Source: a virus. Taken from it: a DNA stretch of 64,000 bases. The notes beneath the pieces are model-generated. The model did not search any database and was not told where the DNA came from. It saw only the letters and a list, made by a program, of their open reading frames with translations. A program made the position numbers and the translations under genes. Every line of letters begins with the position of its first letter. The stretch's first letter is position 1. The stretch covers positions 64,001 to 128,000 of the IMG/VR virus record IMGVR_UViG_3300049215_000772; one strand, 5' to 3'. Shown here piece after piece: positions 1-64,000 of this stretch.

Positions 1-1
1 G

Positions 2-628
2 ATCATCAAGGCGCTGGGGTTGCACTTCGAGGAAGACAACGAAGCCGACAGTAAAGTTGCTACGGCACTTCTGGTTGGCATCATCACCGACACCGAGTAT
101 CAAACTTCAGACGACACGACGGAATACGAACACGACGCCTACAGGGAGTTGTTTGAGTTCCGTAACTCCACAGCCCTGAAGCAGATCATTCGGTACAAAC
201 ATCCGAAGGAATGGGTAGAGGCCCGTTCCCGTGTCGCTATGAAGGCTCATGACCGCATCAAAGATGGTATCTTGATCCACGGCATCGGTTTTATTGACGC
301 CGGCAACCGTGACTTGGTTGCCGCCGTCGCCGATGAGATGCTGTCCTGGGAGAACGTCGAAACAGCCGTCGCCTTCGCCGTCATTGATGGGAATCGTATC
401 GAGGGGTCTGTTCGTTCCGGTAACGCCGCCATCGCTGTGCCCACGCTTTGCAAGGAATTGGGCGGGCAGTATGGTGGTGGAGGCGGCAAACTGAACAAGG
501 GGGCGTACTACTACAACCTGGGTAGCATGGCCTTGGACGCCGAGATGGACGAGTCCACCAAGGAAAAAATGTGGGAGTTCATCAACGACCGTGAAACGAA
601 GCGACTCTACAAGGCCATCAGGAAATGA
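2..628 (+). CDS. DHH/DHHA1-family phosphoesterase, C-terminal part (5' end outside the window)
   Basis: The frame is open from the first bases of the window, so the N-terminal DHH domain lies upstream and 208 residues are visible. The visible part has the DHH-subfamily pattern ATALLVGIITDT followed by a DHHA1-like domain with a glycine run (GGQYGGGGGK). In NrnA/RecJ-type enzymes this domain binds oligonucleotide 3' ends. The usual GGGH histidine is replaced by lysine. Family members degrade short oligonucleotides, cyclic dinucleotides or single-stranded DNA; which applies here cannot be decided without the N-terminus. The stop overlaps the next start as ATGA. Confidence 0.75.
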   Translation: MIKALGLHFEEDNEADSKVATALLVGIITDTEYQTSDDTTEYEHDAYRELFEFRNSTALKQIIRYKHPKEWVEARSRVAMKAHDRIKDGILIHGIGFIDAGNRDLVAAVADEMLSWENVETAVAFAVIDGNRIEGSVRSGNAAIAVPTLCKELGGQYGGGGGKLNKGAYYYNLGSMALDAEMDESTKEKMWEFINDRETKRLYKAIRK

Positions 629-1011
629 CGAAAGCCGAGTTCGAGCGAGCCGTCAGACTTAGAGAAGAACCCCTTCTTTGTGAAGCGTTGTACTGGTTAG
701 TTGGCGAGTTGTACGATCACATTCACAAGAAACGACAGCCAACCATCGACCGGGACGACTGGCTTCAGGAAGGGGTTCTTCTTTGCTACGAGAGGTTGAA
801 TAGGCATCCGATGCCCTGGGGTTTCTTCCCTGAAATCTACGACCCATTCCCAATGGGTGCAGAAGTCAAATCATATGAACAAACCAACTTGTTCAGGATG
901 TTTACCACCATTCTTGCCGGGCATTTCCAACAGATAACCAGGAAGCCGAAAAACTACAACCATTTGAAGGCGAAGTACAAGTCTTTCCTCAAGAATCGCA
1001 CTTCCCCGTAG
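625..1011 (+). CDS. Small sigma-70 region-2-like protein
   Basis: A 128-residue protein translationally coupled to the upstream gene by an ATGA overlap. The central stretch (DDWLQEG, then LLCYERLNR and later NLFRMFTTILAG) resembles sigma region 2, where D-x-x-Q-E-G helices bind core RNA polymerase. No region-4 helix-turn-helix follows. It could be a truncated sigma-like regulator or simply a helical protein with chance similarity. Its last 23 bases overlap the end of a gene on the opposite strand. Confidence 0.45.
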   Translation: MTKAEFERAVRLREEPLLCEALYWLVGELYDHIHKKRQPTIDRDDWLQEGVLLCYERLNRHPMPWGFFPEIYDPFPMGAEVKSYEQTNLFRMFTTILAGHFQQITRKPKNYNHLKAKYKSFLKNRTSP

Positions 1012-1327
1012 AGATCGTCGGCAGCAGGCCCGGCGTCCACGTCTGTCCGTAAAATCGACGAAACTCGTCATCCGTCATTTCAGGACCGAGTTTTCTCGAA
1101 TCCATGCCATGTTTCTTGTACCAATTCACTACGTCATCAGCCGCATGAGTTTTCATATCATCATCGGTGATCGGGCGCAGTTCATAGGTGCTGCCTTCTT
1201 CTGAGCCATTTAACGGGCTGGTCGTCATATCCATGTAGTTGCCCATATCGTACTTCACGGGTGGCGGTACGCCATCTGTGTAGGGCTTGCCATTGATCTG
1301 ATCCCAAAACTGCAAGAAACTTTTCAC
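989..1327 (-). CDS. Hypothetical protein, minus strand
   Basis: 112 residues, GTG start at 1327 chosen because a GGAG motif lies just upstream on the minus strand. The N-terminus MKSFLQFWDQI resembles short N-terminal segments seen on several other proteins here. The rest is polar, with no recognisable domain. It is one of only four convincing minus-strand genes and overlaps the 3' end of the preceding + strand gene by 23 bases. Confidence 0.5.
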   Translation of the reverse strand: MKSFLQFWDQINGKPYTDGVPPPVKYDMGNYMDMTTSPLNGSEEGSTYELRPITDDDMKTHAADDVVNWYKKHGMDSRKLGPEMTDDEFRRFYGQTWTPGLLPTISTGKCDS

Positions 1328-1345
1328 TTCTACTCCTCTATCTTC

Positions 1346-1549
1346 ATGTCAGCACCAAAATCTTTCATCATTAGATGTCTCAAGTGCCGGTGGGCGGAAA
1401 CCACCACTGGTATATCTAGTGATTTGACGCACTTGAATGAGATCAAGCAAAGTTGTCAAAACTGCGGCAAGCCGAGGGAGTTCAAATGTCCTCGCTGTGG
1501 CAGGGCAGCCAAGATGCTTCGTATCAAAGGAGGGCAAGCAAACCCATGA
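1346..1549 (+). CDS. Small zinc-ribbon protein
   Basis: 67 residues with three CxxC-type knuckles (CLKC, CQNC, CPRC), enough to hold at least one zinc ion. Such mini-proteins often bind nucleic acid or act as adaptors. Its stop overlaps the ATG of the next gene and an AGGAGG motif for that gene lies inside its 3' end, so the two are probably translated together. Confidence 0.6.
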   Translation: MSAPKSFIIRCLKCRWAETTTGISSDLTHLNEIKQSCQNCGKPREFKCPRCGRAAKMLRIKGGQANP

Positions 1550-2754
1550 GAATCTTCAAGGGTCGCCCATTTAACCCAGGCGACAAGAAGCCGATTGAAG
1601 TTGAAGAACAGATGGAGGACGTTAAGTTCAACGTCTACAAGTTCAACGCCAGGCGCAAGCCAGATGACAAAAAACAAATCATCGTTATCACCAATTTCTC
1701 GGAGTTCGGTTGCGAGTCTATTGCCTTGATGTACTGTATCCCTCGCATCCTCAAGATGTATCCGGGTGCCTATTTCATCGGCGTTGGTTGGTATGGACGT
1801 GAATATCTCTACCGTCATCTGGTTGATGAGTTTTGGGAGATCAAGGAGGAACATCAGTGGCTTCGTGAATACTCCCGTGCCTTCTCTCACGAAAGCAAGA
1901 ACCTTGCCAGGATTGAGAAGAACCTCGCCAGTTTCGGCCAGGTACTCTCCGGTGCCTACTTTGGCCACATCTGCCTGGGGAACACTTGTAGGAAGTGTAA
2001 GCATTTTTGGGGCGATGAACACTACGTTCCACGCTGCGTCGAGTGTGGTTCTACCGACGTTGAACGATCTTTGTTTGGTGATATTCCGCACTACCGGCAG
2101 GAAGCCGTCAACATTCCGAAGCCCGGACATGCCATGATCGAGAAGGCGAAAACCTACATCAACCAGAGCAAGTGCAGGACTTCTTCCGGTGATAAATGCG
2201 TTGGTATCTTCGCCCGTGGGCGGCAGTGCTACGGTCGGAACCTCCCACCAGAGTTCTACAGCAAGTTGATTGACCGTCTGGATATGTGGGGCTACAAGGT
2301 TATTTGGCTGGGGGAGAAGCAAAGTACGATCCCTGTGCCAGAAAATCACAGGGATCACGTTTTCGACTTCAGCCGTGACCCAGCCTCTCGTGACCTGGAG
2401 TTGACGCTGGCCCTCATCAGTCAGTGTGCTTTCACGGTCCAGTTCTGGACAGCCAGCACGAGGTTGGCGGCGATGATGGATGTACCGTGGATTTTGTTTG
2501 AAAGTCCCGACCAGATTGTTGGCCAGGGTCAGGAAGGAATGCGGATTGCGCTGACAACAGCGGAAAACAAGAAGAAGTTGATCTTGGCTCATTACCTCAA
2601 TGTGTTGAATGACCACGAGGGAGCGCTGGGATTGTTGGAAACTGCCGTGAAGGAGATGTGGCAGAACAAATGGGGCGATATTGTGGGCATGGTTGAGAAT
2701 GTTGACTTGGTGAAATCCATGCTTCAGAAAAAAATTGAGTGGGGGAGCAGGTGA
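1546..2754 (+). CDS. Glycosyltransferase-like protein with embedded zinc ribbon
   Basis: 402 residues. The ATG at 1546 was chosen because AGGAGG lies at 1528-1533 and the start overlaps the upstream stop. The layout resembles GT-B type (heptosyltransferase/GT9-like) enzymes: an early beta strand IIVITNFSEFG, a central linker, then a second Rossmann-like half beginning CVGIFARGR with a GYKVIWLGE strand. A CxxC...CxxC zinc ribbon (CRKCKHF and CVECGS) sits in the middle, which is unusual. The neighbour downstream has the same general plan. Sugar donor and acceptor are unknown; the assignment rests on fold-like pattern only. Confidence 0.45.
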   Translation: MRIFKGRPFNPGDKKPIEVEEQMEDVKFNVYKFNARRKPDDKKQIIVITNFSEFGCESIALMYCIPRILKMYPGAYFIGVGWYGREYLYRHLVDEFWEIKEEHQWLREYSRAFSHESKNLARIEKNLASFGQVLSGAYFGHICLGNTCRKCKHFWGDEHYVPRCVECGSTDVERSLFGDIPHYRQEAVNIPKPGHAMIEKAKTYINQSKCRTSSGDKCVGIFARGRQCYGRNLPPEFYSKLIDRLDMWGYKVIWLGEKQSTIPVPENHRDHVFDFSRDPASRDLELTLALISQCAFTVQFWTASTRLAAMMDVPWILFESPDQIVGQGQEGMRIALTTAENKKKLILAHYLNVLNDHEGALGLLETAVKEMWQNKWGDIVGMVENVDLVKSMLQKKIEWGSR

Positions 2755-3890
2755 ACGTATCGGAATTTCTCAAACGAACAGCAGAACGAAATGGCTTCTT
2801 GCGTGAACGCTACGAGGAGCGGCGGGTCACTACGGACACAGAAAACATCACGGTGATGCCGTTTTTTGGCGACTATCGCAGTACGTTTTTGCTGTCTAGT
2901 TGGTTTCTGCATCGTTTCAAGGAGCAGCAGAAGGTAGGCAAATACTTCATTTTCGTTTCCTGGCCAGGCTTTCAAAGTTTCTTCCCCTATGTTGATGAAT
3001 ACTGGTCTTTGTCCGAGGAATCCCAGGTCAAGAAAATGTGGCTGGGAGCAGATGGTTTTCGCAACCGTTCCGATCTGGCAACCATCTACCAACGCAACTT
3101 GTATGAATACTTCAGGGATGTTGTTGATTGGCGCACAGTGGTCGAGCCTTACTACTACGGCGGTATCACACAGCAGTTTTGGGATACCTACAAGAACTTG
3201 AGGGTGTTTCTGCCGCACATCCCGTCCAGTGCTATTTTGGGGCGAGAATTAAACAAGGATTTGGCTACCAAGGCCGGGTACAAAGTGTTCATTCATCCGT
3301 TGCAGTTTTGCCAATCTTGGAGGAACGGCAAAAACGAAAATCAGTCGCTCAAGAAGGAGTTTTGGGCTGAGTTGGTGAAGCGACTGAGAAAGGATGGGTT
3401 TGTGCCTGTTGTGTGGCAAACGCAAATTACCCATGATTTGTCGGCAGAATTTACCAACGAGTGCTTATACATAAGTGACAAGGATGTTAGCAAGGTGTTA
3501 TCAACAATGCGAGCTTGCGGCTGTGTTCTCGACTTGTTCGGGGGTTTGTCGAGGCTTGCGATAGCTGCCAGATGTCCGTATCTGGCGCTAGATGAGAGGA
3601 GTCGGTATGCCGGCCTGAAGGAGCAGGAGGTAGACGACTTGTGCGGAAAAGAAGTGCCGAAGTCGTATATTTTTACGTTTAGCACTATTATATCTGACGG
3701 CACGGCACATAGTTGGAACGAAACTTTGTTCAACAACATCACGAACAGGTTGAATTCCTTCTTGCCTGGATTGAACCGTGATGACTGGCCTTCTACGGGC
3801 GAATCGAATGAGATCGTCTTGTACGATAGTGTGCGGAAAACCAAGAACAAGAAAATAGGAGCAAGGCTCCTAAAAGTCATGAGAGATTGA
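2751..3890 (+). CDS. Second glycosyltransferase-like protein
   Basis: 379 residues. The GTG at 2751 overlaps the upstream TGA (GTGA) and has GGGGGAG before it; an earlier in-frame GTG at 2739 would need a longer overlap. It shares with the upstream protein an N-terminal strand (ITVMPFFGDYRSTF), a tyrosine/tryptophan-rich middle, and a C-terminal half with GFVPVVWQT and a glycine/leucine loop (DLFGGLSRLAIAARCP). This resembles the nucleotide-sugar side of GT-B enzymes. The pair may be an old duplication. No catalytic residue can be named. Confidence 0.4.
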   Translation: MNVSEFLKRTAERNGFLRERYEERRVTTDTENITVMPFFGDYRSTFLLSSWFLHRFKEQQKVGKYFIFVSWPGFQSFFPYVDEYWSLSEESQVKKMWLGADGFRNRSDLATIYQRNLYEYFRDVVDWRTVVEPYYYGGITQQFWDTYKNLRVFLPHIPSSAILGRELNKDLATKAGYKVFIHPLQFCQSWRNGKNENQSLKKEFWAELVKRLRKDGFVPVVWQTQITHDLSAEFTNECLYISDKDVSKVLSTMRACGCVLDLFGGLSRLAIAARCPYLALDERSRYAGLKEQEVDDLCGKEVPKSYIFTFSTIISDGTAHSWNETLFNNITNRLNSFLPGLNRDDWPSTGESNEIVLYDSVRKTKNKKIGARLLKVMRD

Positions 3891-3900
3891 GGACGCAGCA

Positions 3901-4161
3901 ATGTCTGTTGCAAGAGCTAGGGTAGAACTCAAAGATGTATCACCCCACGCCTCCTATCAGGAGCGTGAAACTGCTTTCAGGAAAATGCTAACTGCTTTCA
4001 AGAAAGCAAGGGCTGAGGCGGGCATAGACCACGCCTACAAGCAGCATGAACACTACGAGAGCAAGGGCGTCAAGAAACGCAGAAAGCGAAGGGAGTCAGA
4101 AGTTCAACGCCTCAAGGCCAAGTTGAAAGAAAATTTCCCTGAACGCAAGAAGAGGGACTGA
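3901..4161 (+). CDS. rpsU: Ribosomal protein bS21 (phage-encoded)
   Basis: 86 residues, very basic. It has the bS21 pattern: hydrophobic positions around FRKMLTAFKKARAEAGI, then KQHEHYESKGVKKRRKRRES, corresponding to the xREHYEKPSxKRKRK region of bacterial bS21. bS21 sits on the 30S platform next to the anti-Shine-Dalgarno region and aids initiation. Huge phages are known to carry bS21 homologues, probably to bias host ribosomes. Peptide deformylase follows two genes later, IF-3 is at 17.9 kb and an initiator-like tRNA at 62.6 kb, so an initiation theme is plausible. Confidence 0.82.
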   Translation: MSVARARVELKDVSPHASYQERETAFRKMLTAFKKARAEAGIDHAYKQHEHYESKGVKKRRKRRESEVQRLKAKLKENFPERKKRD

Positions 4162-4163
4162 AT

Positions 4164-4424
4164 ATGAAGAAATCCAACATCATGAGCCTGTCCGTAGAAC
4201 CGGAGATGCAGGAACATCTGAAGAAGGTTGCCAAGAAGAAGGGAGAATCTGTCTCCAAGCTGGTGCGTGACCTAATCCAGAAGTATCTTCCTGACGATGA
4301 CGGCACGGAGCAGGTGGACACAGTAATCTTGAAGATTCCAAGGGATTTGCGACAGCACCCGGAGGAACTGAAGAAGTGGATGGATGTTCGCATTGCGGGT
4401 GTTGTGAAGGCGTTGTCGTCCTGA
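4164..4424 (+). CDS. Ribbon-helix-helix (CopG/Arc-like) DNA-binding protein
   Basis: 86 residues. The N-terminal strand IMSLSVEPEMQEHLKKVAKKKGESVSK followed by LVRDLIQKYL is the beta-alpha-alpha layout of ribbon-helix-helix repressors. The C-terminal tail is acidic then amphipathic. It begins 2 bases after bS21. A promoter for the next gene lies inside its 3' end, so it may act as a local regulator, but no operator is evident. Confidence 0.6.
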   Translation: MKKSNIMSLSVEPEMQEHLKKVAKKKGESVSKLVRDLIQKYLPDDDGTEQVDTVILKIPRDLRQHPEELKKWMDVRIAGVVKALSS

Positions 4425-4430
4425 TACAAT
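4402..4430 (+). promoter_or_regulatory. Sigma-70-type promoter for peptide deformylase
   Basis: -35 TTGTGA at 4402-4407, 17-bp spacer, -10 TACAAT at 4425-4430 with an extended TG just before it. The deformylase ATG begins 7 bases after the -10 and no Shine-Dalgarno is visible, so the transcript would be essentially leaderless. Confidence 0.55.
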
Positions 4431-4436
4431 ATCCAC

Positions 4437-4946
4437 ATGAAGAAGAACCAGCCGCCGCTCAAGATCGTTCCCATCGAAGACATCCCCAAAGCAGGCGATG
4501 TTCCTACCGAAAATCTCATCGACGTGTTCCGAATCTGCACGCAGATGGAGAAGATTTGTACCGACAACGACGGCATTGGCTTATCTGCCGTACAGGTCGG
4601 CATCCCCTGGAAGTTGTTCATCGTGTTGCACGACGAAAAAAAGAAGGGGTATTACTACAAGTATCTTCTGAACTGCGAATACGCCGGCCACGGCGACAAG
4701 GGCAAGTCTATTGAGGGCTGCCTTTCTCTACGCAATAGTGAAGGAAACTTGCGCCGGTTCGAGGTAAGTCGTTTTCCGAACGTGATCGTTACCGGCAAGG
4801 AACTGGCCATTACAGACAAGGGTTTGGAACTCAAGGACTTGAAGATAGCCCTGGATGGGCTGTATAGTATTGTGTACCAACACGAGATCGACCATCAGAA
4901 CGGCATATTGATTTCAGACATTGGCGTTGAGGTCGAACTCTACTAG
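4437..4946 (+). CDS. def: Peptide deformylase
   Basis: 169 residues, close to the normal bacterial length. All three family motifs are present: GIGLSAVQVG at 46-55, EGCLS at 93-97 with metal ligand Cys95, and HEIDH at 149-153 with two metal-binding histidines and the catalytic Glu. The enzyme removes the N-formyl group from nascent peptides at the ribosome exit. Phage deformylases are known and are often shorter. This one keeps the full core and a hydrophobic C-terminal strand. It follows its own promoter and has no Shine-Dalgarno. Confidence 0.93.
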   Translation: MKKNQPPLKIVPIEDIPKAGDVPTENLIDVFRICTQMEKICTDNDGIGLSAVQVGIPWKLFIVLHDEKKKGYYYKYLLNCEYAGHGDKGKSIEGCLSLRNSEGNLRRFEVSRFPNVIVTGKELAITDKGLELKDLKIALDGLYSIVYQHEIDHQNGILISDIGVEVELY

Positions 4947-4954
4947 GAGAAATA

Positions 4955-5233
4955 ATGCCACTCAGTAGAAAACAACTACAGGACGTGTGCCTTCTATATG
5001 ATGGCACCTACAAGAAGTGCAAGTATTTGGCTCAGGACGACAATGACTGGAGCAAATACTACTGCTTGAAGAAGTCGCCCAAGAAGTCAGAAATCGACGT
5101 GGAAACTGACGACTTCATCCGGGAAACCCGCAAGAAAGGAAAAGACCCTCGCAAGGAAAATATCCCCCTGGGGGACAACTGCGAGGGGTATCCTATTCTA
5201 AAATATATAAACCAAGGCTATGACGCCCCATAA
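4955..5233 (+). CDS. Small Cys-containing hypothetical protein
   Basis: 92 residues with four spaced cysteines (VCLLYDGT, KKCKYLA, YYCLKKS, DNCEGYP), which could form a zinc site or an Fe-S site. Otherwise charged and unrecognised. AGGAGAAATA precedes the ATG. The stop overlaps the next start by one base (TAATG). Confidence 0.5.
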   Translation: MPLSRKQLQDVCLLYDGTYKKCKYLAQDDNDWSKYYCLKKSPKKSEIDVETDDFIRETRKKGKDPRKENIPLGDNCEGYPILKYINQGYDAP

Positions 5234-5697
5234 TGCCACACAAAGACCCACAAGCCAAGGCCGAGTACGCCCGCCAATACCGTGCTGCCAACCGAGAGAA
5301 GATAAGGGAGAACAGCAAGCGGTACTGGCAAAAGAACAAGGCAAGGTGTGCTGCCGCTAACCTGAAGTATCGCAGTGAAAACCAGGATAGAGTGAAAGAA
5401 CTCAATCAACTCTGGTGGGCGGCGAACAAGGATCGGTTGGTTGCCGAGAAGTACGGCCTTACGTTGGAAGAATACCAACAGATGCTTGATGCGACCGAAG
5501 GCAAGTGTCCGATATGTAGCGTCGAGTTAGTTTTCGAGGGTAAGTCGGCGGCACGAGCCTGCGTAGACCACGATCATGCGACCGGCAAAATACGAGGCAT
5601 CGTATGCAGCCGGTGCAACTTGTTGATTGGCAAGGCGAAGGATGATGCGGCCCTGTTGATGAGAGCCGCAGAATACTTGATGGCAGACAAGCCCTGA
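5233..5697 (+). CDS. Recombination endonuclease VII-like HNH nuclease
   Basis: 154 residues. The C-terminal half has the endonuclease VII pattern: YGLTLEEYQQML, CPIC, the catalytic CVDHDHATGKIRGIVC segment and CNLLIGKAKDD. Four cysteines (CPIC and C-x-R-C) hold the structural zinc and the DHDH residues form the beta-beta-alpha metal active site. T4 endonuclease VII resolves Holliday junctions and branched DNA before packaging; other members act as HNH nucleases or homing enzymes. The N-terminal 60 residues are a basic helix rich in Asn, Arg and Tyr. Confidence 0.85.
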   Translation: MPHKDPQAKAEYARQYRAANREKIRENSKRYWQKNKARCAAANLKYRSENQDRVKELNQLWWAANKDRLVAEKYGLTLEEYQQMLDATEGKCPICSVELVFEGKSAARACVDHDHATGKIRGIVCSRCNLLIGKAKDDAALLMRAAEYLMADKP

Positions 5698-5698
5698 T

Positions 5699-5739
5699 CG
5701 TATTGGAAATCCAACGAATTCCGTTGGATTTCCAATACG
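5699..5739. terminator. Perfect 18-bp inverted repeat between convergent genes
   Basis: Two 18-base arms (5699-5716 and 5722-5739) pair without mismatch around a 5-base loop. It lies exactly between the stop of the endonuclease VII gene and the stop of the minus-strand lipoprotein gene. No long T tract follows on either side, so it could be a bidirectional terminator, an RNase III target or a transcript-end stabiliser. Confidence 0.6.
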
Positions 5740-5747
5740 AGTGGGGC

Positions 5748-6260
5748 TTACTTCATCATCCCCAATATCTGCTTGTGCTTCGTGAGCAGGTGGTAAACAT
5801 GGGCTTCGGAGTCGGTGTTCATGGCTGCCCGCAGGACGTTATCTTGAAGGGTCAGATCGCCCGACCGAGCAACTTCAGCGGCCATAATATCTGCCGACTT
5901 CTCGGCCTTGACTGCCCTGCCGTGGAAGTAATACAGCAACATGCCAACCACGCCTAGCCCGAATACGAGGATCAAGGCACCATCTCCCTGTAGAATCTGG
6001 ACGCCGCTGTTTTCATTCCGGGAGACGGCGGCGTTCAGGTTTAACATGCCGTTCTGTACTTCTTTCAACTGGCTATTCTGAATCTCGGCGCTCTGCTTCA
6101 ATTTGAGCATATCCAGCATCACGCCGTTCTGATTGTTTTTGATTTCGTCGATCTTACCGTTCTGGTTGTCGATTTTGTTGTTCAGGCGGGGGTTGAGGTC
6201 CGCACAGCCTGTGACTAGAAGACACAGGCCGACCACAGCACTCAGAAAAATCCTTCTCAT
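5748..6260 (-). CDS. Lipoprotein with coiled coil and transmembrane segment
   Basis: 170 residues; start at 6260 chosen because AGGAGG precedes it at good spacing on the minus strand. The N-terminus MRRIFLSAVVGLCLLVTGC is a lipoprotein signal with an LVTGC lipobox. A Gln/Asn-rich coiled coil with NQNG repeats follows, then a hydrophobic helix (LILVFGLGVVGMLLYYF). A lipid anchor plus an internal transmembrane helix could link two membrane leaflets or two membranes, which recalls spanins, but this is inference. It is read divergently from the gene at 6359. Confidence 0.6.
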   Translation of the reverse strand: MRRIFLSAVVGLCLLVTGCADLNPRLNNKIDNQNGKIDEIKNNQNGVMLDMLKLKQSAEIQNSQLKEVQNGMLNLNAAVSRNENSGVQILQGDGALILVFGLGVVGMLLYYFHGRAVKAEKSADIMAAEVARSGDLTLQDNVLRAAMNTDSEAHVYHLLTKHKQILGMMK

Positions 6261-6298
6261 ATATCGGCCTCCTTGTGGAGAATCCTCCCAAGTATGTA

Positions 6299-6326
6299 TT
6301 GACCTGGCCCTGTATTTTGATAGCAT
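6299..6326 (+). promoter_or_regulatory. Candidate promoter in the divergent gap
   Basis: -35 TTGACC at 6299-6304, 16-bp spacer, -10 TAGCAT at 6321-6326. It lies between the divergent lipoprotein gene and the gene starting at 6359 and would drive the latter. Confidence 0.4.
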
Positions 6327-6358
6327 TGACAATCGGCACATCTTCGGAGGAACCCCCT

Positions 6359-6850
6359 ATGACAGAACCAGCCACTTGGCTAGACGACGAGGATGGCGAG
6401 GAAGAACAGGAATGCGGCACTGGTAACGAAGCGAACTGCGTGTTTGCAACCGGCGTGCGAGTGATTGAGCCGATTGACACCGACATCAAGTCGGAGGACG
6501 TATATCGTGACGCATCCGAACTCGCCAAGCGTCGTATTGACGAGTTTTTCGCCGACAAGCAAATGCACTGCGGCGGCTCGATCCCCAAGCGTCTCCTGCA
6601 CGACCCCCAGCGGGTAAAGTGCGTTGTCAACTACAGCATTAGCAAGGCAGTCACCCGCTGCTATGCGGCGCTCAAACACACGATCACCGATGCGGAGCGA
6701 GCGGCAGCCAGGAAAACGGGTGACTCCACCAGGGACATCAAGCTGGTCAACGAAGCCCTCAAGTTGATGGCACGGTCTTGTGTGCCACAGGAATTTGCTG
6801 GGGGCATGTTGATGATGTATCTGGAATTCGTCGAAGGAGTCGAATTCTGA
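6359..6850 (+). CDS. Hypothetical protein with acidic N-terminus
   Basis: 163 residues. The ATG at 6359 has GGAGGA 8 bases upstream; an earlier in-frame start at 6275 lacks this and would run through the promoter region. The first 20 residues are strongly acidic. A helical body with scattered cysteines follows (HCGGS, CVVNY, RSCVPQ). No family recognised. It heads a run of coupled genes leading to the dioxygenase. Confidence 0.5.
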   Translation: MTEPATWLDDEDGEEEQECGTGNEANCVFATGVRVIEPIDTDIKSEDVYRDASELAKRRIDEFFADKQMHCGGSIPKRLLHDPQRVKCVVNYSISKAVTRCYAALKHTITDAERAAARKTGDSTRDIKLVNEALKLMARSCVPQEFAGGMLMMYLEFVEGVEF

Positions 6851-7143
6851 ACCGTGATCTCAGCTTTCTCTCTTTGCAATTCGAGACGGTCGAGTTGCCG
6901 AGAGAGAAAGCGTATCTCTACAGGTATTTCAAGACCAAGATGCAGGAAGCCTTCTTGAAGTACATGCACGTTTTCGGTGATCCAACCCACTTCACCGACC
7001 ACACTGGCTTCCGTTGTACCCCTCGCTGGCTTAAAATACTAGAGAAGCGACTCGCCCGCTTGGAAAAATACCATCGAGAGGCGAAACAGAATTTCGATTT
7101 GGAAATCCTTGCCAAGATCGAAACGGGGAGATTCAAAGTATGA
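6847..7143 (+). CDS. Hypothetical protein with a probable non-AUG start
   Basis: About 98 residues. A good AAGGAG motif is followed not by ATG, GTG or TTG but by in-frame ATT (6844) then CTG (6847), overlapping the upstream stop. The only earlier conventional start is a TTG at 6778 deep inside the upstream gene. The body is basic and helical, with a C-terminal coiled-coil-like stretch (EKRLARLEKYHREAK). The stop overlaps the next ATG. Function unknown. Confidence 0.5.
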   Translation: MNRDLSFLSLQFETVELPREKAYLYRYFKTKMQEAFLKYMHVFGDPTHFTDHTGFRCTPRWLKILEKRLARLEKYHREAKQNFDLEILAKIETGRFKV

Positions 7144-8288
7144 CCTGGAACATCAATGACCGTGGATTCCTTCCTCCACAAGACCCAATTGAAACCATCG
7201 TCACCCAAAATCCCAACTACGCTTCGCTTGAAGCTACACTGGAAAACCTCAGTGTTACCCTTCCTTCGCTTGTCGAAGAACGGCGTGTCCGGGAAGAACT
7301 TGTTGCCCAGCTTCGTAACGTCGCTGGCAAATATGATGAGTTGTGGGCAATCCATAATGGGGATGCCTGGGCCGAGCGGGTGATGTTGCTCTATTCCTAC
7401 TTCGCCAGCGCCTATCTCTACGCCAAACATGAGAACCCAGCCACTCGAATCCCCAAGGAAATCGCTATCCCACTCAACAGTATTGCCAAGCGAGTGGGTC
7501 GTCCTCCGATCCTTTCCTACGCTTCTTATTGTTTGACCAACTGGCGGCGTATTGACCCCAACAAACCCATCGAACTCGGCAACATCGAACTCCTTCAGAA
7601 CTTCTCGCAGGAAGCGAAGCGAGATGAGGATTGGTTCATCCTTGTTCATGTTGACATCGAGGCCAAAGCCGCTGATGCCGTCAACGCCATTGACCATTCC
7701 AAGTACATCTTTACCGAAGATGGGTTCGATAACTTTTCTCTCTACCGGATGTTCGAGCGCATCATCAAAAGCCTTCAAGGAATGAATGCCACCCTCGCCC
7801 GTATGCCGGAACAATGCAGCCCGGATGTTTACTACAGGTTGGTTCGTCCCTATATCTTCGGCTTCAAAGGCGTGGAATATGAGGGAGTCGGCAATCTGAC
7901 CCTCCGGGGCGAAACCGGCGCTCAGTCCAGCATCGTACCCATGCTTCTGATCGCCCTGGGGATCAAACATAAGGAATCCCTGCTGACTGTCCACCTGGAC
8001 GACATGCGCAACTACATGCCCCCGAAACACCGTGCGTTTCTCGAAAATCTCGCCGAACGTATGACGAATAACTCTTTGAGGGAGGCCGTGCTGAACAAGG
8101 TTCCAGGCTACCGTGAGGCGTACAACGAGTGCGTGAACCAGTTAATGATCTTCCGATCCATGCACTTTGAGTACGCCGTGAACTACATAGCCAAGAAGGT
8201 GGACAACCCGGAAGGCACGGGTGGAACGCCGTATATTCCTTGGCTGCAACAACTTAAAGACGAAACCTGGGCGCATCTGCTTCCTTGA
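7140..8288 (+). CDS. Indoleamine 2,3-dioxygenase family heme enzyme
   Basis: 382 residues, close to the length of animal and bacterial IDO. Family signatures run in order: FASAYLYA, RPPILSYASYCLTNWRRIDP (IDO1 has [20 protein letters not shown]), GAQSSIVP (GGSAGQSSV), DDMRNYMPPKHR (DMRRYMPPAHR), and FRSMHFEY, where His342 matches the proximal heme ligand. A GTGGTPYIPWL motif lies near the C-terminus. IDO inserts O2 into tryptophan to give N-formylkynurenine. The match is strong by eye. Phage copies appear unusual. Possible roles are tryptophan depletion or kynurenine signalling, both inferred. Confidence 0.85.
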   Translation: MTWNINDRGFLPPQDPIETIVTQNPNYASLEATLENLSVTLPSLVEERRVREELVAQLRNVAGKYDELWAIHNGDAWAERVMLLYSYFASAYLYAKHENPATRIPKEIAIPLNSIAKRVGRPPILSYASYCLTNWRRIDPNKPIELGNIELLQNFSQEAKRDEDWFILVHVDIEAKAADAVNAIDHSKYIFTEDGFDNFSLYRMFERIIKSLQGMNATLARMPEQCSPDVYYRLVRPYIFGFKGVEYEGVGNLTLRGETGAQSSIVPMLLIALGIKHKESLLTVHLDDMRNYMPPKHRAFLENLAERMTNNSLREAVLNKVPGYREAYNECVNQLMIFRSMHFEYAVNYIAKKVDNPEGTGGTPYIPWLQQLKDETWAHLLP

Positions 8289-8296
8289 CCGGCTAC

Positions 8297-8325
8297 TTTA
8301 CAACCGCCCGAAATTGAAGTATGAT
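8297..8325 (+). promoter_or_regulatory. TTTACA-type promoter
   Basis: -35 TTTACA at 8297-8302, 17-bp spacer, -10 TATGAT at 8320-8325. Same architecture as at least seven other promoters in the window. It precedes the secreted Ser-rich protein gene. Confidence 0.6.
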
Positions 8326-8353
8326 TGTCTTGCACGCTGAGGGTGGAGGAAAT

Positions 8354-9412
8354 ATGAAGAAAGTATTCACGACGGGCCTGTTGATTTTTGCGATGTTGTT
8401 CCTGGCATCTGCTGATGTGCAGGCGCAGCGGAGCTACAGCAGCAGGTCGTCAAGTTTCAGCAGCAAACCTTCATCTACATCTGGTAGTAGCTTCGGCAGA
8501 ACCTACAGCAGTGGCGGCAAGTCTGTCACGCAATCCAGTGGGAAGTCGTATTCCAATGGGCCGAAGCAATCTTCCGGCCCGGCTGCAACATCGCCTAGCG
8601 GGAGAACATTTTCTACTGGTTCGCCCCCGGCGAAGGTCGCCCCGGCCCAGCCATCAACTCCCCCGGCCTCGAAGTACACCAACGGTCCTCCGAAGACTGG
8701 ACCGCCAGCGGCCTCGAATAACAGCAGCAAGCCGGCGAGCAAGGGTTGGAACCCTGGTTTGAGCGCAGCGGCGCAGAAGGAGCAAAGCAGGCAGGCGTAT
8801 CAGAAGGCCACGCAGCCGGCAGCGACACCGAAGCCCACTTACAGATCGTCTACGGGCGTGGAGAAGCCACTGAACCCGCAGGCTCCGCAAGTGCAAACTG
8901 TTCGCCGCTATGTTACGCACGAGCGCTATGTCACTTACGAACACAGGGCCACGGTTTTCTATGGACCGTATTATGCCCACCCGGTATACTACAACGACTG
9001 GTACAGCCCTTTCATCATGGGTTACTTGCTCTCGGCGTCGGTGAATGCCAACGAGCGTGCTTATTGGGTCTACTGCCATCGAGCAGACATGGACCAGGCT
9101 CGCTACAATGAATTGTTGGCGAAAGATGCCGAGTTGTCGGCCCGGCTGAGGGTTTTGGAGAACAAGCAGGCTGCTGTCGATCCCAATTTCGTCTTGCCGA
9201 GCATGAGGGATAACCCGGACTTGCAGTACAGTCACGATTTTGTGACGGCGACCTACAATCCGCAATCTGTTCCGCCTGCTGGCGGCGGCGATGATGGGGA
9301 AGAACACGATCACAGTGGCGTCGGCCACTTCTTCTTCTGGTTCTTCGTGGTGATTTTGATCCTGGGCGTGGTTGCCTTGTTCGTGTGGCTGATGTTCGTC
9401 AAGGAATGGTAA
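8354..9412 (+). CDS. Secreted, Ser/Pro-rich protein with C-terminal membrane anchor
   Basis: 352 residues. The start at 8354 has GGAGGAA before it and gives a clear signal peptide (MKKVFTTGLLIFAMLF, cleavage near VQAQ). About 150 residues of Ser, Pro, Gly and Lys low-complexity sequence follow. A Tyr/His-rich stretch (RYVTHERYVTYEHRATVFY) comes next, and a strong transmembrane helix (HFFFWFFVVILILGVVALF) near the end. It is transcribed ahead of a DUF4178-like and a PspA-like gene, so it may belong to an envelope-stress set. Confidence 0.6.
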   Translation: MKKVFTTGLLIFAMLFLASADVQAQRSYSSRSSSFSSKPSSTSGSSFGRTYSSGGKSVTQSSGKSYSNGPKQSSGPAATSPSGRTFSTGSPPAKVAPAQPSTPPASKYTNGPPKTGPPAASNNSSKPASKGWNPGLSAAAQKEQSRQAYQKATQPAATPKPTYRSSTGVEKPLNPQAPQVQTVRRYVTHERYVTYEHRATVFYGPYYAHPVYYNDWYSPFIMGYLLSASVNANERAYWVYCHRADMDQARYNELLAKDAELSARLRVLENKQAAVDPNFVLPSMRDNPDLQYSHDFVTATYNPQSVPPAGGGDDGEEHDHSGVGHFFFWFFVVILILGVVALFVWLMFVKEW

Positions 9413-9443
9413 CGGCCAACGAAGAACCTATTGAGGAGCAACG

Positions 9444-10130
9444 ATGAAGCTGTATGAATTGATTCTGAGGAAGATTGGGTGGTGGCCGAAAGACCCGCCC
9501 TTGGAGGCGAAGGTTTACAATCCCGTCTCCGAGAAGGCTGACAAGCCTTGTAAGGTCGGGTCCGCCGTGAGTATCGACAATCTGGACTACCGGAAACTTC
9601 AGTTCGTCGTGAAGGAAATCCGTGAAAACAGTGTGTCGATGGGCGGTGGGTTGAACAAGTTCACCGACTACGCTCTCCAGGCCAGGAACGGCAGCGGTGG
9701 GGACGTTTGGGTTCGCCTGCGTCTCATTCCTGATCCAGACACAACCACCAGGTTGTCGCATCGGGCTATTGTGCTGTCCTTGTACGACGAGATGGCCTAC
9801 AACGAGGGGCTTCACGGCGTTGTGAAGGATGAATCCGGCAAGTTCGTTGTGGACGACAAAGATGTTCATGACGAGTTCTGGCGGGTCAACGACGTGAAGA
9901 TGTCGTACACGTCCGATGTAACGTCCATGAAGGACGAAAACAACGATGGGAGGATTGACCCCAATGAAGTGAAGCACGAGCAGGTGGAGTTTTGGGATTT
10001 TTCCAGGATGACTACCATCGAAGGTGTCGAAGTCGAACAGTTCGTCTTCGTCGAAATGAACAAAGAAAACGGGTGGTTCCAAATCTGGAGAGGAACCGAC
10101 ATCAACCCTGAGAGCGTGAGCGTGTACTAA
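9444..10130 (+). CDS. DUF4178-like protein with EF-hand-like loop
   Basis: 228 residues; GAGGAGCAACG precedes the ATG. The beta-rich body (VGSAVSIDNLDYRKLQFVV and later VEQFVFVEMNKENGWFQIW) resembles DUF4178 proteins, which bacteria often encode beside PspA; the next gene is indeed PspA-like. Residues near 175 (DENNDGRIDPNE) match the calcium-binding EF-hand loop at all key positions (D1, N3, D5, G6, I8, E12). DUF assignment is tentative and leans on the neighbour. Confidence 0.45.
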   Translation: MKLYELILRKIGWWPKDPPLEAKVYNPVSEKADKPCKVGSAVSIDNLDYRKLQFVVKEIRENSVSMGGGLNKFTDYALQARNGSGGDVWVRLRLIPDPDTTTRLSHRAIVLSLYDEMAYNEGLHGVVKDESGKFVVDDKDVHDEFWRVNDVKMSYTSDVTSMKDENNDGRIDPNEVKHEQVEFWDFSRMTTIEGVEVEQFVFVEMNKENGWFQIWRGTDINPESVSVY

Positions 10131-10161
10131 CTAACCCTTTACAAAGGAAAGCGAGAGAAAA

Positions 10162-11025
10162 ATGACTCCTCTGTTTGCATTCGGATTTTTTGAGATCGGC
10201 ATTGGTGCCCTGATCGTGGTCGGTCTGATCGCCGTGTTCAACTTCCGGGCGCTGAAGCGATTGTTCAGTGCCGGGAGTGTCCAGGTCGGCAAGATCGGAC
10301 GCTGGGCCAGCGAGAAAGACCCCCTGGCCGTGTACCAGGAGCGGATCGACGAGGGCACGGAGAAGATCGCCAAGGGTCGGCAGTTTTTGGGACAGGCGGG
10401 CGGTGAAGTACGGTCGGCCAAGCGGTCGGTGACGGAACTTCAAACCGAAGCCGTTCGCCTCAACAATCGCATCGACACCGCTGAGAAGGCGGGCGATCCC
10501 AACCACACCCTGGAGGGTTACGCCCTCGAACTGGCCGACGTGGAAGAAAAGCTGGGCCACGGGCCGCAGGGCGGCTGGAACTTCGATGGCAAGGAATGCA
10601 AGTTCGTTCAGACCCAGGAATCGCAGTGGTCCACGGAAGACCAGGGCACGGGCGCTCTCGGTCGGTTGTTCCGGGCGCAACTGAGGTTCGACAACTTCAG
10701 TGCCCAAATCCTACAGGGCCAGGAACAGATCGAGACGGCCCGCAAGGAGGCTCGTGACCTTGGTATGGAACTCCAGCAAAGCCAGCACGAGAAGGAAATG
10801 AACGAATTCGCCAACAGCTTCGACCCGTCCAGCTTCGGTTCGGACGACACCCTGAAGGCGGCTCGTGACAAGCTGAAGCAGCAGATCGACGACAACCGTG
10901 GTTCCGGCGATGCCAACGCCGCCCTCAACGTCAAGGCGTCGAGCCGGGCCAAGGATGCCCAACTGGAGCGGTCGGCACGGGCACAGGAAATCCTGGCCCG
11001 CCGCAAGAAGCCGGCTGAGGCGTAA
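10162..11025 (+). CDS. PspA/IM30-like coiled-coil membrane protein
   Basis: 287 residues. An N-terminal membrane helix (IGIGALIVVGLIAVFNF) is followed by a long charged coiled coil beginning WASEKDPLAVYQERIDEG, which matches the PspA/Vipp1 start where DP precedes the first long helix. PspA proteins coat damaged inner membranes and support proton-motive force. The extra N-terminal transmembrane helix is not usual for PspA. A strong terminator follows. A phage might use this to keep the membrane sealed during infection, which is inference. Confidence 0.55.
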   Translation: MTPLFAFGFFEIGIGALIVVGLIAVFNFRALKRLFSAGSVQVGKIGRWASEKDPLAVYQERIDEGTEKIAKGRQFLGQAGGEVRSAKRSVTELQTEAVRLNNRIDTAEKAGDPNHTLEGYALELADVEEKLGHGPQGGWNFDGKECKFVQTQESQWSTEDQGTGALGRLFRAQLRFDNFSAQILQGQEQIETARKEARDLGMELQQSQHEKEMNEFANSFDPSSFGSDDTLKAARDKLKQQIDDNRGSGDANAALNVKASSRAKDAQLERSARAQEILARRKKPAEA

Positions 11026-11055
11026 AACAACAACCAGCCCAAAGGCTGATTTGAA

Positions 11056-11086
11056 GGGCGGGAGTCTCGTACTCCCGCCCTTTTTT
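11056..11086 (+). terminator. Rho-independent terminator
   Basis: A perfect 10-bp GC-rich stem (11056-11065 with 11071-11080), 5-base loop, then six T. It closes the transcription unit that ends with the PspA-like gene. Confidence 0.9.
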
Positions 11087-11115
11087 CGTTTCCGCATTGC
11101 TACATAATTGGAGCC

Positions 11116-12096
11116 ATGCGAAACTTCTACAGATACCTTTATGAGCGCTCGATTGTCGATCAACAACGGCGCATTGCCTATTTGATGGTGGAACAGGGTG
11201 TCAATCCGTACCGACACATTCAACACTACCTTGATTCTCAGCCTATCAATGAAGGTATTTTTGGCAATTTCTTTCAGCGCATCGGCAACGCCTGGCGTGC
11301 TTTCTGGAAGAACCCCAACCCCGAAGATTCCCCAATCACTCGCCTGGAAACCGCCAAAAAAGCGTTGGGCGAGCTACAACAAATGGTCCAACAAAACCAG
11401 GGAGCCGAGGCCGATGTCCTGGGTACGGTCCTGCGTGGCCTGGAACAATCGCTGACCATCATTAACAAGGTTGAGCCAACCATCCGAGATATGAGCGGTA
11501 GGATGCAGCAGTTTGCCCAGGATGGCATTGCCGGTAACGATCCGATGTACCAGTTGCCAGATGCCCAAAACAAACAATGGCATCAGATTATGGGCGAACT
11601 GGATGCTATCTTGAAGGAACCTGACAGCGAGCAGAAGTTGCAGAAGATTGGGCAGAATAGGGAGAAGTTCCTACAGTTCAAGCAACAGTTGGAGGATGAG
11701 TACCAGAAGATGGCTCCTGATCCTAACAACCAGGACAAAAAGCGTTTGGAGAATTTCTTGAGGCGTATAGATACTGATGCGTCATTCAGGGAAATCGAAG
11801 CGTTGATGGATTTTGCCCGGAGACGTGCAGGCAACACCGGCATGATGGTCGTCAAGCCTCAAGGCTATGAGGAAGTAATTGCTGCGTGGCGGCAGATTGC
11901 AAGAACAACGAGGGATGAGAATCAACAACGGGCACAATTGATAGCCTGGTACAACAAGCTACCCGCAAACCATCGCATCAGACAATTCATTCAAGGTGAG
12001 ATGCAAAATGTACCAGGGAAAAATGAGGCCGACTTGTTCTATGATTATGCTCATCAGTGGATAAATAAGTACGCTCATCACTTAACGGGAATGTAG
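11116..12096 (+). CDS. Helical hypothetical protein, possibly virion-associated
   Basis: 326 residues, Gln/Asn-rich and almost all helical, with no cysteines. The N-terminus MRNFYRYLYERS resembles the short aromatic N-terminal motif on several other products. GGAG precedes the ATG and a CATAAT -10-like box lies just upstream after the terminator. Two coiled-coil neighbours follow. A capsid-internal or scaffold role is possible but unproven. Confidence 0.45.
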   Translation: MRNFYRYLYERSIVDQQRRIAYLMVEQGVNPYRHIQHYLDSQPINEGIFGNFFQRIGNAWRAFWKNPNPEDSPITRLETAKKALGELQQMVQQNQGAEADVLGTVLRGLEQSLTIINKVEPTIRDMSGRMQQFAQDGIAGNDPMYQLPDAQNKQWHQIMGELDAILKEPDSEQKLQKIGQNREKFLQFKQQLEDEYQKMAPDPNNQDKKRLENFLRRIDTDASFREIEALMDFARRRAGNTGMMVVKPQGYEEVIAAWRQIARTTRDENQQRAQLIAWYNKLPANHRIRQFIQGEMQNVPGKNEADLFYDYAHQWINKYAHHLTGM

Positions 12097-12103
12097 AGGT
12101 AAT

Positions 12104-12532
12104 ATGGACGATTTTCAGTACAAACTCAAACGAATTTTGTTCGAGGCCGAAGAAGCGGAACTAACACCCATTGGTGCGCCCGACAAATTCAACATCGGCC
12201 ATCACGATACCGGCATGAAGAAAGCCGGCGAGAGTGGTGCTGCTTCCGAGGTTATTCAAAAGCATTTGGAGGCTCAGGCTTTCGAGTTTAAGAAGCTGAA
12301 AACGGCTTATGATGAGTTGGTGAAAACCGTCAATGAAGTCTTCAGCAAGTTGGGTACTTATGGCATCGAAGACAAGGGCTTCATGAAGGGCAAGATGCAG
12401 CCGATGGCCGTACCGCCTCATCTTCAGCAGCAGGGTCAGCCTTCTGGCGCTTCTACAGCACAAGCTATGGGTCAAAGTGCTTTCCGCCAGAGAATGCAGA
12501 CGCCGATCACCCCCAACGTGGACGATCTATAA
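12104..12532 (+). CDS. Hypothetical helical protein
   Basis: 142 residues. The N-terminus (DFQYKLKRILFEAEEAE) is an amphipathic helix with a glutamate run, similar in style to other N-termini in the window. The middle is coiled-coil-like (EFKKLKTAYDELVKTVNEV) and the C-terminus is Gln/Pro-rich. It lies between two other helical proteins in an apparent operon. Confidence 0.45.
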   Translation: MDDFQYKLKRILFEAEEAELTPIGAPDKFNIGHHDTGMKKAGESGAASEVIQKHLEAQAFEFKKLKTAYDELVKTVNEVFSKLGTYGIEDKGFMKGKMQPMAVPPHLQQQGQPSGASTAQAMGQSAFRQRMQTPITPNVDDL

Positions 12533-12540
12533 GGAGCAAA

Positions 12541-13275
12541 ATGAAGAAGAAAACCATTACAGAAGCAGACGCCCCAGCAGCCGCTCCGACGACCACGAAC
12601 ATTGGTCAGGAGTTTGCACAGGCGAAGAAGACCATCGGTGCTTTCTTGTCGAAGTTGGGACAGGCTTTCAACGAGTACGAAACTCGTCTCGGTCGTTTGA
12701 ACATGGCGTTGCAGCGTCAGATGGCTCCTTTGGCTGCCGGTGCCCAGGGCGCTTCCGACCGCATCAAGCAGTTGGAAGACGATTACGCAAAGCTGGAGCA
12801 GGACAGTGCCGAGGCTCTACGGAAGGCCAACGAAACGATTACAGATTTGAAGCGTCAATTGAAGGACGCTATGGCTTCTGGTTCTTCCCAGGGCGAGCAG
12901 TTGCGCATGGCGAATCAGGAACTTCAGCGTGCCGAGCAGACAATTGCCGACAAGCAGCAGGCCATTGAAGCCTATATCGAGAGGCTTTCCAAAGCTAAGG
13001 ATCGTATCCGGGCTGCTGCCGGTGCCCACGAGACTGACCGTGTTCAGTGGAACCAGCAGATGGATGCTTACGAGCAGCAGATCGACGAGTTGCGGAAGAA
13101 GAACGAAGAATTGGTGAAGCTGGCAGATGACGCTGTGGCTCGCTTCAACGAACTTTTGGCTGGTACTACAAGAACCGTAGACCAGGCGCACACGAAGCAC
13201 TATGGAGGCTTCGACCTCAAGGAACACCTGGAGAGGGCACGGAAGAAACAAGGGGTCACGGAAACTTGGTTCTGA
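12541..13275 (+). CDS. Long coiled-coil protein
   Basis: 244 residues. An Ala/Thr-rich N-terminus precedes about 170 residues of coiled-coil heptads (IKQLEDDYAKLEQDSAEAL onward), then a basic C-terminal tail. There is no enzymatic motif. Scaffolding, tail-tape or partition-type roles all fit. The unit ends at the terminator at 13318. Confidence 0.5.
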   Translation: MKKKTITEADAPAAAPTTTNIGQEFAQAKKTIGAFLSKLGQAFNEYETRLGRLNMALQRQMAPLAAGAQGASDRIKQLEDDYAKLEQDSAEALRKANETITDLKRQLKDAMASGSSQGEQLRMANQELQRAEQTIADKQQAIEAYIERLSKAKDRIRAAAGAHETDRVQWNQQMDAYEQQIDELRKKNEELVKLADDAVARFNELLAGTTRTVDQAHTKHYGGFDLKEHLERARKKQGVTETWF

Positions 13276-13317
13276 TGTAATATATACCGAACCAAGACGG
13301 GATAGGACATCGTGGAT

Positions 13318-13355
13318 AGAGGGGAGTTGTCAGATGGCAACTCCCCTCTCTTTTT
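13318..13355 (+). terminator. Rho-independent terminator
   Basis: A 12-bp perfect stem (13318-13329 with 13338-13349) around an 8-base loop, followed by a C and five T. It ends the helical-protein operon. Just upstream, an 8-bp inverted repeat (CTTGGTTC with GAACCAAG) flanks a TAATATATA box. Confidence 0.88.
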
Positions 13356-13378
13356 GCGCTGGGAGGCTATATACCTTC

Positions 13379-13597
13379 ATGTTCCAGAAATTTGCAGAAT
13401 GGTTGAAGGTTCGAGAAACCACAGCTTTTACTCGATTAAGACGTGATTCAGCCAAGGGCTTGAAACCGCCTATTGCGGATTTTGACTCCCATTCCACTCC
13501 ATCTTGGGGTGGCGATTGGGAGCGCAAACAATTGGTGAAACATTTCAATGCTTCTCACAAGAAGCACAAACACAAGAAGGATGAAGACGATGAATGA
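13379..13597 (+). CDS. Small basic protein with aromatic N-terminal motif
   Basis: 72 residues. The start at 13379 comes after the terminator and has GGGAGG upstream; longer in-frame versions would run back through the terminator. It begins MFQKFAEWLKVRE and ends in a His/Lys then Asp/Glu tail (KKHKHKKDEDDE). A TATATA box just upstream may be its -10. Function unknown. Confidence 0.45.
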   Translation: MFQKFAEWLKVRETTAFTRLRRDSAKGLKPPIADFDSHSTPSWGGDWERKQLVKHFNASHKKHKHKKDEDDE

Positions 13598-13997
13598 CAT
13601 GAAAACTTTCAGCGAATGGCGGAAGGGCCGTCCTGCCATGCGCAAACCAAGAAAGCCATCGGTGAAGAATCCATCTATTGACGCCTTCGTGAAGTCCGTG
13701 GATAGTTTGAAGAAGGATATGGATCAGCTTGATGCGGTTGAGAAGAAAGTCAAGCCGAAGCCGGAAGGGAAACCAGAAGAAAAACCGGACGACAAGAAAG
13801 CCTTCAACAGCTTCAAAGATTACAAGAAGAAGCGTGATTCCGAAGAAGGAAAGAATCAGGATGAGGAAGAAGACGATGATGAAGAAGGGCAGCAGCTTCC
13901 TGATGAGCCTGTAGAGCGGCCTCGTGTGTTGCCCAAGGCACCAGTGTTGCGACAAAAACTTCGCCGTCCAGTCAATCCCGAAGGAATGGAAGATTGA
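13590..13997 (+). CDS. Highly charged disordered protein
   Basis: 135 residues; the ATG at 13590 overlaps the previous stop. It begins MNDMKTFSEWRKGRP, followed by Lys/Pro/Glu-rich sequence and a run of acidic residues (EEEDDDEE). The mixed-charge, disordered character and the MKTF-type N-terminus are like small internal virion proteins of myoviruses, but nothing proves this. Confidence 0.45.
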   Translation: MNDMKTFSEWRKGRPAMRKPRKPSVKNPSIDAFVKSVDSLKKDMDQLDAVEKKVKPKPEGKPEEKPDDKKAFNSFKDYKKKRDSEEGKNQDEEEDDDEEGQQLPDEPVERPRVLPKAPVLRQKLRRPVNPEGMED

Positions 13998-14026
13998 AAT
14001 TTGTTGCTGGCTTTCTACCTTGGATT

Positions 14027-14038
14027 TAGTGATATAAT
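14027..14038 (+). promoter_or_regulatory. Extended -10 promoter
   Basis: TATAAT at 14033-14038 preceded by TGA, making a TGnTATAAT extended -10; no good -35. AAGGAG and the ATG of the next gene follow within 20 bases. Confidence 0.5.
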
Positions 14039-14057
14039 TCCCTTGTAAGGAGATGTC

Positions 14058-14531
14058 ATGCCAGACGAAATTAACCTGGCGGACGCACTGCTGGAGGATT
14101 GTGATAACCTCCTGATAGTGACACCCGAACTCAAGATCAGAGCCGCCAAGGATCAGAAGGAACACACGGAAGTCGTTGTTGCTTCTGAACGGACCTTCCT
14201 CATTGTTGTAGCCGTCCACAAAGATAAGTCACGGAATACCATCAACCGGATTTCCTGCAAGCGAGGCGTTCCGATTGGGGGTTATGTTTATGATGCGCAG
14301 TCGGAAGCCTACTCCTACGAGTGCAGCGATTACGCCATGATCGGCTATCTTCCTGTTTCATTCATTATGCGGGTCCAGGGTTCCTCGTGGCAGGTGCGAG
14401 TGCCCATGTGCGAATCTGTTCTGAAGAAGTTCATGACTAGCCTTCAGAAGCGGGAATTGAAGAATTTCAAGAACCACTTCAAGCCGGAAGACTATCACAT
14501 TGAATTCATTCAGATGATCGACCCGAACTGA
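14058..14531 (+). CDS. Hypothetical protein
   Basis: 157 residues with AAGGAG upstream. It is a mixed alpha/beta sequence with several valine-rich strands (TFLIVVAVHKD, SFIMRVQGSSWQVRVP) and a Lys-rich C-terminus. No family recognised. Its stop overlaps the start of the degenerate deaminase (TGATG), so the two are coupled. Confidence 0.5.
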   Translation: MPDEINLADALLEDCDNLLIVTPELKIRAAKDQKEHTEVVVASERTFLIVVAVHKDKSRNTINRISCKRGVPIGGYVYDAQSEAYSYECSDYAMIGYLPVSFIMRVQGSSWQVRVPMCESVLKKFMTSLQKRELKNFKNHFKPEDYHIEFIQMIDPN

Positions 14532-15001
14532 TGAACAAAGTGCGGCGCAAGAATTTCCGAGAAAACATAAACCAGGACGACTACTGGATGGGCCTAGCCT
14601 TCTGGATCGCCGCTGGCAGCCGGAACCCGACAAATCCCCAGGGGGCGGTGATTGTTGGGCCGCAGGGGAATTTATTGGCCCAGGGTTTTGACTGTCCGCC
14701 CAAGTGCATGTACGACGGCGAGTACATGCGTCCCGCTGAGAAGGCGGCGATTCAGGACACTAGGTTCGTCATTTTTACCGGATCGACCCTTTACACAACC
14801 CACACACCTTCGGCGGAAGCGATTCTCGATGTTGTTGCCGCCGACATCAAGCGTGTTGTTTATTTCCCAACACAGCCTCTCAGTCCAGCCGCACAAGAAA
14901 TTATCCAGCAAGCCTACGGACAGGTTCAGGAGTTCCGGGGGAATCTAAGCTGGATGCGAGATCATATTTCAGTCCTCAAGTCCCTGGGCGTATTTTCATG
15001 A
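14531..15001 (+). CDS. Cytidine/dCMP deaminase fold, apparently inactive
   Basis: 156 residues with the overall layout of zinc deaminases: YWMGLAFWIAAGSRNP, GAVIVGPQGNLLAQGFD, then the HAE-equivalent and PCxxC-equivalent sites. The first zinc ligand is lost (PAE at 68-70 instead of HAE or CAE) and both cysteines of PCxxC are replaced (PSAEA at 93-97). The glutamate remains. This resembles dCMP deaminase with its metal site removed, so a binding or regulatory role is more likely than catalysis. Confidence 0.6.
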   Translation: MNKVRRKNFRENINQDDYWMGLAFWIAAGSRNPTNPQGAVIVGPQGNLLAQGFDCPPKCMYDGEYMRPAEKAAIQDTRFVIFTGSTLYTTHTPSAEAILDVVAADIKRVVYFPTQPLSPAAQEIIQQAYGQVQEFRGNLSWMRDHISVLKSLGVFS

Positions 15002-15020
15002 ACGGGGGCTAAATACGAGT

Positions 15021-16247
15021 ATGACATGCCACAACCTACATTGCTCGTACACTCCTCCCCACGGCTGCCACGAGTGCCCGCCGCCCGGAGTTTGTCCAGA
15101 CTTCACCATCCGTCGTCACGACACCAAACCAGCCTTCAAGGTACATATTGAAGATTGCGATGGTCCGTTCAATATGGATGGGCTAGTGCTGGAAGCGTCT
15201 ATGTGGGCCAGGGGCAGATTGAAGAAGGGTATACAGGCCACGGATAATTTTTTTGCACTCGCTGACAATATCGGGTTTGAGCAGATAATGGTTGGTGATA
15301 TAATAGTCGTGGACCGTCCTCGACTACCCGAACAAATGCTTGTGATCGGTTTTGATGAAGACAACTACCTGGTCGAAGTTCAACGAGGGTATCATGGGAC
15401 TACTCCGCAGTGTTGGAAGAAAGGAACCCATGTACGAATAATCAAGTTCATGGGAGCTACAGCGCAAACCGAGATGGTTTTTCAGGACGTGATTCAGATT
15501 GACGGAACAACTAGAAACGAACTGACCAACAGTTTCCTTGTTTACGAGTGGGGGCCAACAGACACATGCCTGGCGGGTTGCTACTTCTTGGAGTTTAAGT
15601 TGCTCAAGATGATTGATGTGCCGGCCCCAACGCCGCCGCCATCGACTTGTCCGTTCCCCAAAATCATTGGGAATCCTGGCCCACCGCAGCCTTATTGTGC
15701 CTATGGCCCACATCCGGGTGGAACAGTTTTCGGTCCAGCCGGACCTTATGTTCGTGATGGAGAAAGTTACTCCGCAGGGGCTTATGGAATTCCTGGAACT
15801 GATACCCCACCCGTGCCACCAATCCCGATGTCACGGGAAGAAAGGCGTGACGATGAAGTGTTGGAAGATGAATACCGTTACAACCCGGAAGCATTTCCTG
15901 GTCGTGATGGGTCTTTGGATGAGCAGCGAGTCGTGATTCCGCCGCAAACCGGAGGTAATTCGCCTGTGGCTCCGTTGTACCCGGAACCATTGAGTATTGA
16001 CGCAGGAGCGAATCCACAATACTACAATCCGGGAGGCGTGGAACAATTCTACATGCCGCATCTGCCGACAGATGTTCCAAGTTTCACGTCGCCTAGCTGT
16101 ATTACACCAAGTTTTACCAGTCCATCACTCACACCAACGGACTTTGGTTGTGGTCTTGGAGCGGGAGTCGAATGGGTGCGTCGATTCCCGGTGGATGGTG
16201 AAGGATTTTTGATCCATATCACCGACAGCCCAACAGCAGAGTTATAA
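15021..16247 (+). CDS. Probable virion structural protein, Pro/Gly-rich C-terminal half
   Basis: 408 residues. A Cys/His-rich N-terminus (CSYTPPHGCHECPPPGVCP) is followed by a beta-rich domain (residues about 30-200, including GYHGTTPQCWKKGTHVRIIKF). About 180 residues of Pro/Gly/Tyr-rich sequence come next, and a final beta segment ending FLIHITDS. The build suggests a tail or baseplate connector. A CTAAATAC motif lies just upstream. Confidence 0.45.
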   Translation: MTCHNLHCSYTPPHGCHECPPPGVCPDFTIRRHDTKPAFKVHIEDCDGPFNMDGLVLEASMWARGRLKKGIQATDNFFALADNIGFEQIMVGDIIVVDRPRLPEQMLVIGFDEDNYLVEVQRGYHGTTPQCWKKGTHVRIIKFMGATAQTEMVFQDVIQIDGTTRNELTNSFLVYEWGPTDTCLAGCYFLEFKLLKMIDVPAPTPPPSTCPFPKIIGNPGPPQPYCAYGPHPGGTVFGPAGPYVRDGESYSAGAYGIPGTDTPPVPPIPMSREERRDDEVLEDEYRYNPEAFPGRDGSLDEQRVVIPPQTGGNSPVAPLYPEPLSIDAGANPQYYNPGGVEQFYMPHLPTDVPSFTSPSCITPSFTSPSLTPTDFGCGLGAGVEWVRRFPVDGEGFLIHITDSPTAEL

Positions 16248-16259
16248 GGAGATGATGCC

Positions 16260-17891
16260 ATGCCGTCCGTAGCTGATTTTCTTATCGAACGTCTCGAAAA
16301 CACCGGAGTAAAACACATCTTCGGTGTGCCAGGCGACTATGTTCTAAACTTCATCAAGCGATTGGGTGACAGCAAAAAGATCAAGTTTGTCAACACGACA
16401 GATGAGAATCATGCCGGTTTTGCTGCCGATGCCTATGCCAGAGTCAACGGCATTGGCTGCGTTGCAACAACTTATAACGTCGGCACTTTGAAAGTATGCA
16501 ATTCGGTAGCAGGGGCATACGCTGAAAGGTCGCCGATGATCGTCCTATCCGGCTCTCCCGGATTGAAGGAACGAAACGAAGATTTCATGCTTCATCACGT
16601 TGTCAAAAGTTTCGACAACCAGTTGAAGATGTTCAAACATATCACCTGCTACAGTGTCATTCTGGAAGACCCCACCAAAGCCGGATTCCTGATCGACGAG
16701 GCGTTGGAGGCGCTGAAGTTTCACAAGCAGCCAATCTACATCGAGTTGCCTCGTGACGTGGCTGAAATGCCCATCCGGTATGATGTGTACCGCCAAGGCA
16801 CTCCACATGCTCGTGAAAGTGATGGCCAGAACCTCAAGGAAGCCTTGGGTGAGGTTTGCGAGTGGATTACAAATGCTTCCAATCCTGTCATTGTGGCAGG
16901 CGTTCAGCTTGCCAGAATGAACCTGGGTGGGCAACTGGTGCGGTGGGCCGAGCGACACAACATCCCAATGGTGACTACGTTGTTGAGCAAATCAACAGTC
17001 AACGAATACCACCCATTGTTTGCTGGTGTTTACAGTGGCCCGCAAACATCAGAAGACGCTGTTCGCAAATTGGTTGATGATTCGGACTGCTTGCTAATCC
17101 TGGGTGAGATGTTGACGGATATGATGCTGGGTTTTCAGTCGCCCAAATTCACCAAGCGTCAGACTGTGTTCTGCTCGATTGAGGGATTGAAGGTCCGCAA
17201 CCACGCATACAATGATGTATTGTTCACCGACTTCTGCGCTGAATTGTTCAGGGTGAACTTGCCGAAGAAGGCAGAACCGGCCCTTCCGCCAAAGAAGATG
17301 ATGGAAGGGTTCGTGCCGCAGAAGGACAAGAAGATGACGACTCAGCGATTCTTCGAGAAGGTCAACTCGATGTTGAACGAGAAGATTGCTGTGGTCGCCG
17401 ATATTGGTGAAGTTTTGTTCGGGGCTTCCTCGTTGGTAGTTTCCCATCATCATTTCATCAGCCCGGCCTTCTATTGCAGCATGGGTCTTGCGATCCCTGG
17501 TGCTTTGGGAGTGGGCCTGGCAAAACCGGAACTGCGTCCGGTCGTGCTGGTGGGCGATGGTGCCTTCCAGATGTCCGTGAGTGAACTCAGCAGTCACTTG
17601 GAAAACAAGTTGAATACCATCGTGTTCGTGCTGAATAACAAGGGCTACACTACCGAACGGTTCCTGCTCGACGGAAAGTTCAACAATATCCGCAACTGGA
17701 ACTACCATGCTGTTCCCCATTTGTTGGGCGGCGGGACGGGTTACTTTGTGGAGACGGAGGAACAACTGGAGGCGGCTGTGGCGGCTGCTTTGAAGAGCAA
17801 AGAATTGGCAATCGTCAACGTGTCTGTCGATCCGACCGACATTTCAACAGCTTTAAGGAGAATGGTCGAAAATCTCTCTAAGAGAGTTTAA
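16260..17891 (+). CDS. Thiamine-diphosphate 2-keto acid decarboxylase (pyruvate/indolepyruvate decarboxylase family)
   Basis: 543 residues, the full length of the family. The N-terminal PYR domain has FGVPGDYVLNF and ENHAGFAADAYAR with the cofactor-activating Glu49. HH at 112-113 matches the His pair specific to pyruvate- and indolepyruvate-type decarboxylases, not acetolactate synthase. The PP domain has GDGAFQMS (432-439) and NNKGYTTE (459-466), the metal and diphosphate motif. The enzyme would convert a 2-keto acid to an aldehyde and CO2. Substrate cannot be read from the sequence. An aldehyde dehydrogenase lies 3.3 kb downstream. AAGGAGATGATGCC precedes the ATG. Confidence 0.85.
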   Translation: MPSVADFLIERLENTGVKHIFGVPGDYVLNFIKRLGDSKKIKFVNTTDENHAGFAADAYARVNGIGCVATTYNVGTLKVCNSVAGAYAERSPMIVLSGSPGLKERNEDFMLHHVVKSFDNQLKMFKHITCYSVILEDPTKAGFLIDEALEALKFHKQPIYIELPRDVAEMPIRYDVYRQGTPHARESDGQNLKEALGEVCEWITNASNPVIVAGVQLARMNLGGQLVRWAERHNIPMVTTLLSKSTVNEYHPLFAGVYSGPQTSEDAVRKLVDDSDCLLILGEMLTDMMLGFQSPKFTKRQTVFCSIEGLKVRNHAYNDVLFTDFCAELFRVNLPKKAEPALPPKKMMEGFVPQKDKKMTTQRFFEKVNSMLNEKIAVVADIGEVLFGASSLVVSHHHFISPAFYCSMGLAIPGALGVGLAKPELRPVVLVGDGAFQMSVSELSSHLENKLNTIVFVLNNKGYTTERFLLDGKFNNIRNWNYHAVPHLLGGGTGYFVETEEQLEAAVAAALKSKELAIVNVSVDPTDISTALRRMVENLSKRV

Positions 17892-17900
17892 CCAAAAATC

Positions 17901-18464
17901 ATGTACACCCAACGATATGACAAGGACAAGCGTTTCGGCAACAAGAAGAATGAGTACCCAATCAGGGTCAATTTCGGGATTAGAGTGCCAACGGTCAGGG
18001 TGGTACAAGAAGGAAAACAACTAGGAATAATGTCCACGGATCAGGCCAGGAAAATTGCCCAGGAAGCGGGCCTCGACTTGGTTGAGATCGTGCCGAATGC
18101 CCAACCGCCTGTGTGCGAGATCAAGGACTTCGGTAAGTGGAAGTTTGAGGAAAAAATCAAGCAAAAAGAGAGCGCCCGCAAGCAGCGTGAGTCTCAGGTA
18201 CAGTTGAAGGAAATTCGTCTTCGTCCTGGCATTGCTATGCACGATGTCGAAACGAAGGTGAACCAAGCGAAAGGATTTATCGCAGAAGGGAAGAACGTGC
18301 AGTTCAACCTTCAGTTCAAGGGACATCGTGAAATGTCTCACAAGGAACAAGGGTTCGCAGTCATCAACAAGATCGTCGCCGATCTAGCCGGGGTTTGTGC
18401 TGTCGAGAAAGCTCCCAAGATGGAGGGCAATCGAATCACATGCCGTTTAACCCCGAAGGGATAA
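17901..18464 (+). CDS. infC: Translation initiation factor IF-3
   Basis: 187 residues covering both IF-3 domains. The N-domain has PIRVNFGIRVPTVRVVQEGKQLGI and the DLVEIVPNAQPPVCEIKDFGKWKFE signature. A basic linker leads to the C-domain with IRLRPGIAMHDVETKVNQA and VQFNLQFKGHREM. IF-3 checks the initiator tRNA-start codon pairing and keeps 30S free. With phage bS21, deformylase and an initiator-like tRNA it points to direct takeover of initiation. The start is ATG at 17901; the short spacing to the upstream gene suggests co-transcription. Confidence 0.95.
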   Translation: MYTQRYDKDKRFGNKKNEYPIRVNFGIRVPTVRVVQEGKQLGIMSTDQARKIAQEAGLDLVEIVPNAQPPVCEIKDFGKWKFEEKIKQKESARKQRESQVQLKEIRLRPGIAMHDVETKVNQAKGFIAEGKNVQFNLQFKGHREMSHKEQGFAVINKIVADLAGVCAVEKAPKMEGNRITCRLTPKG

Positions 18465-19753
18465 TGGAAATAATCATGGCTGACGAGGCTTATTTCCGCA
18501 AAGTAGTTGAACTCCAAACAGAGTTCTTCAAGCGGTTGGAAACTCGTGACTCTCAACCAAGGGCCATGCCGCCCTCGTTGCTCGTTCGTTTGTTGGAATG
18601 CGATGACGAAATAATCGACTTGTCGCTCGGCAACATCGGACGGCGATTGAAAGGTTTTGCTGAGGAAGTGGATTTTACGCACCCTGATCTCTACACCATC
18701 TTCGATGGCGCATTGGTTGACGGGGCTGATTTCTCACAGGACTGCTTGGAATTGCTGTCGCTGGCCGAATTCGCCCGCAGCAAGCAACTGGTCCGCATCA
18801 TGCCGATGCTTGGCAAAATCATTACCAGGGAGTCGCTGGGCCGTAACGTCGTCCGCCGCATCGACAGCCCAGCCAGTGTCCGTATGCACGTTCGTTTGTT
18901 GAAAGACCCTGACGAGCGTGAAGAAATCCGTTCCACCAAGAAGATGCAGGTGATTGACCTGACATCCATCTACAAGAAGGGTGAGGACGCCTGGCGTGCC
19001 CAGCCTGACAACTTCCGCAGGTTCCTGCGTTTCGACACAGCCTACCAGGATGAGATCGCCAGGGCTGAGAAGAAGGCCACACGCTACAACGCCCTGGGCT
19101 GTTCGGCGCTGGCTGAAGAAATCATGAAAAGCGTGGAAGCCTTCCGTGAACACATGGACCAGGCTTACTATGGATTCAATCGCATTACTATGACCAATGC
19201 TGCCGTGGTGTTGGCGAAGTCCCTTGGCTACATCTACAACCCGCCCCCAGCCGGTGCGTTGTTCGCCAAAGATGAGCAGGCCGGCAAGATCGTGGTTTCC
19301 AGGAAGTTCTTCGGAAACTACAACTTCGACCCGGCCCACAACCCCATTGAGTATTCACCCATTGTCAGTGAGTCGGCTGGCACTCCTGTCTTCACCCAGC
19401 GGTATGCCCTGCCATTCCTATACGAACCTCGTGTATATCCATTACATCAGTTTTGGGATATTGCTCCTGAAGGTGTCCTGAAAACAGTTAGAACGCTGGA
19501 ATGCTTCCCGGATGCTGATGACAAGCCGATCTTCGATCACTTCGGCTTGATCGTGCCTAGCATCGGTTTCCCACCAGCGTCGAGTGAAGAAACTTACTCG
19601 TTTATCGACGATAAGGGGTTGTGTCGAACCTTCTCTCAGCGTGAGTCTGCGATGAAGGAACTGGACACCATCTTGATTCGCAATGGCCATTTCCATCCCA
19701 TTATCGTCGGAGAGAAAGATGGAAAGTGCTATTTTATTTCTTATTGGGTTTGA
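18464..19753 (+). CDS. Hypothetical protein
   Basis: 429 residues; ATG at 18464 overlaps the IF-3 stop (TAATG) with AAGGG upstream, and a second ATG at 18476 is possible. The body is mostly helical up to about residue 280 and more beta-rich with Pro and aromatic residues after. No motif recognised. Coupling to IF-3 is notable, but no link in function can be claimed. Confidence 0.5.
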   Translation: MEIIMADEAYFRKVVELQTEFFKRLETRDSQPRAMPPSLLVRLLECDDEIIDLSLGNIGRRLKGFAEEVDFTHPDLYTIFDGALVDGADFSQDCLELLSLAEFARSKQLVRIMPMLGKIITRESLGRNVVRRIDSPASVRMHVRLLKDPDEREEIRSTKKMQVIDLTSIYKKGEDAWRAQPDNFRRFLRFDTAYQDEIARAEKKATRYNALGCSALAEEIMKSVEAFREHMDQAYYGFNRITMTNAAVVLAKSLGYIYNPPPAGALFAKDEQAGKIVVSRKFFGNYNFDPAHNPIEYSPIVSESAGTPVFTQRYALPFLYEPRVYPLHQFWDIAPEGVLKTVRTLECFPDADDKPIFDHFGLIVPSIGFPPASSEETYSFIDDKGLCRTFSQRESAMKELDTILIRNGHFHPIIVGEKDGKCYFISYWV

Positions 19754-19787
19754 GTTCCCCGTTTTACAAGAACTCAGAAAGTAACAT

Positions 19788-20024
19788 ATGTCTACACATC
19801 GTATGTCTGATACGCAACCGCTTCATAGTATGAAGTTGGATAAATATACCCTTCGAGTTGAGCATAATGATCTTGGTATCACCATTGTTGATGAGAAGGG
19901 GAATACAGTATGTTGGCTCAACTGTATTGGCACTGCTGTATTGAAGGAATGGTTGAAGGATTTTGATCCGAAGGGACGCATGGCTAATCATCAATCGGTG
20001 AAAGAACATTTGGAGGAACAGTAA
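19788..20024 (+). CDS. Small hypothetical protein
   Basis: 78 residues, with beta strands (KYTLRVEHNDLGITIVDEKGNTVCWLN) followed by a helix. The final A of its stop is the A of the next ATG (TAATG), coupling it to the Fe-S carrier gene. No homologue recognised. Confidence 0.45.
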   Translation: MSTHRMSDTQPLHSMKLDKYTLRVEHNDLGITIVDEKGNTVCWLNCIGTAVLKEWLKDFDPKGRMANHQSVKEHLEEQ

Positions 20025-20362
20025 TGGCTTGTGTAATTTTGTCTGAGAAAGCTGTGAAGGAAATCAAGCGCCTGATGGCAGATCAGGACATGAAGCCTGA
20101 CAGCACCTATGTTCGGGCTGGCGTGCGTGGAGGCGGGTGTTCCGGCTTCCAGTACAGCTTCAATCTCGATGAAAACGTGGACGAAAACAAGGATGTAATC
20201 GAGGAGCAAGATGGTCTGAAGATCGTCGTGGACAAGCGCTCGATGATGTACATTCAGGGCACCATGATTGACTACCACGACCAGCTTGAGAAGCGAGGTT
20301 TCAGTTTCAACAATCCGAACGCTTCTGGTAAGTGTGGTTGTGGGAGTAGCTTCAACGTATGA
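20024..20362 (+). CDS. A-type iron-sulfur carrier (IscA/ErpA/HesB family)
   Basis: 112 residues, the normal size. The three conserved cysteines are present: Cys39 in GGGCSGFQYSF and Cys104 and Cys106 in GKCGCGSSF. A-type carriers accept [2Fe-2S] or [4Fe-4S] clusters from a scaffold and pass them to client proteins. No scaffold or desulfurase gene is nearby, so it must work with host partners. The next gene overlaps by 4 bases. Confidence 0.9.
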   Translation: MACVILSEKAVKEIKRLMADQDMKPDSTYVRAGVRGGGCSGFQYSFNLDENVDENKDVIEEQDGLKIVVDKRSMMYIQGTMIDYHDQLEKRGFSFNNPNASGKCGCGSSFNV

Positions 20363-20682
20363 AGAAAAACTACCATGAAGTGAACTTGAAGGATTTGGGA
20401 GAATCACTTGCAGAGATTAACGAAAGTCTCTACAAGATGTATATCCAAATCGCTATGTTCGCCGGGCATAAGATATTGGGGCTGATATGCGGCCCGGAAA
20501 CGGCAAAGATATTGGTCAATCTACCTGGCGATCAGAAGCAATTACAAGAACTCGAATTTTACAAGATGGGCTACAATGGTATTACGCCTATTTATGTTGA
20601 TATGAGTCTTGGAGCAGGTGACATACTCGTAGTTTGCAAAACTGCAATCGAAAAAATTAGGGTGAAAGATTTGCATGGATAA
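20359..20682 (+). CDS. Hypothetical protein
   Basis: 107 residues, ATGA overlap with the Fe-S carrier gene. A helical first half with a hydrophobic patch (AMFAGHKILGLICG) and a beta-rich second half. No family recognised. Confidence 0.45.
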   Translation: MKKNYHEVNLKDLGESLAEINESLYKMYIQIAMFAGHKILGLICGPETAKILVNLPGDQKQLQELEFYKMGYNGITPIYVDMSLGAGDILVVCKTAIEKIRVKDLHG

Positions 20683-20881
20683 GTACGAAGTAAGAGCCAT
20701 TTGTTTTTTCATTTTTACCTGGATGTTGGTTGTTTGGGTTTTTTGCGATGTTGTTGCCTTGAAAAAGAAGGTGAAGGCATTGGAGCAAGATGTTCTGGTT
20801 ATAAAACAGTCTCCGCTTGTTCCAATCACGGAAGAAGAATTCCTGAAAATGCAAAAGGAAATGAAGGAACGGCGCAAGTGA
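20675..20881 (+). CDS. Small single-pass membrane protein with coiled coil
   Basis: 68 residues. A strong transmembrane helix (ICFFIFTWMLVVWVFCDVVAL) is followed by a short coiled coil and a basic C-terminus. The start lies inside the 3' end of the previous gene. It has the size and layout of small phage membrane regulators such as holin-associated proteins, but nothing specific. Confidence 0.5.
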   Translation: MDKYEVRAICFFIFTWMLVVWVFCDVVALKKKVKALEQDVLVIKQSPLVPITEEEFLKMQKEMKERRK

Positions 20882-20927
20882 ATCCAATTGTCCAGTTTGA
20901 CGGCTCCTTGCCTATTTGGGGCAGAAA

Positions 20928-21221
20928 ATGAAACCTGGTCCTCCTGCACTACACAAAGTCAGCGTTCGCCGGGCGTTGATGTACATCGAAAAAAAGTTGC
21001 GGGAAACTTTCAGGATAATGCTCGTCGAAGGCAAATCTGTGAAGTGGATGGAGGAACAAGTAGACCTGGAATTGTTTTGGATGAATGAACGTGGTGCCTT
21101 CTGGAACTACGAAGTGGCGCTGGGCGAGTATTCTTCGCTGGTGGCGATTCAACCACTCCCGTTCCAGGACTGGATATACATTGAACTTGAAAGGAAGAAT
21201 GAATGTCATACGTTGGAATGA
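20928..21221 (+). CDS. Hypothetical protein
   Basis: 97 residues from ATG 20928 (GGGG upstream); an upstream TTG at 20916 is less likely. Helical N-terminal half with basic residues, then WMNERGAFWNYEVALGEYSS and an aromatic C-terminus. Its end overlaps the aldehyde dehydrogenase start by 19 bases. Confidence 0.4.
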   Translation: MKPGPPALHKVSVRRALMYIEKKLRETFRIMLVEGKSVKWMEEQVDLELFWMNERGAFWNYEVALGEYSSLVAIQPLPFQDWIYIELERKNECHTLE

Positions 21222-22705
21222 ATTTCATCAACGGCAAGTTTTGCCACGCCCGCAGTGATTTCGTCAGCATTAACCCATCGACCGAAGAAGTAATCGGCGA
21301 TTTCCCCAAATCTAAACCCCATGAGTCCAACGAGGCCGTGGAAGCTGCACGGGCGGCGTTCCCTGGCTGGAGCGCCATGAGCCGCCTTCAGCGTGGCGAG
21401 TTCTTCGACCGGCTTTGTCAAATTCTGAAGGGGAAGCTGGGCGAGATTGCTTCGGCCATCTCGTTGGAAACCGGCAAGAATTTGAACGAGAGTCATGCCG
21501 AGGTCGTAGAAGCCCTGCACATGGCACAGTATTGCTTTGGCAAGGCTCGTGAGGCCACGGGGGAGGTTGTGGCTTCGGAGTTGCCAGAACGTGATTCCTA
21601 CGTCATCAGGAAGCCGAAGGGTGTTGTATTGTCTATCGCCCCTTGGAATTTCCCGTTCGCCATCGGTGGGTTCTGGACGGCAGGCCCAGCGTTGCTTGAG
21701 GGAAATACCGTCATCCTGAAACCTTCAGAAGACACGCCGATGGTCGGCCAGATCATCGCCGAGTTGTTCCAGGAGGCCGGCTTCCCTGTTGGCGTTTTCA
21801 ATCTGGTCCACGGCGACGGCATGACCGGCTCCTACCTTGCCGGCCACAAAGATATTGACCACATCTGTTTCACTGGCTCGGCGGAAGTTGGCCAGTACAT
21901 CCGAAAGACTTGCGCTGATTCCTGGCATAAAACCTGTAGCTGTGAGATGGGCAGCAAGTCTGCTGTCATGGTGTTCGAGGACGCCGACATGAACCTGGCC
22001 CTGGCAGCAACCATCGCCAGTGCTTTCAAGTTGTCCGGGCAGCGTTGTGTGAGTGCCGGAAGGTTGTTGATTGAGAGGCCCATCTTCGATTATTTCTGCA
22101 AGCAGTTCGTGGAGATGGCATCCAAGATCAAGGTTGGCGATCCTTTCAAGGATCGGGATGTCATGTTTGGACCACTCATCAACGGCCAACAGTTGGATCG
22201 GGTGATGTACTACAATCATCAGACATTGGGTATTTTCGCTCACGATACCCAGGTGTTGCTCAGGGGTGAAAGGATGGATCGGCGGGGCTACTATCTCACT
22301 CCGCATGTTTACAGCACGGAATGGAGTTTCGACGAAGGCAGGATGGATTTTGACTATTTGAAACCCTATTTGAAAAATGAAGTTTTCGGCCCGCATGTTG
22401 CGCTGATTCCTTTCGACAGTCTCGAACATGCGATTGCTATATACAATGACACCGACTACGGATTGAGTCTTGGCGTCATCACCAACGACTTCAAGAAGGC
22501 ACGGGAAGTTCGCAACAAGGCGGATTTTGGCCTGGGCTACTGGAACGGTGGGTCCATAGCAGCAGAAAGTCATTTGCCTTTTGGTGGCCTGAAAAAATCA
22601 GGTAATGGTTGGCCGTCTGCTGCCGGAACTTTTGATGCGGTATCACATAAAGTCGCATGGACAGTAAATCATGGAAATCTGTCGTTCCCACAGGGGTTGA
22701 AATGA
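21203..22705 (+). CDS. NAD(P)-dependent aldehyde dehydrogenase
   Basis: 500 residues, full length. The catalytic set is intact: Asn149 (APWNFPF), Glu248 (CEMGSKS) and nucleophile Cys282 (GQRCVSAGR). Cofactor motifs KPSEDTP and FTGSAEVG are present. The enzyme oxidises an aldehyde to its acid. Substrate preference is unclear. The keto acid decarboxylase at 16.3 kb would produce an aldehyde, so the two could form a two-step pathway. AAGGAAGA precedes the start and the stop overlaps the next ATG. Confidence 0.92.
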   Translation: MSYVGMNFINGKFCHARSDFVSINPSTEEVIGDFPKSKPHESNEAVEAARAAFPGWSAMSRLQRGEFFDRLCQILKGKLGEIASAISLETGKNLNESHAEVVEALHMAQYCFGKAREATGEVVASELPERDSYVIRKPKGVVLSIAPWNFPFAIGGFWTAGPALLEGNTVILKPSEDTPMVGQIIAELFQEAGFPVGVFNLVHGDGMTGSYLAGHKDIDHICFTGSAEVGQYIRKTCADSWHKTCSCEMGSKSAVMVFEDADMNLALAATIASAFKLSGQRCVSAGRLLIERPIFDYFCKQFVEMASKIKVGDPFKDRDVMFGPLINGQQLDRVMYYNHQTLGIFAHDTQVLLRGERMDRRGYYLTPHVYSTEWSFDEGRMDFDYLKPYLKNEVFGPHVALIPFDSLEHAIAIYNDTDYGLSLGVITNDFKKAREVRNKADFGLGYWNGGSIAAESHLPFGGLKKSGNGWPSAAGTFDAVSHKVAWTVNHGNLSFPQGLK

Positions 22706-23571
22706 AACTAGGAGTTGTTGGGCTAGGAATAGTTGGAAACGCCTTCTACGAGGGCATGAAGGATCATTTTGAGATTGTTCGCTATGACAAGTTCAACAAG
22801 GAACGCTCCGACGTGCCCGACATCCCTTGTCTGTGTTCAGAAGTAGATGGGCCAATCTTTGTCTGCGTGCCGACACCCATGAACGCAGATGGCACCTGCA
22901 ATGTGGATATTGTTGACAGTGTGCTGGAAGAAATTTTCAAGTCTGACTTCGAGCGGGCCAGTACCTTGTGTTGTGGCTACGCACCAAGGATCGTGGTGAT
23001 TAAATCCACGATCCCGCCAGGAACAACCAGGCAGTTTGGATTCAGTTCCAAATACAGCCTGAAGTTGGTTTTCAACCCGGAATTTTTGACCGAGGCCAAC
23101 CCTGTTGCAGACTTCAAGAACCAGGATCGGATTATCCTGGGTGGTGATCCTGATGCCACAAGCATTGTTGAAGATGTGTATGATGTCGCTTATCCGAGTG
23201 TGATGAAGGTTAGATGTAATCCGACCGCTGCGGAAATGGTGAAATATGTGGCGAACTGTTTCTTAGCGATGAAGGTTTCTTTCGCCAACGAGATTTACCA
23301 GATATGTTCGGCGCTGGGTATTGACTATAATACGGTGATAAATACCGCCACGTTGGACAAAAGGCTGGGTAGCTCTCACTGGAAGGTTCCTGGCCCTGAT
23401 GGGCACTACGGTTTTGGTCTTACTTGTTTTCCGAAAGATTTGAATGCTTTGATTCGTGTCGCCGAAAACATGGAGGTTGATCCGAAGGTGATGAAGGCTG
23501 TTTGGGAGAAGAATCTTGAAGTAAGGCCCGAAAGGGATTGGGAACAAATGAAAGGGAGAGCCGTCCTTTAA
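22702..23571 (+). CDS. UDP-glucose/GDP-mannose dehydrogenase family protein
   Basis: 289 residues from ATG 22702 (ATGA overlap). The Rossmann motif GLGIVGNAF is followed by FVCVPTP, KSTIPPGTT, FNPEFLTEANPVADF, and the central-domain catalytic Cys242 in GFGLTCFPKD. Normal family members have about 390-440 residues; the C-terminal UDP-binding domain is missing here, so the sugar nucleotide may differ or the partner may be supplied in trans. With the RmlB-like dehydratase at 40.5 kb and glycosyltransferases it suggests sugar modification of DNA, virion or cell surface. Confidence 0.85.
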   Translation: MKLGVVGLGIVGNAFYEGMKDHFEIVRYDKFNKERSDVPDIPCLCSEVDGPIFVCVPTPMNADGTCNVDIVDSVLEEIFKSDFERASTLCCGYAPRIVVIKSTIPPGTTRQFGFSSKYSLKLVFNPEFLTEANPVADFKNQDRIILGGDPDATSIVEDVYDVAYPSVMKVRCNPTAAEMVKYVANCFLAMKVSFANEIYQICSALGIDYNTVINTATLDKRLGSSHWKVPGPDGHYGFGLTCFPKDLNALIRVAENMEVDPKVMKAVWEKNLEVRPERDWEQMKGRAVL

Positions 23572-23580
23572 GGAAGAAAA

Positions 23581-24117
23581 ATGCAGTCTTTCAAGATAAC
23601 CAAAGAAGAGTTGTTGAAGTTTGCCGAGCGCCTCTATAGTGAAGGGTGTTTCGGTTATTTTGATCTTTGTGAAGCTACAGCAGATAGGATGGTAACGGAT
23701 TTCCTTGACGGGAGAGAACCTATCACGCCTAGTATTTTGAGTCAGGCTGGTTTTGCTCCAAGTGTTAGTTTCGCTACCGGCCCAACTGTTACTGTTGCTC
23801 CACAAGGACTCAGCATTGACCCGGCTGGCCCGCCTCCCGCAGTTTGGGGAGGAGTAGGACCGATGATGGGTGGGGTTAATGTTCCAGTTCACGGCAGCAA
23901 CCAATCGGTGAGCATCACGGTGTCTGGCGGCGGTCCTCCGATGACCGACAGCGAGTACCGAGGTCACGGCGATGTTTCTCTTCCTCCATCGGGTGCGCCA
24001 GAAACAGCGGTTGGGAGTTCTTCAGATGGAATAATCATCATGGAAACTCCTGTAATTCGTGAAGAAGTTTTCACACGTCAAGAAAACTTTGTTGGAAATC
24101 CATCGGAACGCATTTAA
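23581..24117 (+). CDS. Hypothetical protein, Pro/Gly-rich
   Basis: 178 residues. A helical N-terminal 50 residues is followed by a long low-complexity region rich in Pro, Gly, Val and Ser. The stop lies 16 bases before the GroES-like gene. No family recognised; virion decoration or linker roles would fit the composition. Confidence 0.45.
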   Translation: MQSFKITKEELLKFAERLYSEGCFGYFDLCEATADRMVTDFLDGREPITPSILSQAGFAPSVSFATGPTVTVAPQGLSIDPAGPPPAVWGGVGPMMGGVNVPVHGSNQSVSITVSGGGPPMTDSEYRGHGDVSLPPSGAPETAVGSSSDGIIIMETPVIREEVFTRQENFVGNPSERI

Positions 24118-24133
24118 TTGAAAGGGATGAGAT

Positions 24134-24517
24134 ATGGCTAAGAGTAAGTTGATTGATGATACAGCGGGCGGTGTCCTGCTGAACACGGAGTCTTACAAGG
24201 CTTTTTCAGTACCGGCAGTCAACGGCGCAAAGCCGGCTGGCTCGCAGGTGCTTATCGAGATTCTGCACCCGCAGGAGTTGTTGGGGACTACCATCCCCAT
24301 CAGTGACAAAACCGACGTGAAGGTTCCTTTGCAGGGCTACGTCCGGGCTGTCGGACCCAATGTGAAGTTGGATGATTGGGGATTCAAGGTTGGTGATCGG
24401 GTTTTGATTTCCGGTAGCGGTGTCATGGTCCCGAACTACGCCAAGTCGCATCGTGAGAGTTTCTTCATGGAGCCTCATTCCATCAAGGGTGTTCTTTCTG
24501 AAGAATACGTCATCTAA
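24134..24517 (+). CDS. GroES/gp31-like co-chaperonin candidate
   Basis: 127 residues. The core has the Cpn10 order of strands: [21 protein letters not shown] (mobile-loop region), [14 protein letters not shown] (GxVxAVG), [19 protein letters not shown] (VGDxVxF) and a C-terminal strand. An extra 30 residues precede the core. Phages such as T4 encode divergent GroES proteins to fold the capsid protein. DnaJ follows 8 bases later, which supports a chaperone role. Confidence 0.6.
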
Positions 24518-24525
24518 GGGGGCTA

Positions 24526-25608
24526 ATGGCTAGAGACTATTATGAGGTCTTAGGCGTAGCCCGAACTGCGACAGAAGAAGAGATCAAGAAAGCATACCGA
24601 CAACTTGCAAGGCAGCACCACCCGGACAGGAATCCGGGCGACAAGGAAGCCGAAACAAGGTTCAAAGAGGTCCAGGAAGCCTACGATACGCTAAGTGACA
24701 AAGAAAAAAAGTCTTTGTACGATTTGCGTGGGCATTCTGGTCCCTCAATGCGATTCAGACGAAAACCAAAACCAGGGTCAGCGCCCAACCCTGGGTTTTC
24801 GTATGAAGATGTTGTTTCCGAGATGTTCGGCGGCAGTGTTTTTCGTGGTCGGAACATTCAAGTTCGAGTTGAAGTTGAACTTCTCGAAGTCCTTACCGGC
24901 TGTACCAAAACCATCAAGATTAAGAAACGCAAGCGTTGCATGACTTGTTCAGGCAACGGCTTCACGGGATTCACACCTTGTTCGGTCTGCGCAGGCTCAG
25001 GCGTCAAGTTGATCCAAGATGCTCCGTTTGATCTTCAGATGGCTTGTCCGGTCTGCCAGGGCAGTGGCAAGGCTGATGTGACTCGTTGCGGAGATTGTCT
25101 AGGCAGTGGGTTTACGCCTATGACAGACAAGATGCTCAACGTGCAGATTCCAGCCGGTATAGGCAATGGCATGGCCGTCCGTATCCGTGGCGAGGGGGAA
25201 GAAGCACAGAAAACGGGAACGCCTGGCGATGTGATGGTGGTCGTGCTGGTGAAGGAACACCCGATTTTCAGGGTTGAGGGGCCGAATTTGGCTGTCGATA
25301 TTCCAGTATCGTACACACAAGTAGCCCTTGGTGGGAAGATTGACATCCCAACTTTGGCTGAAGGCAAGGTAGAAGTAGACATTCCAGCGGGTGCGCAGTC
25401 GAATACAAGATTCCGGCTCAAAGGCCGTGGTTTGCCGACGCCAGCGGGAGTGATGGGTGATCTGGTAGCAACTGTAAAGGTGGAGACACCAAAGGCTTTA
25501 GACGAGGAGTACAAGAAGGTTCTGGAGCAATTGGCGGAACTTGAGAAGAAGGTTGTCACGCCGAGTCGTGAGGCGTGGAACAAAAAAGTCGGCGAAGCAA
25601 CTAAATAG
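24526..25608 (+). CDS. dnaJ: DnaJ/Hsp40 co-chaperone, complete
   Basis: 360 residues. J-domain at 1-70 with HPD at 32-34; a short linker; four CxxCxGxG zinc repeats ([32 protein letters not shown]) in the middle; and two C-terminal substrate-binding domains ([20 protein letters not shown] and [19 protein letters not shown]). This is a full class A DnaJ, able to stimulate host DnaK. The Gly/Phe linker is short. No DnaK or GrpE lies in the window. The gene follows the GroES-like gene directly. Confidence 0.95.
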
Positions 25609-25645
25609 TTGTGGTAATGGACTACAGCGCCGATAAGGAGTTCAT

Positions 25646-25900
25646 ATGAATGACAATTTAACGAACAACAAGCTGTTTTGGGTTGTGATCGTTTTGGTAG
25701 CCGCCTTGCTCATCGTAGGAGTCGGAGGCAAGTTCCTGGTTGATAAAGTTTCTGATAGAGTCATCCAGAAGCTACAGAAGGAATACTCACCATCCCCATA
25801 TGGACCTGGCTTCGATCCAGACAAAATCGACGCTGAGAAACTGCGTCAAGGCACCCCTCCAACAAATCCGAACAAAACCGGATGGGAAAATTGGAAGTAA
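25646..25900 (+). CDS. Small membrane protein
   Basis: 84 residues with one N-terminal transmembrane helix (LFWVVIVLVAALLIVGVG) and a Pro-rich soluble tail. AAGGAG precedes the ATG. Its stop abuts the stop of the minus-strand gene with no base between them, so transcripts from both sides meet here. Confidence 0.5.
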   Translation: MNDNLTNNKLFWVVIVLVAALLIVGVGGKFLVDKVSDRVIQKLQKEYSPSPYGPGFDPDKIDAEKLRQGTPPTNPNKTGWENWK

Positions 25901-26248
25901 TCAAGCCATCATGCACTTGGTAATGATCGACGGGTAGTCACTGTGATCGTCGTCTCGCCGCTGGAAGACGACGATCATATTTTTTCCCCTTTCTGGTTTC
26001 CCTTCAATTCTTCTGTATTCGTCATGCGTAAGGAATAGCTTCGTTCCATCCGACAATCCGATGTAAATCGGATTTTTTTTGTCAAGAATATGTTCGATGC
26101 GGGCGGTTTTGCGCACTGTGGGTAGGCCCAGGTCAATCTTGGGCAGCATGGAGGCGATGTCTTTGGTCCAGTGTTCCGGGACCATGATAGCTCCGTGCTT
26201 CTCGACGTACTCGCTCAGTGATATGAAGTCTGCGAAATTCGTTTCCAT
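25901..26248 (-). CDS. Hypothetical protein, minus strand
   Basis: 115 residues, ATG at 26248 with AAGG upstream on the minus strand and a CTAAATAC motif further up. The N-terminus (METNFADFISLSEYV) is amphipathic. The C-terminal half has beta strands around YIGLSDGTKLFLTHDEYRRI. A perfect 10-bp inverted repeat near its 3' end (around 25943-25975) may form a hairpin in the mRNA. No family recognised. Confidence 0.5.
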   Translation of the reverse strand: METNFADFISLSEYVEKHGAIMVPEHWTKDIASMLPKIDLGLPTVRKTARIEHILDKKNPIYIGLSDGTKLFLTHDEYRRIEGKPERGKNMIVVFQRRDDDHSDYPSIITKCMMA

Positions 26249-26280
26249 ATTTACTACCTTGAAGTATTTAGTGACACTCC

Positions 26281-26484
26281 ATGAAAGTTCGAGAACTCAT
26301 TCAAAGGTTGTTGGAATTTGACCGTGACTACGACGTGGTTGTGGCTGAATACTACGCCATTGATGAGGAGAACGCCTTGCGGATCACCCACCATATTGCA
26401 GGACATTTGGTTGATGCTGCTGCCAAGGAGGTCATTTTCATCATTCCAAACAAGGAAGGAAAGATAGCCAATGAAGACATATAA
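26281..26484 (+). CDS. Small hypothetical protein
   Basis: 67 residues beginning MKVRELIQRLLEFDRDYDVVV, a pattern seen in many short phage proteins of unknown role that start with an LxxLxxxD helix followed by a VxV strand. No stronger call is possible. It overlaps the next start. Confidence 0.5.
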   Translation: MKVRELIQRLLEFDRDYDVVVAEYYAIDEENALRITHHIAGHLVDAAAKEVIFIIPNKEGKIANEDI

Positions 26485-26770
26485 GCTGGTTTCATCGCAG
26501 GTTGCCATCCCTGTAATTGTCGAATACCAAGACGAAGAATTTCATGATATTCGGTCAGCCGTTGGGTATGTAAACTACGGTAAAGATCAGGTGTGGTTTC
26601 CGAACAACCCGGAGTTGCAAACGGACATGATGAGACGTGCTGTGTTGGCAACTCTCGATGTTGCGTATCCCAAGGAAGTTGAACTACCACAACATATTCT
26701 CAGACGAGTTGAAGAAATCAAAGCGGGAGAATACGGTCACACCATTCCAAATTACGACAGGAGTGAATAA
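26471..26770 (+). CDS. Hypothetical protein
   Basis: 99 residues; start lies within the 3' end of the previous gene. Beta-rich first half (YKLVSSQVAIPVIVEY) and helical second half. Shares the TAATG-type junction with the next gene. No family recognised. Confidence 0.45.
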   Translation: MKTYKLVSSQVAIPVIVEYQDEEFHDIRSAVGYVNYGKDQVWFPNNPELQTDMMRRAVLATLDVAYPKEVELPQHILRRVEEIKAGEYGHTIPNYDRSE

Positions 26771-27099
26771 TGCAAGGTACAGAACGTATGCGGGTGAAAG
26801 TTGTCTCGATGGGCAACCCCATTGTTGACAAGAGAAAGCCTTGCAATATGCGGCCAGTTACGCTAGAAGGTATATTGGCGTATATTGAGAATACGGTGAG
26901 GGATGAGCGGGTGCGTGAGGAAGTCAAGAAGGCTGCCGTGGCATACCCGTATCAAGCCTTGCCTATGTTCGGGAAGAACATTCGCCAGCATATTGAACGG
27001 GCACAGAAAAAAATCGCTCTTACTCCAGTGAACAAGGGAGAACTCGGTGAAGAAGCGCCAGCCAAAGAAAGCATCAAATATGGAAAAGAAGTGTTCTAA
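26770..27099 (+). CDS. Hypothetical protein
   Basis: 109 residues, basic. A helix-rich centre (YIENTVRDERVREEVKKAA) and a charged tail. It overlaps the dUTPase gene by about 50 bases if the GTG start of that gene is right. Confidence 0.4.
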   Translation: MQGTERMRVKVVSMGNPIVDKRKPCNMRPVTLEGILAYIENTVRDERVREEVKKAAVAYPYQALPMFGKNIRQHIERAQKKIALTPVNKGELGEEAPAKESIKYGKEVF

Positions 27100-27553
27100 C
27101 AACAGGATTCCGGCTGACATCGTTCCAGATGACGCCATGTTCATTCCGATGTATAAAACGCCCGGCAGCGCCGCAGCGGACCTGGTAGCCAACATTGAGC
27201 CGGACGGCGCTGGTCGCCGAGAGATCAAGATCGGACCAGGCCACATTGTTACCATTGATTGCGGCTTCCGAATGGCCCTGAAGCCGGGCTGGGAAGTACA
27301 AATCCGTGCCCGTAGTGGACTAGCTCGCCAGGGCATTCAAGTCACCAACGGCATTGGCACCATCGACGAAGACTATCGTGGACGGGTGCAGGTGATTCTC
27401 AACAACGCTGGGCGTGAGATTGTCGTCATCAAACATGGTGACAGAATTGCTCAGGCGGCTCTCAAGCCAGTGTACTATTTCGCCTGGAATGTTGTTACTG
27501 AGTTGGATGATACCACTCGTGGGCAGGGTGGGTTCGGGAGTACCGGCAAGTGA
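27047..27553 (+). CDS. dut: dUTP diphosphatase (trimeric dUTPase)
   Basis: 168 residues. All five motifs are present: PGSAAADLVA (1), ARSGLA (2), NGIGTIDEDYRG (3) with the catalytic Asp, GDRIAQ (4), and RGQGGFGSTG (5), the flexible Phe-containing lid. It hydrolyses dUTP to dUMP, keeping uracil out of DNA and feeding dTMP synthesis. The GTG at 27047 follows AAGGGAG with good spacing; an ATG at 27080 is the alternative. Confidence 0.93.
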   Translation: MKKRQPKKASNMEKKCSNNRIPADIVPDDAMFIPMYKTPGSAAADLVANIEPDGAGRREIKIGPGHIVTIDCGFRMALKPGWEVQIRARSGLARQGIQVTNGIGTIDEDYRGRVQVILNNAGREIVVIKHGDRIAQAALKPVYYFAWNVVTELDDTTRGQGGFGSTGK

Positions 27554-27747
27554 TTAAGCCTGCAATAATGAACAAGGTGCGTGAAGCAATTCGCTCCTTG
27601 GAGGGTCAGGGCGTAGATTTGTCTACGGCGTCTCACGCATCCATTGTTCCGTTGTTGGATGACGCCAGGCTTGCGGCTATGGTGCTGAGTGTGTTCCGTG
27701 GATATACAACTGATGAGGACGTGCAATGGCATTTCGTGAGAAGATGA
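27550..27747 (+). CDS. Small hypothetical protein
   Basis: 65 residues, GTG start overlapping the dUTPase stop (GTGA). Helical, with no cysteine or recognisable motif. Coupled at both ends to neighbours. Confidence 0.4.
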   Translation: MIKPAIMNKVREAIRSLEGQGVDLSTASHASIVPLLDDARLAAMVLSVFRGYTTDEDVQWHFVRR

Positions 27748-28049
27748 AAAATCCCTGGGTGAAGGAAAAAGCCAGTGATAAGCTGCGAGAACTTGTGGGC
27801 GAGAAGGACTTCTACGGTGGCAGGTTCCCACCAGATGGACAATGGTTTTCGACGGGTAGAAGGATCGAGCCTTGTTCGGTTTGCGGTTGCGAGTCGGTAA
27901 CTTTCGTACAAGAAGTTGATGAAAATAGCCCGCATCGCTTGTGCAAACGAGGCGGTCAGTGTATTTGGTTGTGCGAGAAGCACGAGAAGGAATACTACTA
28001 CCTGTGGAGAGACAATCATGTACGACGCAATCAACGAAGCGTTTCTTGA
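27726..28049 (+). CDS. Zinc-binding hypothetical protein
   Basis: 107 residues. A basic N-terminus is followed by CSVCGCES and later HRLCKRGGQCIWLCEKH, a spacing that could hold one or two zinc ions. Overlaps both neighbours. Function unknown. Confidence 0.45.
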   Translation: MAFREKMKNPWVKEKASDKLRELVGEKDFYGGRFPPDGQWFSTGRRIEPCSVCGCESVTFVQEVDENSPHRLCKRGGQCIWLCEKHEKEYYYLWRDNHVRRNQRSVS

Positions 28050-28254
28050 GTTTGCTCTCACCTGCAAATTCATGATGAATCGTGGCTGGGAATTCGGCGA
28101 GATTAACTATGGTGAACGTAGGCTCGGCATCGGTTCTTCTTTGAAGATTCGACGAGGCGATGAGGAACACGATGTCTATTGCGCCGAGGACATGGCACAC
28201 ATCCTTGAAAAAGAGTGCTATGAAGAAGATCGAAAGAAATGGGAGAGTAGATGA
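28018..28254 (+). CDS. Small hypothetical protein
   Basis: 78 residues; ATG 28018 preceded by GGAGAG. Helical start then strands (RRLGIGSSLKIRRGDEEHDVYC). Joins the next gene by an ATGA overlap. Confidence 0.45.
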   Translation: MYDAINEAFLEFALTCKFMMNRGWEFGEINYGERRLGIGSSLKIRRGDEEHDVYCAEDMAHILEKECYEEDRKKWESR

Positions 28255-28460
28255 AAGTATTTGCAGTGATTTCCGTCGCCCGACAGGTTGAGGGTGAATA
28301 TGTCGTTGTCAAGGTCGAGAAGGCGTTCCTTCAAGCATCAAAGGCAGACGAATATGCGAAATCCATCGCAAGATCATACACGGAATCCATCCCAACAGCA
28401 ACCGGCCCCATTCAATGTGTCTGTGAACGTGGGGTCTTCGAGATGGATATTGAAGAATGA
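28251..28460 (+). CDS. Small hypothetical protein
   Basis: 69 residues. A compact alpha/beta pattern: VFAVISVARQVEGEYVVVKVEKAF, then a helix of Ala/Lys, then a short strand. This is common among small phage proteins. No specific family recognised. Confidence 0.45.
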   Translation: MKVFAVISVARQVEGEYVVVKVEKAFLQASKADEYAKSIARSYTESIPTATGPIQCVCERGVFEMDIEE

Positions 28461-28479
28461 CACGTCCTAAAGGAGAACT

Positions 28480-29220
28480 ATGCCCGTATCAGAATTGGTT
28501 CCGCACAACCCACTAGAAGGTGAGCGGGCCGAAATAGCAATTCCGCTTCACGAGAACACAGCAGAACAGGTTTCCATCATCGTCGTCCACAAGGACCGCC
28601 CGGAATACTTGAATATCTGTCTTCAGTCGATTGCGGTCACATCTTACAACAACAACTACGAAATCATCGTAGTTGACAACAACAGTGGCAAAGATTCGCA
28701 GGCTTTCCTCAACGACATCGAGTCCGAGGTCAAGCTGGTGCGTAACGACAAGAATTTGTACTGGTCAGCCGCTTGTAACAAGGGCGTCCAGAAGGCAGAC
28801 AAAAACTCGAAGTACCTCGTGTTTCTGCACTCGGATGTTGTAATTACGAATCCAGCCTGGCTGGATGTGCTTATCAATGTTGCCGAGTCTAAAAATGCCG
28901 GCATGGTGGGGATTGACACTCAATCTTACATGATGGGCAGTCAAAAGGTAGAATTCATTCAGGAGTACATGCTTCTCATGACTCGTGAATGCTGGAATGA
29001 CATCGGCCCGTGGCCCGAACAGCTTCCGCTGGTCGGCAACGCCTTCGTCATGACCCTCAAGGCGCAGAACCTTGGGCACAGCCCACAGGTCATGAAGAAC
29101 CCCATCTGTCATCACTACAAGATATTCGGCATTGACATCAACGAATATGAACGCCTCACTGAGCAGGCAATGGTGACGATTCCTAAGTTGTTGTCTGATG
29201 TCAATTCGAGAGCAGTCTAA
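28480..29220 (+). CDS. Family 2 glycosyltransferase (GT-A fold)
   Basis: 246 residues. Opens with VSIIVVHKDRPEYLNICLQSI and EIIVVDNNSGKD, the nucleotide-sugar half of GT2 enzymes. The metal-binding DxD site is represented by HSD in VFLHSDVVI. A WPEQLPLVGNAFVM segment follows. It resembles rhamnosyl- or other sugar transferases acting on polysaccharide, DNA bases or virion protein. AAAGGAGAA precedes the ATG and the stop overlaps the next ATG. Confidence 0.8.
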   Translation: MPVSELVPHNPLEGERAEIAIPLHENTAEQVSIIVVHKDRPEYLNICLQSIAVTSYNNNYEIIVVDNNSGKDSQAFLNDIESEVKLVRNDKNLYWSAACNKGVQKADKNSKYLVFLHSDVVITNPAWLDVLINVAESKNAGMVGIDTQSYMMGSQKVEFIQEYMLLMTRECWNDIGPWPEQLPLVGNAFVMTLKAQNLGHSPQVMKNPICHHYKIFGIDINEYERLTEQAMVTIPKLLSDVNSRAV

Positions 29221-29423
29221 TGGCTAACTTCAAAATATACGAAGAAATGTTGACTGAATATAACTTCGTGGACGACTTTCAGAAGCCGAACGAGTTGTTC
29301 GAGGCGGAAGCCGACTCCCCTGATGAGGCTTATCGTCAATTTGTTGAACAATTCCCCCACAAGGCCCGCACGCAAGTTATTGTGAAGTCCGGTCGGCTTG
29401 AGAAGCGTTTCGGTCATGACTGA
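29220..29423 (+). CDS. Small hypothetical protein
   Basis: 67 residues, coupled to the glycosyltransferase (TAATG). Starts MANFKIYEEMLTEYNF. Its last 47 bases overlap the end of the minus-strand metallopeptidase gene. Confidence 0.4.
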   Translation: MANFKIYEEMLTEYNFVDDFQKPNELFEAEADSPDEAYRQFVEQFPHKARTQVIVKSGRLEKRFGHD

Positions 29424-29904
29424 CCTTGCCTTGGGGCACTTTGTTCTTGATGAAGGCCATCCATTCAGGGTGGTGGTAGATGATTAGCTTATGCTTGGCG
29501 TAACAGCAAGCATAAGACATGCAGAAGATTTCTTCGGGGTCTTGGTCCAGGGCGTCGGTCTTCTGAGTTTTTTCCACTTGTTTGGCGTGGGCGTTTTTTG
29601 TTTTCTTGACGAGATCGGCCCACTCCTTCTTGAGTTGTGGCGTCATCAGGTACTCGTAGACCAAGTGGGCAATTTCATGTAACGTCGTGAATTCACGTCC
29701 GTAATTCCACGGCGCAGCTACAGTGATCTTGTCCTTGTAGATCAGCCCAATGTTGCCTTTATCACCTTTCATGGTGTTGCCAGGCTGGTACTTGAACTTG
29801 TAACCATCAAGCAGTTTGGCGTGGCCTGCCGGCAACTTCCGAATCATGGCTGAGACATTTTCTTCTTCTTCGGTTTCCAGAAGGAAATCTTTGAATGTTG
29901 TCAT
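29377..29904 (-). CDS. HExxH metallopeptidase-like protein, minus strand
   Basis: 175 residues; start at 29904 gives the N-terminus MTTFKDFLLETEEEE, and a longer frame to 29973 would run into the non-coding RNA. The zinc-peptidase motif HEIAH lies near residue 90 in REFTTLHEIAHLVYEYLM, and an acidic residue further on (DQDPEEIFCM) could be the third ligand. Similar small zincin-like proteins occur in phages and anti-toxin modules. The target is unknown. The promoter of the divergent RNA gene overlaps its start. Confidence 0.65.
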   Translation of the reverse strand: MTTFKDFLLETEEEENVSAMIRKLPAGHAKLLDGYKFKYQPGNTMKGDKGNIGLIYKDKITVAAPWNYGREFTTLHEIAHLVYEYLMTPQLKKEWADLVKKTKNAHAKQVEKTQKTDALDQDPEEIFCMSYACCYAKHKLIIYHHPEWMAFIKNKVPQGKVSHDRNASQADRTSQ

Positions 29905-29925
29905 GATGATATATAGCTGTAGAAT
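29898..29925 (+). promoter_or_regulatory. Promoter of the large structured RNA
   Basis: -35 TTGTCA at 29898-29903, 16-bp spacer, -10 TAGAAT at 29920-29925. It overlaps the start of the divergent metallopeptidase gene and points into a gene-free, highly structured region. Confidence 0.55.
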
Positions 29926-29931
29926 GCAGTA

Positions 29932-30366
29932 AATCACGGCCCCGTCAGGGGAGGAGCCGATTGCCTCAAACATCGGGGTGGGTCAGACCAACCTTATCGG
30001 TTCGACGTAGTGTCCTCAACGTAATGAGGCGTGGCGTCCACTAGCCTAGAAAAGTGGATAGGTGACGAAACGACCGAAAACTGACGGAAAGCCCTTGGGA
30101 GCAGCAATCCCATACCGTGAGTAGGAATCTTTGTTGGTCATTACGAATCGTTCATTGCAGCACGTCCTATAGGACGAAGGAAGTTGAGGGTTATTTTGCC
30201 GCATAACCTTCAAAACCCAAGCTGGCTTCCTTCAAGTCTTGGGACCGGCCATCGGTAGTTCGACAGAGTAAGCCTTCCGAGAAAGTTGGCCTGGGCCTCC
30301 CAACCCTGTGATTAACTACGAGATTTCCGGTAAGCCCTGTGTGATAAACACAGGGCTTATTTTATT
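29932..30366 (+). ncRNA. Large structured non-coding RNA of unknown class
   Basis: About 435 bases with no credible open frame, bounded by a promoter and a strong terminator. Many helices can be drawn: CCCC/GGGG, CCGAT/ATCGG, CCTCA/TGAGG, TGGGA/TCCCA, CGTCC/GGACG, and GAAGGAAG/CTTCCTTC enclosing a TTGAGGGTTAT/ATAACCTTCAA hairpin. A probable H-type pseudoknot combines TCCACT/AGTGGA with a loop CCTA pairing to a downstream TAGG. Conserved pieces of RNase P RNA, tmRNA, group I and group II introns were looked for and not found. It may be one of the large ornate phage RNAs or a new class. Confidence 0.6.
30331..30366 (+). terminator. Rho-independent terminator of the structured RNA
   Basis: A 12-bp perfect stem (30331-30342 with 30348-30359), 5-base loop, then a T-rich tail (TTTTATT). 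It ends the non-coding RNA about 40 bases before the next gene. Confidence 0.88.
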
Positions 30367-30406
30367 CTGAGGGATATATACTTCTGAGCCAGCTACAGGA
30401 GGTAAC

Positions 30407-30976
30407 ATGGCACGGAAGATCATTTGCACCGTTCCTCAAGGTGCCATCAAGACAGAAGTTCTTGATGTAAGACAAAACACCAACTTTTCTTGCGGCGCTG
30501 CCGCACTTCATGCTGTTTGTGCATATTGGGGCGTCGGACCAGAAAGTGAATACGACTACATGAAGTCGCTTCACTCCGATCCCAGCATGGGTACGACCCC
30601 GCAACACATCATTGAATATGCAAAGCATCGTGGTTTGAAAGTTGATGCGAGGGATTGTATGACTGTTTTGGACCTGAAGACCCATCTCGACAAGGGCCGT
30701 CCCGTCATCGTTCTCATTCAGGCGTGGGGCGACAAGAAGCGCTATCGAGACTATGATGAGAATGGACACTATGTCGTGGCTATTGGCTACGACGATAAGC
30801 GAATTTACTTCGAGGAGCCTGTAATGTTGGGACACCGGGCATTTCTCACCTACAAGGAGTTCGACGAGCGTTGGCACGACGAGGACGCTTTTGGTAGGAA
30901 GTATATTCGTTATGGCATGGCTATGTGGAAGAAAGGAAAGCCGAGCCTGATTCATCAGGCAGAAAAGATCGGTTGA
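30407..30976 (+). CDS. C39-like papain-fold cysteine peptidase
   Basis: 189 residues. Catalytic Cys in NFSCGAAALHAVC near residue 29, and catalytic His in GHYVVAIGYDD near residue 121 followed by YFEEP, where the third active-site residue would sit. This matches the C39 peptidase pattern of bacteriocin-processing and related enzymes. There is no transporter domain or signal peptide, so it acts in the cytoplasm or is packaged. The start has GGAGG upstream. Possible substrates include host or phage propeptides. Confidence 0.75.
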   Translation: MARKIICTVPQGAIKTEVLDVRQNTNFSCGAAALHAVCAYWGVGPESEYDYMKSLHSDPSMGTTPQHIIEYAKHRGLKVDARDCMTVLDLKTHLDKGRPVIVLIQAWGDKKRYRDYDENGHYVVAIGYDDKRIYFEEPVMLGHRAFLTYKEFDERWHDEDAFGRKYIRYGMAMWKKGKPSLIHQAEKIG

Positions 30977-30990
30977 TACTTAACTACATC

Positions 30991-31176
30991 ATGCAACCAG
31001 TGTTAGACTCGATCAGACGCTTGTGGGAAGGGAACGGCTTCAGGATGGAGATCAAAGACGCTCCGAATGGAGCCGTGACCTTCGACAAGATGTTGATAGT
31101 ATTCAACGAATCCAACAAGATTCGCTCTCTGTATTTTTACTCTTCCAAAGAGGACAAAATCCTTGGGTGCTTCTAA
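30991..31176 (+). CDS. Small hypothetical protein
   Basis: 61 residues from ATG 30991; a TTG at 30973 overlapping the upstream stop is an alternative. Short strands (FRMEIKDAPNGAVTFDKMLIVF). Little support beyond an intact frame between two coupled genes. Confidence 0.35.
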   Translation: MQPVLDSIRRLWEGNGFRMEIKDAPNGAVTFDKMLIVFNESNKIRSLYFYSSKEDKILGCF

Positions 31177-31187
31177 ATAAGGGTATC

Positions 31188-31880
31188 ATGGCAAAGAAAA
31201 ACACACCCGCAACGAAGTCCGAACACAAAGCAGGAGGCAAGCGGTCGGGTCCGTTCCACCTGGAATTTCTCAACCAGGCACAAAAAATGGCCTGGGGAGC
31301 CTTCGACCAACATGACGTACTTTTCCTTCTCGGCCCAGCGGGGTGTGGTAAAACGCACCTTGCTTGCGCTTTCGCCATCAGTGAACTTCTCGCCAAGAAG
31401 AAACGCAAGATCGTACTAACCCGCCCTATTGTGGAAGCCGGCGAAAGCCTTGGCTATTTGCCGGGCACGTTTGACGAGAAGGTGAATCCCTACATGATGC
31501 CGATGTATGATTGCATCGAGAAAATGCTCGGTCCCACCTATGATGGCAACTCGCAGCGGGAGCAAATTAACCGTGCGATGGAAGTGGCCCCGATAGCGTA
31601 TATGCGGGGTCGTACATTTGACAATGCCGTGTGTATCTTCGACGAGGCTCAAAATGCTACGAGGATGCAGTTGAAGCTGTTCATGACCCGTTTCGGCGTG
31701 AACTCCAAGATCATTATCACGGGCGACCCAATGCAAAGCGACATTCGTGACCCTGCTTTGATGGATGTCGTCAAGAAACTTGAGGATTTGCAGGGAATTG
31801 GGGTTATCCACTTCAAGGCCAATAGCATTGTGCGGCACCCGTTGATTGCCAACATCCTCGAAAGGCTGGAGGACAAGTAA
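31188..31880 (+). CDS. phoH: PhoH-like P-loop ATPase
   Basis: 230 residues; ATG 31188 chosen because the longer frame back to 31023 overlaps another gene. Walker A GPAGCGKT at 49-56 and Walker B CIFDEAQN around 149-156 match PhoH (LGPAGTGKT and FIDEAQN). The VLTRPIVEAGESLGYLPG segment and IITGDPMQSD sensor are also family hallmarks. PhoH is widespread in phages; proposed roles involve RNA metabolism or phosphate stress, but its function is not settled. The stop overlaps the next ATG. Confidence 0.93.
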   Translation: MAKKNTPATKSEHKAGGKRSGPFHLEFLNQAQKMAWGAFDQHDVLFLLGPAGCGKTHLACAFAISELLAKKKRKIVLTRPIVEAGESLGYLPGTFDEKVNPYMMPMYDCIEKMLGPTYDGNSQREQINRAMEVAPIAYMRGRTFDNAVCIFDEAQNATRMQLKLFMTRFGVNSKIIITGDPMQSDIRDPALMDVVKKLEDLQGIGVIHFKANSIVRHPLIANILERLEDK

Positions 31881-32320
31881 TGTCTGCAAAAGTTACATCG
31901 AACGGAGAATACGCCAACAACTTACTGTTGTTGATTTTCAACGCTACGCCTTTTGCGAACATGGCGGATAACGCTGCTAGTAGTCCGTTTACGAACTTGT
32001 ACGTCAGCTTGCATACCGGCAGCCCCGGTGCTTCGGGCGATCAAACCACCAACGAGGCAACTTATGTTGGTTACTCTCGTGTTGCCGTGGCGAGAACTTC
32101 GGGCGGCTGGACTGTCACGGGTAATTCCGTCAGCCCAGCCTCGAACATTTTCTTCCCCCAGGCGACAGGTGGCTCGGAAACTGAAACTTTCTTTGGTATT
32201 GGTACTGCTTCTTCTGGCGCTGGACACCTTCTCTATTTCGGCGCACTCAGTCCTACAATTGCCGTCTCTAACGGAGTTACACCGGAAATTCAAACTGGTA
32301 CAGCCATCTCCGAAAGCTAA
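31880..32320 (+). CDS. Phage surface or tail-type structural protein
   Basis: 146 residues, Ser/Thr/Gly-rich and beta-strand dominated. Segments such as FTNLYVSLHTGSPG, NEATYVGYSRVAVAR and FFGIGTASSGAGHLLYFGAL are typical of a small protein family found next to phage tail genes. It overlaps PhoH by one base. Exact location in the virion is unknown. Confidence 0.6.
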   Translation: MSAKVTSNGEYANNLLLLIFNATPFANMADNAASSPFTNLYVSLHTGSPGASGDQTTNEATYVGYSRVAVARTSGGWTVTGNSVSPASNIFFPQATGGSETETFFGIGTASSGAGHLLYFGALSPTIAVSNGVTPEIQTGTAISES

Positions 32321-32330
32321 AGGAGGATGA

Positions 32331-34034
32331 ATGGCGATAGGTACAGCCTTCGGTGATAGCTCTGCCCTTGGCGTCGGAGCATCCATTGCTGCAAGTACGG
32401 GCGCAGCACCAGGCGATAGCACTGGTGTTGGCGTCGGTGCTTCCATTGCAAGTAGCACCGGCACGGCCCAGGGCACTAGCTCTGCCTTGGGCGTTGGAGC
32501 CGCAGTTGTTAGTTCTACAGGCACAGCCGAAGGCGATAGTTCCGCCTCCGGTGTTGGTGTTTGGAATCAGTTTTTCACTGCCAGCGGCGGCGCTAGTGTC
32601 GGCGGTAGCTCCCCATCAATAGTTTACTACACCTGGTTCATCACGGAAAGTTGGAACGTAAATGGCATCATTACGTTCTCGAAAACCTTCACATGGGATG
32701 ATGGCCAGCAGCCAATGAAGTGGTATAGGGTCGAGGGTTGCTGCCGTTATCCAACCGCAGCGGGTTCCGGTTTGCCGCCTCCAAACAACCAGCCAGGTGG
32801 TTGTAGTGTTCTTCCTTTCCAATCACAGGACAGCAAGTGTCAAGGTGCCCTGGGTCAGAATACGTTCATTCAGGTGATTGCCGCTCACAACTTGTCGGAA
32901 GTGTGTCAGATTCTTACCGCAATGAATTGGCAGTGGCCTATCTGCGGCATCTCCGTTTTCAGCACGCCAGCCGACAATAGGTTTGTCACGCCAGACATGA
33001 AATGCAACACGTTGACCGACCTACCGCAGCCAAACTGGTGCAGCTTGCCAGCCTGTCAGGAATTGTGTTTGCAGACCCACGGCATCACCGACATGGGGAT
33101 GAATGTCACGGGTGGTATCATCTTGTTCCAGTACACTGGCAATGGTGGTGTTCATGTTGGTGGTTCAGGAAGCTATGCTCCGCTTACAGGTGGAATTACC
33201 ACGGGTCCGAATTGGCAGTACAGGGGCAACGGCGGCGTGCATGTTGGCGGGTCTGCGCCAGCGGTAAACATTCCTAACCTTGGCTATATCAGCAATATGG
33301 GCATGGATGTAGAAGTTCAGGACTTGAGCGTGGTGTTTTCTACCATAACCGACACCAATCTGCCGGCTATTCCCACAGAAACGGGGACCGTGGGTACGAG
33401 TTGTTCTGGTTGTGACAACATGCCATTCGTGATGTCTTTGGTTACAAATCTGAACGAGGCGTCTGTGTTGGCCGAGTTTTGCACCAGGAATGCCATCGTG
33501 TTCCCAACGACCATGACAATGCACTATGTTGGTAGGACGGATGCTTGGGAGTCTTCTATCCATTTTACAGGCGTTGGCGACGACAACGATGGTACATTGG
33601 AGTATTGGCGTATCGTGATTGACTGGTCTTGTACCAACATCATCGCCGGCCAAGATTTAGGCAGTTACTTCTGGAAGCTGGGTTTGTCAACTTTGCGAAA
33701 AAAGCTGGGCACAGGTGAAACCTACAACACCAGGCTGATGTTGGTTTTCCCGCCTGGGACTATTTGTACAAGCAATCCAACTACTGGTTTTGATTTCAAG
33801 GTCACATTGGACACGCAGGCTTTGCAGGTTGCAACAAATGCTCCGGGTGTTGCCGCCCAGCAGATTGTGTTGTACGATAATATCGGGATGTTCACAACCC
33901 AAACCTGGGTGAACTCTCCTGATCTTGGTTTTGAAATATCGCAGAACCCTGTAGTTTCTGGTTTCATATCGCAGGACATTTCTTCGATATTCCCACAGCC
34001 AACACAGAACACTGGAACAGGAGTAACAGCATAA
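32331..34034 (+). CDS. Repeat-containing virion surface/tail protein
   Basis: 567 residues. The first 80 or so residues are four imperfect repeats of about 20-24 residues built on GxxGDSSALGVGASIAxSTG. A large beta-rich region with many Cys (CCRYP, CQGALG, CSLPACQELC) and two copies of GGVHVGGS follows. The long Gly/Ser/Thr/Val composition and tandem repeats suggest a fibre, adhesin or decoration protein. A paralogue-like small structural gene precedes it. Confidence 0.55.
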   Translation: MAIGTAFGDSSALGVGASIAASTGAAPGDSTGVGVGASIASSTGTAQGTSSALGVGAAVVSSTGTAEGDSSASGVGVWNQFFTASGGASVGGSSPSIVYYTWFITESWNVNGIITFSKTFTWDDGQQPMKWYRVEGCCRYPTAAGSGLPPPNNQPGGCSVLPFQSQDSKCQGALGQNTFIQVIAAHNLSEVCQILTAMNWQWPICGISVFSTPADNRFVTPDMKCNTLTDLPQPNWCSLPACQELCLQTHGITDMGMNVTGGIILFQYTGNGGVHVGGSGSYAPLTGGITTGPNWQYRGNGGVHVGGSAPAVNIPNLGYISNMGMDVEVQDLSVVFSTITDTNLPAIPTETGTVGTSCSGCDNMPFVMSLVTNLNEASVLAEFCTRNAIVFPTTMTMHYVGRTDAWESSIHFTGVGDDNDGTLEYWRIVIDWSCTNIIAGQDLGSYFWKLGLSTLRKKLGTGETYNTRLMLVFPPGTICTSNPTTGFDFKVTLDTQALQVATNAPGVAAQQIVLYDNIGMFTTQTWVNSPDLGFEISQNPVVSGFISQDISSIFPQPTQNTGTGVTA

Positions 34035-34405
34035 TGTGGTTCGTTTACACGTTGCTTGTCATTGGTAGTATCGCTTCCATCGTCAATTTGGGGTTGTTGT
34101 TTGCGTTGGCGCTGTTCGTTGTAAGAAGTCGTGCCCGTCAGGATGAGTTCAATAGCGATCTCGTCATGATGATCTCAGGCTTCGAGCCGCCAGAAGAACC
34201 TGTTGTACAACCACAAATGATGCGGCCTAAGACCTGGGACGAGAAGTATGAAGAAGAATTGGCGTCTGTCGAACAACGAATGCGTGGTGACGCTGGGTTG
34301 ACGGATTTGCCGGAACCGAAAGCTACATTCGGCGAACCGCCAGCGGCCAACACGGAGGCACGAGAAGGATTGACCTTCCGTGATGCTGAGGGTAATATGC
34401 GGTGA
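34034..34405 (+). CDS. Membrane protein with N-terminal hydrophobic helix
   Basis: 123 residues. The first 30 residues are hydrophobic (VYTLLVIGSIASIVNLGLLFALALFVV), followed by an acidic, Pro-rich cytoplasmic-type tail. Coupled to the surface protein gene (TAATG). It may anchor or regulate the surface protein, which is inference. Confidence 0.5.
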   Translation: MWFVYTLLVIGSIASIVNLGLLFALALFVVRSRARQDEFNSDLVMMISGFEPPEEPVVQPQMMRPKTWDEKYEEELASVEQRMRGDAGLTDLPEPKATFGEPPAANTEAREGLTFRDAEGNMR

Positions 34406-34420
34406 TGAGGGGATATTCCC

Positions 34421-35446
34421 ATGAGCCGCATTATCAGGTACTCGAAATTCGAGAGCAAACGAAACTTCGGGGTTGAATTTGAAATCAACAACACGGTGCC
34501 CAAATACCGTATCAAGAACATCATCAAGTCTGTTTCCAACCGACAGATTCAGATGTCCTATTGGGGCAAGGACAACGGCAACACCTACTGGCACATCAAA
34601 GATGACTCTTCATGTGGACCGCAGGGTATGGACGGTCCCAGGGGCTTCGAGATAGCTTCCTACGTCGGCAGCGGCATTGATGACATCATTCATATGGCCG
34701 ATGTCGCCGACTTGCTGCAAGAAAAAAAAGTTGAAGTAACCCCTCACTGCGGCCTGCACATCCATGCCGATTGTTCCGATCTCACTGTTCTTCAAGTCGG
34801 TACAATCGTTGCGTATTGGTTGAAGATCGAATATATCCTGGGCATGGCACTTCCCCAGCGCCGGCGAGGGAATATCTTCTGCCGTTATATGCACCAGGGC
34901 TGTAACTGGCGGGTTGATCGACGAGCCAATTACACCGCCCAGCAAGTGTGGGATTTGTTCAAACCAGAAAACCTTTCCGAACAAGACAACGACGAACGGC
35001 GAGTCACGCTGAACCTGGTCAACTACGCCAGGGCAGTGTGGTACAAGTGGTACACCCGCAAAACCATTGAGCTACGCTGGCCCGAAGGTACGCTGGACGG
35101 GCGTAACATCAAGAACTGGTTGAGGTTATTTCTACACTTCATTGAAACCGTCAAAAACAAGCCGATGCCGGAACACACGGATCATTGCACTTCTTTGGCA
35201 GAAGCCCTCACCATTCTCGGTCTGCACCATTCCGACGATGAATTCCTGATCCTGAGTGAAGGATTGATGGATACGAAGACTTGGCTGCTGGAACGTATAT
35301 GGTACTTTCTGTATTGGGAGGGGGACCGATATGCCAGCAAGGAGAAGGAGCAATATAGCGCTGAGGCCCGGCGAATGCTCAACTATATGTGGACGCCGTT
35401 GGGCAAATACACTGTGGTCGAAGATATATACCCATACGACTTGTAA
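34421..35446 (+). CDS. Amidoligase-like enzyme (glutamine-synthetase-type COOH-NH2 ligase fold)
   Basis: 341 residues. Three family markers are in place: NFGVEFEINN near residue 15, HCGLHIHADCSD near 110, and RKTIELRWPEGTLDG near 208. These supply the metal- and ATP-binding acidic and histidine residues of the amidoligase_2 group, which is related to glutamine synthetase and gamma-glutamylcysteine ligase. Such enzymes form amide bonds between small molecules or peptides. Gene context in other phages has been linked to peptide tagging or cell-wall chemistry; here the substrate is unknown. Confidence 0.75.
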   Translation: MSRIIRYSKFESKRNFGVEFEINNTVPKYRIKNIIKSVSNRQIQMSYWGKDNGNTYWHIKDDSSCGPQGMDGPRGFEIASYVGSGIDDIIHMADVADLLQEKKVEVTPHCGLHIHADCSDLTVLQVGTIVAYWLKIEYILGMALPQRRRGNIFCRYMHQGCNWRVDRRANYTAQQVWDLFKPENLSEQDNDERRVTLNLVNYARAVWYKWYTRKTIELRWPEGTLDGRNIKNWLRLFLHFIETVKNKPMPEHTDHCTSLAEALTILGLHHSDDEFLILSEGLMDTKTWLLERIWYFLYWEGDRYASKEKEQYSAEARRMLNYMWTPLGKYTVVEDIYPYDL

Positions 35447-35509
35447 CGACGCATTACGTCACTTACAATACACTGACTACTTTCAACTACTAACCAACAA
35501 AGGACGAAA

Positions 35510-36028
35510 ATGACTGCGCACGCACTTATCACTGAAAACCTTCAATTTGCAAGAAACGTGGCCCGCCAGAAGTACGGAAAATATCCCTCCGTTTCCTACG
35601 ACGAAATCGAATCTGCTGCCTACATGGGGCTGGTCGAGGCTGCCCAAAAATACGACCCGGAACTGAATGATACTTTCCCTGGTTATGCGTATCCTCGCAT
35701 TGCTGGTGCGATTGGCGATTACGTCCGGGAACTGCAATGGGGCACACGAGCCAATCCAGTAGACCGAGAGGAGATCAACGAGGAGGTTGTTGGGAAGAAC
35801 AATTTGGCGGACGACGGCGAGTTCTTTGACAAGCTGACGTTCAACTTGAACAAAAGCAGCAAGACCGTGATGCGGTCTTACTATGTTGAGAACAAGAAGA
35901 TTCGTGAAATCGCCGAGGAGATGGGAGTCCACGAATCCAGGGTTTCGCAAGTTCTGTCTGAGTCACGCATGAAGTTGAAGGCATCTTGGCAGGACTACGA
36001 GTCCGAATTATGGGCCGAGGTCGCCTAA
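35510..36028 (+). CDS. Alternative sigma factor (sigma-70 family, regions 2 and 4)
   Basis: 172 residues. Region 2 spans YDEIESAAYMGLVEAAQKYDPELNDTF with FPGYAYPRIAGAIGDYVRE; region 4 near the C-terminus has IREIAEEMGVHESRVSQVLSESRMKLK, a clear helix-turn-helix. Region 3 is reduced, as in group 3 or FliA-like sigmas. It likely directs host core polymerase to a phage promoter class. A second such gene is at 51.3 kb. Confidence 0.88.
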   Translation: MTAHALITENLQFARNVARQKYGKYPSVSYDEIESAAYMGLVEAAQKYDPELNDTFPGYAYPRIAGAIGDYVRELQWGTRANPVDREEINEEVVGKNNLADDGEFFDKLTFNLNKSSKTVMRSYYVENKKIREIAEEMGVHESRVSQVLSESRMKLKASWQDYESELWAEVA

Positions 36029-36052
36029 ATATGGGTGACAGGGAGGACTTGT

Positions 36053-36958
36053 ATGAGATACATTCTTGCAATTGCATTACTGCTTGGATTAACTGCCTCG
36101 CTGGGTGTGGTCAACGCCGACCCGCCCGGCGTGGTTTATCCTGTAGGCGCTCAGGTTCCAACGGACCCTGATCTCAAAAACCTACAGTGGAATCGCTACA
36201 CTTCTGGTAATTTCACCATTTTGAGCATTGACGACGGCCAGGGCAAGTGGCTTTCTGCCAATCTCGGCAAGGTCAAAACCTGGTGCGTCACTCGCTGGGG
36301 TTTCCCTGACGTGGAATTTTCTCACGAGTGTAGGATCATGTGCGTCCCCAACAAGCAGTTGATGAAGAAGTTGTTCGGCCTGGAGCAGTCGAAGTCGGAA
36401 GTCCGCCGCAAGAACGGACAAATTGAGATGACCGTCATGTGGCTCGTCCTTGATGACAAGCCATCGAAAACCGTCCCGACATTTTTCACTTCTGTTTGTT
36501 TAGCCGAATTCGAGGCCCGACACAATGTTAAATTGCCATTCTTCGCCGTGCGTGGCATGTCGCTTCTCAATGCTACAGTTCCAGAAATCAGGCAGCAACT
36601 TGGGAGTCTTGGACAGACCATTGCGAAGGATAGTCCAGTTTTCATCAGCCAGAAGATGTGTACGATGACAGAAGATGATTACGGCAAGTTGAAGATGGAA
36701 GACAAGAAAGTGTTTGATACGCAAGCCGTTGCTTTGTGTTTGATGTTGAGGAAGGAATTTGGCGAAGCCAAGCTACAGGGCTTCCTCCGCATGTCGAATA
36801 GCAATAACCCGGAAGCTGTTATGCAAACTGTCTATCGTTTCCGCAGTTTTGCGCATTTTGACTCTAGCTACGCCCGGTACATGCGTGACCTGACCAATGA
36901 TATTTTCAGGTCCAAGACGCCGGATTCATACTTGAATATCATTCCTGTTGCTCGATAA
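36053..36958 (+). CDS. Secreted hypothetical protein
   Basis: 301 residues from ATG 36053, with GGGAGG upstream. A typical signal peptide (MRYILAIALLLGLTASLG, cleavage near VNA-DPP) is followed by a mixed alpha/beta body with four or more cysteines. A segment FAVRGMSLLNATVPEIRQQLG resembles the active helix region of small zinc-independent peptidase-like proteins, but no motif is certain. A CTAAATAT box lies upstream. Confidence 0.55.
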   Translation: MRYILAIALLLGLTASLGVVNADPPGVVYPVGAQVPTDPDLKNLQWNRYTSGNFTILSIDDGQGKWLSANLGKVKTWCVTRWGFPDVEFSHECRIMCVPNKQLMKKLFGLEQSKSEVRRKNGQIEMTVMWLVLDDKPSKTVPTFFTSVCLAEFEARHNVKLPFFAVRGMSLLNATVPEIRQQLGSLGQTIAKDSPVFISQKMCTMTEDDYGKLKMEDKKVFDTQAVALCLMLRKEFGEAKLQGFLRMSNSNNPEAVMQTVYRFRSFAHFDSSYARYMRDLTNDIFRSKTPDSYLNIIPVAR

Positions 36959-36967
36959 GGAGGTTCC

Positions 36968-37273
36968 ATGTTTACGATTCTGATGTGGATTGTGTTTGGT
37001 TTTGTTGTCGGATTGATCGCAAGGGCGCTGCACCCGCAGGACGCCCCGGTTGGTTGTCTGCCGACCATTGGTGTTGGCGTGGCAGGTTCGTTTATCGGCG
37101 GCGGCATCAACTGGTTGCTGGGTTTCGGCCACAGCCCGTTCGAGCCGTCCGGCTTCTTGATGTCGATTTTGGGTGGCTTTCTATGCCTGATGGCCTGGCG
37201 CTGGTACGTTTTGAAGACTTCTCCGCAGGGGCCAAGAAGTTTCTTTAGCGGAAAGCTAATCAAGAAGAATTAA
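36968..37273 (+). CDS. GlsB/YeaQ/YmgE-type small membrane protein
   Basis: 101 residues with two or three transmembrane helices. The pattern WIVFGFVVGLIARALHPQDAPVGCLPTIGVGVAGSFIGG matches the YeaQ/YmgE family, where a Gly-rich membrane hairpin follows G-x-x-A-x-x-x-x-P. Function in bacteria is loosely tied to stress. Why a phage carries it is unclear. AGGAGG precedes the ATG. Confidence 0.75.
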   Translation: MFTILMWIVFGFVVGLIARALHPQDAPVGCLPTIGVGVAGSFIGGGINWLLGFGHSPFEPSGFLMSILGGFLCLMAWRWYVLKTSPQGPRSFFSGKLIKKN

Positions 37274-37320
37274 GCAAATACGAATGTTGCTTTAGTTTTC
37301 TCTTAAAGGTAAGATAATTC

Positions 37321-37557
37321 ATGCTCGATCACAAGATCGTACAAGGGTTGAAGGATCGGTATTCGCATATCCATCCGTTGCTTTTCCAGCGTTCCCTGGA
37401 GCGGGCGAAAAGCAACGGGGATTTGTTTGACATCTTGGATACCGTCCCCGACCGTTTTCCCATTGTGTGGGATGAATCCAGTTCTCGCTGGGTGACGACG
37501 GACGATCTTCTGCAATCGAAGGATTTCAGCCTTGGAGAAAGCAGAAAAGACAGATGA
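37321..37557 (+). CDS. Small hypothetical protein
   Basis: 78 residues, beginning MLDHKIVQGLKDRYSHIHPLLFQRSLERA, helical then a short beta pair (PIVWDESSSRWVTTDDL). Ends overlapping the next ATG. No family recognised. Confidence 0.45.
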   Translation: MLDHKIVQGLKDRYSHIHPLLFQRSLERAKSNGDLFDILDTVPDRFPIVWDESSSRWVTTDDLLQSKDFSLGESRKDR

Positions 37558-38396
37558 CGAAAGCATTCGCTGCTTTGCTTGTTACAGGGCTGGCAGTGTT
37601 CGCAACGCCAGCCGCCTATGGACAATGTGTCAAAGAAAACATCAACTACTACGGCACTATTTCTTCAAAGTACAACGCCACGGTTCGGACGCCTGATGGT
37701 CGTTATTTGAGTGTGCCGGTCATCAATGGTATGCTCCCCAGCATTGATGAAGTGACCGGGTGTGGCGTGACCACTCGCACCTACAGTTACTATTCTGGTG
37801 TCAAGCACGTCCCCGGAACGATTCCGACTTATCATGATAGATGCACGCCGTCATCGCCGCCAGTCATAACGGCGACAATAACAAGACCTACTGTGACGGA
37901 ATACACCGAGAAGAAGCCTTACACCTATCCGGCTCCGTCGAGTACCGACAGCTACTACAAAACGTACTACGACCGGCCCCCGATTGTGACGGAATCTCGT
38001 TCTTACAACGATAGTTACTACAAGCCACTTTATGGTGGTAGCTCGTCGAACTTGGATAGCGTCAAGAAGGACATCCAGGAGTTGCGGGAAAAACTCGACA
38101 AGCTGATTGATAGGTATGACAAGGAGAAAAAGTCGCCCGTTACACTGCCCGCACCAAGTTCAACCAAGGATTTGGATGAGGCGAAAGCGGCGATTTACGA
38201 TCTGAAGGAAGAGGTCAAAAAGTTGCGGGCGCTTACTATGAAGTATGAGGAGGAGCGGAAAGCCAAGGAGTTTGAGAAGGCACCTGCCCCAACGCCAAAG
38301 GAGCCGCCGAAGGTCGTGCAGCCTCCAATTACTTTGCCAGCGCCCCGGCCCGATGGGATGGTGAAGCCATCAGAATTGGGCAAGAAGAAGGAATGA
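37554..38396 (+). CDS. Secreted Tyr/Pro-rich protein with coiled coil
   Basis: 280 residues. Signal peptide MTKAFAALLVTGLAVFATPAAYGQ, then a cysteine-bearing domain, a Tyr/Ser/Pro stretch (SSTDSYYKTYYDRPP), a coiled coil (LDSVKKDIQELREKLDKLIDRY and a second heptad run), and a Pro/Lys-rich tail. It looks like an exported structural or adhesive protein. Coupled to its upstream gene by ATGA. Confidence 0.55.
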   Translation: MTKAFAALLVTGLAVFATPAAYGQCVKENINYYGTISSKYNATVRTPDGRYLSVPVINGMLPSIDEVTGCGVTTRTYSYYSGVKHVPGTIPTYHDRCTPSSPPVITATITRPTVTEYTEKKPYTYPAPSSTDSYYKTYYDRPPIVTESRSYNDSYYKPLYGGSSSNLDSVKKDIQELREKLDKLIDRYDKEKKSPVTLPAPSSTKDLDEAKAAIYDLKEEVKKLRALTMKYEEERKAKEFEKAPAPTPKEPPKVVQPPITLPAPRPDGMVKPSELGKKKE

Positions 38397-38397
38397 G

Positions 38398-39009
38398 ATG
38401 CGACTGTACGAGGAGTATTTCCAACGTCATAACATCCAGGGCATTCCCGTTGTAAACCATTGCAGTCATGGGGCATTGATTCTGCGAACTTTGGACCCGG
38501 ATATTTGGCAGAACCGATGGATTCTCGTGACAATCAAATGGGTTGACCACCCACAACATCCGGGAAGCTACCATATCGAGTTCTCTGTCCCTGTCCATGA
38601 TGGCGAGGCCAAGGGAAAATTATTCACCCGCCTTCCAACCACTGAGAAGGAATGGGACGAATACGAAGATTACCTTCTGGAATGGTCGCAGAAACTACAA
38701 GGCGTCTCCCCGGTGCGAGGACATAAACAAATTGTCCTCGCTGCCTGGGAGATGTTTGTTTATTGCTACGATAGCTGGTTTCGCCGCCAAAGCGCCGAAC
38801 TCAAAGACTTGTTGTTTCGCAGCCTAGATGAAGACCTGTCCGATACCGACCGATATATCGGGTATCAAGATACTATCATACATCTGTCCACGCACCATCC
38901 CAGCGTTCTGAAGGCATGGAAGTATGAAATGCTTTCTCAGGTGACGTGTTATTCCGACTGGCTGGCTAGATTGGTAGAAACGAGATGCGGTACTCTCCAG
39001 TACAAGTAA
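38398..39009 (+). CDS. Hypothetical protein
   Basis: 203 residues; ATG directly after the previous stop (TGAGATG). Mixed composition rich in Trp, His and Tyr (IWQNRWILVTIKWVDHPQH, KQIVLAAWEMFVYCYDSWF). No known family. Followed by overlapping genes on the same strand. Confidence 0.45.
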   Translation: MRLYEEYFQRHNIQGIPVVNHCSHGALILRTLDPDIWQNRWILVTIKWVDHPQHPGSYHIEFSVPVHDGEAKGKLFTRLPTTEKEWDEYEDYLLEWSQKLQGVSPVRGHKQIVLAAWEMFVYCYDSWFRRQSAELKDLLFRSLDEDLSDTDRYIGYQDTIIHLSTHHPSVLKAWKYEMLSQVTCYSDWLARLVETRCGTLQYK

Positions 39010-39413
39010 AAAATCCAACTTCCCAACATCATTTGGTACGTTTGCTGCCAGACCAAGAACTTCTCGTTATTCTGACCCGCCCGGAGTATCAAGAAGCGGA
39101 AATTTTGGTTCAAAGCGACTTCTTGTTTCTTTCCCAGGATTTCGACAATCAGTCCCAGCATTTTCGCCGACTGACGTTTCACCAGCGGGTTTTCATGCCA
39201 ACGTCATGTTTCCTTGGAGAAATACTGGTGAACAGCCCGATCCTGTCGGCTTGCCTGGTCATTTATTCGGAGGTCAACGATTACTACGGCGGTAGAAACA
39301 ACCGTCATCAGCGTCAAAAAAAACAGCTTATGACTTGCCCGGTTTCCTTCAACAAACTTCGGTGTACGGACATGGAAACTGGATGCAACGTAATTTTCTC
39401 CAGATGCTCTTGA
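38985..39413 (+). CDS. Hypothetical protein
   Basis: 142 residues, overlapping the previous gene by 25 bases, with no clear Shine-Dalgarno. Beta-rich first half (HHLVRLLPDQELLVILTRPEYQEAEILVQ). The competing frame on the minus strand is shorter and has no ribosome site either. Coding status is moderate. Confidence 0.35.
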   Translation: MRYSPVQVKNPTSQHHLVRLLPDQELLVILTRPEYQEAEILVQSDFLFLSQDFDNQSQHFRRLTFHQRVFMPTSCFLGEILVNSPILSACLVIYSEVNDYYGGRNNRHQRQKKQLMTCPVSFNKLRCTDMETGCNVIFSRCS

Positions 39414-39462
39414 TCTGGATTGCTACATAGTCATAATGACTTTGCGGGAGGGTTGCTGGGGT

Positions 39463-40107
39463 ATGAAAGCCAAGTTTGGTCCCAACAAAGAGTTCAAGCA
39501 GTCTTATTCGCTGCCTCCGGTCGGAAACTTCGCCTTGGAAGTAGAGCCGCCGAAGACTCCTCATTGGGATCACTGTCGGGAGCAGTTTGCTTCCAAATTC
39601 AACGAAACTGTGCAGGGTTTCTACTACTCGGTGCATCCGGGCACTTGTGAAGATGTGGCCGAGTTCTTGGCGAAATGTGAAGAAATTGTCGGGATTGATG
39701 TTCGATCCTCGTATTGTAAGACTGACAAGAGTACAATACTATGGATTGCTCCTAGTTCGTTCTGGCTCGACTGCGATATGAAGCGTTCGTTCCTAACCAT
39801 GATGTTGCGGTGCGGGCTGAACTACAACAAGGAGAAGGACAATTTCGATGAGGCTTTGTTCTCCGAAGTTTTCAAGGAGAACAAATGGGCGAGGGAAACC
39901 AAAGCCGCAACGATGCGGTTCTTGTTTGGTTTCACTCGCTGGATGGATCAGCGTTCAAAGGAACGAACGCCATATGAAACCAACAAACATGGTTGGCACG
40001 AAGAGTTCTCCAGGATGGATAATCTTGGTATCCGTAAGAAGTTGGCCCTGCCAGAAGGCGAAGTGAGAGAAACCTCCATAATCGGGGTTGAGTCACTTTG
40101 GGCATAA
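39463..40107 (+). CDS. Hypothetical protein
   Basis: 214 residues; ATG 39463 has GGGAGGG upstream, whereas the longer frame from 39436 does not. Alpha/beta with conserved-looking WIAPSSFWLDCDMKRSFLTMMLRCG and a basic tail. No known family. Confidence 0.45.
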   Translation: MKAKFGPNKEFKQSYSLPPVGNFALEVEPPKTPHWDHCREQFASKFNETVQGFYYSVHPGTCEDVAEFLAKCEEIVGIDVRSSYCKTDKSTILWIAPSSFWLDCDMKRSFLTMMLRCGLNYNKEKDNFDEALFSEVFKENKWARETKAATMRFLFGFTRWMDQRSKERTPYETNKHGWHEEFSRMDNLGIRKKLALPEGEVRETSIIGVESLWA

Positions 40108-40164
40108 TATCCAATAAATTTTGTGTTATAGGTTAAAAAAGAACGGGCACAACCAGGGTGAAGA

Positions 40165-40464
40165 ATGAAATCAGTTACAACAGAAAATTTCACCCAGGAA
40201 ATCGACGCACCATGCCTTGCCTATTTTTGGGCGGCATGGTGCGGCCCGTGTTTCAATCAGGAAGAAGAACTTAAAATCTTGGAGAAGGAATTCCCCAAGA
40301 TCGGCTTCCTGAAAATCAACTGCGACGAGAACCACCAATTGGCAAACGATCACAACATCATCGCCGTGCCTACGACGATTCTATTCAAGAACGGCAAGGT
40401 GGTTCAACGACTCGCTGGAATGCAGAAAGTTAGTGCGATGAGGGAAGCGTTGAAAAAACTATGA
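40165..40464 (+). CDS. trxA: Thioredoxin
   Basis: 99 residues. The active-site WCGPC is at 25-29 after the beta strand APCLAYFWAA; the cis-Pro loop is AVPTTILF; the final GKVV motif and C-terminal helix complete the fold. It reduces disulfides in phage or host proteins such as ribonucleotide reductase. Ends overlapping the next gene by 4 bases. Confidence 0.93.
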   Translation: MKSVTTENFTQEIDAPCLAYFWAAWCGPCFNQEEELKILEKEFPKIGFLKINCDENHQLANDHNIIAVPTTILFKNGKVVQRLAGMQKVSAMREALKKL

Positions 40465-41507
40465 GGAAGCGAGTTTTGCTTACTGGAGTCGGTGGATTCA
40501 TCGGCTCTCATTGCCTGAGATACTTTCTCGATCACACGGACTGGCATATCATCGGTCTTGATTCTTTCCGTCACAAAGGCACTTATTCCCGCCTGGACGA
40601 CATCTACGCTGATGGCGAACGAGTCACCCTGCTAAAGCATGACCTGACTGTACCCATCGACTTCGCCCTCGAAAGTCGTATCATGGGCCGGGAACTAGAA
40701 GGTAATCGTGTTATTGAGCCGGGTCTGGACTACATCATCAGCATGGCCTCCGATTCCGCTGTGGAGCGCAGTGTATCTGACCCCGGCGCTTGCTGGCGGA
40801 ACAACTGCGAACTTGTCTACAACATGCTGGAATTTGCCCGCAAGGTGAAGCCCCGGATATTTTTTCAGATCAGTACCGATGAAATCTACGGTGATTGTCC
40901 TCCGGGATATTCCCACCCGGAGTGGGACACAATCCTTCCGTCCAACCCCTATGCAGCCAGCAAAGCCGCCCAAGAAGCCCTCGCTATATCTTACTGGCGC
41001 AGCTTCCATGTTCCGGTGGTCATTACCAACTGCATGAACTGCATTGGCATCACCCAGGATAAGGAAAAATTCCTTCCTAAGCTGATCTGGAAGATTGCTA
41101 CAGGGCAGGAGATGGAAATCTACGCCGACCTGTTGCCTGATGGAACTCACCATATTGGTACTAGGTTCTATCTCCATTGCGAAAATCACGCCGATGCCCT
41201 GGTGTGGCTGTCGGAGAGATCAGTTGCCAAGTACGGCGGCGATGTTCGTGTCCCTGACAGATACAACATTTGCGGCGAAGTCGAACTCAACAACCTGGAG
41301 ATGGCCGAGTTGGTGGCTGACATCATGGGTAAGTCCCTGAAGTACAAGTTGGTTCCTTCCCAATCAGCACGCCCTGGTTACGACCGACGTTATGCGCTGG
41401 ACGGAAGCAAGATTCGCAACCTGGGATGGAAGGCACCTGTTGAGTTTGAGGCGGGCCTCGAAAGAATCATTCAGTGGCAGATGGATCACCCCTGGTGGGT
41501 GATATAA
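40461..41507 (+). CDS. dTDP-glucose 4,6-dehydratase-like short-chain dehydrogenase (RmlB family)
   Basis: 348 residues. NAD-binding GVGGFIGSH at the N-terminus; catalytic QISTDEIYGD (Thr-Asp-Glu) and NPYAASKAAQE (Tyr-x-x-x-Lys) follow; the C-terminal YNICGEVELNNLEMAELV segment binds the nucleotide-sugar. The DxE pair after Thr points to the 4,6-dehydratase subclass. With the nucleotide-sugar dehydrogenase at 22.7 kb and the glycosyltransferases it implies phage-made sugar nucleotides. Confidence 0.85.
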   Translation: MRKRVLLTGVGGFIGSHCLRYFLDHTDWHIIGLDSFRHKGTYSRLDDIYADGERVTLLKHDLTVPIDFALESRIMGRELEGNRVIEPGLDYIISMASDSAVERSVSDPGACWRNNCELVYNMLEFARKVKPRIFFQISTDEIYGDCPPGYSHPEWDTILPSNPYAASKAAQEALAISYWRSFHVPVVITNCMNCIGITQDKEKFLPKLIWKIATGQEMEIYADLLPDGTHHIGTRFYLHCENHADALVWLSERSVAKYGGDVRVPDRYNICGEVELNNLEMAELVADIMGKSLKYKLVPSQSARPGYDRRYALDGSKIRNLGWKAPVEFEAGLERIIQWQMDHPWWVI

Positions 41508-41508
41508 T
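41500..41508 (+). promoter_or_regulatory. Extended -10 promoter
   Basis: TATAAT at 41503-41508 preceded by TGA (TGnTATAAT), inside the end of the dehydratase gene. Start of transcription would fall near 41515, giving a leader that contains the hairpin at 41531-41575. Confidence 0.5.
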
Positions 41509-41530
41509 ACCCGCAAAAATCAGGCACTTT

Positions 41531-41575
41531 GGCCTCCTCCGTCATACATATGATATGGCAAGGAATAAGGAGGCC
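41531..41575 (+). promoter_or_regulatory. Hairpin that hides the Shine-Dalgarno
   Basis: GGCCTCCT at 41531-41538 pairs perfectly with AGGAGGCC at 41568-41575, and the second arm contains the AAGGAGG ribosome site of the gene starting at 41578. The 29-base loop contains a near-palindrome (CATACATATGATATG). This could be an RNA thermometer or other translational switch. Confidence 0.55.
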
Positions 41576-41577
41576 AC

Positions 41578-42099
41578 ATGGAAGAAAACAGGAAGACAGA
41601 CGAAACCCAAGGCACCGATCTGAGTGCGGAACAGGTGCTTGGGTTGAGTGTGGCAAGCCAGCCTACCGAGGCGGCAATCCCACACCCTGAAACCGACGTG
41701 CCTACTATTTGGAAGGTTTTCGGCGGTGCAATCGTTTCGATCATCTTCATGTTGATAGTGACGATTTTCGGTTACATTTTCAACAACGCCCAAAACATCC
41801 AGAACAATATCAACACGTTGAATGCCGAGTCCGTGAAGAAAACGGAACTCAATGACCGCATTACAACTATCTGGCAGACGCTCCGACAAGTTGACGTGTT
41901 GAAAGATCGTCTCGACATTGTTGAGAAACGGCTGCCTGCCTTCGATTCCATGAAGGAAAAATCAGGCGCTACAGATCAGCGTGTTCTCATGCTGGAAACC
42001 CAGGTTAAAACGCTTCAGGAGGAGAACAAGACGCAAGGCCGTGACATTACGGCACTTCGGGAACGGCTTGCCGTGGTCGAGGCGGCGCAAAAGAAGTGA
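41578..42099 (+). CDS. Membrane protein with coiled coil
   Basis: 173 residues. Acidic N-terminus, one transmembrane helix (AIVSIIFMLIVTIFGYIF) near residue 50, then a long coiled coil (NNINTLNAESVKKTELNDRI and later heptads). This resembles phage proteins that sit in the inner membrane near lysis or DNA-entry functions, but no clear family. Translation may be controlled by the upstream hairpin. Confidence 0.55.
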   Translation: MEENRKTDETQGTDLSAEQVLGLSVASQPTEAAIPHPETDVPTIWKVFGGAIVSIIFMLIVTIFGYIFNNAQNIQNNINTLNAESVKKTELNDRITTIWQTLRQVDVLKDRLDIVEKRLPAFDSMKEKSGATDQRVLMLETQVKTLQEENKTQGRDITALRERLAVVEAAQKK

Positions 42100-42100
42100 C

Positions 42101-42129
42101 TTTACAACCTCACTCGGCGGTGGTAGAAT
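42101..42129 (+). promoter_or_regulatory. TTTACA-type promoter
   Basis: -35 TTTACA at 42101-42106, 17-bp spacer, -10 TAGAAT at 42124-42129. Drives the metallophosphoesterase gene at 42162. Confidence 0.65.
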
Positions 42130-42161
42130 ACCCGTGAGTAAAACGAGAAGTGAGGAAAGAA

Positions 42162-43049
42162 ATGTCTTGGTTCTACGCAAGCGATTGGCATTTGGGCCAC
42201 TCGAACATCATCAAATACTGCCGGCGACCTTTCGTGAATGACACGGAGGCTGAACTGCTGGCAATGGCCGACCGGGGAACGATCCCTGCGTCGGAAGTGA
42301 AAATCAGCCCGGAATCTACGAAGTGGATGACGGACACGATCATCGACAACACCAACGCAGTCGTCGGCGAGGGAGACAAACTCATCCATGCCGGCGACTT
42401 GCTGTTCGCCCCCAGGGACGAATTGTTCGAGCGGCTTCGTGACTACCGCAAGCGCATCGTGTGCAGGGACATCACCCTGATTTGGGGCAATCACGACGAT
42501 TCGCTTCGTGATCTCTGGTATAACACTGGTCGTTACCGTGGCCCGCAATGGGCGAAAGCGTCCGCCGAAACAAAGCAGATGTTCTCGGCGGCATACGACC
42601 AATATATGTTCAACTGCAACGGCCAGAAGATTTGGGTCAACCATTACCCTGGCCGTTCCTGGGATTGTGCCCACCACGGCGCATGGATGCTGTACGGGCA
42701 TGTCCACGACTTGTTCCGATACGAGGACAATGGGGAACTGTCGCCCTACACCGCCAGCTACCTCGAAGATCACTTCAGGGCCGTTCTGGAGAATCACTTC
42801 GGGGCCGGCTTCGGTGATGCCGTGATCCGTGACTTGTTGGATCAGGTCGCTTCGCTCAACGGGATCGACCTGACGGTTGACATCGGTGTTGACAATACCA
42901 TTCGCCAGGGCGTTCCTTGGGGGACGCCGTGGAGCATGGACGATCTCCATAACTACATGGCGAAGAAGAAACCCAAGTGGGAGGCTCGCAGTGCAGGCTA
43001 CGCCTCGCAGCGGCCAAAGTCCACCATGAAGGATCACGTCAAATTCTAA
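42162..43049 (+). CDS. Calcineurin-like metallophosphoesterase
   Basis: 295 residues; ATG 42162 has GAGGAAAG upstream. Metal motifs are in order: SDWHLGH (Asp8, His10), HAGDLLF (Asp79), WGNHDDS (109-114), VNHYP (His161) and GHVH (179-182). These define a two-metal phosphoesterase. Targets in this family range from nucleic acids and cyclic nucleotides to proteins. Distance from other DNA enzymes gives no clear clue. Six genes follow in a coupled run up to the PNK. Confidence 0.9.
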   Translation: MSWFYASDWHLGHSNIIKYCRRPFVNDTEAELLAMADRGTIPASEVKISPESTKWMTDTIIDNTNAVVGEGDKLIHAGDLLFAPRDELFERLRDYRKRIVCRDITLIWGNHDDSLRDLWYNTGRYRGPQWAKASAETKQMFSAAYDQYMFNCNGQKIWVNHYPGRSWDCAHHGAWMLYGHVHDLFRYEDNGELSPYTASYLEDHFRAVLENHFGAGFGDAVIRDLLDQVASLNGIDLTVDIGVDNTIRQGVPWGTPWSMDDLHNYMAKKKPKWEARSAGYASQRPKSTMKDHVKF

Positions 43050-43058
43050 GGGGACGAC

Positions 43059-43400
43059 ATGCACCGGGATTCCATCGACTTCGACACGTTTCGTGACAAC
43101 TACATCGCTCACGCCGAAGGCGGGTTCTACCCTGTCTACTCGAAGTTCGAGGAATCCCACAATGGGAACAACCTTCGGGTCGTTCAGATGGACATGATCT
43201 GTGAATGGCGTCTCGATGACGGCAAGATCAGGTTCATCGAAGTCCCCTTCGACACGGAAGACCAGTTCAACCAGATTGTCGCCTACTTGAAGGCGTGTGC
43301 CGGTTACTTGAACGCCGCCATTCTCGAACGCATCGACGAACTCAAATTCGCCGACACTGTTGAGGAAGACGAGGAAGAAGACGATGAATCCGACGACTGA
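43059..43400 (+). CDS. Acidic hypothetical protein
   Basis: 113 residues. A beta-rich body with FDTFRDNYIAHAEGGFYPVYSKF and a strongly acidic tail (EEDEEEDDESDD). May mimic nucleic acid or bind a basic partner; unproven. Overlaps the next small gene. Confidence 0.45.
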   Translation: MHRDSIDFDTFRDNYIAHAEGGFYPVYSKFEESHNGNNLRVVQMDMICEWRLDDGKIRFIEVPFDTEDQFNQIVAYLKACAGYLNAAILERIDELKFADTVEEDEEEDDESDD

Positions 43401-43575
43401 AGAACTGCTTCTGCTGGCACTGAAGCAGGTTGCCGCCAATCAGCGGCTTATCATCAATCGCCTTTTCAACAGGGATGAAGCTGTTGCCCTGGCTCTCAGC
43501 AACACCGACAAGTTGTGTGAAGCCATCGACAACGGCATCAGGCTGATTCCGAGGCCAGGCATCCAGAAATGTTGA
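43384..43575 (+). CDS. Small helical hypothetical protein
   Basis: 63 residues from ATG 43384 inside the 3' end of the previous gene. Leu-rich helices (ELLLLALKQVAANQRLIINRLF). Function unknown. Confidence 0.4.
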   Translation: MNPTTEELLLLALKQVAANQRLIINRLFNRDEAVALALSNTDKLCEAIDNGIRLIPRPGIQKC

Positions 43576-43922
43576 AACTCATACCAGGCAACTGTGACTT
43601 GTACAACTTCGTGGATGGCACGAAGAAGATCGGCAAGGTTCGCCTGGTTCCCGCAGGCCAAGGTGGTTGGTATCTTGCCAACTTCCTGATTTACAGCCGC
43701 TACCGTGGCAATGGCTACGGCAACAACCTGATGGAAGCTGTCATGTTGCTTGCCAGAAGGAAACGAAAGAAGTCAATCTTCCTGTGGGTAAGCGCCAACA
43801 ACGAGGCGGCGATCAAAATCTACAACAAAGCCGGTTTCAAACGTCTGGTAGATGGTAAAATCTGCTTGTACTTATGGTTGAGCGAACAACATGGTCAGCA
43901 TGATAGGCTACATGCTTCGTGA
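43569..43922 (+). CDS. GNAT-family N-acetyltransferase
   Basis: 117 residues. The acetyl-CoA site Q/RxxGxG/A is YRGNGYGNNLMEAV near residue 45-60, and a typical NNEAAIKIYNKAGFKRL strand-helix-strand follows. Short GNATs acetylate small molecules, peptides or proteins. Nothing in the context fixes the substrate. Confidence 0.85.
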   Translation: MLKLIPGNCDLYNFVDGTKKIGKVRLVPAGQGGWYLANFLIYSRYRGNGYGNNLMEAVMLLARRKRKKSIFLWVSANNEAAIKIYNKAGFKRLVDGKICLYLWLSEQHGQHDRLHAS

Positions 43923-44112
43923 CCGAAAAACTGGTCGCTGGCATAATTGGGGCGGTTTGACCGAATGGCTGCCCGACTCACCGCAGGGCGGAACCATCTG
44001 GACGGATAAGGAAAAGGCCGAGAAATTCGCACGAGAGTACAAAGTGTGCGATGTTGAAGTCGTTCCTGTTCTGATTCAGGAGTTGCCGCCGTGTCCACCG
44101 TTCCGAATCTAA
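43891..44112 (+). CDS. Small hypothetical protein
   Basis: 73 residues, overlapping the GNAT gene by 32 bases. Contains GYMLRDRKTGRWHNWGGLTEWLPDSPQGGTIW and a Pro/Cys end. No family recognised; the long overlap lowers confidence. Confidence 0.4.
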   Translation: MVSMIGYMLRDRKTGRWHNWGGLTEWLPDSPQGGTIWTDKEKAEKFAREYKVCDVEVVPVLIQELPPCPPFRI

Positions 44113-44324
44113 CCGAATCTCAACAAGCCGTCGTGATGGGAATGGCGCTCCTTGCCGCCACCACTGTCGAGCGGGCTGTTTACGAGAACGTCAAAAACGG
44201 CAAGCAGGCATGGGATGAAGTTCTTGCCTTGGGTCTGATCGTCAAGGACGATGGTTTCTACGTCCTCAGCGATAATGGCCGAAAGGCCGTCAAAACCATT
44301 CACCAGCAATACCACCACCAATGA
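44091..44324 (+). CDS. Small hypothetical protein
   Basis: 77 residues from a GTG with AGGAG upstream. Helical with a C-terminal GFYVLSDNGRKAVK pattern similar to winged-helix tips. DNA binding is possible, not shown. Confidence 0.4.
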   Translation: MSTVPNLTESQQAVVMGMALLAATTVERAVYENVKNGKQAWDEVLALGLIVKDDGFYVLSDNGRKAVKTIHQQYHHQ

Positions 44325-44337
44325 GTCCGAGGAAATC

Positions 44338-45264
44338 ATGAACGAAGTCGTTATCGTTATGGGCTACCCGGCTGCCGGGAAGACCCGCACCACCCAGGGC
44401 TACGTTGACAAGGGGTTCGCCCGTCTCAATCGTGACACCCAGGGCGGAACCGTCGCCGATCTACTTCCACAACTCGACGTGTTGCTTTCCAGCAAGAAGA
44501 ACGTCGTGATGGACAATCTTTTCGCTACCAGGGCCAGTCGTGCCGGCGTCCTGGCTACGGCGAAGAAGCACAAGGCCAGGGTGACGTGTGTGAACCTGGG
44601 GGCGTCTCTCGAAGACGCTCAATTCAATGCCTGCCTTCGCATGATGGAACGGGCCGGCAAGATTCTCGATCCCACGGAGAAGACCGGCGACCCGAACCTG
44701 TTCCCGATGGCGGTCATCTACAAGTATCGGAAGGAATACGAGAGGCCGCTCGACTCGGAGGGTTTCGAGGAAATCCGCAGCGTTCCCTTCGTCCGGGAAT
44801 GGCCGAAGGACTGGACGAACGCTGCCTTCATCTTCGACTACGACGGCACACTCCGGGACACGAAGAATGGCGACAAGTTCCCGACCAGCACGGACAACAT
44901 CGTGATTCTACCGGGCCGGAAGGAAAAGCTGGCAAAGCTGAAGAAGGACGGGGCACTCCTGTTGGGAGTTTCCAATCAGTCCGGCATCGCCAAGGGCGAA
45001 CTGACCAAGGACCGGGCCATCGAGTGTTTCCAGCATACCAACAAGCTGCTGGGCGTGGACATCGACTTCCAGTTCTGCCCCCACAAGGTTCCACCAATCA
45101 CCTGCTACTGTAGGAAGCCCGGCACCGGCCTGGGGGTGGCGCTGATCGTCAAGTACAAGCTGGACCCCAGGAAGTGTGTGTTCGTTGGCGACATGGGAAC
45201 CGACAAGTCCTTCGCCGAGCGCTGCCACTTCCAGTTCCAGGATCAAAACAGGTTCTTCGGGTGA
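44338..45264 (+). CDS. Bifunctional polynucleotide kinase-phosphatase
   Basis: 308 residues; ATG 44338. N-terminal P-loop kinase with Walker A GYPAAGKT at 9-16. C-terminal HAD phosphatase with nucleophile Asp167 in FDYDGT and GVSNQSGIAKGE; the CPHKVPPITCYCRKPGTG zinc-loop is like GmhB and animal PNKP. T4 Pnk has the same kinase-phosphatase order. It would heal nucleic acid ends before ligation; a DNA ligase lies 1.7 kb downstream. Confidence 0.88.
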   Translation: MNEVVIVMGYPAAGKTRTTQGYVDKGFARLNRDTQGGTVADLLPQLDVLLSSKKNVVMDNLFATRASRAGVLATAKKHKARVTCVNLGASLEDAQFNACLRMMERAGKILDPTEKTGDPNLFPMAVIYKYRKEYERPLDSEGFEEIRSVPFVREWPKDWTNAAFIFDYDGTLRDTKNGDKFPTSTDNIVILPGRKEKLAKLKKDGALLLGVSNQSGIAKGELTKDRAIECFQHTNKLLGVDIDFQFCPHKVPPITCYCRKPGTGLGVALIVKYKLDPRKCVFVGDMGTDKSFAERCHFQFQDQNRFFG

Positions 45265-45267
45265 TTT

Positions 45268-45960
45268 ATGCAAATCGTCGTGAACAAACAGCCGATGGAA
45301 CTGGAAGCAGGACGGCGTTTTACCTGCATCGTCCACCAACAAGGCATCCGTGTTGACATTCCCGAAGCCGTCGAGATCAACGGTCGAAATACCATCGACT
45401 GTATGGAGAAGATGAGTCAGCGGGCGTGGGAACATATCAGCACGGGCCAGTTGTTTCGGATGTTGTTCACGACGGTTTTCCCGCCTGAAGACTACAATGA
45501 TCGCCCCCATGACCCGGATGATGAGTTTCCGCCCCCGGAGCCACAATACGTTGATATTGAGGTTCCCGACGAAGAAGGTAAGACCAAAACGGAACGCATC
45601 GGCATCGGCATGAGGCCGGGCGTCCCCATCCCGGCCACGATTGAGGAATTGAACAGCGGCGATTTCGGCGTCATTCATGTTTCCGGCATGATCGTCCTGG
45701 GTTGTGAGGCCATCTTCGCCGGCAAGACAAAGATTTTCTTCCGCACCCCGGAAGATCATCTTCACCCAAAGGCAGAACGTCGCATCGTCGGCATGTTCAG
45801 GCAGATGATGATTCTGGCTGGCGCTGCTGGCACAATCACAGAAGAAGCACCGAGGGTTGCCGACGCCGCTACGGGCATTACACAATACTTGCCGGAAGAT
45901 GTTCCACCCGCACCAGAACCGCCCAAGAAGAGAAGAAGGAAGAAGAAAGATGATTCTTGA
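45268..45960 (+). CDS. Hypothetical protein
   Basis: 230 residues. Beta strands at the N-terminus (MQIVVNKQPMELEAGRRF, somewhat ThiS-like in its first 15 residues), a Pro/Asp-rich middle, a GMIVLGCEAIFAGKTKIFF region, and a basic tail (KKRRRKKKDD). No reliable family. Overlaps the next start by 11 bases. Confidence 0.45.
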   Translation: MQIVVNKQPMELEAGRRFTCIVHQQGIRVDIPEAVEINGRNTIDCMEKMSQRAWEHISTGQLFRMLFTTVFPPEDYNDRPHDPDDEFPPPEPQYVDIEVPDEEGKTKTERIGIGMRPGVPIPATIEELNSGDFGVIHVSGMIVLGCEAIFAGKTKIFFRTPEDHLHPKAERRIVGMFRQMMILAGAAGTITEEAPRVADAATGITQYLPEDVPPAPEPPKKRRRKKKDDS

Positions 45961-46681
45961 TCGTGTTGCCATCACCGGCGCTGACGAAAGCATCGACCCG
46001 AAACAGTTGTTGGATTTGACCGCCGACTTCCCCTTCGTGGAGTGGGCTATCTTGCTTTCCAGGTCGTCGGAAGGCAAGCGTCCTCGTTACCCTGGTCGGA
46101 AGTGGATGGACAAGTTGCTTCGGGTTGCTGACGAGAACAAAAACCTTCGCTGGGCCGGGCATCTGTGTGGAAGCTGGGTTCGGGAGTGGGTGTATCACGG
46201 TGAGATGACGTTCGAGGCTGAACGCCCGGACTACTTGCCAATCTTCTCCCGGCTGCAAATCAACTTCCACGGAGCCGAATACCATCAGCCCCACAAGGAC
46301 TACTGGCGCTGGTTGCAGGAAAACAAGCTGATCCAGTACATCCTTCAGATGGATGGCGTGAATGACGCCATGCTTCCGTGGGCACTGGAGAAGAAGATCA
46401 ACGCTGTGCCGTTGTTCGACAGAAGCGGCGGCGACGGCATCACGCCGGAAAGCTGGCCGATGCCCTGGCCGAATCTCTACAACGGCTACGCCGGGGGCAT
46501 CGGCCCGGACAATATCCGGGATGAGATCAATCGCATCAGCGGGGCGGTCGGCGGCAATGTCCGCATTTGGATCGACATGGAGAGCAAGGTCCGGGACGAC
46601 CAGGACAAGTTCGATCTCACAAAGGTCCGGGCTTGTCTGGAAGCGGCAAAACAGTTTGGCGCAGCTTTACAAGCCGGCTGA
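45950..46681 (+). CDS. TIM-barrel protein resembling phosphoribosylanthranilate isomerase
   Basis: 243 residues; ATG 45950. The C-terminal half has the beta-alpha pattern and phosphate-site style of TrpF-type barrels: PLFDRSGGDGITPESW, then YAGGIGPDNIRDEI (compare LAGGLxPxNV) and RIWIDMESKVRDD (compare VDVSSGVE). The N-terminal half is less clear (VAITGADESIDPKQL). A role in tryptophan synthesis would contrast with the dioxygenase at 7 kb; it may instead act on another ribose phosphate. Similarity is by pattern only. Confidence 0.5.
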   Translation: MILDRVAITGADESIDPKQLLDLTADFPFVEWAILLSRSSEGKRPRYPGRKWMDKLLRVADENKNLRWAGHLCGSWVREWVYHGEMTFEAERPDYLPIFSRLQINFHGAEYHQPHKDYWRWLQENKLIQYILQMDGVNDAMLPWALEKKINAVPLFDRSGGDGITPESWPMPWPNLYNGYAGGIGPDNIRDEINRISGAVGGNVRIWIDMESKVRDDQDKFDLTKVRACLEAAKQFGAALQAG

Positions 46682-46694
46682 CCCGTGGTAGTAT
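46666..46694 (+). promoter_or_regulatory. TTTACA-type promoter
   Basis: -35 TTTACA at 46666-46671, 17-bp spacer, -10 TAGTAT at 46689-46694. Reads into the structured leader before the DNA ligase gene. Confidence 0.65.
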
Positions 46695-46737
46695 ACCCGT
46701 GCTGAAAGATGTCGCCCAACAGATGTTTCTTCATTGA

Positions 46738-46822
46738 GATGGGGGCGAAGCCTTAGCGCAGCGATAGGTGAGTCCGGCCACCGGCATTGCCGAGTTCGGT
46801 CCACCGCCCGGCCAGCCCCGCA
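46738..46822 (+). ncRNA. Structured RNA element A upstream of ligA
   Basis: Part of the 297-base gene-free stretch before the ligase. GGGGC at 46742-46746 can pair with GCCCC at 46815-46819. Inside are CCGG-CCA-CCGG at 46774-46784 and GCCGAGTTCGG soon after, the same two hairpins in the same order as the elements at 58.1 and 58.3 kb. A shared function, such as binding the same ligand or protein, is inferred. The remaining bases before the next promoter hold no recognised feature. Confidence 0.5.
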
Positions 46823-46897
46823 CAAGAGCTATTCAACCACCCTTGGAGCCGCACATGGGAGCGAGAGGCCCGCCGCAGTGACCAAATGAATTCCGTG

Positions 46898-46938
46898 AGG
46901 AGGGGCTGGTTTACAACCAGCCCCTCCTGTGGTATTAT
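46898..46938 (+). promoter_or_regulatory. TTTACA-type promoter inside a perfect inverted repeat
   Basis: -35 TTTACA (46910-46915) and -10 TATTAT (46933-46938) with a 17-bp spacer. The -35 sits in the 7-base loop of a perfect 12-bp inverted repeat (46898-46909 with 46917-46928). The hairpin may terminate transcripts from the promoter at 46666 or be a repressor site over the promoter. Drives ligA. Confidence 0.6.
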
Positions 46939-46978
46939 CCCTGCCAGTTATTCACACACTTGAAACGGAGATTTCCTC

Positions 46979-49099
46979 ATGAGCGTTGTCGTCGATCCCG
47001 AAGTTGCCGAACTGGAACTGGTCATCGAAGCCCTCGATACCGCCTTCGAGGAAGGGTCCGACTGCATCCATCCCATCACCAACAAGATCGTTTCCAACAG
47101 CGAGTACGACCAGCTTCGCAAGCGCCTGCAAGAACTGCACCCGGAATCCGAGAAGCTGAAAGCTGTCACGGCGTCGAAACTCAGCAGCACCGCCAAGAAG
47201 GTCGCTCACAACCCTCCCTTCACTTCCATCAGCAAGGCCATCGGCGAACTGGCCGACCGGGACGCCACCCTGAAGAAGTTTCAGGCCGAAGTGACGGCGG
47301 AACTGAAGTATTCCGACCCGCCCGAAAAATGGCTGGTGCAAGCCTACAAGCGTGATGGCGTGGCCGTGGCCCTCTACTACGAACACGGCAAGCTGGTCCG
47401 TGCCGGCCTCCGTCCCCGCAAGGTGCAGGATGGTGAGGACGTGACCGAAAACGTCCAGTACGTTGAAGGAATCCCCGCCGAGTTGTGGGAACACGACCGG
47501 GCCGGCAACCGCATCAAGTTCCTGGATGTGACCTGTTGCATCCGGGGCGAACTGGAATGCAAGAAGTCCGTGTTCCGCAAGATCAAGGACAACTGGCAAG
47601 ACCCCGAATACGATCTCGACCGTGAGCCGGCCAATCCCCGCAACTACACGGCGGGCAGCATTCGACAGTTCAACAACCCGAAGATCACCAAGGTCCGCAA
47701 GCTGTCTTTCACCGGCTACAGCATCCTGGGCTGGCACGCCGCCGACAACAGCGCCCCGCCGTTCAAGACCGAGGTTGAGCGGGCCAAGTACGCCAACGCC
47801 GTGCTTCGGGTTCCCTTCGTTCAGGTCCGACCCTTCCGCTACCAGGACTTGAAGGTTCTGGAAGACCTTCAGGGCAACCTCGATTATGAAGTGGACGGCG
47901 TTGTTCTTTCGGTCAACAACCTGGAAGACGCCGAGCAGATGGGCAACATCGGCGGCACGGCCTACGGCAACCCGAAGGCGAAGCTGGCCTGGAAGTTTTC
48001 CGAGCAGTCGGCCATCACCAAGGTCAAGGACGTTGAATGGCAGGTGGGTCGCACCGGCGCTCTGTGCCCGGTCATGAGGGTCGAACCCGTCAACTTGGAT
48101 GGCACGACCGTCACCTATGTCACCGGCCACAGCCTGGGGTTCATGAAGGGAACCAGCAAAAGCAGCCTGGGTGAGATCAGCGAGGATGCCGAGATTCGCA
48201 TCATCAAATCGGGCAAGATCATCCCGAAGGTGATCGAGATCGTCAAGAAGGGCTGGGGCAGCCTCCGCATCCCCAACCACTGTCCGAGTTGCTACAAGAA
48301 CCTGGACATCGTGAAGGGAACGGATGGCACGGAACTGGTCTGCAACAACGAGTTCTGTGGCGTTCGGGCCGTGGCACACTTCACCCACTACCTTTCCACT
48401 TTCGGGGTGAAGGGCGTGGCCGAATCCGCCCTGACGAAGATGTACGAGGCAGGGGCCGTCAAGGATGTTTCCGATCTCTACAATCTCACTGTGCCCCGGC
48501 TGGAGAACATCCAGGGTTTCAGCAAGCGGCAGGTATTGCTGGCCGTGGCTCGCATCTGGATGTGTTCGGACCCGACCGGCATGGACGACGATGCCCTGGA
48601 GAAGTGGATCAAGAAAGCCCAGGACAGCAAGGTGAAGGTTCCGGCCTGGAAGCTGTTCGCTTCCCTGGGCATCGAAGGGGCCGGAAAAACGGCGGGGCAG
48701 GCGCTCATCGCCCACTTCGGAAGTTTCAAAGCCGTCAGGAAGGCAAGCCTCGCCGAACTGGAAGCCGTTCCCGACATTGGCGAAACGACGGCGAAAGCCA
48801 TCCACGGCTTCTTCCAGAAGTGGAAGGATTTGATCGACTCCCTGTTGGAGAACGTCGAGCCGGAAGACCCGAAGGTGGGCAAGTTCACCGGCAAGTCCTT
48901 CTGTTTCACGGGCGGTTTCCCCGGTGGCAAGCAGAAGTGGGAGCAGGCCGTCATGGATCACGGGGCCAAGGTGTCCAGTTCCGTCAGCAAAACGACTTCC
49001 TACGTCGTTGTCGGATCGGACGCTGGTTCCAAAGAAGAAAAGGCGAAGGAGTTGGGCATCACCCGGCTCTCGCTCGCTGATCTGGAGAAAATGCTGTGA
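46979..49099 (+). CDS. ligA: NAD-dependent DNA ligase (LigA)
   Basis: 706 residues, full length. Adenylation domain with the lysine nucleophile Lys124 in AYKRDGVAVAL (KxDG). OB domain follows, then a four-Cys zinc finger (CPSCYKN and CNNEFC), helix-hairpin-helix repeats (LENIQGFSKRQ, LGIEGAGKTAGQAL, VPDIGETTAKAI) and a C-terminal BRCT domain beginning GKFTGKSFCFTGG. It seals nicks in duplex DNA using NAD. The TRGDGxxGExVT motif is altered (RPRKVQDGEDVTEN). Works naturally with the kinase-phosphatase. Confidence 0.95.
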   Translation: MSVVVDPEVAELELVIEALDTAFEEGSDCIHPITNKIVSNSEYDQLRKRLQELHPESEKLKAVTASKLSSTAKKVAHNPPFTSISKAIGELADRDATLKKFQAEVTAELKYSDPPEKWLVQAYKRDGVAVALYYEHGKLVRAGLRPRKVQDGEDVTENVQYVEGIPAELWEHDRAGNRIKFLDVTCCIRGELECKKSVFRKIKDNWQDPEYDLDREPANPRNYTAGSIRQFNNPKITKVRKLSFTGYSILGWHAADNSAPPFKTEVERAKYANAVLRVPFVQVRPFRYQDLKVLEDLQGNLDYEVDGVVLSVNNLEDAEQMGNIGGTAYGNPKAKLAWKFSEQSAITKVKDVEWQVGRTGALCPVMRVEPVNLDGTTVTYVTGHSLGFMKGTSKSSLGEISEDAEIRIIKSGKIIPKVIEIVKKGWGSLRIPNHCPSCYKNLDIVKGTDGTELVCNNEFCGVRAVAHFTHYLSTFGVKGVAESALTKMYEAGAVKDVSDLYNLTVPRLENIQGFSKRQVLLAVARIWMCSDPTGMDDDALEKWIKKAQDSKVKVPAWKLFASLGIEGAGKTAGQALIAHFGSFKAVRKASLAELEAVPDIGETTAKAIHGFFQKWKDLIDSLLENVEPEDPKVGKFTGKSFCFTGGFPGGKQKWEQAVMDHGAKVSSSVSKTTSYVVVGSDAGSKEEKAKELGITRLSLADLEKML

Positions 49100-49356
49100 G
49101 AGTTTATTTCCAACCTGACGGCTCCGAGGAATGGCTGAAAGGCACTATCGTCAGCATGTCCGGGGGCCGTCAGGTCAGCGTTGTCAGTCGAGATGATGCT
49201 GGCAGGATCGTACATCAGATCACTATGTCCAACACGGAAACCTTGTTCTACGGATCAGGGTTTTGCGTGACTGGATACGCCAGGGATGCCGGCGAGAATT
49301 TGTTCAAACTCGTGTCTATCAACTTCCGGTGGACGAAGCCAAGGAAGGGTGACTGA
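49096..49356 (+). CDS. Small beta-rich hypothetical protein
   Basis: 86 residues, GTG start overlapping the ligase stop. Beta strands with an SH3-like feel (EEWLKGTIVSMSGGRQVSVVSRDDAGRIVHQI). No known family. Coupled to the next gene. Confidence 0.45.
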   Translation: MRVYFQPDGSEEWLKGTIVSMSGGRQVSVVSRDDAGRIVHQITMSNTETLFYGSGFCVTGYARDAGENLFKLVSINFRWTKPRKGD

Positions 49357-49790
49357 TGCTCGCATTTCGTTGCCAGTGTGGGTGTCTTCAAGGTTGGTTC
49401 GATCATCCCGATGTGATGAAAATCGAGAAGTTCGACCAGCAGTGGAAGCCCATGTTCACTGGTGGAGTCACCACTTGGAATTGTCCGCAGTGTGGGCAAG
49501 AGCATCAACGGGATCATATTCCTAGCCTTCGCCCGGCAACCAAGGAAGAAATCGACGAGGTTGCCTACTACTTGTGGGACGAAGCTGGCAGGCCAACCAG
49601 TGATGGCAAAGAATTTTGGTATCTGGCTGAAACAAAGTTGAAGAAAGGCGTGCCGAGCAAGCCACTCTACAAGGAGGAGTGGGTTGGTCCTTGTTCTTGT
49701 GGGAAGCCACTTGGTAATTCGCCATTCTCCTACTGTCTCGATTGTGCTAAGAAGAAGGACAAGAAGGAAAAGAAGTCCAAGAAGGAGTAA
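49356..49790 (+). CDS. Zinc-ribbon hypothetical protein
   Basis: 144 residues with three CxC/CxxC knuckles (CQCGC, CPQCGQ, CSCGKPL then CLDC) and a Lys-rich tail. Likely binds one or two zinc ions and perhaps nucleic acid. No specific family. Confidence 0.5.
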   Translation: MLAFRCQCGCLQGWFDHPDVMKIEKFDQQWKPMFTGGVTTWNCPQCGQEHQRDHIPSLRPATKEEIDEVAYYLWDEAGRPTSDGKEFWYLAETKLKKGVPSKPLYKEEWVGPCSCGKPLGNSPFSYCLDCAKKKDKKEKKSKKE

Positions 49791-49827
49791 TCGCTGCGAT
49801 TTTTCCCACAGAAGGGTAAATACAGCG

Positions 49828-50640
49828 ATGGCACGATCAACAGGCGATATTGGTGTTTACAGTAGTCTTGACCCGGATGAAATCTACAAGCCCGGTTCGC
49901 AGACGTTTTTCTACGTTCCCGCTTCCGGGAATCTCTACGTTGAACCCTTCCCGACAAACCATCGTGACATGCTCGAAAACAATGATGAATTGTTTTTCGA
50001 GTTGTACCCTGATTTGAAGAAAAGATTCAAAACGCCTGGCCTGGACCCGGAACTTGTCAGGGCGCAAAGGGCTAACCTCTCCTCACGAGGCCAGGCTTTG
50101 GCGAGAACAAACGCCCTGCTTGGTCGCATTGGCGCTGCTGGGGACGCCATCTGCATCGTTTTCTGGACAGACCCAACTCCTGAAGTGTTTGGTAATTTCC
50201 TATCAAAACTTTTTGCCAAGTTTACCCAATTTCGAGCTATCCAGGATAAGGTCGTGGTCGTTAGTCCACGTCAGGGAGCGAAGGCGCTAACCGACATGAT
50301 CGGTGGTCCGCCTGCCGAGCGTGCCGTCGCCTTGAAGAAGCCCAGGAAGAAGAAAGCCGCCGCACCTGCTGCCGCCGCACTTCCTGCCCCAACAAGGACT
50401 TATAGCGACGAAGAGATCGAGTTATACCGCAGGATGCACCTGGCAACGGGCGATGAGAAGAAGCAAATCATGGCACGGCTCGGCGTTGGCGGCATGGGGA
50501 GTAATGTCGAACATCCCTGGAAGAAAGCCCTACGAGTTGCCGGTTTGCCTGGCGGCGGACCAGGCCAGAAGTGGTGGGCACCTACCAGTGAAGGGTTCAC
50601 CTTCCGAGACTGGATCGCATATCAAGACGCCATATCATGA
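49828..50640 (+). CDS. Hypothetical protein
   Basis: 270 residues; ATG 49828 preceded by a GTAAATAC box and GAAGGG. N-terminal 60 residues beta-rich (GSQTFFYVPASGNLYVEPFP), then helical with an Ala/Pro/Lys linker and a C-terminal helix with trailing Trp/Gly (GPGQKWWAPTSEGFTFRDW). No family recognised. Confidence 0.45.
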   Translation: MARSTGDIGVYSSLDPDEIYKPGSQTFFYVPASGNLYVEPFPTNHRDMLENNDELFFELYPDLKKRFKTPGLDPELVRAQRANLSSRGQALARTNALLGRIGAAGDAICIVFWTDPTPEVFGNFLSKLFAKFTQFRAIQDKVVVVSPRQGAKALTDMIGGPPAERAVALKKPRKKKAAAPAAAALPAPTRTYSDEEIELYRRMHLATGDEKKQIMARLGVGGMGSNVEHPWKKALRVAGLPGGGPGQKWWAPTSEGFTFRDWIAYQDAIS

Positions 50641-50641
50641 C

Positions 50642-50670
50642 TTTACAACCAGACTAAATGCTGGTAATAT
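50642..50670 (+). promoter_or_regulatory. TTTACA-type promoter, probably leaderless
   Basis: -35 TTTACA at 50642-50647, 17-bp spacer, -10 TAATAT at 50665-50670. The ATG of the next gene begins 7 bases after the -10, so the transcript would start at or near the start codon. It heads the operon with a sigma factor and both E2-like genes. Confidence 0.6.
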
Positions 50671-50676
50671 AGGTGC

Positions 50677-51267
50677 ATGAGTGAACCGTTCCTGCACCCG
50701 ATTTTGTGGCGGAAGGACCGACCCTGTTACCAGGCAGGCATTTTTGATGCCACCGGGACGGAGCCGGTCGATCCTGCCGAGTTCATCGAGTTGCACCAGC
50801 ACAGCACGCTTGGTCTTGGAAATATCACCTATTCCCTGGAGGAACATTTCGCACGCTTGGAGGCTTCCGAGAGGTACAGGAAGTCGCTTGGCATCCCGGA
50901 CATGAACTATCTTGCCTACAGCTTCAACGCCGGCTACAACGTCGAGCAAGTAATTGCTTTGATCGAGAAGTGTCGGGAGTTGGGCTACGAGGTTCGAGGA
51001 TGGTTCAACGAAGAATCGGCCATGATGGTGATTGCCGCTGCCACTTACGACTTGACGGAGGATTCAGGGTGGGAGTTGTACGAATGGGCGAAACTCAAAG
51101 GCAACTGTCCTAGCGACAGCTACGGGCACGCCAGTTGGTATGAATTCTGCTTGTTCGGCATCCCCATCTACGACACATGGGCGTTGCAAAACACATCCCC
51201 ATTCAGGAACGGAAAGTTGATCGCTGTGTCACCCGATGGGCAAAGGATCGCTTTCTTCGGACCCTAA
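50677..51267 (+). CDS. Hypothetical protein
   Basis: 196 residues. A YxxxG-rich alpha/beta sequence (LGIPDMNYLAYSFNAGYNVEQVIALIEKCRELGYEVRGWF). First gene of the operon that includes a sigma factor and the E2-like pair. No known family. Confidence 0.45.
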   Translation: MSEPFLHPILWRKDRPCYQAGIFDATGTEPVDPAEFIELHQHSTLGLGNITYSLEEHFARLEASERYRKSLGIPDMNYLAYSFNAGYNVEQVIALIEKCRELGYEVRGWFNEESAMMVIAAATYDLTEDSGWELYEWAKLKGNCPSDSYGHASWYEFCLFGIPIYDTWALQNTSPFRNGKLIAVSPDGQRIAFFGP

Positions 51268-51281
51268 CATGGCGGGGTCGA

Positions 51282-51839
51282 ATGTTGACGACGTTGACGT
51301 TGATTGAAGCTGAGATCGAAGTTGCCGAACATCTTGGTTTGGCGCACAAGGTCGCTCGGCAGTTCGCTGACAAAAGCATCCCGATCAGAGATTCGGAGGA
51401 ATACTCCGAAGCGTGCATGGCATTGGTGGAGGCGGCGAGAGATTACGATCCCAATGATGGAGAATTTTCTACTGTTGCTTGTCGCCAGATGCAACAGGCC
51501 ATCATTGATTCGTACCGTCGCCGTGAACGGCAGAAGCGGAAGGGGAAGCTTGATAAGGGCGCAAAACTGGATGATGTCCCATCCAGGGAGGAACATGAGC
51601 CTATTCCTTCTGATCTTCTGTATCAGTTTTTGGCGGATCATCCCAGCGAGTCCAAGCAAGATCGTTCCGACAAGTTGCTGCTGATCGAGGTTTTCCTGGG
51701 TGGCAACAAAGTTTCCGACATCGCTGAACGCTTATGCGTTTCTCGTCCCACGATCTACAACAGGATCGAGCGATGTCTTGCCAAAATCAGAGAGAGGCAT
51801 CCCGACTTGTTGGAACGATACCAAGAGGCGTTCCAATGA
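51282..51839 (+). CDS. Alternative sigma factor
   Basis: 185 residues; ATG 51282. Region 2 with SEEYSEACMALVEAARDYDPNDGEFSTVACRQMQQAIIDSYRRRER, then a short linker and region 4 with VSDIAERLCVSRPTIYNRIERCLAKI. Region 3 is almost absent. It lies in the operon that leads into the ubiquitin-like genes, so it may time their expression or late genes in general; this is inference. Confidence 0.82.
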   Translation: MLTTLTLIEAEIEVAEHLGLAHKVARQFADKSIPIRDSEEYSEACMALVEAARDYDPNDGEFSTVACRQMQQAIIDSYRRRERQKRKGKLDKGAKLDDVPSREEHEPIPSDLLYQFLADHPSESKQDRSDKLLLIEVFLGGNKVSDIAERLCVSRPTIYNRIERCLAKIRERHPDLLERYQEAFQ

Positions 51840-52345
51840 CAATCAGCAGAACCCCGGTGAAGGACTCGCTCGTGGTCTTCACTGAAGGGGCCAAAGTCAA
51901 TTTCAAGCTGTTCGGTTTCGTCGCCCCGGTGTTCGGATGTAACATCAACGGCGAACCACGACTTGTTCCGGTCAAGATTGAAAACCAGGCAGACAAGGAA
52001 AAGTTCCGGCAGCAAATCCTGGCGATGATCGCCGATGGATCGCTGTCCGAATTTGTTTTCGTCTCTGAAGCCTGGATGGTGTCAACCAGCGACCCCCAGG
52101 AAGCCAAGGTCTGGCTGGCCGAGCATGGCAGTCTCGAAGGCTTTCCGGGCCGGCGAGAGGCTGTTCAGGTGTTTTATTGTTCTGCAAACGAGGAAATCTG
52201 CTATACAGCTTGGATAGAACGGGGTAGTATACCAGCAACTCTCAGCGAGTGGGAAGTCCAGACCCGTTCCGGCCATTTCACACTCCCTGACCTGGAAACC
52301 CGATTCCAAGGGCTGTTCGCACAAGGCAAGGCAGGAAATAACTGA
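51836..52345 (+). CDS. Hypothetical protein before the E2-like pair
   Basis: 169 residues; ATG overlaps the sigma stop (ATGA) and its own stop overlaps the next ATG. Alpha/beta: VVFTEGAKVNFKLFGFVAPVFGCNING, SEFVFVSEAWMVST, then AVQVFYCSANEEI. Its place between a sigma factor and the conjugation proteins is constant only within this window. Function unknown. Confidence 0.5.
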   Translation: MTISRTPVKDSLVVFTEGAKVNFKLFGFVAPVFGCNINGEPRLVPVKIENQADKEKFRQQILAMIADGSLSEFVFVSEAWMVSTSDPQEAKVWLAEHGSLEGFPGRREAVQVFYCSANEEICYTAWIERGSIPATLSEWEVQTRSGHFTLPDLETRFQGLFAQGKAGNN

Positions 52346-53385
52346 TGGCAGCTACCCAAAAGGAAATCGTTGATGCTGTGGCGTCGGCGCTCCAGCACAA
52401 AAACCTCTCACAGCAAGCGGTGGCCGTTATCCACCGCTCGACGGAGAAGGTGTTGAAACGCATCCAACAGGATGTCGGGGCGCAGTTCAAGGAAGATGGC
52501 GATGATGTCGTTGAAGACTTCTGCAAGAACCTGGCGACCAAGCTAGGGCAGATGAGCCAGAACTGGTACGACGGCATTCGCAACGAACTCATCGTGTACC
52601 CTGAAGGAACCCGGTTCATCTACCGTGACGGCACTACTGTTGTCATCGTTGTGGAGCAGCAGCCCCAGGTCCGCACCATCAACGTCAACGGCACGATGCA
52701 CCACCTGGCGTTCCCCTACGTCGTGTTCATCATGGGGTTCAACAATGGAGCCTGGAACGGGGCGCTGGACGTGGCCATTCGCACCAGGCCGCTGACCAGC
52801 CTCGACGACCCGCTTTGTTCGATTGGTCTTCCCAACATCAGCGGCTACCGGGTGTGCATGGGCGATTTCCGCAACAACCCGAAGACCAACATGACGGAAC
52901 AAACGCAGGCCGTCATCGGTTCCTTCTGGCAAAGCCAGTTCGGGGGCGACATTCGCAATCTCCCTAGTTGGGAGCGGCAGACGAAGCGTGACCCTTTGTA
53001 CGTCCTGCACGAGAACTACACCCAGGTCGGCCCGCTTCGTCAGGTCGTGTCGGCGGTAAGCCGCAATGCCGGCGAACGCCCCGATATTGTCAATACGCTC
53101 AAACAGGAGATCATCACGGCGGTCGGCACTATCGGAGCCGAGATTCAGAAGACTATGCTGACCCTCGATATGGTCAAGCAGAACAAGGAAAAGGTCCATA
53201 TCGAGACGCTGGATGAAATTCTGAAGGAAATCATCGTCCAGGCGTATGCCGAACTGTGGGAATATCTCCAGGCCCAACTCCAGCGGGAGCGTGCCAAGAT
53301 GCAGCAGGAGATGGTTTCCCTCCTCAAGCGGAAGACCGGCTACTCGGACGAGTACGAGAAGACTACCAAATGGGGCAACGGATGA
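52345..53385 (+). CDS. E2-like ubiquitin-conjugating protein candidate, copy 1
   Basis: 346 residues. A helical N-terminus is followed by beta strands (ELIVYPEGTRFIY, VVIVVEQQPQVRTI, LAFPYVVFIMGF) and then GLPNISGYRVCMG at about 161-173. This fits the E2 signature HPN(I/V)xxxGx(I/V)CL, with Cys171 where the catalytic cysteine of UBC-fold proteins lies. The copy downstream keeps the same order of strands and the same Cys. The C-terminus is coiled coil. Neighbours are JAMM, E1-like and ubiquitin-like genes. The call is from motif, context and duplication, not from a structure. Confidence 0.65.
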   Translation: MAATQKEIVDAVASALQHKNLSQQAVAVIHRSTEKVLKRIQQDVGAQFKEDGDDVVEDFCKNLATKLGQMSQNWYDGIRNELIVYPEGTRFIYRDGTTVVIVVEQQPQVRTINVNGTMHHLAFPYVVFIMGFNNGAWNGALDVAIRTRPLTSLDDPLCSIGLPNISGYRVCMGDFRNNPKTNMTEQTQAVIGSFWQSQFGGDIRNLPSWERQTKRDPLYVLHENYTQVGPLRQVVSAVSRNAGERPDIVNTLKQEIITAVGTIGAEIQKTMLTLDMVKQNKEKVHIETLDEILKEIIVQAYAELWEYLQAQLQRERAKMQQEMVSLLKRKTGYSDEYEKTTKWGNG

Positions 53386-54371
53386 TGGTGACTTCCAATG
53401 CTGTTCGTCAAAGCCTGGAACGCATCCGGGCCGAGGCTATCCGAAAAGCCCGCCTTGGTATCGCTGAGAAAAAGTCCAAGGTACGGGTCGATCTTGTTGA
53501 GGAAGCTGTACAAAAACTGCAACAGGGTGTTCGTGGCCCTGTTGCAGTTGAAGTTTCCAACAAGGTCTGTCGGAAAGTCGTGGATCGCTTTCTGACAATC
53601 TTCCAAAATGGCCTCGACGAGTTTCGGGAGGCGCTGGCAGAACGTACCACCTTTCCTAGTGCCGCCAGGACCAGCAACAACGAGATCATGGTTTACCCGG
53701 AAGGTTGCCGGTTCATGTACACGGACCAGCGCAGCCAGGGCGTAATGGTTATCGAGCAGCAGCCGCAGGTTCGCACGGTTTTGCTTTCGGACAGGACGAA
53801 GAAGCATATTCCACTGCCGTATGTTATCTTCATTGTCCAATACACTGTCAGACATGGGAATTACAACTACGCCGGCCTCCGGGTTGGGTTTCGTAATAGC
53901 CCAATTAAAAGTCTGGAAGACCGCCTATATCTTCCTTCATTGCCCAACTTCACCGAGCATCAGGTGTGCATGGGATCATATGAGGGGGTGACTGGTGGGG
54001 ATACGCCGAGCGACGTTGCCGACGACATTATCGGCACGTTCTGGCAAAGCGTATTCGGCAGCGGGTTCCACGGTTTCAAGTATGGGAACTCGAATATCTC
54101 TTCTTGGACTTCCTGGGAAGCTATTGCTGGGAACAACCCGCTCAATATCCTGAAGGCAAAATGGCGGCAAGGGAAGCTGTTGTCGGACTTGATCTCGCAA
54201 TACAGTGAGGCCAATTCCGGCGACGGGCGGCAGGTGAACGATTTTGTTCAGAAAACGTGGAACCGGCTCGCCAACGAACTGGATGCTGAAGAAGCGCAAA
54301 TACTCATCCAGGGAGCCGCCCAGGAGATTTTGGCCCAACTTCTCAATGATCTGGCTTTACAACCTCAATGA
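53382..54371 (+). CDS. E2-like ubiquitin-conjugating protein candidate, copy 2
   Basis: 329 residues; ATG 53382 overlaps the upstream stop. A paralogue of the previous gene: matching blocks EIMVYPEGCRFMY, VMVIEQQPQVRTV, PLPYVIFIV, SLPNFTEHQVCMGSY (Cys196) and GTFWQSVFG. N-terminal helices and C-terminal helices differ. Two E2-like copies could pair with each other or serve different targets. It ends just before the promoter of the JAMM-E1-modifier unit, whose -35 lies inside its 3' end. Confidence 0.65.
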   Translation: MMVTSNAVRQSLERIRAEAIRKARLGIAEKKSKVRVDLVEEAVQKLQQGVRGPVAVEVSNKVCRKVVDRFLTIFQNGLDEFREALAERTTFPSAARTSNNEIMVYPEGCRFMYTDQRSQGVMVIEQQPQVRTVLLSDRTKKHIPLPYVIFIVQYTVRHGNYNYAGLRVGFRNSPIKSLEDRLYLPSLPNFTEHQVCMGSYEGVTGGDTPSDVADDIIGTFWQSVFGSGFHGFKYGNSNISSWTSWEAIAGNNPLNILKAKWRQGKLLSDLISQYSEANSGDGRQVNDFVQKTWNRLANELDAEEAQILIQGAAQEILAQLLNDLALQPQ

Positions 54372-54384
54372 TCGGTAGTAGAAT
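54356..54384 (+). promoter_or_regulatory. TTTACA-type promoter of the JAMM-E1-modifier unit
   Basis: -35 TTTACA at 54356-54361, 17-bp spacer, -10 TAGAAT at 54379-54384. It allows the deconjugase, E1 and modifier to be made separately from the E2-like pair; a terminator at 56472 closes the unit. Confidence 0.65.
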
Positions 54385-54431
54385 CCACACCATGACAAGC
54401 TGATATGGCTTCAGCAAGAAGGGAGACAATG

Positions 54432-55313
54432 ATGGCTGACGAGAAACCCCTGGCACTGTTCCCGGTCTACCTCTACGAAGAGGGAGTCCAGTTGCCGACG
54501 AAGGGGCGATATTACCTCATCACCAAGAACGGCATCTACATGCACAAGGAAACCAAGGTGGGTTCCGGTTTGGTGAAGGTGGACGGCATTCCGTGGCTCC
54601 AGGGCGTCAGCGCCAATATGAGGCTCGGCCTGCCCAAGATCACTGGCGACATCATCGCCACGGCCCTGAACTTCTTTCGTCGGGTGTTTCAGGTCCATAA
54701 GAGCGAGGCTTACGTCACGCTCCTGTACAGCAGCAAACTCAACAAGTACCGGCTGTGGTGCCCCAAGCAACGAGTCACTGCCGGCTCCGTCAACTACGAC
54801 CGAACCGACCAGCCGCAGTTCTCCGAGCGACTGACCGACGACTGGCAGATGGTCGGAACCATCCATTCCCACTGTGACTTCTCGGCGTTCCACAGCGGGA
54901 CCGACACGTTCGACGAGTCCACGTTCGACGGCATCCACATCACCCTGGGGCACGTCAACCGGGACAACTTCAGCATGGTCGCTTCCATCGCTTTCAACAA
55001 CCAGCGGGAGCAGATGGAACCCGAAAACTGCACCCTGGGCGTGGCTCGTGTCGGCAACAAGCAGGTGTCCGGCAGCAAGTGGATGACGTTCGGGGACGCC
55101 AACTACTTCACCCTGGAACTCTCCGAAGAAGACGCCCAGGCCATGCCCGCCGTGATGGAAATGATCGAGCAGGAATGGATGCCGAAGGTCGAACACGGCT
55201 GGAAAGGGGGTGGGTCTGACGACAGTTTTTTTCAGGAGGGAAGCGGGGGCGGAAGGGGAAGCGGAGGTAGCTGGTGGAACAAGCTGGGGTTCGGCGGCGG
55301 ATTCCTTGGCTAA
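54432..55313 (+). CDS. JAMM/MPN+ metallo-isopeptidase
   Basis: 293 residues; ATG 54432 has AAGGGAG 6 bases upstream (in-frame ATGs at 54405 and 54429 are alternatives). The JAMM metal motif is complete: Glu92 in the early helix-strand, then His145-Ser-His147, seven residues, Ser155, two residues, Asp158 (HSHCDFSAFHSGTD). It would cleave isopeptide bonds to remove a modifier from targets or trim its C-terminus. The Gly/Ser-rich C-terminal tail (GGGRGSGGSWW) is unusual. PRTRC protein A is a comparable family. Next to an E1-like gene. Confidence 0.85.
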   Translation: MADEKPLALFPVYLYEEGVQLPTKGRYYLITKNGIYMHKETKVGSGLVKVDGIPWLQGVSANMRLGLPKITGDIIATALNFFRRVFQVHKSEAYVTLLYSSKLNKYRLWCPKQRVTAGSVNYDRTDQPQFSERLTDDWQMVGTIHSHCDFSAFHSGTDTFDESTFDGIHITLGHVNRDNFSMVASIAFNNQREQMEPENCTLGVARVGNKQVSGSKWMTFGDANYFTLELSEEDAQAMPAVMEMIEQEWMPKVEHGWKGGGSDDSFFQEGSGGGRGSGGSWWNKLGFGGGFLG

Positions 55314-55374
55314 CGAAGATGAACTGACCGAGGAAGAAATCGACCGGCTACTCGACGAAAGGGAGTGGGATTAA
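55306..55374 (+). CDS. Possible 22-residue peptide or frameshift extension
   Basis: A TTG-initiated frame overlaps the end of the JAMM gene and ends 2 bases before the E1 start. It encodes LTEEEIDRLLDERE within 22 residues, a strongly helical acidic peptide. It could be a small gene, a +1 frameshift tail of the JAMM protein, or chance. GGCGGCGG is upstream but no clear Shine-Dalgarno. Confidence 0.35.
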   Translation: MANEDELTEEEIDRLLDEREWD

Positions 55375-55375
55375 C

Positions 55376-56083
55376 ATGGCGAAGAAACCGAAGGGGTTGA
55401 AGGTGAAGGTTGTTGGGTGTGGTGGTATCGGCTCCTGGCTGATCGACCCGCTTTGCACCCTTCTCAACTTCAGCACGATTCCGTCCATCGAAGTCGGCCT
55501 GATCGACGGCGACACCTACGAGGAACGAAATCGAGAGCGCCAGAACTTCGACGTGATCGGAGCGAAGGCGACGATCACCGCCGCCAGGCTGAAGGATCGG
55601 TTCCCCCGGCTCTTCATCCAGGATCACCCGGCGTATTTGAACGACGCCAATATCATTTCCCTCATTCGGGAACACGATGTTGTGGCTGTTTGTGTTGACA
55701 ACCACAAGACCCGGAAACTCATCAGTGACCGGGCCGAGGAACTGGACAACATCATCGTCGTCAGCGGGGGCAATGAACTCACGGACGGCAACGTGTTGGT
55801 CCATATCCGACGTGACAGCGAAAACGTCACGTTGCCTCTTGCCAACAAGTACCACCCGGAACTCCAGAATCCTGGGGACAAGAACCCCGGCGATGACAAG
55901 GAACATGGGTGCCAGGTGATGGCGGCGGCAGAACCGCAATTGGTGGCGACCAACTTCAACGTCGCCTCCATCATGCTGAATGAACTGTACAAGATCGTGA
56001 CCAATCACGACCGGGTTGGCAAGGTGAGCGAGATCAACTTCGACATCCTCACCGGCAACGCCAAAGCACAGCTTCGGAAGTGA
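55376..56083 (+). CDS. E1/ThiF-like adenylating enzyme
   Basis: 235 residues. The nucleotide-binding GCGGIGSW is at 14-21; IDGDTYEERNRERQNF at 43-58 gives the Asp pair, Arg and Gln-Asn expected for adenylation of a C-terminal glycine. Cys179 in EHGCQVM is a candidate catalytic cysteine. It is shorter than MoeB and eukaryotic E1 and similar in size to PRTRC ThiF proteins. It probably adenylates the C-terminal glycine of the 110-residue protein encoded next. Good context on both sides. Confidence 0.82.
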   Translation: MAKKPKGLKVKVVGCGGIGSWLIDPLCTLLNFSTIPSIEVGLIDGDTYEERNRERQNFDVIGAKATITAARLKDRFPRLFIQDHPAYLNDANIISLIREHDVVAVCVDNHKTRKLISDRAEELDNIIVVSGGNELTDGNVLVHIRRDSENVTLPLANKYHPELQNPGDKNPGDDKEHGCQVMAAAEPQLVATNFNVASIMLNELYKIVTNHDRVGKVSEINFDILTGNAKAQLRK

Positions 56084-56120
56084 CGGACTGACCAACACTC
56101 AACAAGAAGGGAGATACCCA

Positions 56121-56453
56121 ATGGCAGGACAGAAGCAGGAAAAAGGGCAGGGCTTCAGCAAGTTGCCCGCCGCAACGGAAACCGTGTCGGCCAGTGGCCT
56201 GACGGCCCCGGACGCCAGCGCACTCCTGGCGAAACTGGACGGCAAGGTGAAGGTTATCCACGGAGCCAACGACGACACGTTCGACGGCCTCGTGGGTCAG
56301 AAGGTTTCGACGGTTCGGGCGAGCCTTGTTGACGCTTTCAACATCCCCGGCGATGCTTTGGCGCTGGTCAACGGCCAGCAGGTGGACAACACCTACTCGT
56401 TGCAGCAAAACGACGTGCTGGAGTTCATCAAGCAGGCCGGCGTCAAGGGCTAA
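56121..56453 (+). CDS. Ubiquitin-like modifier candidate
   Basis: 110 residues with AAGGGAG upstream. A disordered 45-residue N-terminus is followed by a beta-grasp-like core (KVKVIHGANDDTFDGLVGQKVSTVRASL, ALALVNGQQV, LQQNDVLEFIKQ) in which a GxxVxxVR helix and the GQQV loop match ThiS/MoaD/ubiquitin spacing. It ends in Gly-Val-Lys-Gly, and PRTRC protein C ends in Gly-Thr-Lys-Gly. A single C-terminal Gly suits adenylation by the E1. Located between the E1 gene and a strong terminator. Confidence 0.7.
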   Translation: MAGQKQEKGQGFSKLPAATETVSASGLTAPDASALLAKLDGKVKVIHGANDDTFDGLVGQKVSTVRASLVDAFNIPGDALALVNGQQVDNTYSLQQNDVLEFIKQAGVKG

Positions 56454-56471
56454 GGTCCGAGTCCGTCACTC

Positions 56472-56506
56472 GCCGGGGGTGTGGTGACACACACCCCCGG
56501 CTTTTT
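56472..56506 (+). terminator. Rho-independent terminator
   Basis: A 12-bp GC-rich stem beginning GCCGGGGGTG at 56472 with its partner ending at 56501, then five T. It ends the JAMM-E1-modifier unit, leaving it as a discrete transcription unit. Confidence 0.88.
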
Positions 56507-56523
56507 CGCCTGCGAGATACATC

Positions 56524-56961
56524 ATGACAGATTTCAATATGGACGAACTGGTGCAAAAAGTCGCCGAGCGAACTGGATCGCAAACGGCGAAGATGCACTA
56601 TGTTGAGAAATTCCTTCCCCCGGAATGCCCGAAATGCCGGGCGGCGTTCAAAACGCAAGACGCCGACTGGCAACTTCTCCTGGGCGACATTATCAATGGT
56701 GTCAAAACCGTTCGTCCTTTGGATGGTTATGACATCATCATCTGTGCCCACTGCGGCAATCACACCATACGACTGAAACTGGAAACTTACCAACTTTTCG
56801 ACAAGGCGAAGGCTGAGGAATTGGTGGAGAAGGAAGGTTTCGTCAACCTCCAAGAAGTGCTGGCGACCGGCACTCATTGTCGGGATATGCACGCCATCTA
56901 CATGAAAATGCCCGGCATCAAAGTCAGGGGAATCAAGTGTGATGGTGAGGAAGACAAGTAG
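56524..56961 (+). CDS. Zinc-ribbon hypothetical protein
   Basis: 145 residues. Two knuckles, CPKCRAAF and CAHCGNH, at either side of a 50-residue insert; the remainder is helical. Could bind a ribosomal or nucleic-acid partner. No family recognised. Confidence 0.5.
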   Translation: MTDFNMDELVQKVAERTGSQTAKMHYVEKFLPPECPKCRAAFKTQDADWQLLLGDIINGVKTVRPLDGYDIIICAHCGNHTIRLKLETYQLFDKAKAEELVEKEGFVNLQEVLATGTHCRDMHAIYMKMPGIKVRGIKCDGEEDK

Positions 56962-57214
56962 GTTCTGGTTCCGGGTTTCCCTGGGCATCGTGTGCGTGGC
57001 CATCATTTTCTTCATCTGCGGTTGGAGAATCCAAACAGACAAAGTGATCCCTGGTGTATTTGTGACCTTCCAAGGTGAGCCGAGGCTGGCGGCGTTGTAC
57101 ATGAACGGGTACTTTGTACTCGCTTATTGGCGTCCCAACAGCACCGGCTGGTTTGATTATGTGATCGGTTATAATCCAACTACTGGCAAACTGGAAACAC
57201 AAGTACCAAAATGA
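56942..57214 (+). CDS. Small membrane protein
   Basis: 90 residues from ATG 56942. A signal-anchor helix (VSLGIVCVAIIFFICGW) at the N-terminus and a beta-rich exposed part. Overlaps the previous gene by 20 bases and the next by 4. Confidence 0.5.
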   Translation: MVRKTSRFWFRVSLGIVCVAIIFFICGWRIQTDKVIPGVFVTFQGEPRLAALYMNGYFVLAYWRPNSTGWFDYVIGYNPTTGKLETQVPK

Positions 57215-57597
57215 TTACACGCACTGTCAACAAGATTGCCCGGAACATCGACGGCATGGCAGACCTGTCAGATGACGAATTGCTGGCACTGGTCAAGAAA
57301 GCCTACCGGAAGACCGCCAAGATCGCCAGCCGAGGGGTGTGGGGATTTACCAAAGACTACGCTTCTGCGTCCGGGGCCATCTGGCGAGCCTACGGCCACA
57401 ACATGCTGTCGGAACTTGGCTACAGCCAGGACTGGCAAGATGGTTTCGCCGCAGGCTTCGAGTCCACCGGGACGGAGTTTTTGGGGAGCGGAGATTTCAA
57501 TGCTGGATTCGCCAAGGGAAAATGGATCGCTGACCAGGTGTTTCATCACTGGCCCGACTCGCCAGACATCTACAGTGTCCCGGAAGATGAAGTATAA
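57211..57597 (+). CDS. Hypothetical protein
   Basis: 128 residues, ATGA overlap with the previous gene. Helical, with repeated Ala/Gly/Phe motifs (DWQDGFAAGFESTGTEF, DFNAGFAKGKWIADQVF). No known family. Confidence 0.45.
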   Translation: MITRTVNKIARNIDGMADLSDDELLALVKKAYRKTAKIASRGVWGFTKDYASASGAIWRAYGHNMLSELGYSQDWQDGFAAGFESTGTEFLGSGDFNAGFAKGKWIADQVFHHWPDSPDIYSVPEDEV

Positions 57598-57709
57598 GTT
57601 GTTGGTTCCCGAAGGCAGCTACGAATCCAACAGCTTGCTTGGTTTATTGTGGGAAGTTCTCAGGCACCGCTACTGGCACTGGCAACGTGGCGACGGCTGG
57701 AGGGATTGA
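57587..57709 (+). CDS. Possible 40-residue protein
   Basis: Starts inside the end of the previous gene at 57587 and ends 3 bases before the next ATG. Basic and Trp-rich (LRHRYWHWQRGDGW). Weak ribosome site (GGAAG). It fills the gap neatly, so it may be real. Confidence 0.3.
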   Translation: MKYKLLVPEGSYESNSLLGLLWEVLRHRYWHWQRGDGWRD

Positions 57710-57712
57710 AAC

Positions 57713-58093
57713 ATGATCCCGAAAATCAAGTATGAGTGTGCTGATGGTTCCGACACCGAGGCTAAAAGCCCATCCATTGCCTTGATGCACTGGTTGGGCC
57801 GTCAGATGCCGATGGAAACTCCCAGGGACAAGGTGTACGTTGGCGGGCTGATGAGAGTTGGCCCGCCAGTGCCCGGTCCCCAACACAAGGCTTTCTTCAC
57901 AACGGTATTCGCCGCCATCGAGAGGCGTTGGAACAAGTCGTGTGATGTTGACGTGAATGACTATCCCGACATGGTTTCCTTCATGGGCGACGAGGCAGAA
58001 CAAATCCACGAGATCATGTGTCTCGACATTCTCAAGTGGTTGGAACAACATGGCGACATCAGGAACCTGGTCGTCGAAGAAATTGGTGGGTAG
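57713..58093 (+). CDS. Hypothetical protein
   Basis: 126 residues. Alpha/beta with LMHWLGRQMPMETPRDKVYVGGLMRVGPPVP in the first half and a helical acidic second half. Its stop overlaps the first arm of the P1 helix of RNA element B. No family recognised. Confidence 0.45.
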   Translation: MIPKIKYECADGSDTEAKSPSIALMHWLGRQMPMETPRDKVYVGGLMRVGPPVPGPQHKAFFTTVFAAIERRWNKSCDVDVNDYPDMVSFMGDEAEQIHEIMCLDILKWLEQHGDIRNLVVEEIGG

Positions 58094-58194
58094 CCCCTTG
58101 GTCTAAACAATGACGCTTGGGCTGAACCCCAAGAGGTCCAGTAACCGGCCACCGGCTCCGAGCCGAGTTCGGGAGAATGGGGTGCGGCTACCCA
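58087..58194 (+). ncRNA. Structured RNA element B (riboswitch-like)
   Basis: Closed by a perfect 9-bp helix (TGGGTAGCC at 58087 with GGCTACCCA ending 58194). Inside are GGTCTAAACA, a CTTGGG/CCCAAG hairpin, GGTCCAGTAA, the CCGG-CCA-CCGG hairpin at 58145-58155 and CCGAGTTCGG. Element C follows 36 bases later with the same parts but a different closing helix, so compensatory change supports the fold. It resembles a tandem riboswitch, with an unknown ligand. Confidence 0.65.
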
Positions 58195-58230
58195 TCAGTC
58201 CAATTATCGGGTTTCGTTTACATCAAGTGG

Positions 58231-58380
58231 AACCGCTCCCTGGTCTAACATAGGACGCCCAGCAAAGTAGAAGGCGAGGGAGCAGTCGCCCTCGACATAC
58301 AATGCTGGGAAATCCAGTAACCGGCCACCGGATTAAGTTCCGAGATCGGGAACCCTGGGGTCGGGCGGTTTCCTGGGCCT
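58231..58380 (+). ncRNA. Structured RNA element C (second tandem copy)
   Basis: Closed by AACCGC at 58231 and GCGGTT ending 58380. It shares GGTCTAACA, GACGC, TCCAGTAACCGGCCACCGG and CCGAGATCGG with element B. The internal hairpin (CCCAGCA/TGCTGGG) is enlarged by an extra CGAGGG/CCCTCG stem. It ends 22 bases before the nucleotidase gene and could control it. Tandem arrangement resembles glycine-type riboswitches only in layout. Confidence 0.65.
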
Positions 58381-58401
58381 CGAACCGCTGGAAGGAGAAC
58401 A

Positions 58402-59016
58402 ATGACGGCTGCACCCCTTGATAACATTGCACTTTTCGATCTTGATGGCTCGCTCGCAGATTACACCGGAGCGTTGGTACGGGAACTGGAGGCTCTTCGA
58501 TCTGACGAAGAGCCTCCCGTCACCCTCGAAAACATCTGGAAGATGGAAAAAAAGCCCTACATCGGGCATCGAATGCGACTCATCAAAAGCGTGCCGGGAT
58601 TCTGGCTTAACCTCGAACCCATCGAGTTGGGTATGTTGGTTTTCGACTGGACCCGGCGCTTCGGTTTCACCAATCACATTCTCACCAAAGGCCCGAAGAA
58701 AATCCCACTTGCCTGGGACGAGAAAGTTCGTTGGTGCCACAAGCATCTCGGCGAAGATGAAGACATCCATATCACCAGCGACAAGGGACTGGTATACGGC
58801 AAGCTGCTGTATGATGATTATCCTGACTATATGCTGCGCTGGCTCAAGCACCGGCCTCGTGGTCTTGGGATTATGCCAACCACGCCGACGAACAAGGACT
58901 TCTCTCACCCGCAGGTGGTCAAGGTCAGTGGTATCGAGGATATGGAGAAGGTGTTCCGGGCGCTGCGTATCTGCCTGGAACGTAAGCCTGGACAAGACCT
59001 GATCTTGCCGGTATGA
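58402..59016 (+). CDS. HAD-family phosphatase, likely 5'-deoxyribonucleotidase
   Basis: 204 residues; GAAGGAGAACA upstream. HAD motif 1 is FDLDGSLAD (Asp nucleophile and acid); motif 2 Thr in HILTKGPKK; motif 4 acidic residues in KLLYDDYPDY. The cap layout and length resemble 5'(3')-deoxyribonucleotidases (NT5C type) found in phages. It would dephosphorylate dNMPs or related nucleotides. Preceded by tandem RNA elements B and C, which may sense a related metabolite (inference). Confidence 0.75.
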   Translation: MTAAPLDNIALFDLDGSLADYTGALVRELEALRSDEEPPVTLENIWKMEKKPYIGHRMRLIKSVPGFWLNLEPIELGMLVFDWTRRFGFTNHILTKGPKKIPLAWDEKVRWCHKHLGEDEDIHITSDKGLVYGKLLYDDYPDYMLRWLKHRPRGLGIMPTTPTNKDFSHPQVVKVSGIEDMEKVFRALRICLERKPGQDLILPV

Positions 59017-59040
59017 TGAAAATCTGAAAGGAAAGGTGAA

Positions 59041-59074
59041 CCTCTTGGCCTAAATAGGTGTCCCGGTTGAGAGG
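59041..59074 (+). promoter_or_regulatory. Short hairpin element D over a ribosome site
   Basis: CCTCT at 59041 pairs with AGAGG at 59070-59074, which is the Shine-Dalgarno of the gene at 59080. The loop begins TGGCCTAAATAGG, similar to TGGTCTAAACA in elements B and C. It may be a reduced relative of them, or the CTAAATA part may be a promoter-like box. Confidence 0.4.
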
Positions 59075-59079
59075 GATTT

Positions 59080-59808
59080 ATGCGAATTCAGTCAGACTTC
59101 AAAGATTACTATGACGTGGGCATGTCCCAGGGTATGGATCAAACCCTGGTGTACTTGCGGTACGCCAAGATAATCCAGCCGGAACACTATCCCTTCTCTT
59201 CCTGGTGGTCCTACGATCATTACCGGCCTCTTTACGGCCCGCCGGCGCTCTGGACCGATCAAAGCATGATTGGTTTCTGCGGCAAGCTATATCCGGTGAT
59301 CGAACTGACCGAGCCTGGTACGGCACAATCGCCAAAGGAGATCAGGGCGAAACGAGTATTTTGTTACAAGCTGGCCGACATCGACAATTTCGTGAAGAAG
59401 CACTACCCGGATAGGTGGGACGACTACACCAAGAAGAAATACGATAGGAAAGCCAAATGGCCCAGCAATCAGCGCCGGGGCGAATTTGTCAGGTTTTTCG
59501 AGGACGCTGAAAAATATCGGGACTGTGCTGCGTATAAGCATTGGTTCGAGGATGAACGCTGCCCGATATTCGTTGGCCATTCCGATTTCAGGCGTGGCAA
59601 GCACGAGAACAGCATCATCTATAACGCTTGTCTCAAGCACTATGACTTCATGCGGGTTTTCGATCCGTATACGGCGTTCCAGGAGATCGCCATGTGGCTG
59701 GGCAATCAGGCCGAGCCGAGGAAACCGATCCCCAAGATCGACGACGTGACGATGGCCGAGATCAAGGGCTTCGACAAGTTCAGTTTCCGCAAAGAGAAAG
59801 CCAAGTAA
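59080..59808 (+). CDS. Hypothetical protein of a phage-type family
   Basis: 242 residues beginning MRIQSDFKDYYDVGMSQG, a start that recurs among uncharacterised proteins of large phages. Aromatic-rich centre, a segment CPIFVGHSDFRRG, and a C-terminal helix. Function unknown. Translation may be limited by hairpin D. Confidence 0.5.
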   Translation: MRIQSDFKDYYDVGMSQGMDQTLVYLRYAKIIQPEHYPFSSWWSYDHYRPLYGPPALWTDQSMIGFCGKLYPVIELTEPGTAQSPKEIRAKRVFCYKLADIDNFVKKHYPDRWDDYTKKKYDRKAKWPSNQRRGEFVRFFEDAEKYRDCAAYKHWFEDERCPIFVGHSDFRRGKHENSIIYNACLKHYDFMRVFDPYTAFQEIAMWLGNQAEPRKPIPKIDDVTMAEIKGFDKFSFRKEKAK

Positions 59809-60185
59809 TGGGCGCAGTCAACCCGGATATGGACAATGGCTTCCGCCCCAGCAGGGGACAGAAGGTGCGTGTGGTGGGCCGCTGCCATCCACGAATCTAC
59901 AACAAAGTGGTGCGTGTTTCTGATGTTGACGACGAGGGCACAACCATTTACTATGACACCACGGATGGCGAAGGGGCTTACACCTGGGGCCGGTACGGTG
60001 GCCTGGAGCCAGTGGACGAATCGACACCCTGCGACGTTCTTCCGGGAATCAGAAAAAAAGTCGAAGTGGGCTTTACAAGTGAGGAAAACCGGAGTAGTAT
60101 AACCTCACCAACGCAGGACGAAGCCTGCGAGACGACGAAAAGAAAAAACGAAACTGGACTTTACAAGTCGGAACAAACGGAGTAA
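59808..60185 (+). CDS. Hypothetical protein with SH3-like strands
   Basis: 125 residues, TAATG overlap with the upstream gene. Strands GQKVRVVGRCHPRIYNKVVRVSDVDDEGTTIYY suggest a small beta barrel. The last third is low-complexity and contains two promoters, so its real end may be functionally loose. No family recognised. Confidence 0.45.
   Translation: MGAVNPDMDNGFRPSRGQKVRVVGRCHPRIYNKVVRVSDVDDEGTTIYYDTTDGEGAYTWGRYGGLEPVDESTPCDVLPGIRKKVEVGFTSEENRSSITSPTQDEACETTKRKNETGLYKSEQTE
60072..60100 (+). promoter_or_regulatory. TTTACA-type promoter, first of two before the RNA cluster
   Basis: -35 TTTACA at 60072-60077, 17-bp spacer, -10 TAGTAT at 60095-60100. It lies in the 3' end of the upstream gene and reads into the RNA cluster. 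Confidence 0.6.
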
Positions 60186-60188
60186 TAT
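60160..60188 (+). promoter_or_regulatory. TTTACA-type promoter, second of two before the RNA cluster
   Basis: -35 TTTACA at 60160-60165, 17-bp spacer, -10 TAATAT at 60183-60188. Tandem promoters of the same type suggest strong expression of the tRNAs and SRP RNA. Confidence 0.65.
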
Positions 60189-60194
60189 AAGCAA

Positions 60195-60397
60195 CATGAC
60201 GGAAATGGTTCAACAACCTTGCAGCGGTGGTTGTTGAATGACAGGGGTGTGTGAGGGAGGCGCTGTTACCTCCGCACTTAAAGTGAACCTGTAAAATGGT
60301 TCCGCCCTTAATCGAACAAGCCAGCCAAATGCACGGAGCGGACTACATTACCTGCAACCAATGAACGTCTCTCCACCAAGTTGTTGGTTGGCTTCCT
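60195..60397 (+). other. Structured leader of the RNA cluster
   Basis: No reading frame. Hairpins include TTCAACAACC/GGTTGTTGAA, an ACAGG...CCTGT helix enclosing GGAGG/CCTCC, and CAACCAA/TTGGTTG. It may be a processed leader or a separate small RNA. Confidence 0.4.
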
Positions 60398-60469
60398 GCG
60401 GGGGTAGCTCAGAGAAAGAGCATCGGCTGAATAAGCCGAGGGTCGGAGGTTCAAGTCCTTCCCTCCGCA
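60398..60469 (+). tRNA. tRNA with abnormal anticodon loop (AAT by position)
   Basis: 72 bases. Acceptor GCGGGGG/CCTCCGC, D-arm GCTC/GAGC with a 7-base loop, anticodon stem TCGGC/GCCGA, T-arm with TTCAAGT loop, discriminator A; CCA not encoded. The seven-base anticodon loop reads TGAATAA, which gives AAT at 34-36 but puts G at position 33 where U is nearly universal. If the loop opens by one pair the triplet could be GAA (Phe). Identity uncertain. Confidence 0.65.
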
Positions 60470-60473
60470 CTAT

Positions 60474-60568
60474 GGGCGGGTAGTATAATTGGGATACTGC
60501 GGCGAAAGTTGCAGTAGATTACGCTGGGGTTAAACTCGGAGATGGTGGTTCGAGTCCATCCCCGCCCA
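60474..60568 (+). tRNA. tRNA-like gene with extra hairpin, identity unresolved
   Basis: 95 bases. Perfect acceptor GGGCGGG/CCCGCCC, D-arm GTAT/ATAC, T-arm GGTGG/CCATC with TTCGAGT. The middle is 46 bases instead of about 23 and contains a 9-bp hairpin closed by a GAAA tetraloop, then a CTGGG/CTCGG stem with loop GTTAAA. It could be a tRNA with an intron-like insert, a long variable arm, or a tRNA-shaped RNA with another job. Confidence 0.5.
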
Positions 60569-60666
60569 CTTGTTCGGCCAAATGCCAGGTAGGATTACAT
60601 CAAGGTGTTTTGAAAGCGATCTTACCACCTATTTGTTGGTCGAACATCTTTCACAATCGTATTCGT

Positions 60667-60772
60667 GCCGGCGCAGTTGAGTAACATCGCTGCCTGGACG
60701 AATCCTGGGGACACCGGGTCAGGCCGGAAGGAGCAGCCCACTCCCCTGCGTTCAACACTTTTCAACTGCGAG
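60667..60772 (+). ncRNA. ffs: SRP RNA (4.5S-like, small bacterial type)
   Basis: About 105 bases. The domain IV signature is present: GGGTCAGG, CC, GGAA tetraloop, GG, AGCAGCCC. This is the symmetric-loop and tetraloop core that binds the Ffh M domain. The rod is closed by CGCAGTTGA paired with TCAACTGCG, and CTGGGGA can pair with TCCCC. It lies among tRNAs behind tandem promoters. SRP RNA directs membrane proteins to the translocon. A phage copy is unexpected. Confidence 0.85.
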
Positions 60773-60783
60773 GACATACGGAA

Positions 60784-61260
60784 ATGGCAACGTCCATCAC
60801 GCTTGCGAAGGCTTTGAAGCTGAAGAACCGCCTGGCCGGTCGTCTCACTCACGTCCAGACTCTCGCCCAACAGAACAACACTGTGCTGGCCGAGCAGCAG
60901 GGCCAGATCGACGTGCTGGCCTTGGTGAAGGAGCGTGACGAGATCATGGACCAGTTGGTGGCGCTGAAGGCTGCCATCATGCGGGCCAACAGCCCGATCC
61001 AGGAAGCCATCTTGCGGAAGGGCGAATTGTCCAGCCGCATCGAATGGATCAAGACCATCAACACGACCGATGGGAAGTTGCGACATGGCTACCAGAACAC
61101 CGAACTGGAGTACGTCGCTGCCCTGAAGAAGAAGGACGTGGAACTCCAGATGAGGGCGATGGAGAAGGAAATCGACGCTCTCCAGGACAAGATCGACGAG
61201 TACAACGCCACGAAGAAGATCGAGATCGACCAACGGGCGCTCGATCTGGCATCTGCGTGA
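60784..61260 (+). CDS. DIP1984-like coiled-coil protein
   Basis: 158 residues, inside the RNA cluster. The pattern LAKALKLKNRLAGRLTHVQTLAQQNNTVL, ERDEIMDQLVALKAAIMRANSP and SSRIEWIKTINTTDG resembles the DIP1984 family, helical proteins of unknown role. The second half is a coiled coil. It begins about 12 bases after the SRP RNA ends and is probably on the same transcript. Confidence 0.5.
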   Translation: MATSITLAKALKLKNRLAGRLTHVQTLAQQNNTVLAEQQGQIDVLALVKERDEIMDQLVALKAAIMRANSPIQEAILRKGELSSRIEWIKTINTTDGKLRHGYQNTELEYVAALKKKDVELQMRAMEKEIDALQDKIDEYNATKKIEIDQRALDLASA

Positions 61261-61290
61261 CGCTGGGAGGCTGGGATGGCACCACAAGGC

Positions 61291-61435
61291 CACCAGCGTC
61301 CCAACCGCTGGTGTGACACTTAGCATCGCCGTACCAGCGGTCGTGCTGGGCAGGCACGTTAAACTGCCCCGAAAAACCACGGGTGGTGGAGGTTGATGTG
61401 TGGGGGAACGCTGGCCGGGTTCGATTCCCGGCCAG
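61291..61435 (+). ncRNA. Structured RNA with a pseudoknot and T-arm-like hairpin
   Basis: Hairpin CACCAGCG/CGCTGGTG (61291-61313). H-type pseudoknot: CGTGC 61342-61346 with GCACG 61354-61358, and the loop GGGCAG 61348-61353 with CTGCCC 61364-61369. A 9-bp hairpin CTGGCCGGG/CCCGGCCAG (61411-61435) has loop TTCGATT, a standard T-loop. No complete tRNA or tmRNA could be fitted. It lies in the 644-base gap between genes; 61436-61596 shows only an AAGATA...TATCTT hairpin. Confidence 0.45.
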
Positions 61436-61596
61436 ACAAGATATGGGGGCAACCCCTATCTTAACCTCTATGGTTACACGAACCGATCAAGGGCAAGCCT
61501 TACATTGCTGAAATTTGATCGCTTCAAAGTGCAAACCTCAAGCATCAAGATTTTTCTCCCCTATACGTTGGCTGAAGCCATCCGTGGCTATTTACA

Positions 61597-61667
61597 GCGG
61601 TGAGGACAAATGGTTAAGTCGCCAGCCTCATAAACTGGAGGAGTGCGGTTCGATTCCCACCACCGCA
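61597..61667 (+). tRNA. tRNA (CAT anticodon), degenerate
   Basis: 71 bases. Anticodon loop CTCATAA with stem CCAG/CTGG plus a C-A mismatch next to the loop. Acceptor GCGGTG pairs with CACCGC, but the 8-9 linker is short and the T-stem has a bulge around TTCGATT. It resembles the intact CAT tRNA at 62658. It may be a decaying or specialised Met/Ile2 tRNA. Confidence 0.5.
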
Positions 61668-61670
61668 ACT

Positions 61671-61870
61671 GTCTGACGGGGCGCAAGCACCGGCCCCAAT
61701 TGTTACCACGGCCAGGGTGTCGCCGAGAGGCACGGCCAGTCTGCCTCCCCTATGGAGGACTTGATGGAGAAATCCACTTGCTCGGTCCCTCCCTCAAGGT
61801 CACTTGATGAACCGAAAGGTTTGACCTGGCTCAACTAACCTAAAGCGCAGGTTGGTTGCCCCCGTCAGAC
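61671..61870 (+). ncRNA. Riboswitch-like leader RNA
   Basis: An 11-bp perfect helix joins GTCTGACGGGG (61671-61681) to CCCCGTCAGAC (61860-61870). Inside are an AACC-GAAA-GGTT tetraloop hairpin within a GGTCA/TGACC stem, and CAACTAACCT/AGGTTGGTTG. The 3' arm ends 34 bases before the ATG at 61905. The size, closing helix and location suggest a cis-regulatory RNA. No match to a known riboswitch class was recognised. Confidence 0.5.
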
Positions 61871-61904
61871 TTCTTCGTAACATCCCTTGCGGAGAAGCAA
61901 CAAC

Positions 61905-62483
61905 ATGAAAGATCAAGGATTGGTGTCGGTTCGGGTCGGCGCTGCAAACATCATCGGTCCTGTTGCTGTGCTGATGGAAAATGAGGCCCATTTCCTGGGC
62001 GCTCACCTTGGAGATGGCAACAGGCTGATCCTGGAGATGTTTCCCAAGACCCTCATTCGGACTGAGATAAGCTGGCAACGTGGCGGAATCGCCGCTCAAC
62101 AGTTGCTCGCCAAGGTCGAAAATCTGAACCCGGAACGATTTGCTGTTCCTGTTCAGGTGCGTGAAACGCCGGAAGAAGCCAAGGTCGGTTCGCATATGCC
62201 CGGAGCCGGTCGAGGGGCAGTCCCGACCAGGAGCTATGGCAGTGAACGTAGGACCACCATCGTTTCGGACGGGCAGGTGATCGCTGAGAGCGAGGGCGGC
62301 TATCCCGAATACCACGCACCCACCAGCTACCCAGGGTACTACGGAGGGGCGTACAAGGGCTACGGCCAGTCCGTTCTCGAAGATGTTCGCAATCTGGCCG
62401 GCGTGACAAAGAAAAAGCTGGCGGAAGTCAAAGGCAAGGAAGGGATTGAGGAGAAAAAACCCGATTCGGAAAAAAATTCGTGA
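61905..62483 (+). CDS. Hypothetical protein with Tyr/Gly-rich segment
   Basis: 192 residues; ATG 61905 with GGAGAAG upstream. Beta-rich N-terminus (GLVSVRVGAANIIGPVAVLMENEAHFLGAHL), a Tyr/Pro/Gly-rich middle (YPEYHAPTSYPGYYGGAYKGYG) and a Lys/Glu tail. Sits behind the leader RNA. Function unknown. Confidence 0.5.
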   Translation: MKDQGLVSVRVGAANIIGPVAVLMENEAHFLGAHLGDGNRLILEMFPKTLIRTEISWQRGGIAAQQLLAKVENLNPERFAVPVQVRETPEEAKVGSHMPGAGRGAVPTRSYGSERRTTIVSDGQVIAESEGGYPEYHAPTSYPGYYGGAYKGYGQSVLEDVRNLAGVTKKKLAEVKGKEGIEEKKPDSEKNS

Positions 62484-62509
62484 GATTGCGAACTTTTTTC
62501 CAAGTCGGG
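62460..62509 (+). terminator. Probable terminator hairpin
   Basis: CCCGATTCGGAAAAAA near 62460 pairs imperfectly with TTTTTTCCAAGTCGGG ending 62509, overlapping the stop of the upstream gene. The T run is inside the stem, so strength is uncertain. Confidence 0.4.
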
Positions 62510-62513
62510 TGTC

Positions 62514-62519
62514 TATAAT
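62514..62519 (+). promoter_or_regulatory. -10 element before the Met tRNA pair
   Basis: A consensus TATAAT. No good -35 at 16-18 bases; TTGCGA lies 22 bases upstream. It is well placed for the small hairpin RNA and tRNAs that follow. Confidence 0.4.
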
Positions 62520-62524
62520 ACAGA

Positions 62525-62574
62525 GTGCGAGCATCACCGTTCCTGCGGTAACGCAGGCAAAGTCCTTCTCGCAC
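62525..62574 (+). ncRNA. Small hairpin element before the initiator-like tRNA
   Basis: GTGCGAG at 62525-62531 pairs with CTCGCAC at 62568-62574; an inner CCTGCG-GTAA-CGCAGG hairpin carries a GNRA tetraloop. About 50 bases, directly before the tRNA. Possibly a tRNA leader or a small RNA. Confidence 0.4.
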
Positions 62575-62580
62575 CAATGG

Positions 62581-62654
62581 ACCGGGGTGGAGCAGTCTGG
62601 TAGCTCGGAAGGCTCATAACCTTCAGGCCGTAGGTTCAAATCCTACCCCCGGCA
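62581..62654 (+). tRNA. Initiator-like tRNA-Met (CAT)
   Basis: 74 bases. The D-arm and junction (TGGAGCAG...GGTAGCTCG) match bacterial tRNA-fMet. The 1-72 pair is an A-C mismatch, the feature needed for formylation and initiation. The anticodon stem has two G-C pairs next to the loop and A-T at the third, weaker than the usual three. CCA is not encoded. Fits with phage IF-3, bS21 and deformylase. Confidence 0.82.
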
Positions 62655-62657
62655 CTT

Positions 62658-62728
62658 TGCGGTTTAGAGGAGTGGTCCCTTGCCAGGCTCATAACCTGGA
62701 GACGCTGGTTCAAATCCAGCAGCCGCAA
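62658..62728 (+). tRNA. tRNA with CAT anticodon (elongator Met or Ile2)
   Basis: 71 bases. Acceptor TGCGGTT/AGCCGCA, anticodon stem CCAGG/CCTGG, loop CTCATAA, T-arm GCTGG/CCAGC, discriminator A. The D-stem is weak. With C34 it could be elongator Met or, if lysidinylated, Ile for AUA. Lies 3 bases after the initiator-like tRNA. Confidence 0.75.
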
Positions 62729-63002
62729 CTAAGGTGACTCGTTGTCGCCTGCTTTACGAAAGACACGCCCTGCGGGGCACAAGTGGAGCTAGTACAATGT
62801 CTTGTTTCGCACGGACTCAGTGGCATAACGAACGTGGGCAAAATCAGCCCCGTCCGACGCCGTGCGCCGGTAAGCCTGTACAGCCAAATACCATTTGCAC
62901 CGTCGAAGATAAAGCAGCCATCGAGTCCTAAACCGCCACAAGCTGGCCGGTGAGGGACGAAAAATCCTGAGCCGGTAAGCTGAGATAACCGTAAATCACA
63001 GC
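62729..63002 (+). other. Gene-free stretch with some RNA structure
   Basis: An open frame of 65 codons (62734-62931) has no ribosome site and odd composition, so it is not called. GCACGG/CCGTGC can close a helix around 62810-62870. No tRNA, tmRNA or RNase P element was recognised. Confidence 0.35.
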
Positions 63003-63044
63003 AACCCCTGCTCAGGAGAGAAGTCTCCAGTGCAGGGGTTTTTT
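63003..63044 (+). terminator. Rho-independent terminator
   Basis: AACCCCTGC (63003-63011) pairs with GCAGGGGTT (63032-63040) and is followed by T4; an inner GGAGA-GAAG-TCTCC hairpin fills the loop. Ends the Met-tRNA transcription unit. Confidence 0.85.
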
Positions 63045-63087
63045 GTTGGAATACATCGAGATACGGCAGGCCAGAACCGACAGGAGT

Positions 63088-63315
63088 ATGAAGAAGGTTT
63101 CGGACCTGATTGAAGATTTGAAAAAATTTCCGCCTGACGCATACGCTGCGGCGTACTCAGCAGAAGCAACAGGCATTGTGATCTACCCGGAGACGTTCGG
63201 AATTTACGACTTCTGGAATGATCCGAGGGCTGAGAAGGCAGACGAGAGCGTAGGGTTCATTGACTTGTACTACTACGATCCTCGAACCGACAAGGAGAAA
63301 GAACATGACTTATAA
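63088..63315 (+). CDS. Small hypothetical protein
   Basis: 75 residues; ATG 63088 with AGGAG upstream, chosen over a start at 63043 in the terminator. N-terminus MKKVSDLIEDLKKFPPDAYAAAY is a common small phage helix-strand pattern. Aromatic acidic C-terminus. Function unknown. Confidence 0.55.
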   Translation: MKKVSDLIEDLKKFPPDAYAAAYSAEATGIVIYPETFGIYDFWNDPRAEKADESVGFIDLYYYDPRTDKEKEHDL

Positions 63316-63339
63316 ACGCACCCCCATCCACGCAATTAT

Positions 63340-63413
63340 GGGGCTGTAGCTCAAGTGGGCAGAGTACCCGCCTTTTAAGCGGAGGGATGTCGGATCGTGG
63401 CCGACCGGCCCTA
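63340..63413 (+). tRNA. tRNA-Lys (TTT), divergent
   Basis: 74 bases. Acceptor GGGGCTG/CGGCCCT (two wobbles), D-arm GCTC/GAGT, anticodon loop CTTTTAA. The T-arm GTCGG/CCGAC carries loop ATCGTGG instead of TTCRANN, losing T54 and A58. A second, normal Lys tRNA lies 416 bases downstream, so this one may be degenerate or specialised. Confidence 0.65.
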
Positions 63414-63429
63414 CTCAAACAGGTGACGG

Positions 63430-63915
63430 ATGTTGAAGGTTTCGGAGACAACGAATCTCGGAGAAACTAGCCCGATACAAGGGCATCTGGAAATGGTGGA
63501 TGACCTGGTAAAACACCAACACGGCTGGGCCGTGATTCACCGAAAACTTCCAGTTGAAGAAATCTACGCCGGATTCCTCACCCACCTGGGGCATCCGGTC
63601 AGGAAGCGAAGGGTGGACGAAGATGAAGTGAGGGCGTACTCGAAGTGGTTGAAGGATAACGGCGAGCCGGTGTTCTCAACTATCATCGAGGGCATGAGAG
63701 AACGAGGAAAAACCCCTCATGCCATTAGGATTACGATGATGTTCCTGATCGCCAATTTGGAATGGTTGAAAGAAAAAGAAGCCCTGGAGGGAAGAAACCG
63801 AAGCATAGATGATGGTTCTGTTGGCGAAGCGCCTATAGCTCAATTGGTAGAGCAACAGACTTTTAATCTGTGGGTTCCGAGTTCGAGTCTCGGTGGGCGC
63901 ACAAAACGGCCTTAG
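63430..63915 (+). CDS. Hypothetical protein whose 3' end runs through a tRNA gene
   Basis: 161 residues. The first 130 residues look like a normal helical protein (DDLVKHQHGWAVIHRKLPVEEIYAGFL, KTPHAIRITMMFLIANLEWLKEKEAL). No stop occurs before the tRNA-Lys gene at 63829, so the last 25 or so residues are translated tRNA sequence. Processing of the tRNA would cut the mRNA. The protein may truly end this way or the real stop may have been lost. Confidence 0.5.
   Translation: MLKVSETTNLGETSPIQGHLEMVDDLVKHQHGWAVIHRKLPVEEIYAGFLTHLGHPVRKRRVDEDEVRAYSKWLKDNGEPVFSTIIEGMRERGKTPHAIRITMMFLIANLEWLKEKEALEGRNRSIDDGSVGEAPIAQLVEQQTFNLWVPSSSLGGRTKRP
63829..63901 (+). tRNA. tRNA-Lys (TTT)
   Basis: 73 bases with all normal parts: acceptor GCGCCTA/TGGGCGC, D-arm GCTC/GAGC, anticodon stem ACAGA/TCTGT with loop CTTTTAA, T-arm CCGAG/CTCGG with TTCGAGT, discriminator A, no encoded CCA. 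Lies inside the frame of the upstream coding sequence. Confidence 0.93.
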
Positions 63916-63976
63916 TTGTAACGGTGCATATCGCTCTGATAAGGCGACGGATCGGGTTCGACTCCCGGAAGGCCGA
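63907..63976 (+). tRNA. tRNA-Ile (GAT), small D-arm
   Basis: 70 bases. Acceptor CGGCCTT/AAGGCCG perfect, anticodon stem TCGCT/GGCGA with loop CTGATAA, T-arm TCGGG/CCCGG with TTCGACT, discriminator A. The D-arm is reduced. Six bases after tRNA-Lys. Confidence 0.8.
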
Positions 63977-64000
63977 CTGAAACAAGCGATCCTATTTTGG

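What the first reader, a model, noticed from the sequence alone, without database searches (positions are those of the whole stretch)
52345..56506. A phage-encoded ubiquitin-like conjugation system: two E2-like proteins, JAMM peptidase, E1 and a Lys-Gly-ended modifier
Seen: two paralogues with (L/P)PN(I/F)...VCMG at Cys171 and Cys196; a complete JAMM motif (Glu92, HSH at 145-147, Ser155, Asp158); a ThiF/E1 core (GCGGIGSW, GDxxxxxNRxRQNF) and a beta-grasp candidate ending Gly-Val-Lys-Gly. Last three are bounded by a promoter at 54356 and a terminator at 56472. Known: PRTRC clusters combine JAMM, E2-like, ThiF and a small modifier ending in GxKG; Bil and CBASS operons use similar parts. Inference: the phage conjugates its own modifier to host or virion proteins, with two E2s giving target choice. 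A full set in a phage would be a notable system.
Basis: partly seen in the sequence, partly recalled or inferred. Interest (0 to 1): 0.95.

Follow-up and report, generated by a model that had tools for sequence, protein, structure and literature searches.

The report
Large-phage ubiquitin-like conjugation cassette
A large bacterial virus carries a compact, conserved set of genes that looks able to tag proteins with its own ubiquitin-like modifier and remove it again, and dozens of other large viruses carry the same set, some with up to nine different tagging enzymes; I found no published description of a viral system of this kind.

Summary
The window is part of a 134-kb tailed-phage record and encodes, in order, two E2-like proteins, a JAMM peptidase, an E1/ThiF and a 110-aa modifier ending Val-Lys-Gly. 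Domain searches support E1 and JAMM. AlphaFold plus Foldseek make the modifier a ubiquitin/SUMO-type beta-grasp. The E2s rest on a weak Prok-E2_D match, a PN...VCxG active-site motif and an invariant Cys; no known E2 structure matched their model. The same order recurs in 340-kb, 527-kb and 120-kb virus contigs. A second subtype (at least 26 virus loci) has one long E2, a degenerate second E1 and a Rho_N-fused modifier, upstream of phage RNA polymerase genes. The 527-kb and 340-kb phages encode 9 and 7 E2-like genes, all keeping the Cys, but one modifier each. Related cassettes occur in Chloroflexi, NC10 and CPR bins. It is a sister of PRTRC (operon type 6d), not a member: curated cut-offs were not met. 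Best reading: a phage-run ubiquitin-like conjugation/deconjugation pathway with E2s as target selectors, perhaps acting on nucleic-acid or transcription proteins; targets are inferred only. New variant of a known kind.

The parts
52345..53385 (+). E2-like protein 1 (346 aa), predicted catalytic Cys171
   Evidence: Prok-E2_D PF14460 E=4.9e-4, 20.3 bits against cut-off 25; Cys171 invariant in 34 aligned viral E2s and in 32 spread over viruses, bins and plasmids
53382..54371 (+). E2-like protein 2, paralogue of the first, Cys196; start overlaps the stop of E2-1
   Evidence: aligned with E2-1 at about 30% identity; no Pfam match by itself
54356..54384 (+). promoter-like site before the JAMM gene (TTTACA-17-TAGAAT)
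   Evidence: consensus scan, 10 of 12; not evidence of function
54432..55313 (+). JAMM/JAB metallopeptidase (listed ORF starts at 54405)
   Evidence: Prok-JAB 9.7e-6 above cut-off; PRTRC_A 7.5e-9, 35.4 bits against cut-off 101.8; catalytic residues conserved
55376..56083 (+). E1/ThiF-type adenylating enzyme with invariant Cys179
   Evidence: PF00899 2e-23; PRTRC_ThiF 6.3e-18, 65 bits against cut-off 144.75; alignment A7; MoeB, UBA5, SUMO E1 among PDB sequence matches
56121..56453 (+). ubiquitin-like modifier (110 aa), beta-grasp about 41-105, C-terminus ...AGVKG
   Evidence: AlphaFold core pLDDT above 90; Foldseek SUMO1/ubiquitin/Mth1743, probability 1.00, E 4e-4; TGS 2.2e-4; Lys-Gly invariant in 36 homologues
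56472..56501 (+). intrinsic terminator closing the JAMM-E1-modifier unit
   Evidence: 12-pair stem, 10 GC, then TTTTT
51177..51839 (+). sigma-70-family-like protein just upstream; conserved beside the cassette in the four type I virus contigs
   Evidence: Sigma70_ECF 7.6e-9, Sigma70_r2 1.2e-7; cluster c26 in window, L002, L010, L059; not found in L074
51734..52345 (+). 203-aa protein of unknown function between sigma-like gene and E2-1, stop overlapping the E2-1 start
   Evidence: no Pfam or NCBIfam match

Best explanation
A phage-encoded ubiquitin-like conjugation and deconjugation pathway. E1 adenylates the C-terminal glycine of the 110-aa modifier and takes it as a thioester on Cys179; it passes it to the cysteine of one of two E2-like proteins (Cys171 or Cys196), which attach it to lysines of target proteins without a dedicated E3. 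The JAMM protein removes the modifier and, in relatives whose modifier has extra residues after the glycine, also matures it. The window's modifier already ends in glycine and needs no maturation. Different E2s choose different targets. The targets are most likely proteins of transcription, replication or DNA handling during infection. Shown: the five genes, their catalytic residues, the modifier fold, and conservation of the set and its order. Inferred: every reaction step, the roles of the E2s, and the targets.
For: Full set with intact motifs. Modifier fold like SUMO/ubiquitin. 39 of 47 viral loci found through E1 alone also carry E2, JAMM and modifier; most of the rest are cut by contig ends. 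Thirteen of 36 viral modifiers have 1-5 extra residues after Lys-Gly, consistent with JAMM maturation. One modifier but 9 (527 kb) and 7 (340 kb) E2-like genes, all keeping the Cys. Target hint: sigma-like gene beside type I, RNA polymerase beta' and beta beside type II in 26/26 loci, Rho_N domain on 24/36 modifiers, one dispersed E2 with a lysine-rich histone-H1-like tail (L180).
Against: No biochemistry. E2 fold not confirmed: Foldseek against the PDB gave no significant match, the E2 profile hits no E2 in PDB sequences, and profile comparison with yeast E2s is weak though in register at the catalytic Cys (score 27.0, above all of 100 shuffles, for the wide profile; 23.3, exceeded once, for the phage-only profile). 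The downstream His said to be strictly conserved in operon type 6d E2s is not kept. Neighbour genes are weak evidence for targets and the target claim is the least certain part.
Confidence: 0.75

Rival explanations
1. A sulfur-carrier system: E1 makes a thiocarboxylate on the ThiS/MoaD-like protein and the JAMM protein releases a product, as in CysO/Mec+ or quinolobactin synthesis; the E2-like proteins are accessory enzymes. Family facts are from general knowledge and PMC1779556.
For: The modifier matches TGS/ThiS profiles and E1 matches MoeB/ThiF. Type II loci have a radical-SAM gene and FolE2 nearby.
Against: No sulfurtransferase, rhodanese or cysteine/thiamine genes found next to the cassette among the neighbours scanned; an invariant Cys in an E2-like family with UBC-type active-site motif and expansion to 7-9 E2s have no role in sulfur transfer. 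Iyer et al. 2006 use the lack of linked metabolic enzymes as the sign of conjugating systems.
Confidence: 0.12
2. Counter-defence: the set interferes with host ubiquitin-like antiphage systems (Bil, CBASS Cap2/Cap3), for example by JAMM removing host tags or by the modifier acting as decoy.
For: Host Bil conjugates a modifier to phage proteins (cited in PMC12660748). The E1 shows weak similarity to PADLOC E1-E2 models. Borg elements are proposed to use JAMM proteins against host SAMP tagging.
Against: A complete E1-E2-modifier set is not needed for removal. E2 expansion and the conserved genomic place beside RNA polymerase or sigma genes fit an intrinsic phage process better.
Confidence: 0.15
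3. A PRTRC-type plasmid-like maintenance cassette carried by a phage, with its unknown PRTRC function.
For: PRTRC_A and PRTRC_ThiF are the best named matches; same parts list as operon type 6d.
Against: All PRTRC models below curated cut-off; no PRTRC_B, PRTRC_C or ParB match in the record.
Confidence: 0.05
4. The 'E2-like' proteins are not E2s but another Cys-containing fold, and E1 attaches the modifier directly to substrates or to these proteins.
For: AlphaFold model of E2-1 found no UBC fold in the PDB; confident Foldseek matches only to unnamed phage proteins.
Against: PF14460 match spanning the Cys; LPNT.DDGxVCLG in Chloroflexi homologues is a textbook UBC active-site motif; in-register profile match.
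Confidence: 0.2

Closest known systems
PRTRC cassette / operon type 6d of Iyer et al. 2006 (PMC1779556)
   Same: Separate JAB, E1, E2-like (Prok-E2_D) and small beta-grasp modifier; best named matches are PRTRC_A and PRTRC_ThiF
   Different: Below curated cut-offs; no PRTRC_B/C/ParB hits; downstream His of the 6d E2 not conserved; two to nine E2s; in phages, beside sigma or RNA polymerase genes
Compact E2-JAMM-E1-modifier cassettes in Chloroflexi, NC10, Lentisphaerae and CPR metagenome bins (found here, L075-L153)
   Same: Same four families, E1 35-48% identical, modifiers ending ...GxKG
   Different: Mostly one short E2 (about 260 aa) and a 75-aa modifier domain; apparently cellular in Chloroflexi/NC10, though bins are not proof
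Bil, Bub and CBASS type II (Cap2/Cap3) systems
   Same: E1, E2 and JAB parts; E1 has weak similarity to PADLOC E1-E2 models and to Citrobacter BubCD
   Different: Those are bacterial antiphage systems, often with E1-E2 fusions; E2s here match no PADLOC model
Lambda/T1 tail-assembly TAPI-TAPK (PMC1779556)
   Same: Phage-encoded beta-grasp plus JAB
   Different: No E1 or E2; tail assembly; NlpC/P60 fusion
Bacillus phage vB_BauM_KLEB27-3 gp194-196
   Same: Isolated phage with E1, PRTRC_A-like JAMM and E2_D-like protein in a row
   Different: No modifier recognised nearby; E1 only about 30% identical

Membership tests
PRTRC cassette | PRTRC_ThiF (TIGR03736) above curated cut-off | tested here: not met
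   65 bits against 144.75
PRTRC cassette | PRTRC_A (TIGR03735) above curated cut-off | tested here: not met
   35.4 bits against 101.8
PRTRC cassette | PRTRC_B (E2-like, TIGR03737) | tested here: not met
   no match in G000; best relative 18.2 bits against 131.45
PRTRC cassette | PRTRC_C modifier (TIGR03738) | tested here: not met
   no match in G000
PRTRC cassette | ParB-related protein (TIGR03734) | tested here: not met
   no match in G000; relatives below cut-off. G000 may be incomplete
Operon type 6d (Iyer 2006) | Stand-alone JAB, E1, E2-like and C-terminal-Gly beta-grasp genes together | tested here: met
Operon type 6d (Iyer 2006) | E2-like with absolutely conserved His downstream of the Cys | tested here: not met
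   no such invariant His in A6; present as NHD in KLEB27-3 and Alicyclobacillus homologues
Ubiquitin/SUMO-type beta-grasp modifiers | beta-grasp fold | tested here: met
Ubiquitin/SUMO-type beta-grasp modifiers | exposed C-terminal glycine that is adenylated | not testable with these tools
   glycine present and invariant; adenylation needs an assay
E1 (ThiF/MoeB/UBA) enzymes | GxGGxG, DxD, NxxRQ, Lys, invariant Cys | tested here: met
UBC-fold E2 enzymes | UBC fold | tested here: inconclusive
   Pfam Prok-E2_D 4.9e-4 below cut-off; no PDB fold match; weak in-register profile match
UBC-fold E2 enzymes | catalytic Cys after PN motif | tested here: met
   invariant in 34 and 32 sequences
JAMM/MPN+ peptidases | Glu ... 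HxH(x7)SxxD | tested here: met
Bil / CBASS type II defence | matching defence models | tested here: not met
   only weak E1-E2 hits for E1, none for E2, JAMM, modifier

The most novel reading that the evidence does not exclude
Large phages run a branched, eukaryote-like modifier network: one modifier, one activating enzyme and up to nine E2s acting as target selectors (plus, in the second lineage, a two-part E1 with one degenerate subunit and a modifier carrying a nucleic-acid-binding Rho_N domain) that tags transcription and DNA-handling proteins to control the infection programme.
Probability: 0.25. Interest if true: 0.95.

Novelty: new variant of a known kind. Interest (0 to 1): 0.82.

Why it matters
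Bacteria are known to use ubiquitin-like conjugation against phages. A complete, conserved conjugation set in phages themselves, with E2 expansion, would show the chemistry used by the virus. It would give compact, testable E1-E2-modifier-peptidase systems outside eukaryotes, and bears on how one-modifier, many-E2 networks arise. No described phage conjugation system turned up in the papers searched, though the library holds open-access papers only.

Tried and rejected
(1) Single-sequence scans of the virus collection with E2-1 found nothing, and with E1 one locus; alignments were needed. (2) JAMM-alignment scan found only L002's contig. (3) tblastn of the E2s in isolated phages: no match. (4) Foldseek of E2-1 against the PDB: no UBC fold; against viral models only unnamed phage proteins. 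(5) A PDB sequence match of the E2 profile to Tll1590 was followed; that name belongs to glycosyltransferase papers, taken as chance. (6) PRTRC membership tested and rejected. (7) Apparent cellular hosts: L074 (Neisseriaceae bin) shares LigA, phosphoesterase and synthetase genes with the window and the 340-kb phage, and L081/L086 show the type II phage synteny, so these bins are taken as holding phage contigs, not as host evidence. (8) The low-complexity 'UBL' hits upstream of type II E2s (L015, L017, L021) share only the Rho_N-like N-terminus and were not counted as modifiers.
Full report
What the window is. The window is bases 64001-128000 of a 134,115-base IMG/VR virus record. The record encodes a terminase large-subunit fragment, a T4-type major head protein, UvsX-like recombinase, single-strand binding protein and DNA polymerase pieces, so it is a tailed phage; completeness is unknown. 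No RNA polymerase gene was found in it.

The observation. Five co-directional genes are present as described: E2-1 (52345-53385), E2-2 (53382-54371, start overlapping the E2-1 stop), JAMM (54432-55313), E1 (55376-56083), modifier (56121-56453). The named residues check out. E1 matches ThiF at 2e-23; JAMM matches Prok-JAB and PRTRC_A; E2-1 matches Prok-E2_D weakly (4.9e-4, below the curated cut-off); E2-2 matches nothing in Pfam by itself; the modifier matches TGS at 2e-4.

Relatives in viruses, type I. An E1 query reached a 527-kb virus contig (L002) with the same order: sigma-like, E2, E2, JAMM, E1, modifier ending GQKG. Profile searches added a 340-kb contig (L010/L057, three E2s) and a 120-kb contig (L059). 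A 70-kb contig in a Neisseriaceae bin (L074) has the same cassette (two E2s) and shares LigA, a phosphoesterase and other genes with the window and the 340-kb phage, so it is taken as a misbinned phage contig. A sigma-like gene lies beside the cassette in the four virus contigs, not in L074.

Relatives in viruses, type II. At least 26 virus loci share SbcD, SbcC, radical SAM, c9, c8, a long E2 (about 850 aa, UBC-like motif in the N-terminal third), JAMM, E1, modifier (about 155 aa), second ThiF (E1b), c10, RNA polymerase beta' and beta, often FolE2. The modifier has an N-terminal Rho_N domain in 24 of 36 viral modifiers scanned and ends LEFLKPAG[RK]KG, sometimes with a trailing Cys or a few residues; 13 of 36 viral modifiers have such an extension. 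E1b keeps the ATP-site glycines and Lys but has lost Arg55, Gln56 and the catalytic Cys (replaced by Ala, Val, Leu and others). This resembles the inactive half of eukaryotic heterodimeric E1s; that comparison is inference from general knowledge. Terminase was found in 19 of 20 records checked.

Conservation as a unit. Of 47 viral loci collected through E1 alone, 39 also carry E2, JAMM and modifier; the others are mostly cut by contig ends, and L050, L051, L053 and L055 lack a recognised modifier. Contig sets contain near-duplicates, so the counts are not independent. Cys171 is invariant in 34 aligned E2s and, with Pro124, one of only two invariant positions in 32 very diverse ones. The E1 Cys and the JAMM residues are invariant or nearly so.

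Structure. The modifier model is confident over 41-110 (pLDDT above 90) and matches SUMO1, ubiquitin and Mth1743 with probability 1.00. The E2-1 model is confident over its core (about 90-240), but Foldseek found no PDB match below E 0.27 and only unnamed phage proteins among viral models. I take the E2 assignment as likely but unproven.

One modifier, many E2s. Searching whole records, the 527-kb phage has 9 E2-like matches and the 340-kb phage 7, while each has one modifier. All dispersed copies keep the Cys. One has a lysine-rich histone-H1-like tail (L180), one an N-terminal segment that looks like a helix-turn-helix (L172, by eye). The window record shows only the two E2s of the cassette.

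Relatives in cellular bins and evolution. A genome scan gave 80 loci, almost all metagenome bins of Chloroflexi, NC10, Deltaproteobacteria, Lentisphaerae, CPR and others, most with E2, JAMM, E1 and modifier. A quick E1 tree puts type I among CPR-bin loci and type II apart, next to Uhrbacteria-bin loci; many inner branches are weak. This fits at least two phage lineages exchanging the cassette with cells, direction unknown. Some bin contigs carry the phage synteny (L081, L086) and are probably viral.

Mechanism. The parts predict adenylation and thioester on E1, transfer to E2 Cys, lysine conjugation, and removal by JAMM. Nothing here measures a reaction. Targets: the links to sigma, RNA polymerase, Rho_N and lysine-rich tails make nucleic-acid or transcription proteins my first guess, at roughly one in three.

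Known or new. Operon type 6d/PRTRC is the closest described kind. Membership fails on curated cut-offs, on PRTRC_B/C/ParB and on the downstream His. The jumbo-phage survey PMC7824862 mentions ubiquitin only for eukaryotic viruses and in a reference title, and literature searches found no phage conjugation system; the library lacks most subscription papers, so absence there is not proof.

Noticed in passing
L016:11232-12089 and 25 other type II loci: Second ThiF-like gene beside the modifier has lost the catalytic Cys and the Arg-Gln of the ATP site, like an inactive E1 partner.
   Followed up: partly
L016:12894-15602 and 15797-18799: Unsplit phage RNA polymerase beta' (902 aa) and beta (1000 aa) directly downstream of the type II cassette in all 26 loci.
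   Followed up: partly
G001 and G002 records (L172-L182): Dispersed E2-like genes outside the cassette, all with the Cys; one fused to a lysine-rich histone-H1-like tail (L180), one to an HTH-like N-terminus (L172).
   Followed up: partly
L072 (Bacillus phage vB_BauM_KLEB27-3 gp194-196): An isolated 217-kb phage carries E1, PRTRC_A-like JAMM and an E2_D-like protein; no modifier was recognised nearby. A cultivable relative for experiments.
   Followed up: partly
window 34421-35446: Amidoligase_2-family gene (PF12224, 2.3e-18) some 18 kb upstream of the cassette; may be unrelated.
   Followed up: no
window 24526-25608, 31023-31880, 40461-41507, 44251-45264: Phage-encoded DnaJ, PhoH, NAD-dependent sugar epimerase and polynucleotide kinase-phosphatase.
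   Followed up: no
window 55210-55374: A small ORF overlaps the end of the JAMM gene in another frame and ends in an acidic stretch; the L002 JAMM has an acidic tail in frame, so a frameshift is possible.
   Followed up: no
G000:C1:29693-30490 (L155:9693-10490): Terminase large subunit appears as a 265-aa N-terminal fragment on the minus strand; the rest may be split or interrupted.
   Followed up: no
L050, L051: 178-kb virus records with a divergent JAMM plus E1 pair and a weak E2-like neighbour but no recognised modifier.
   Followed up: no
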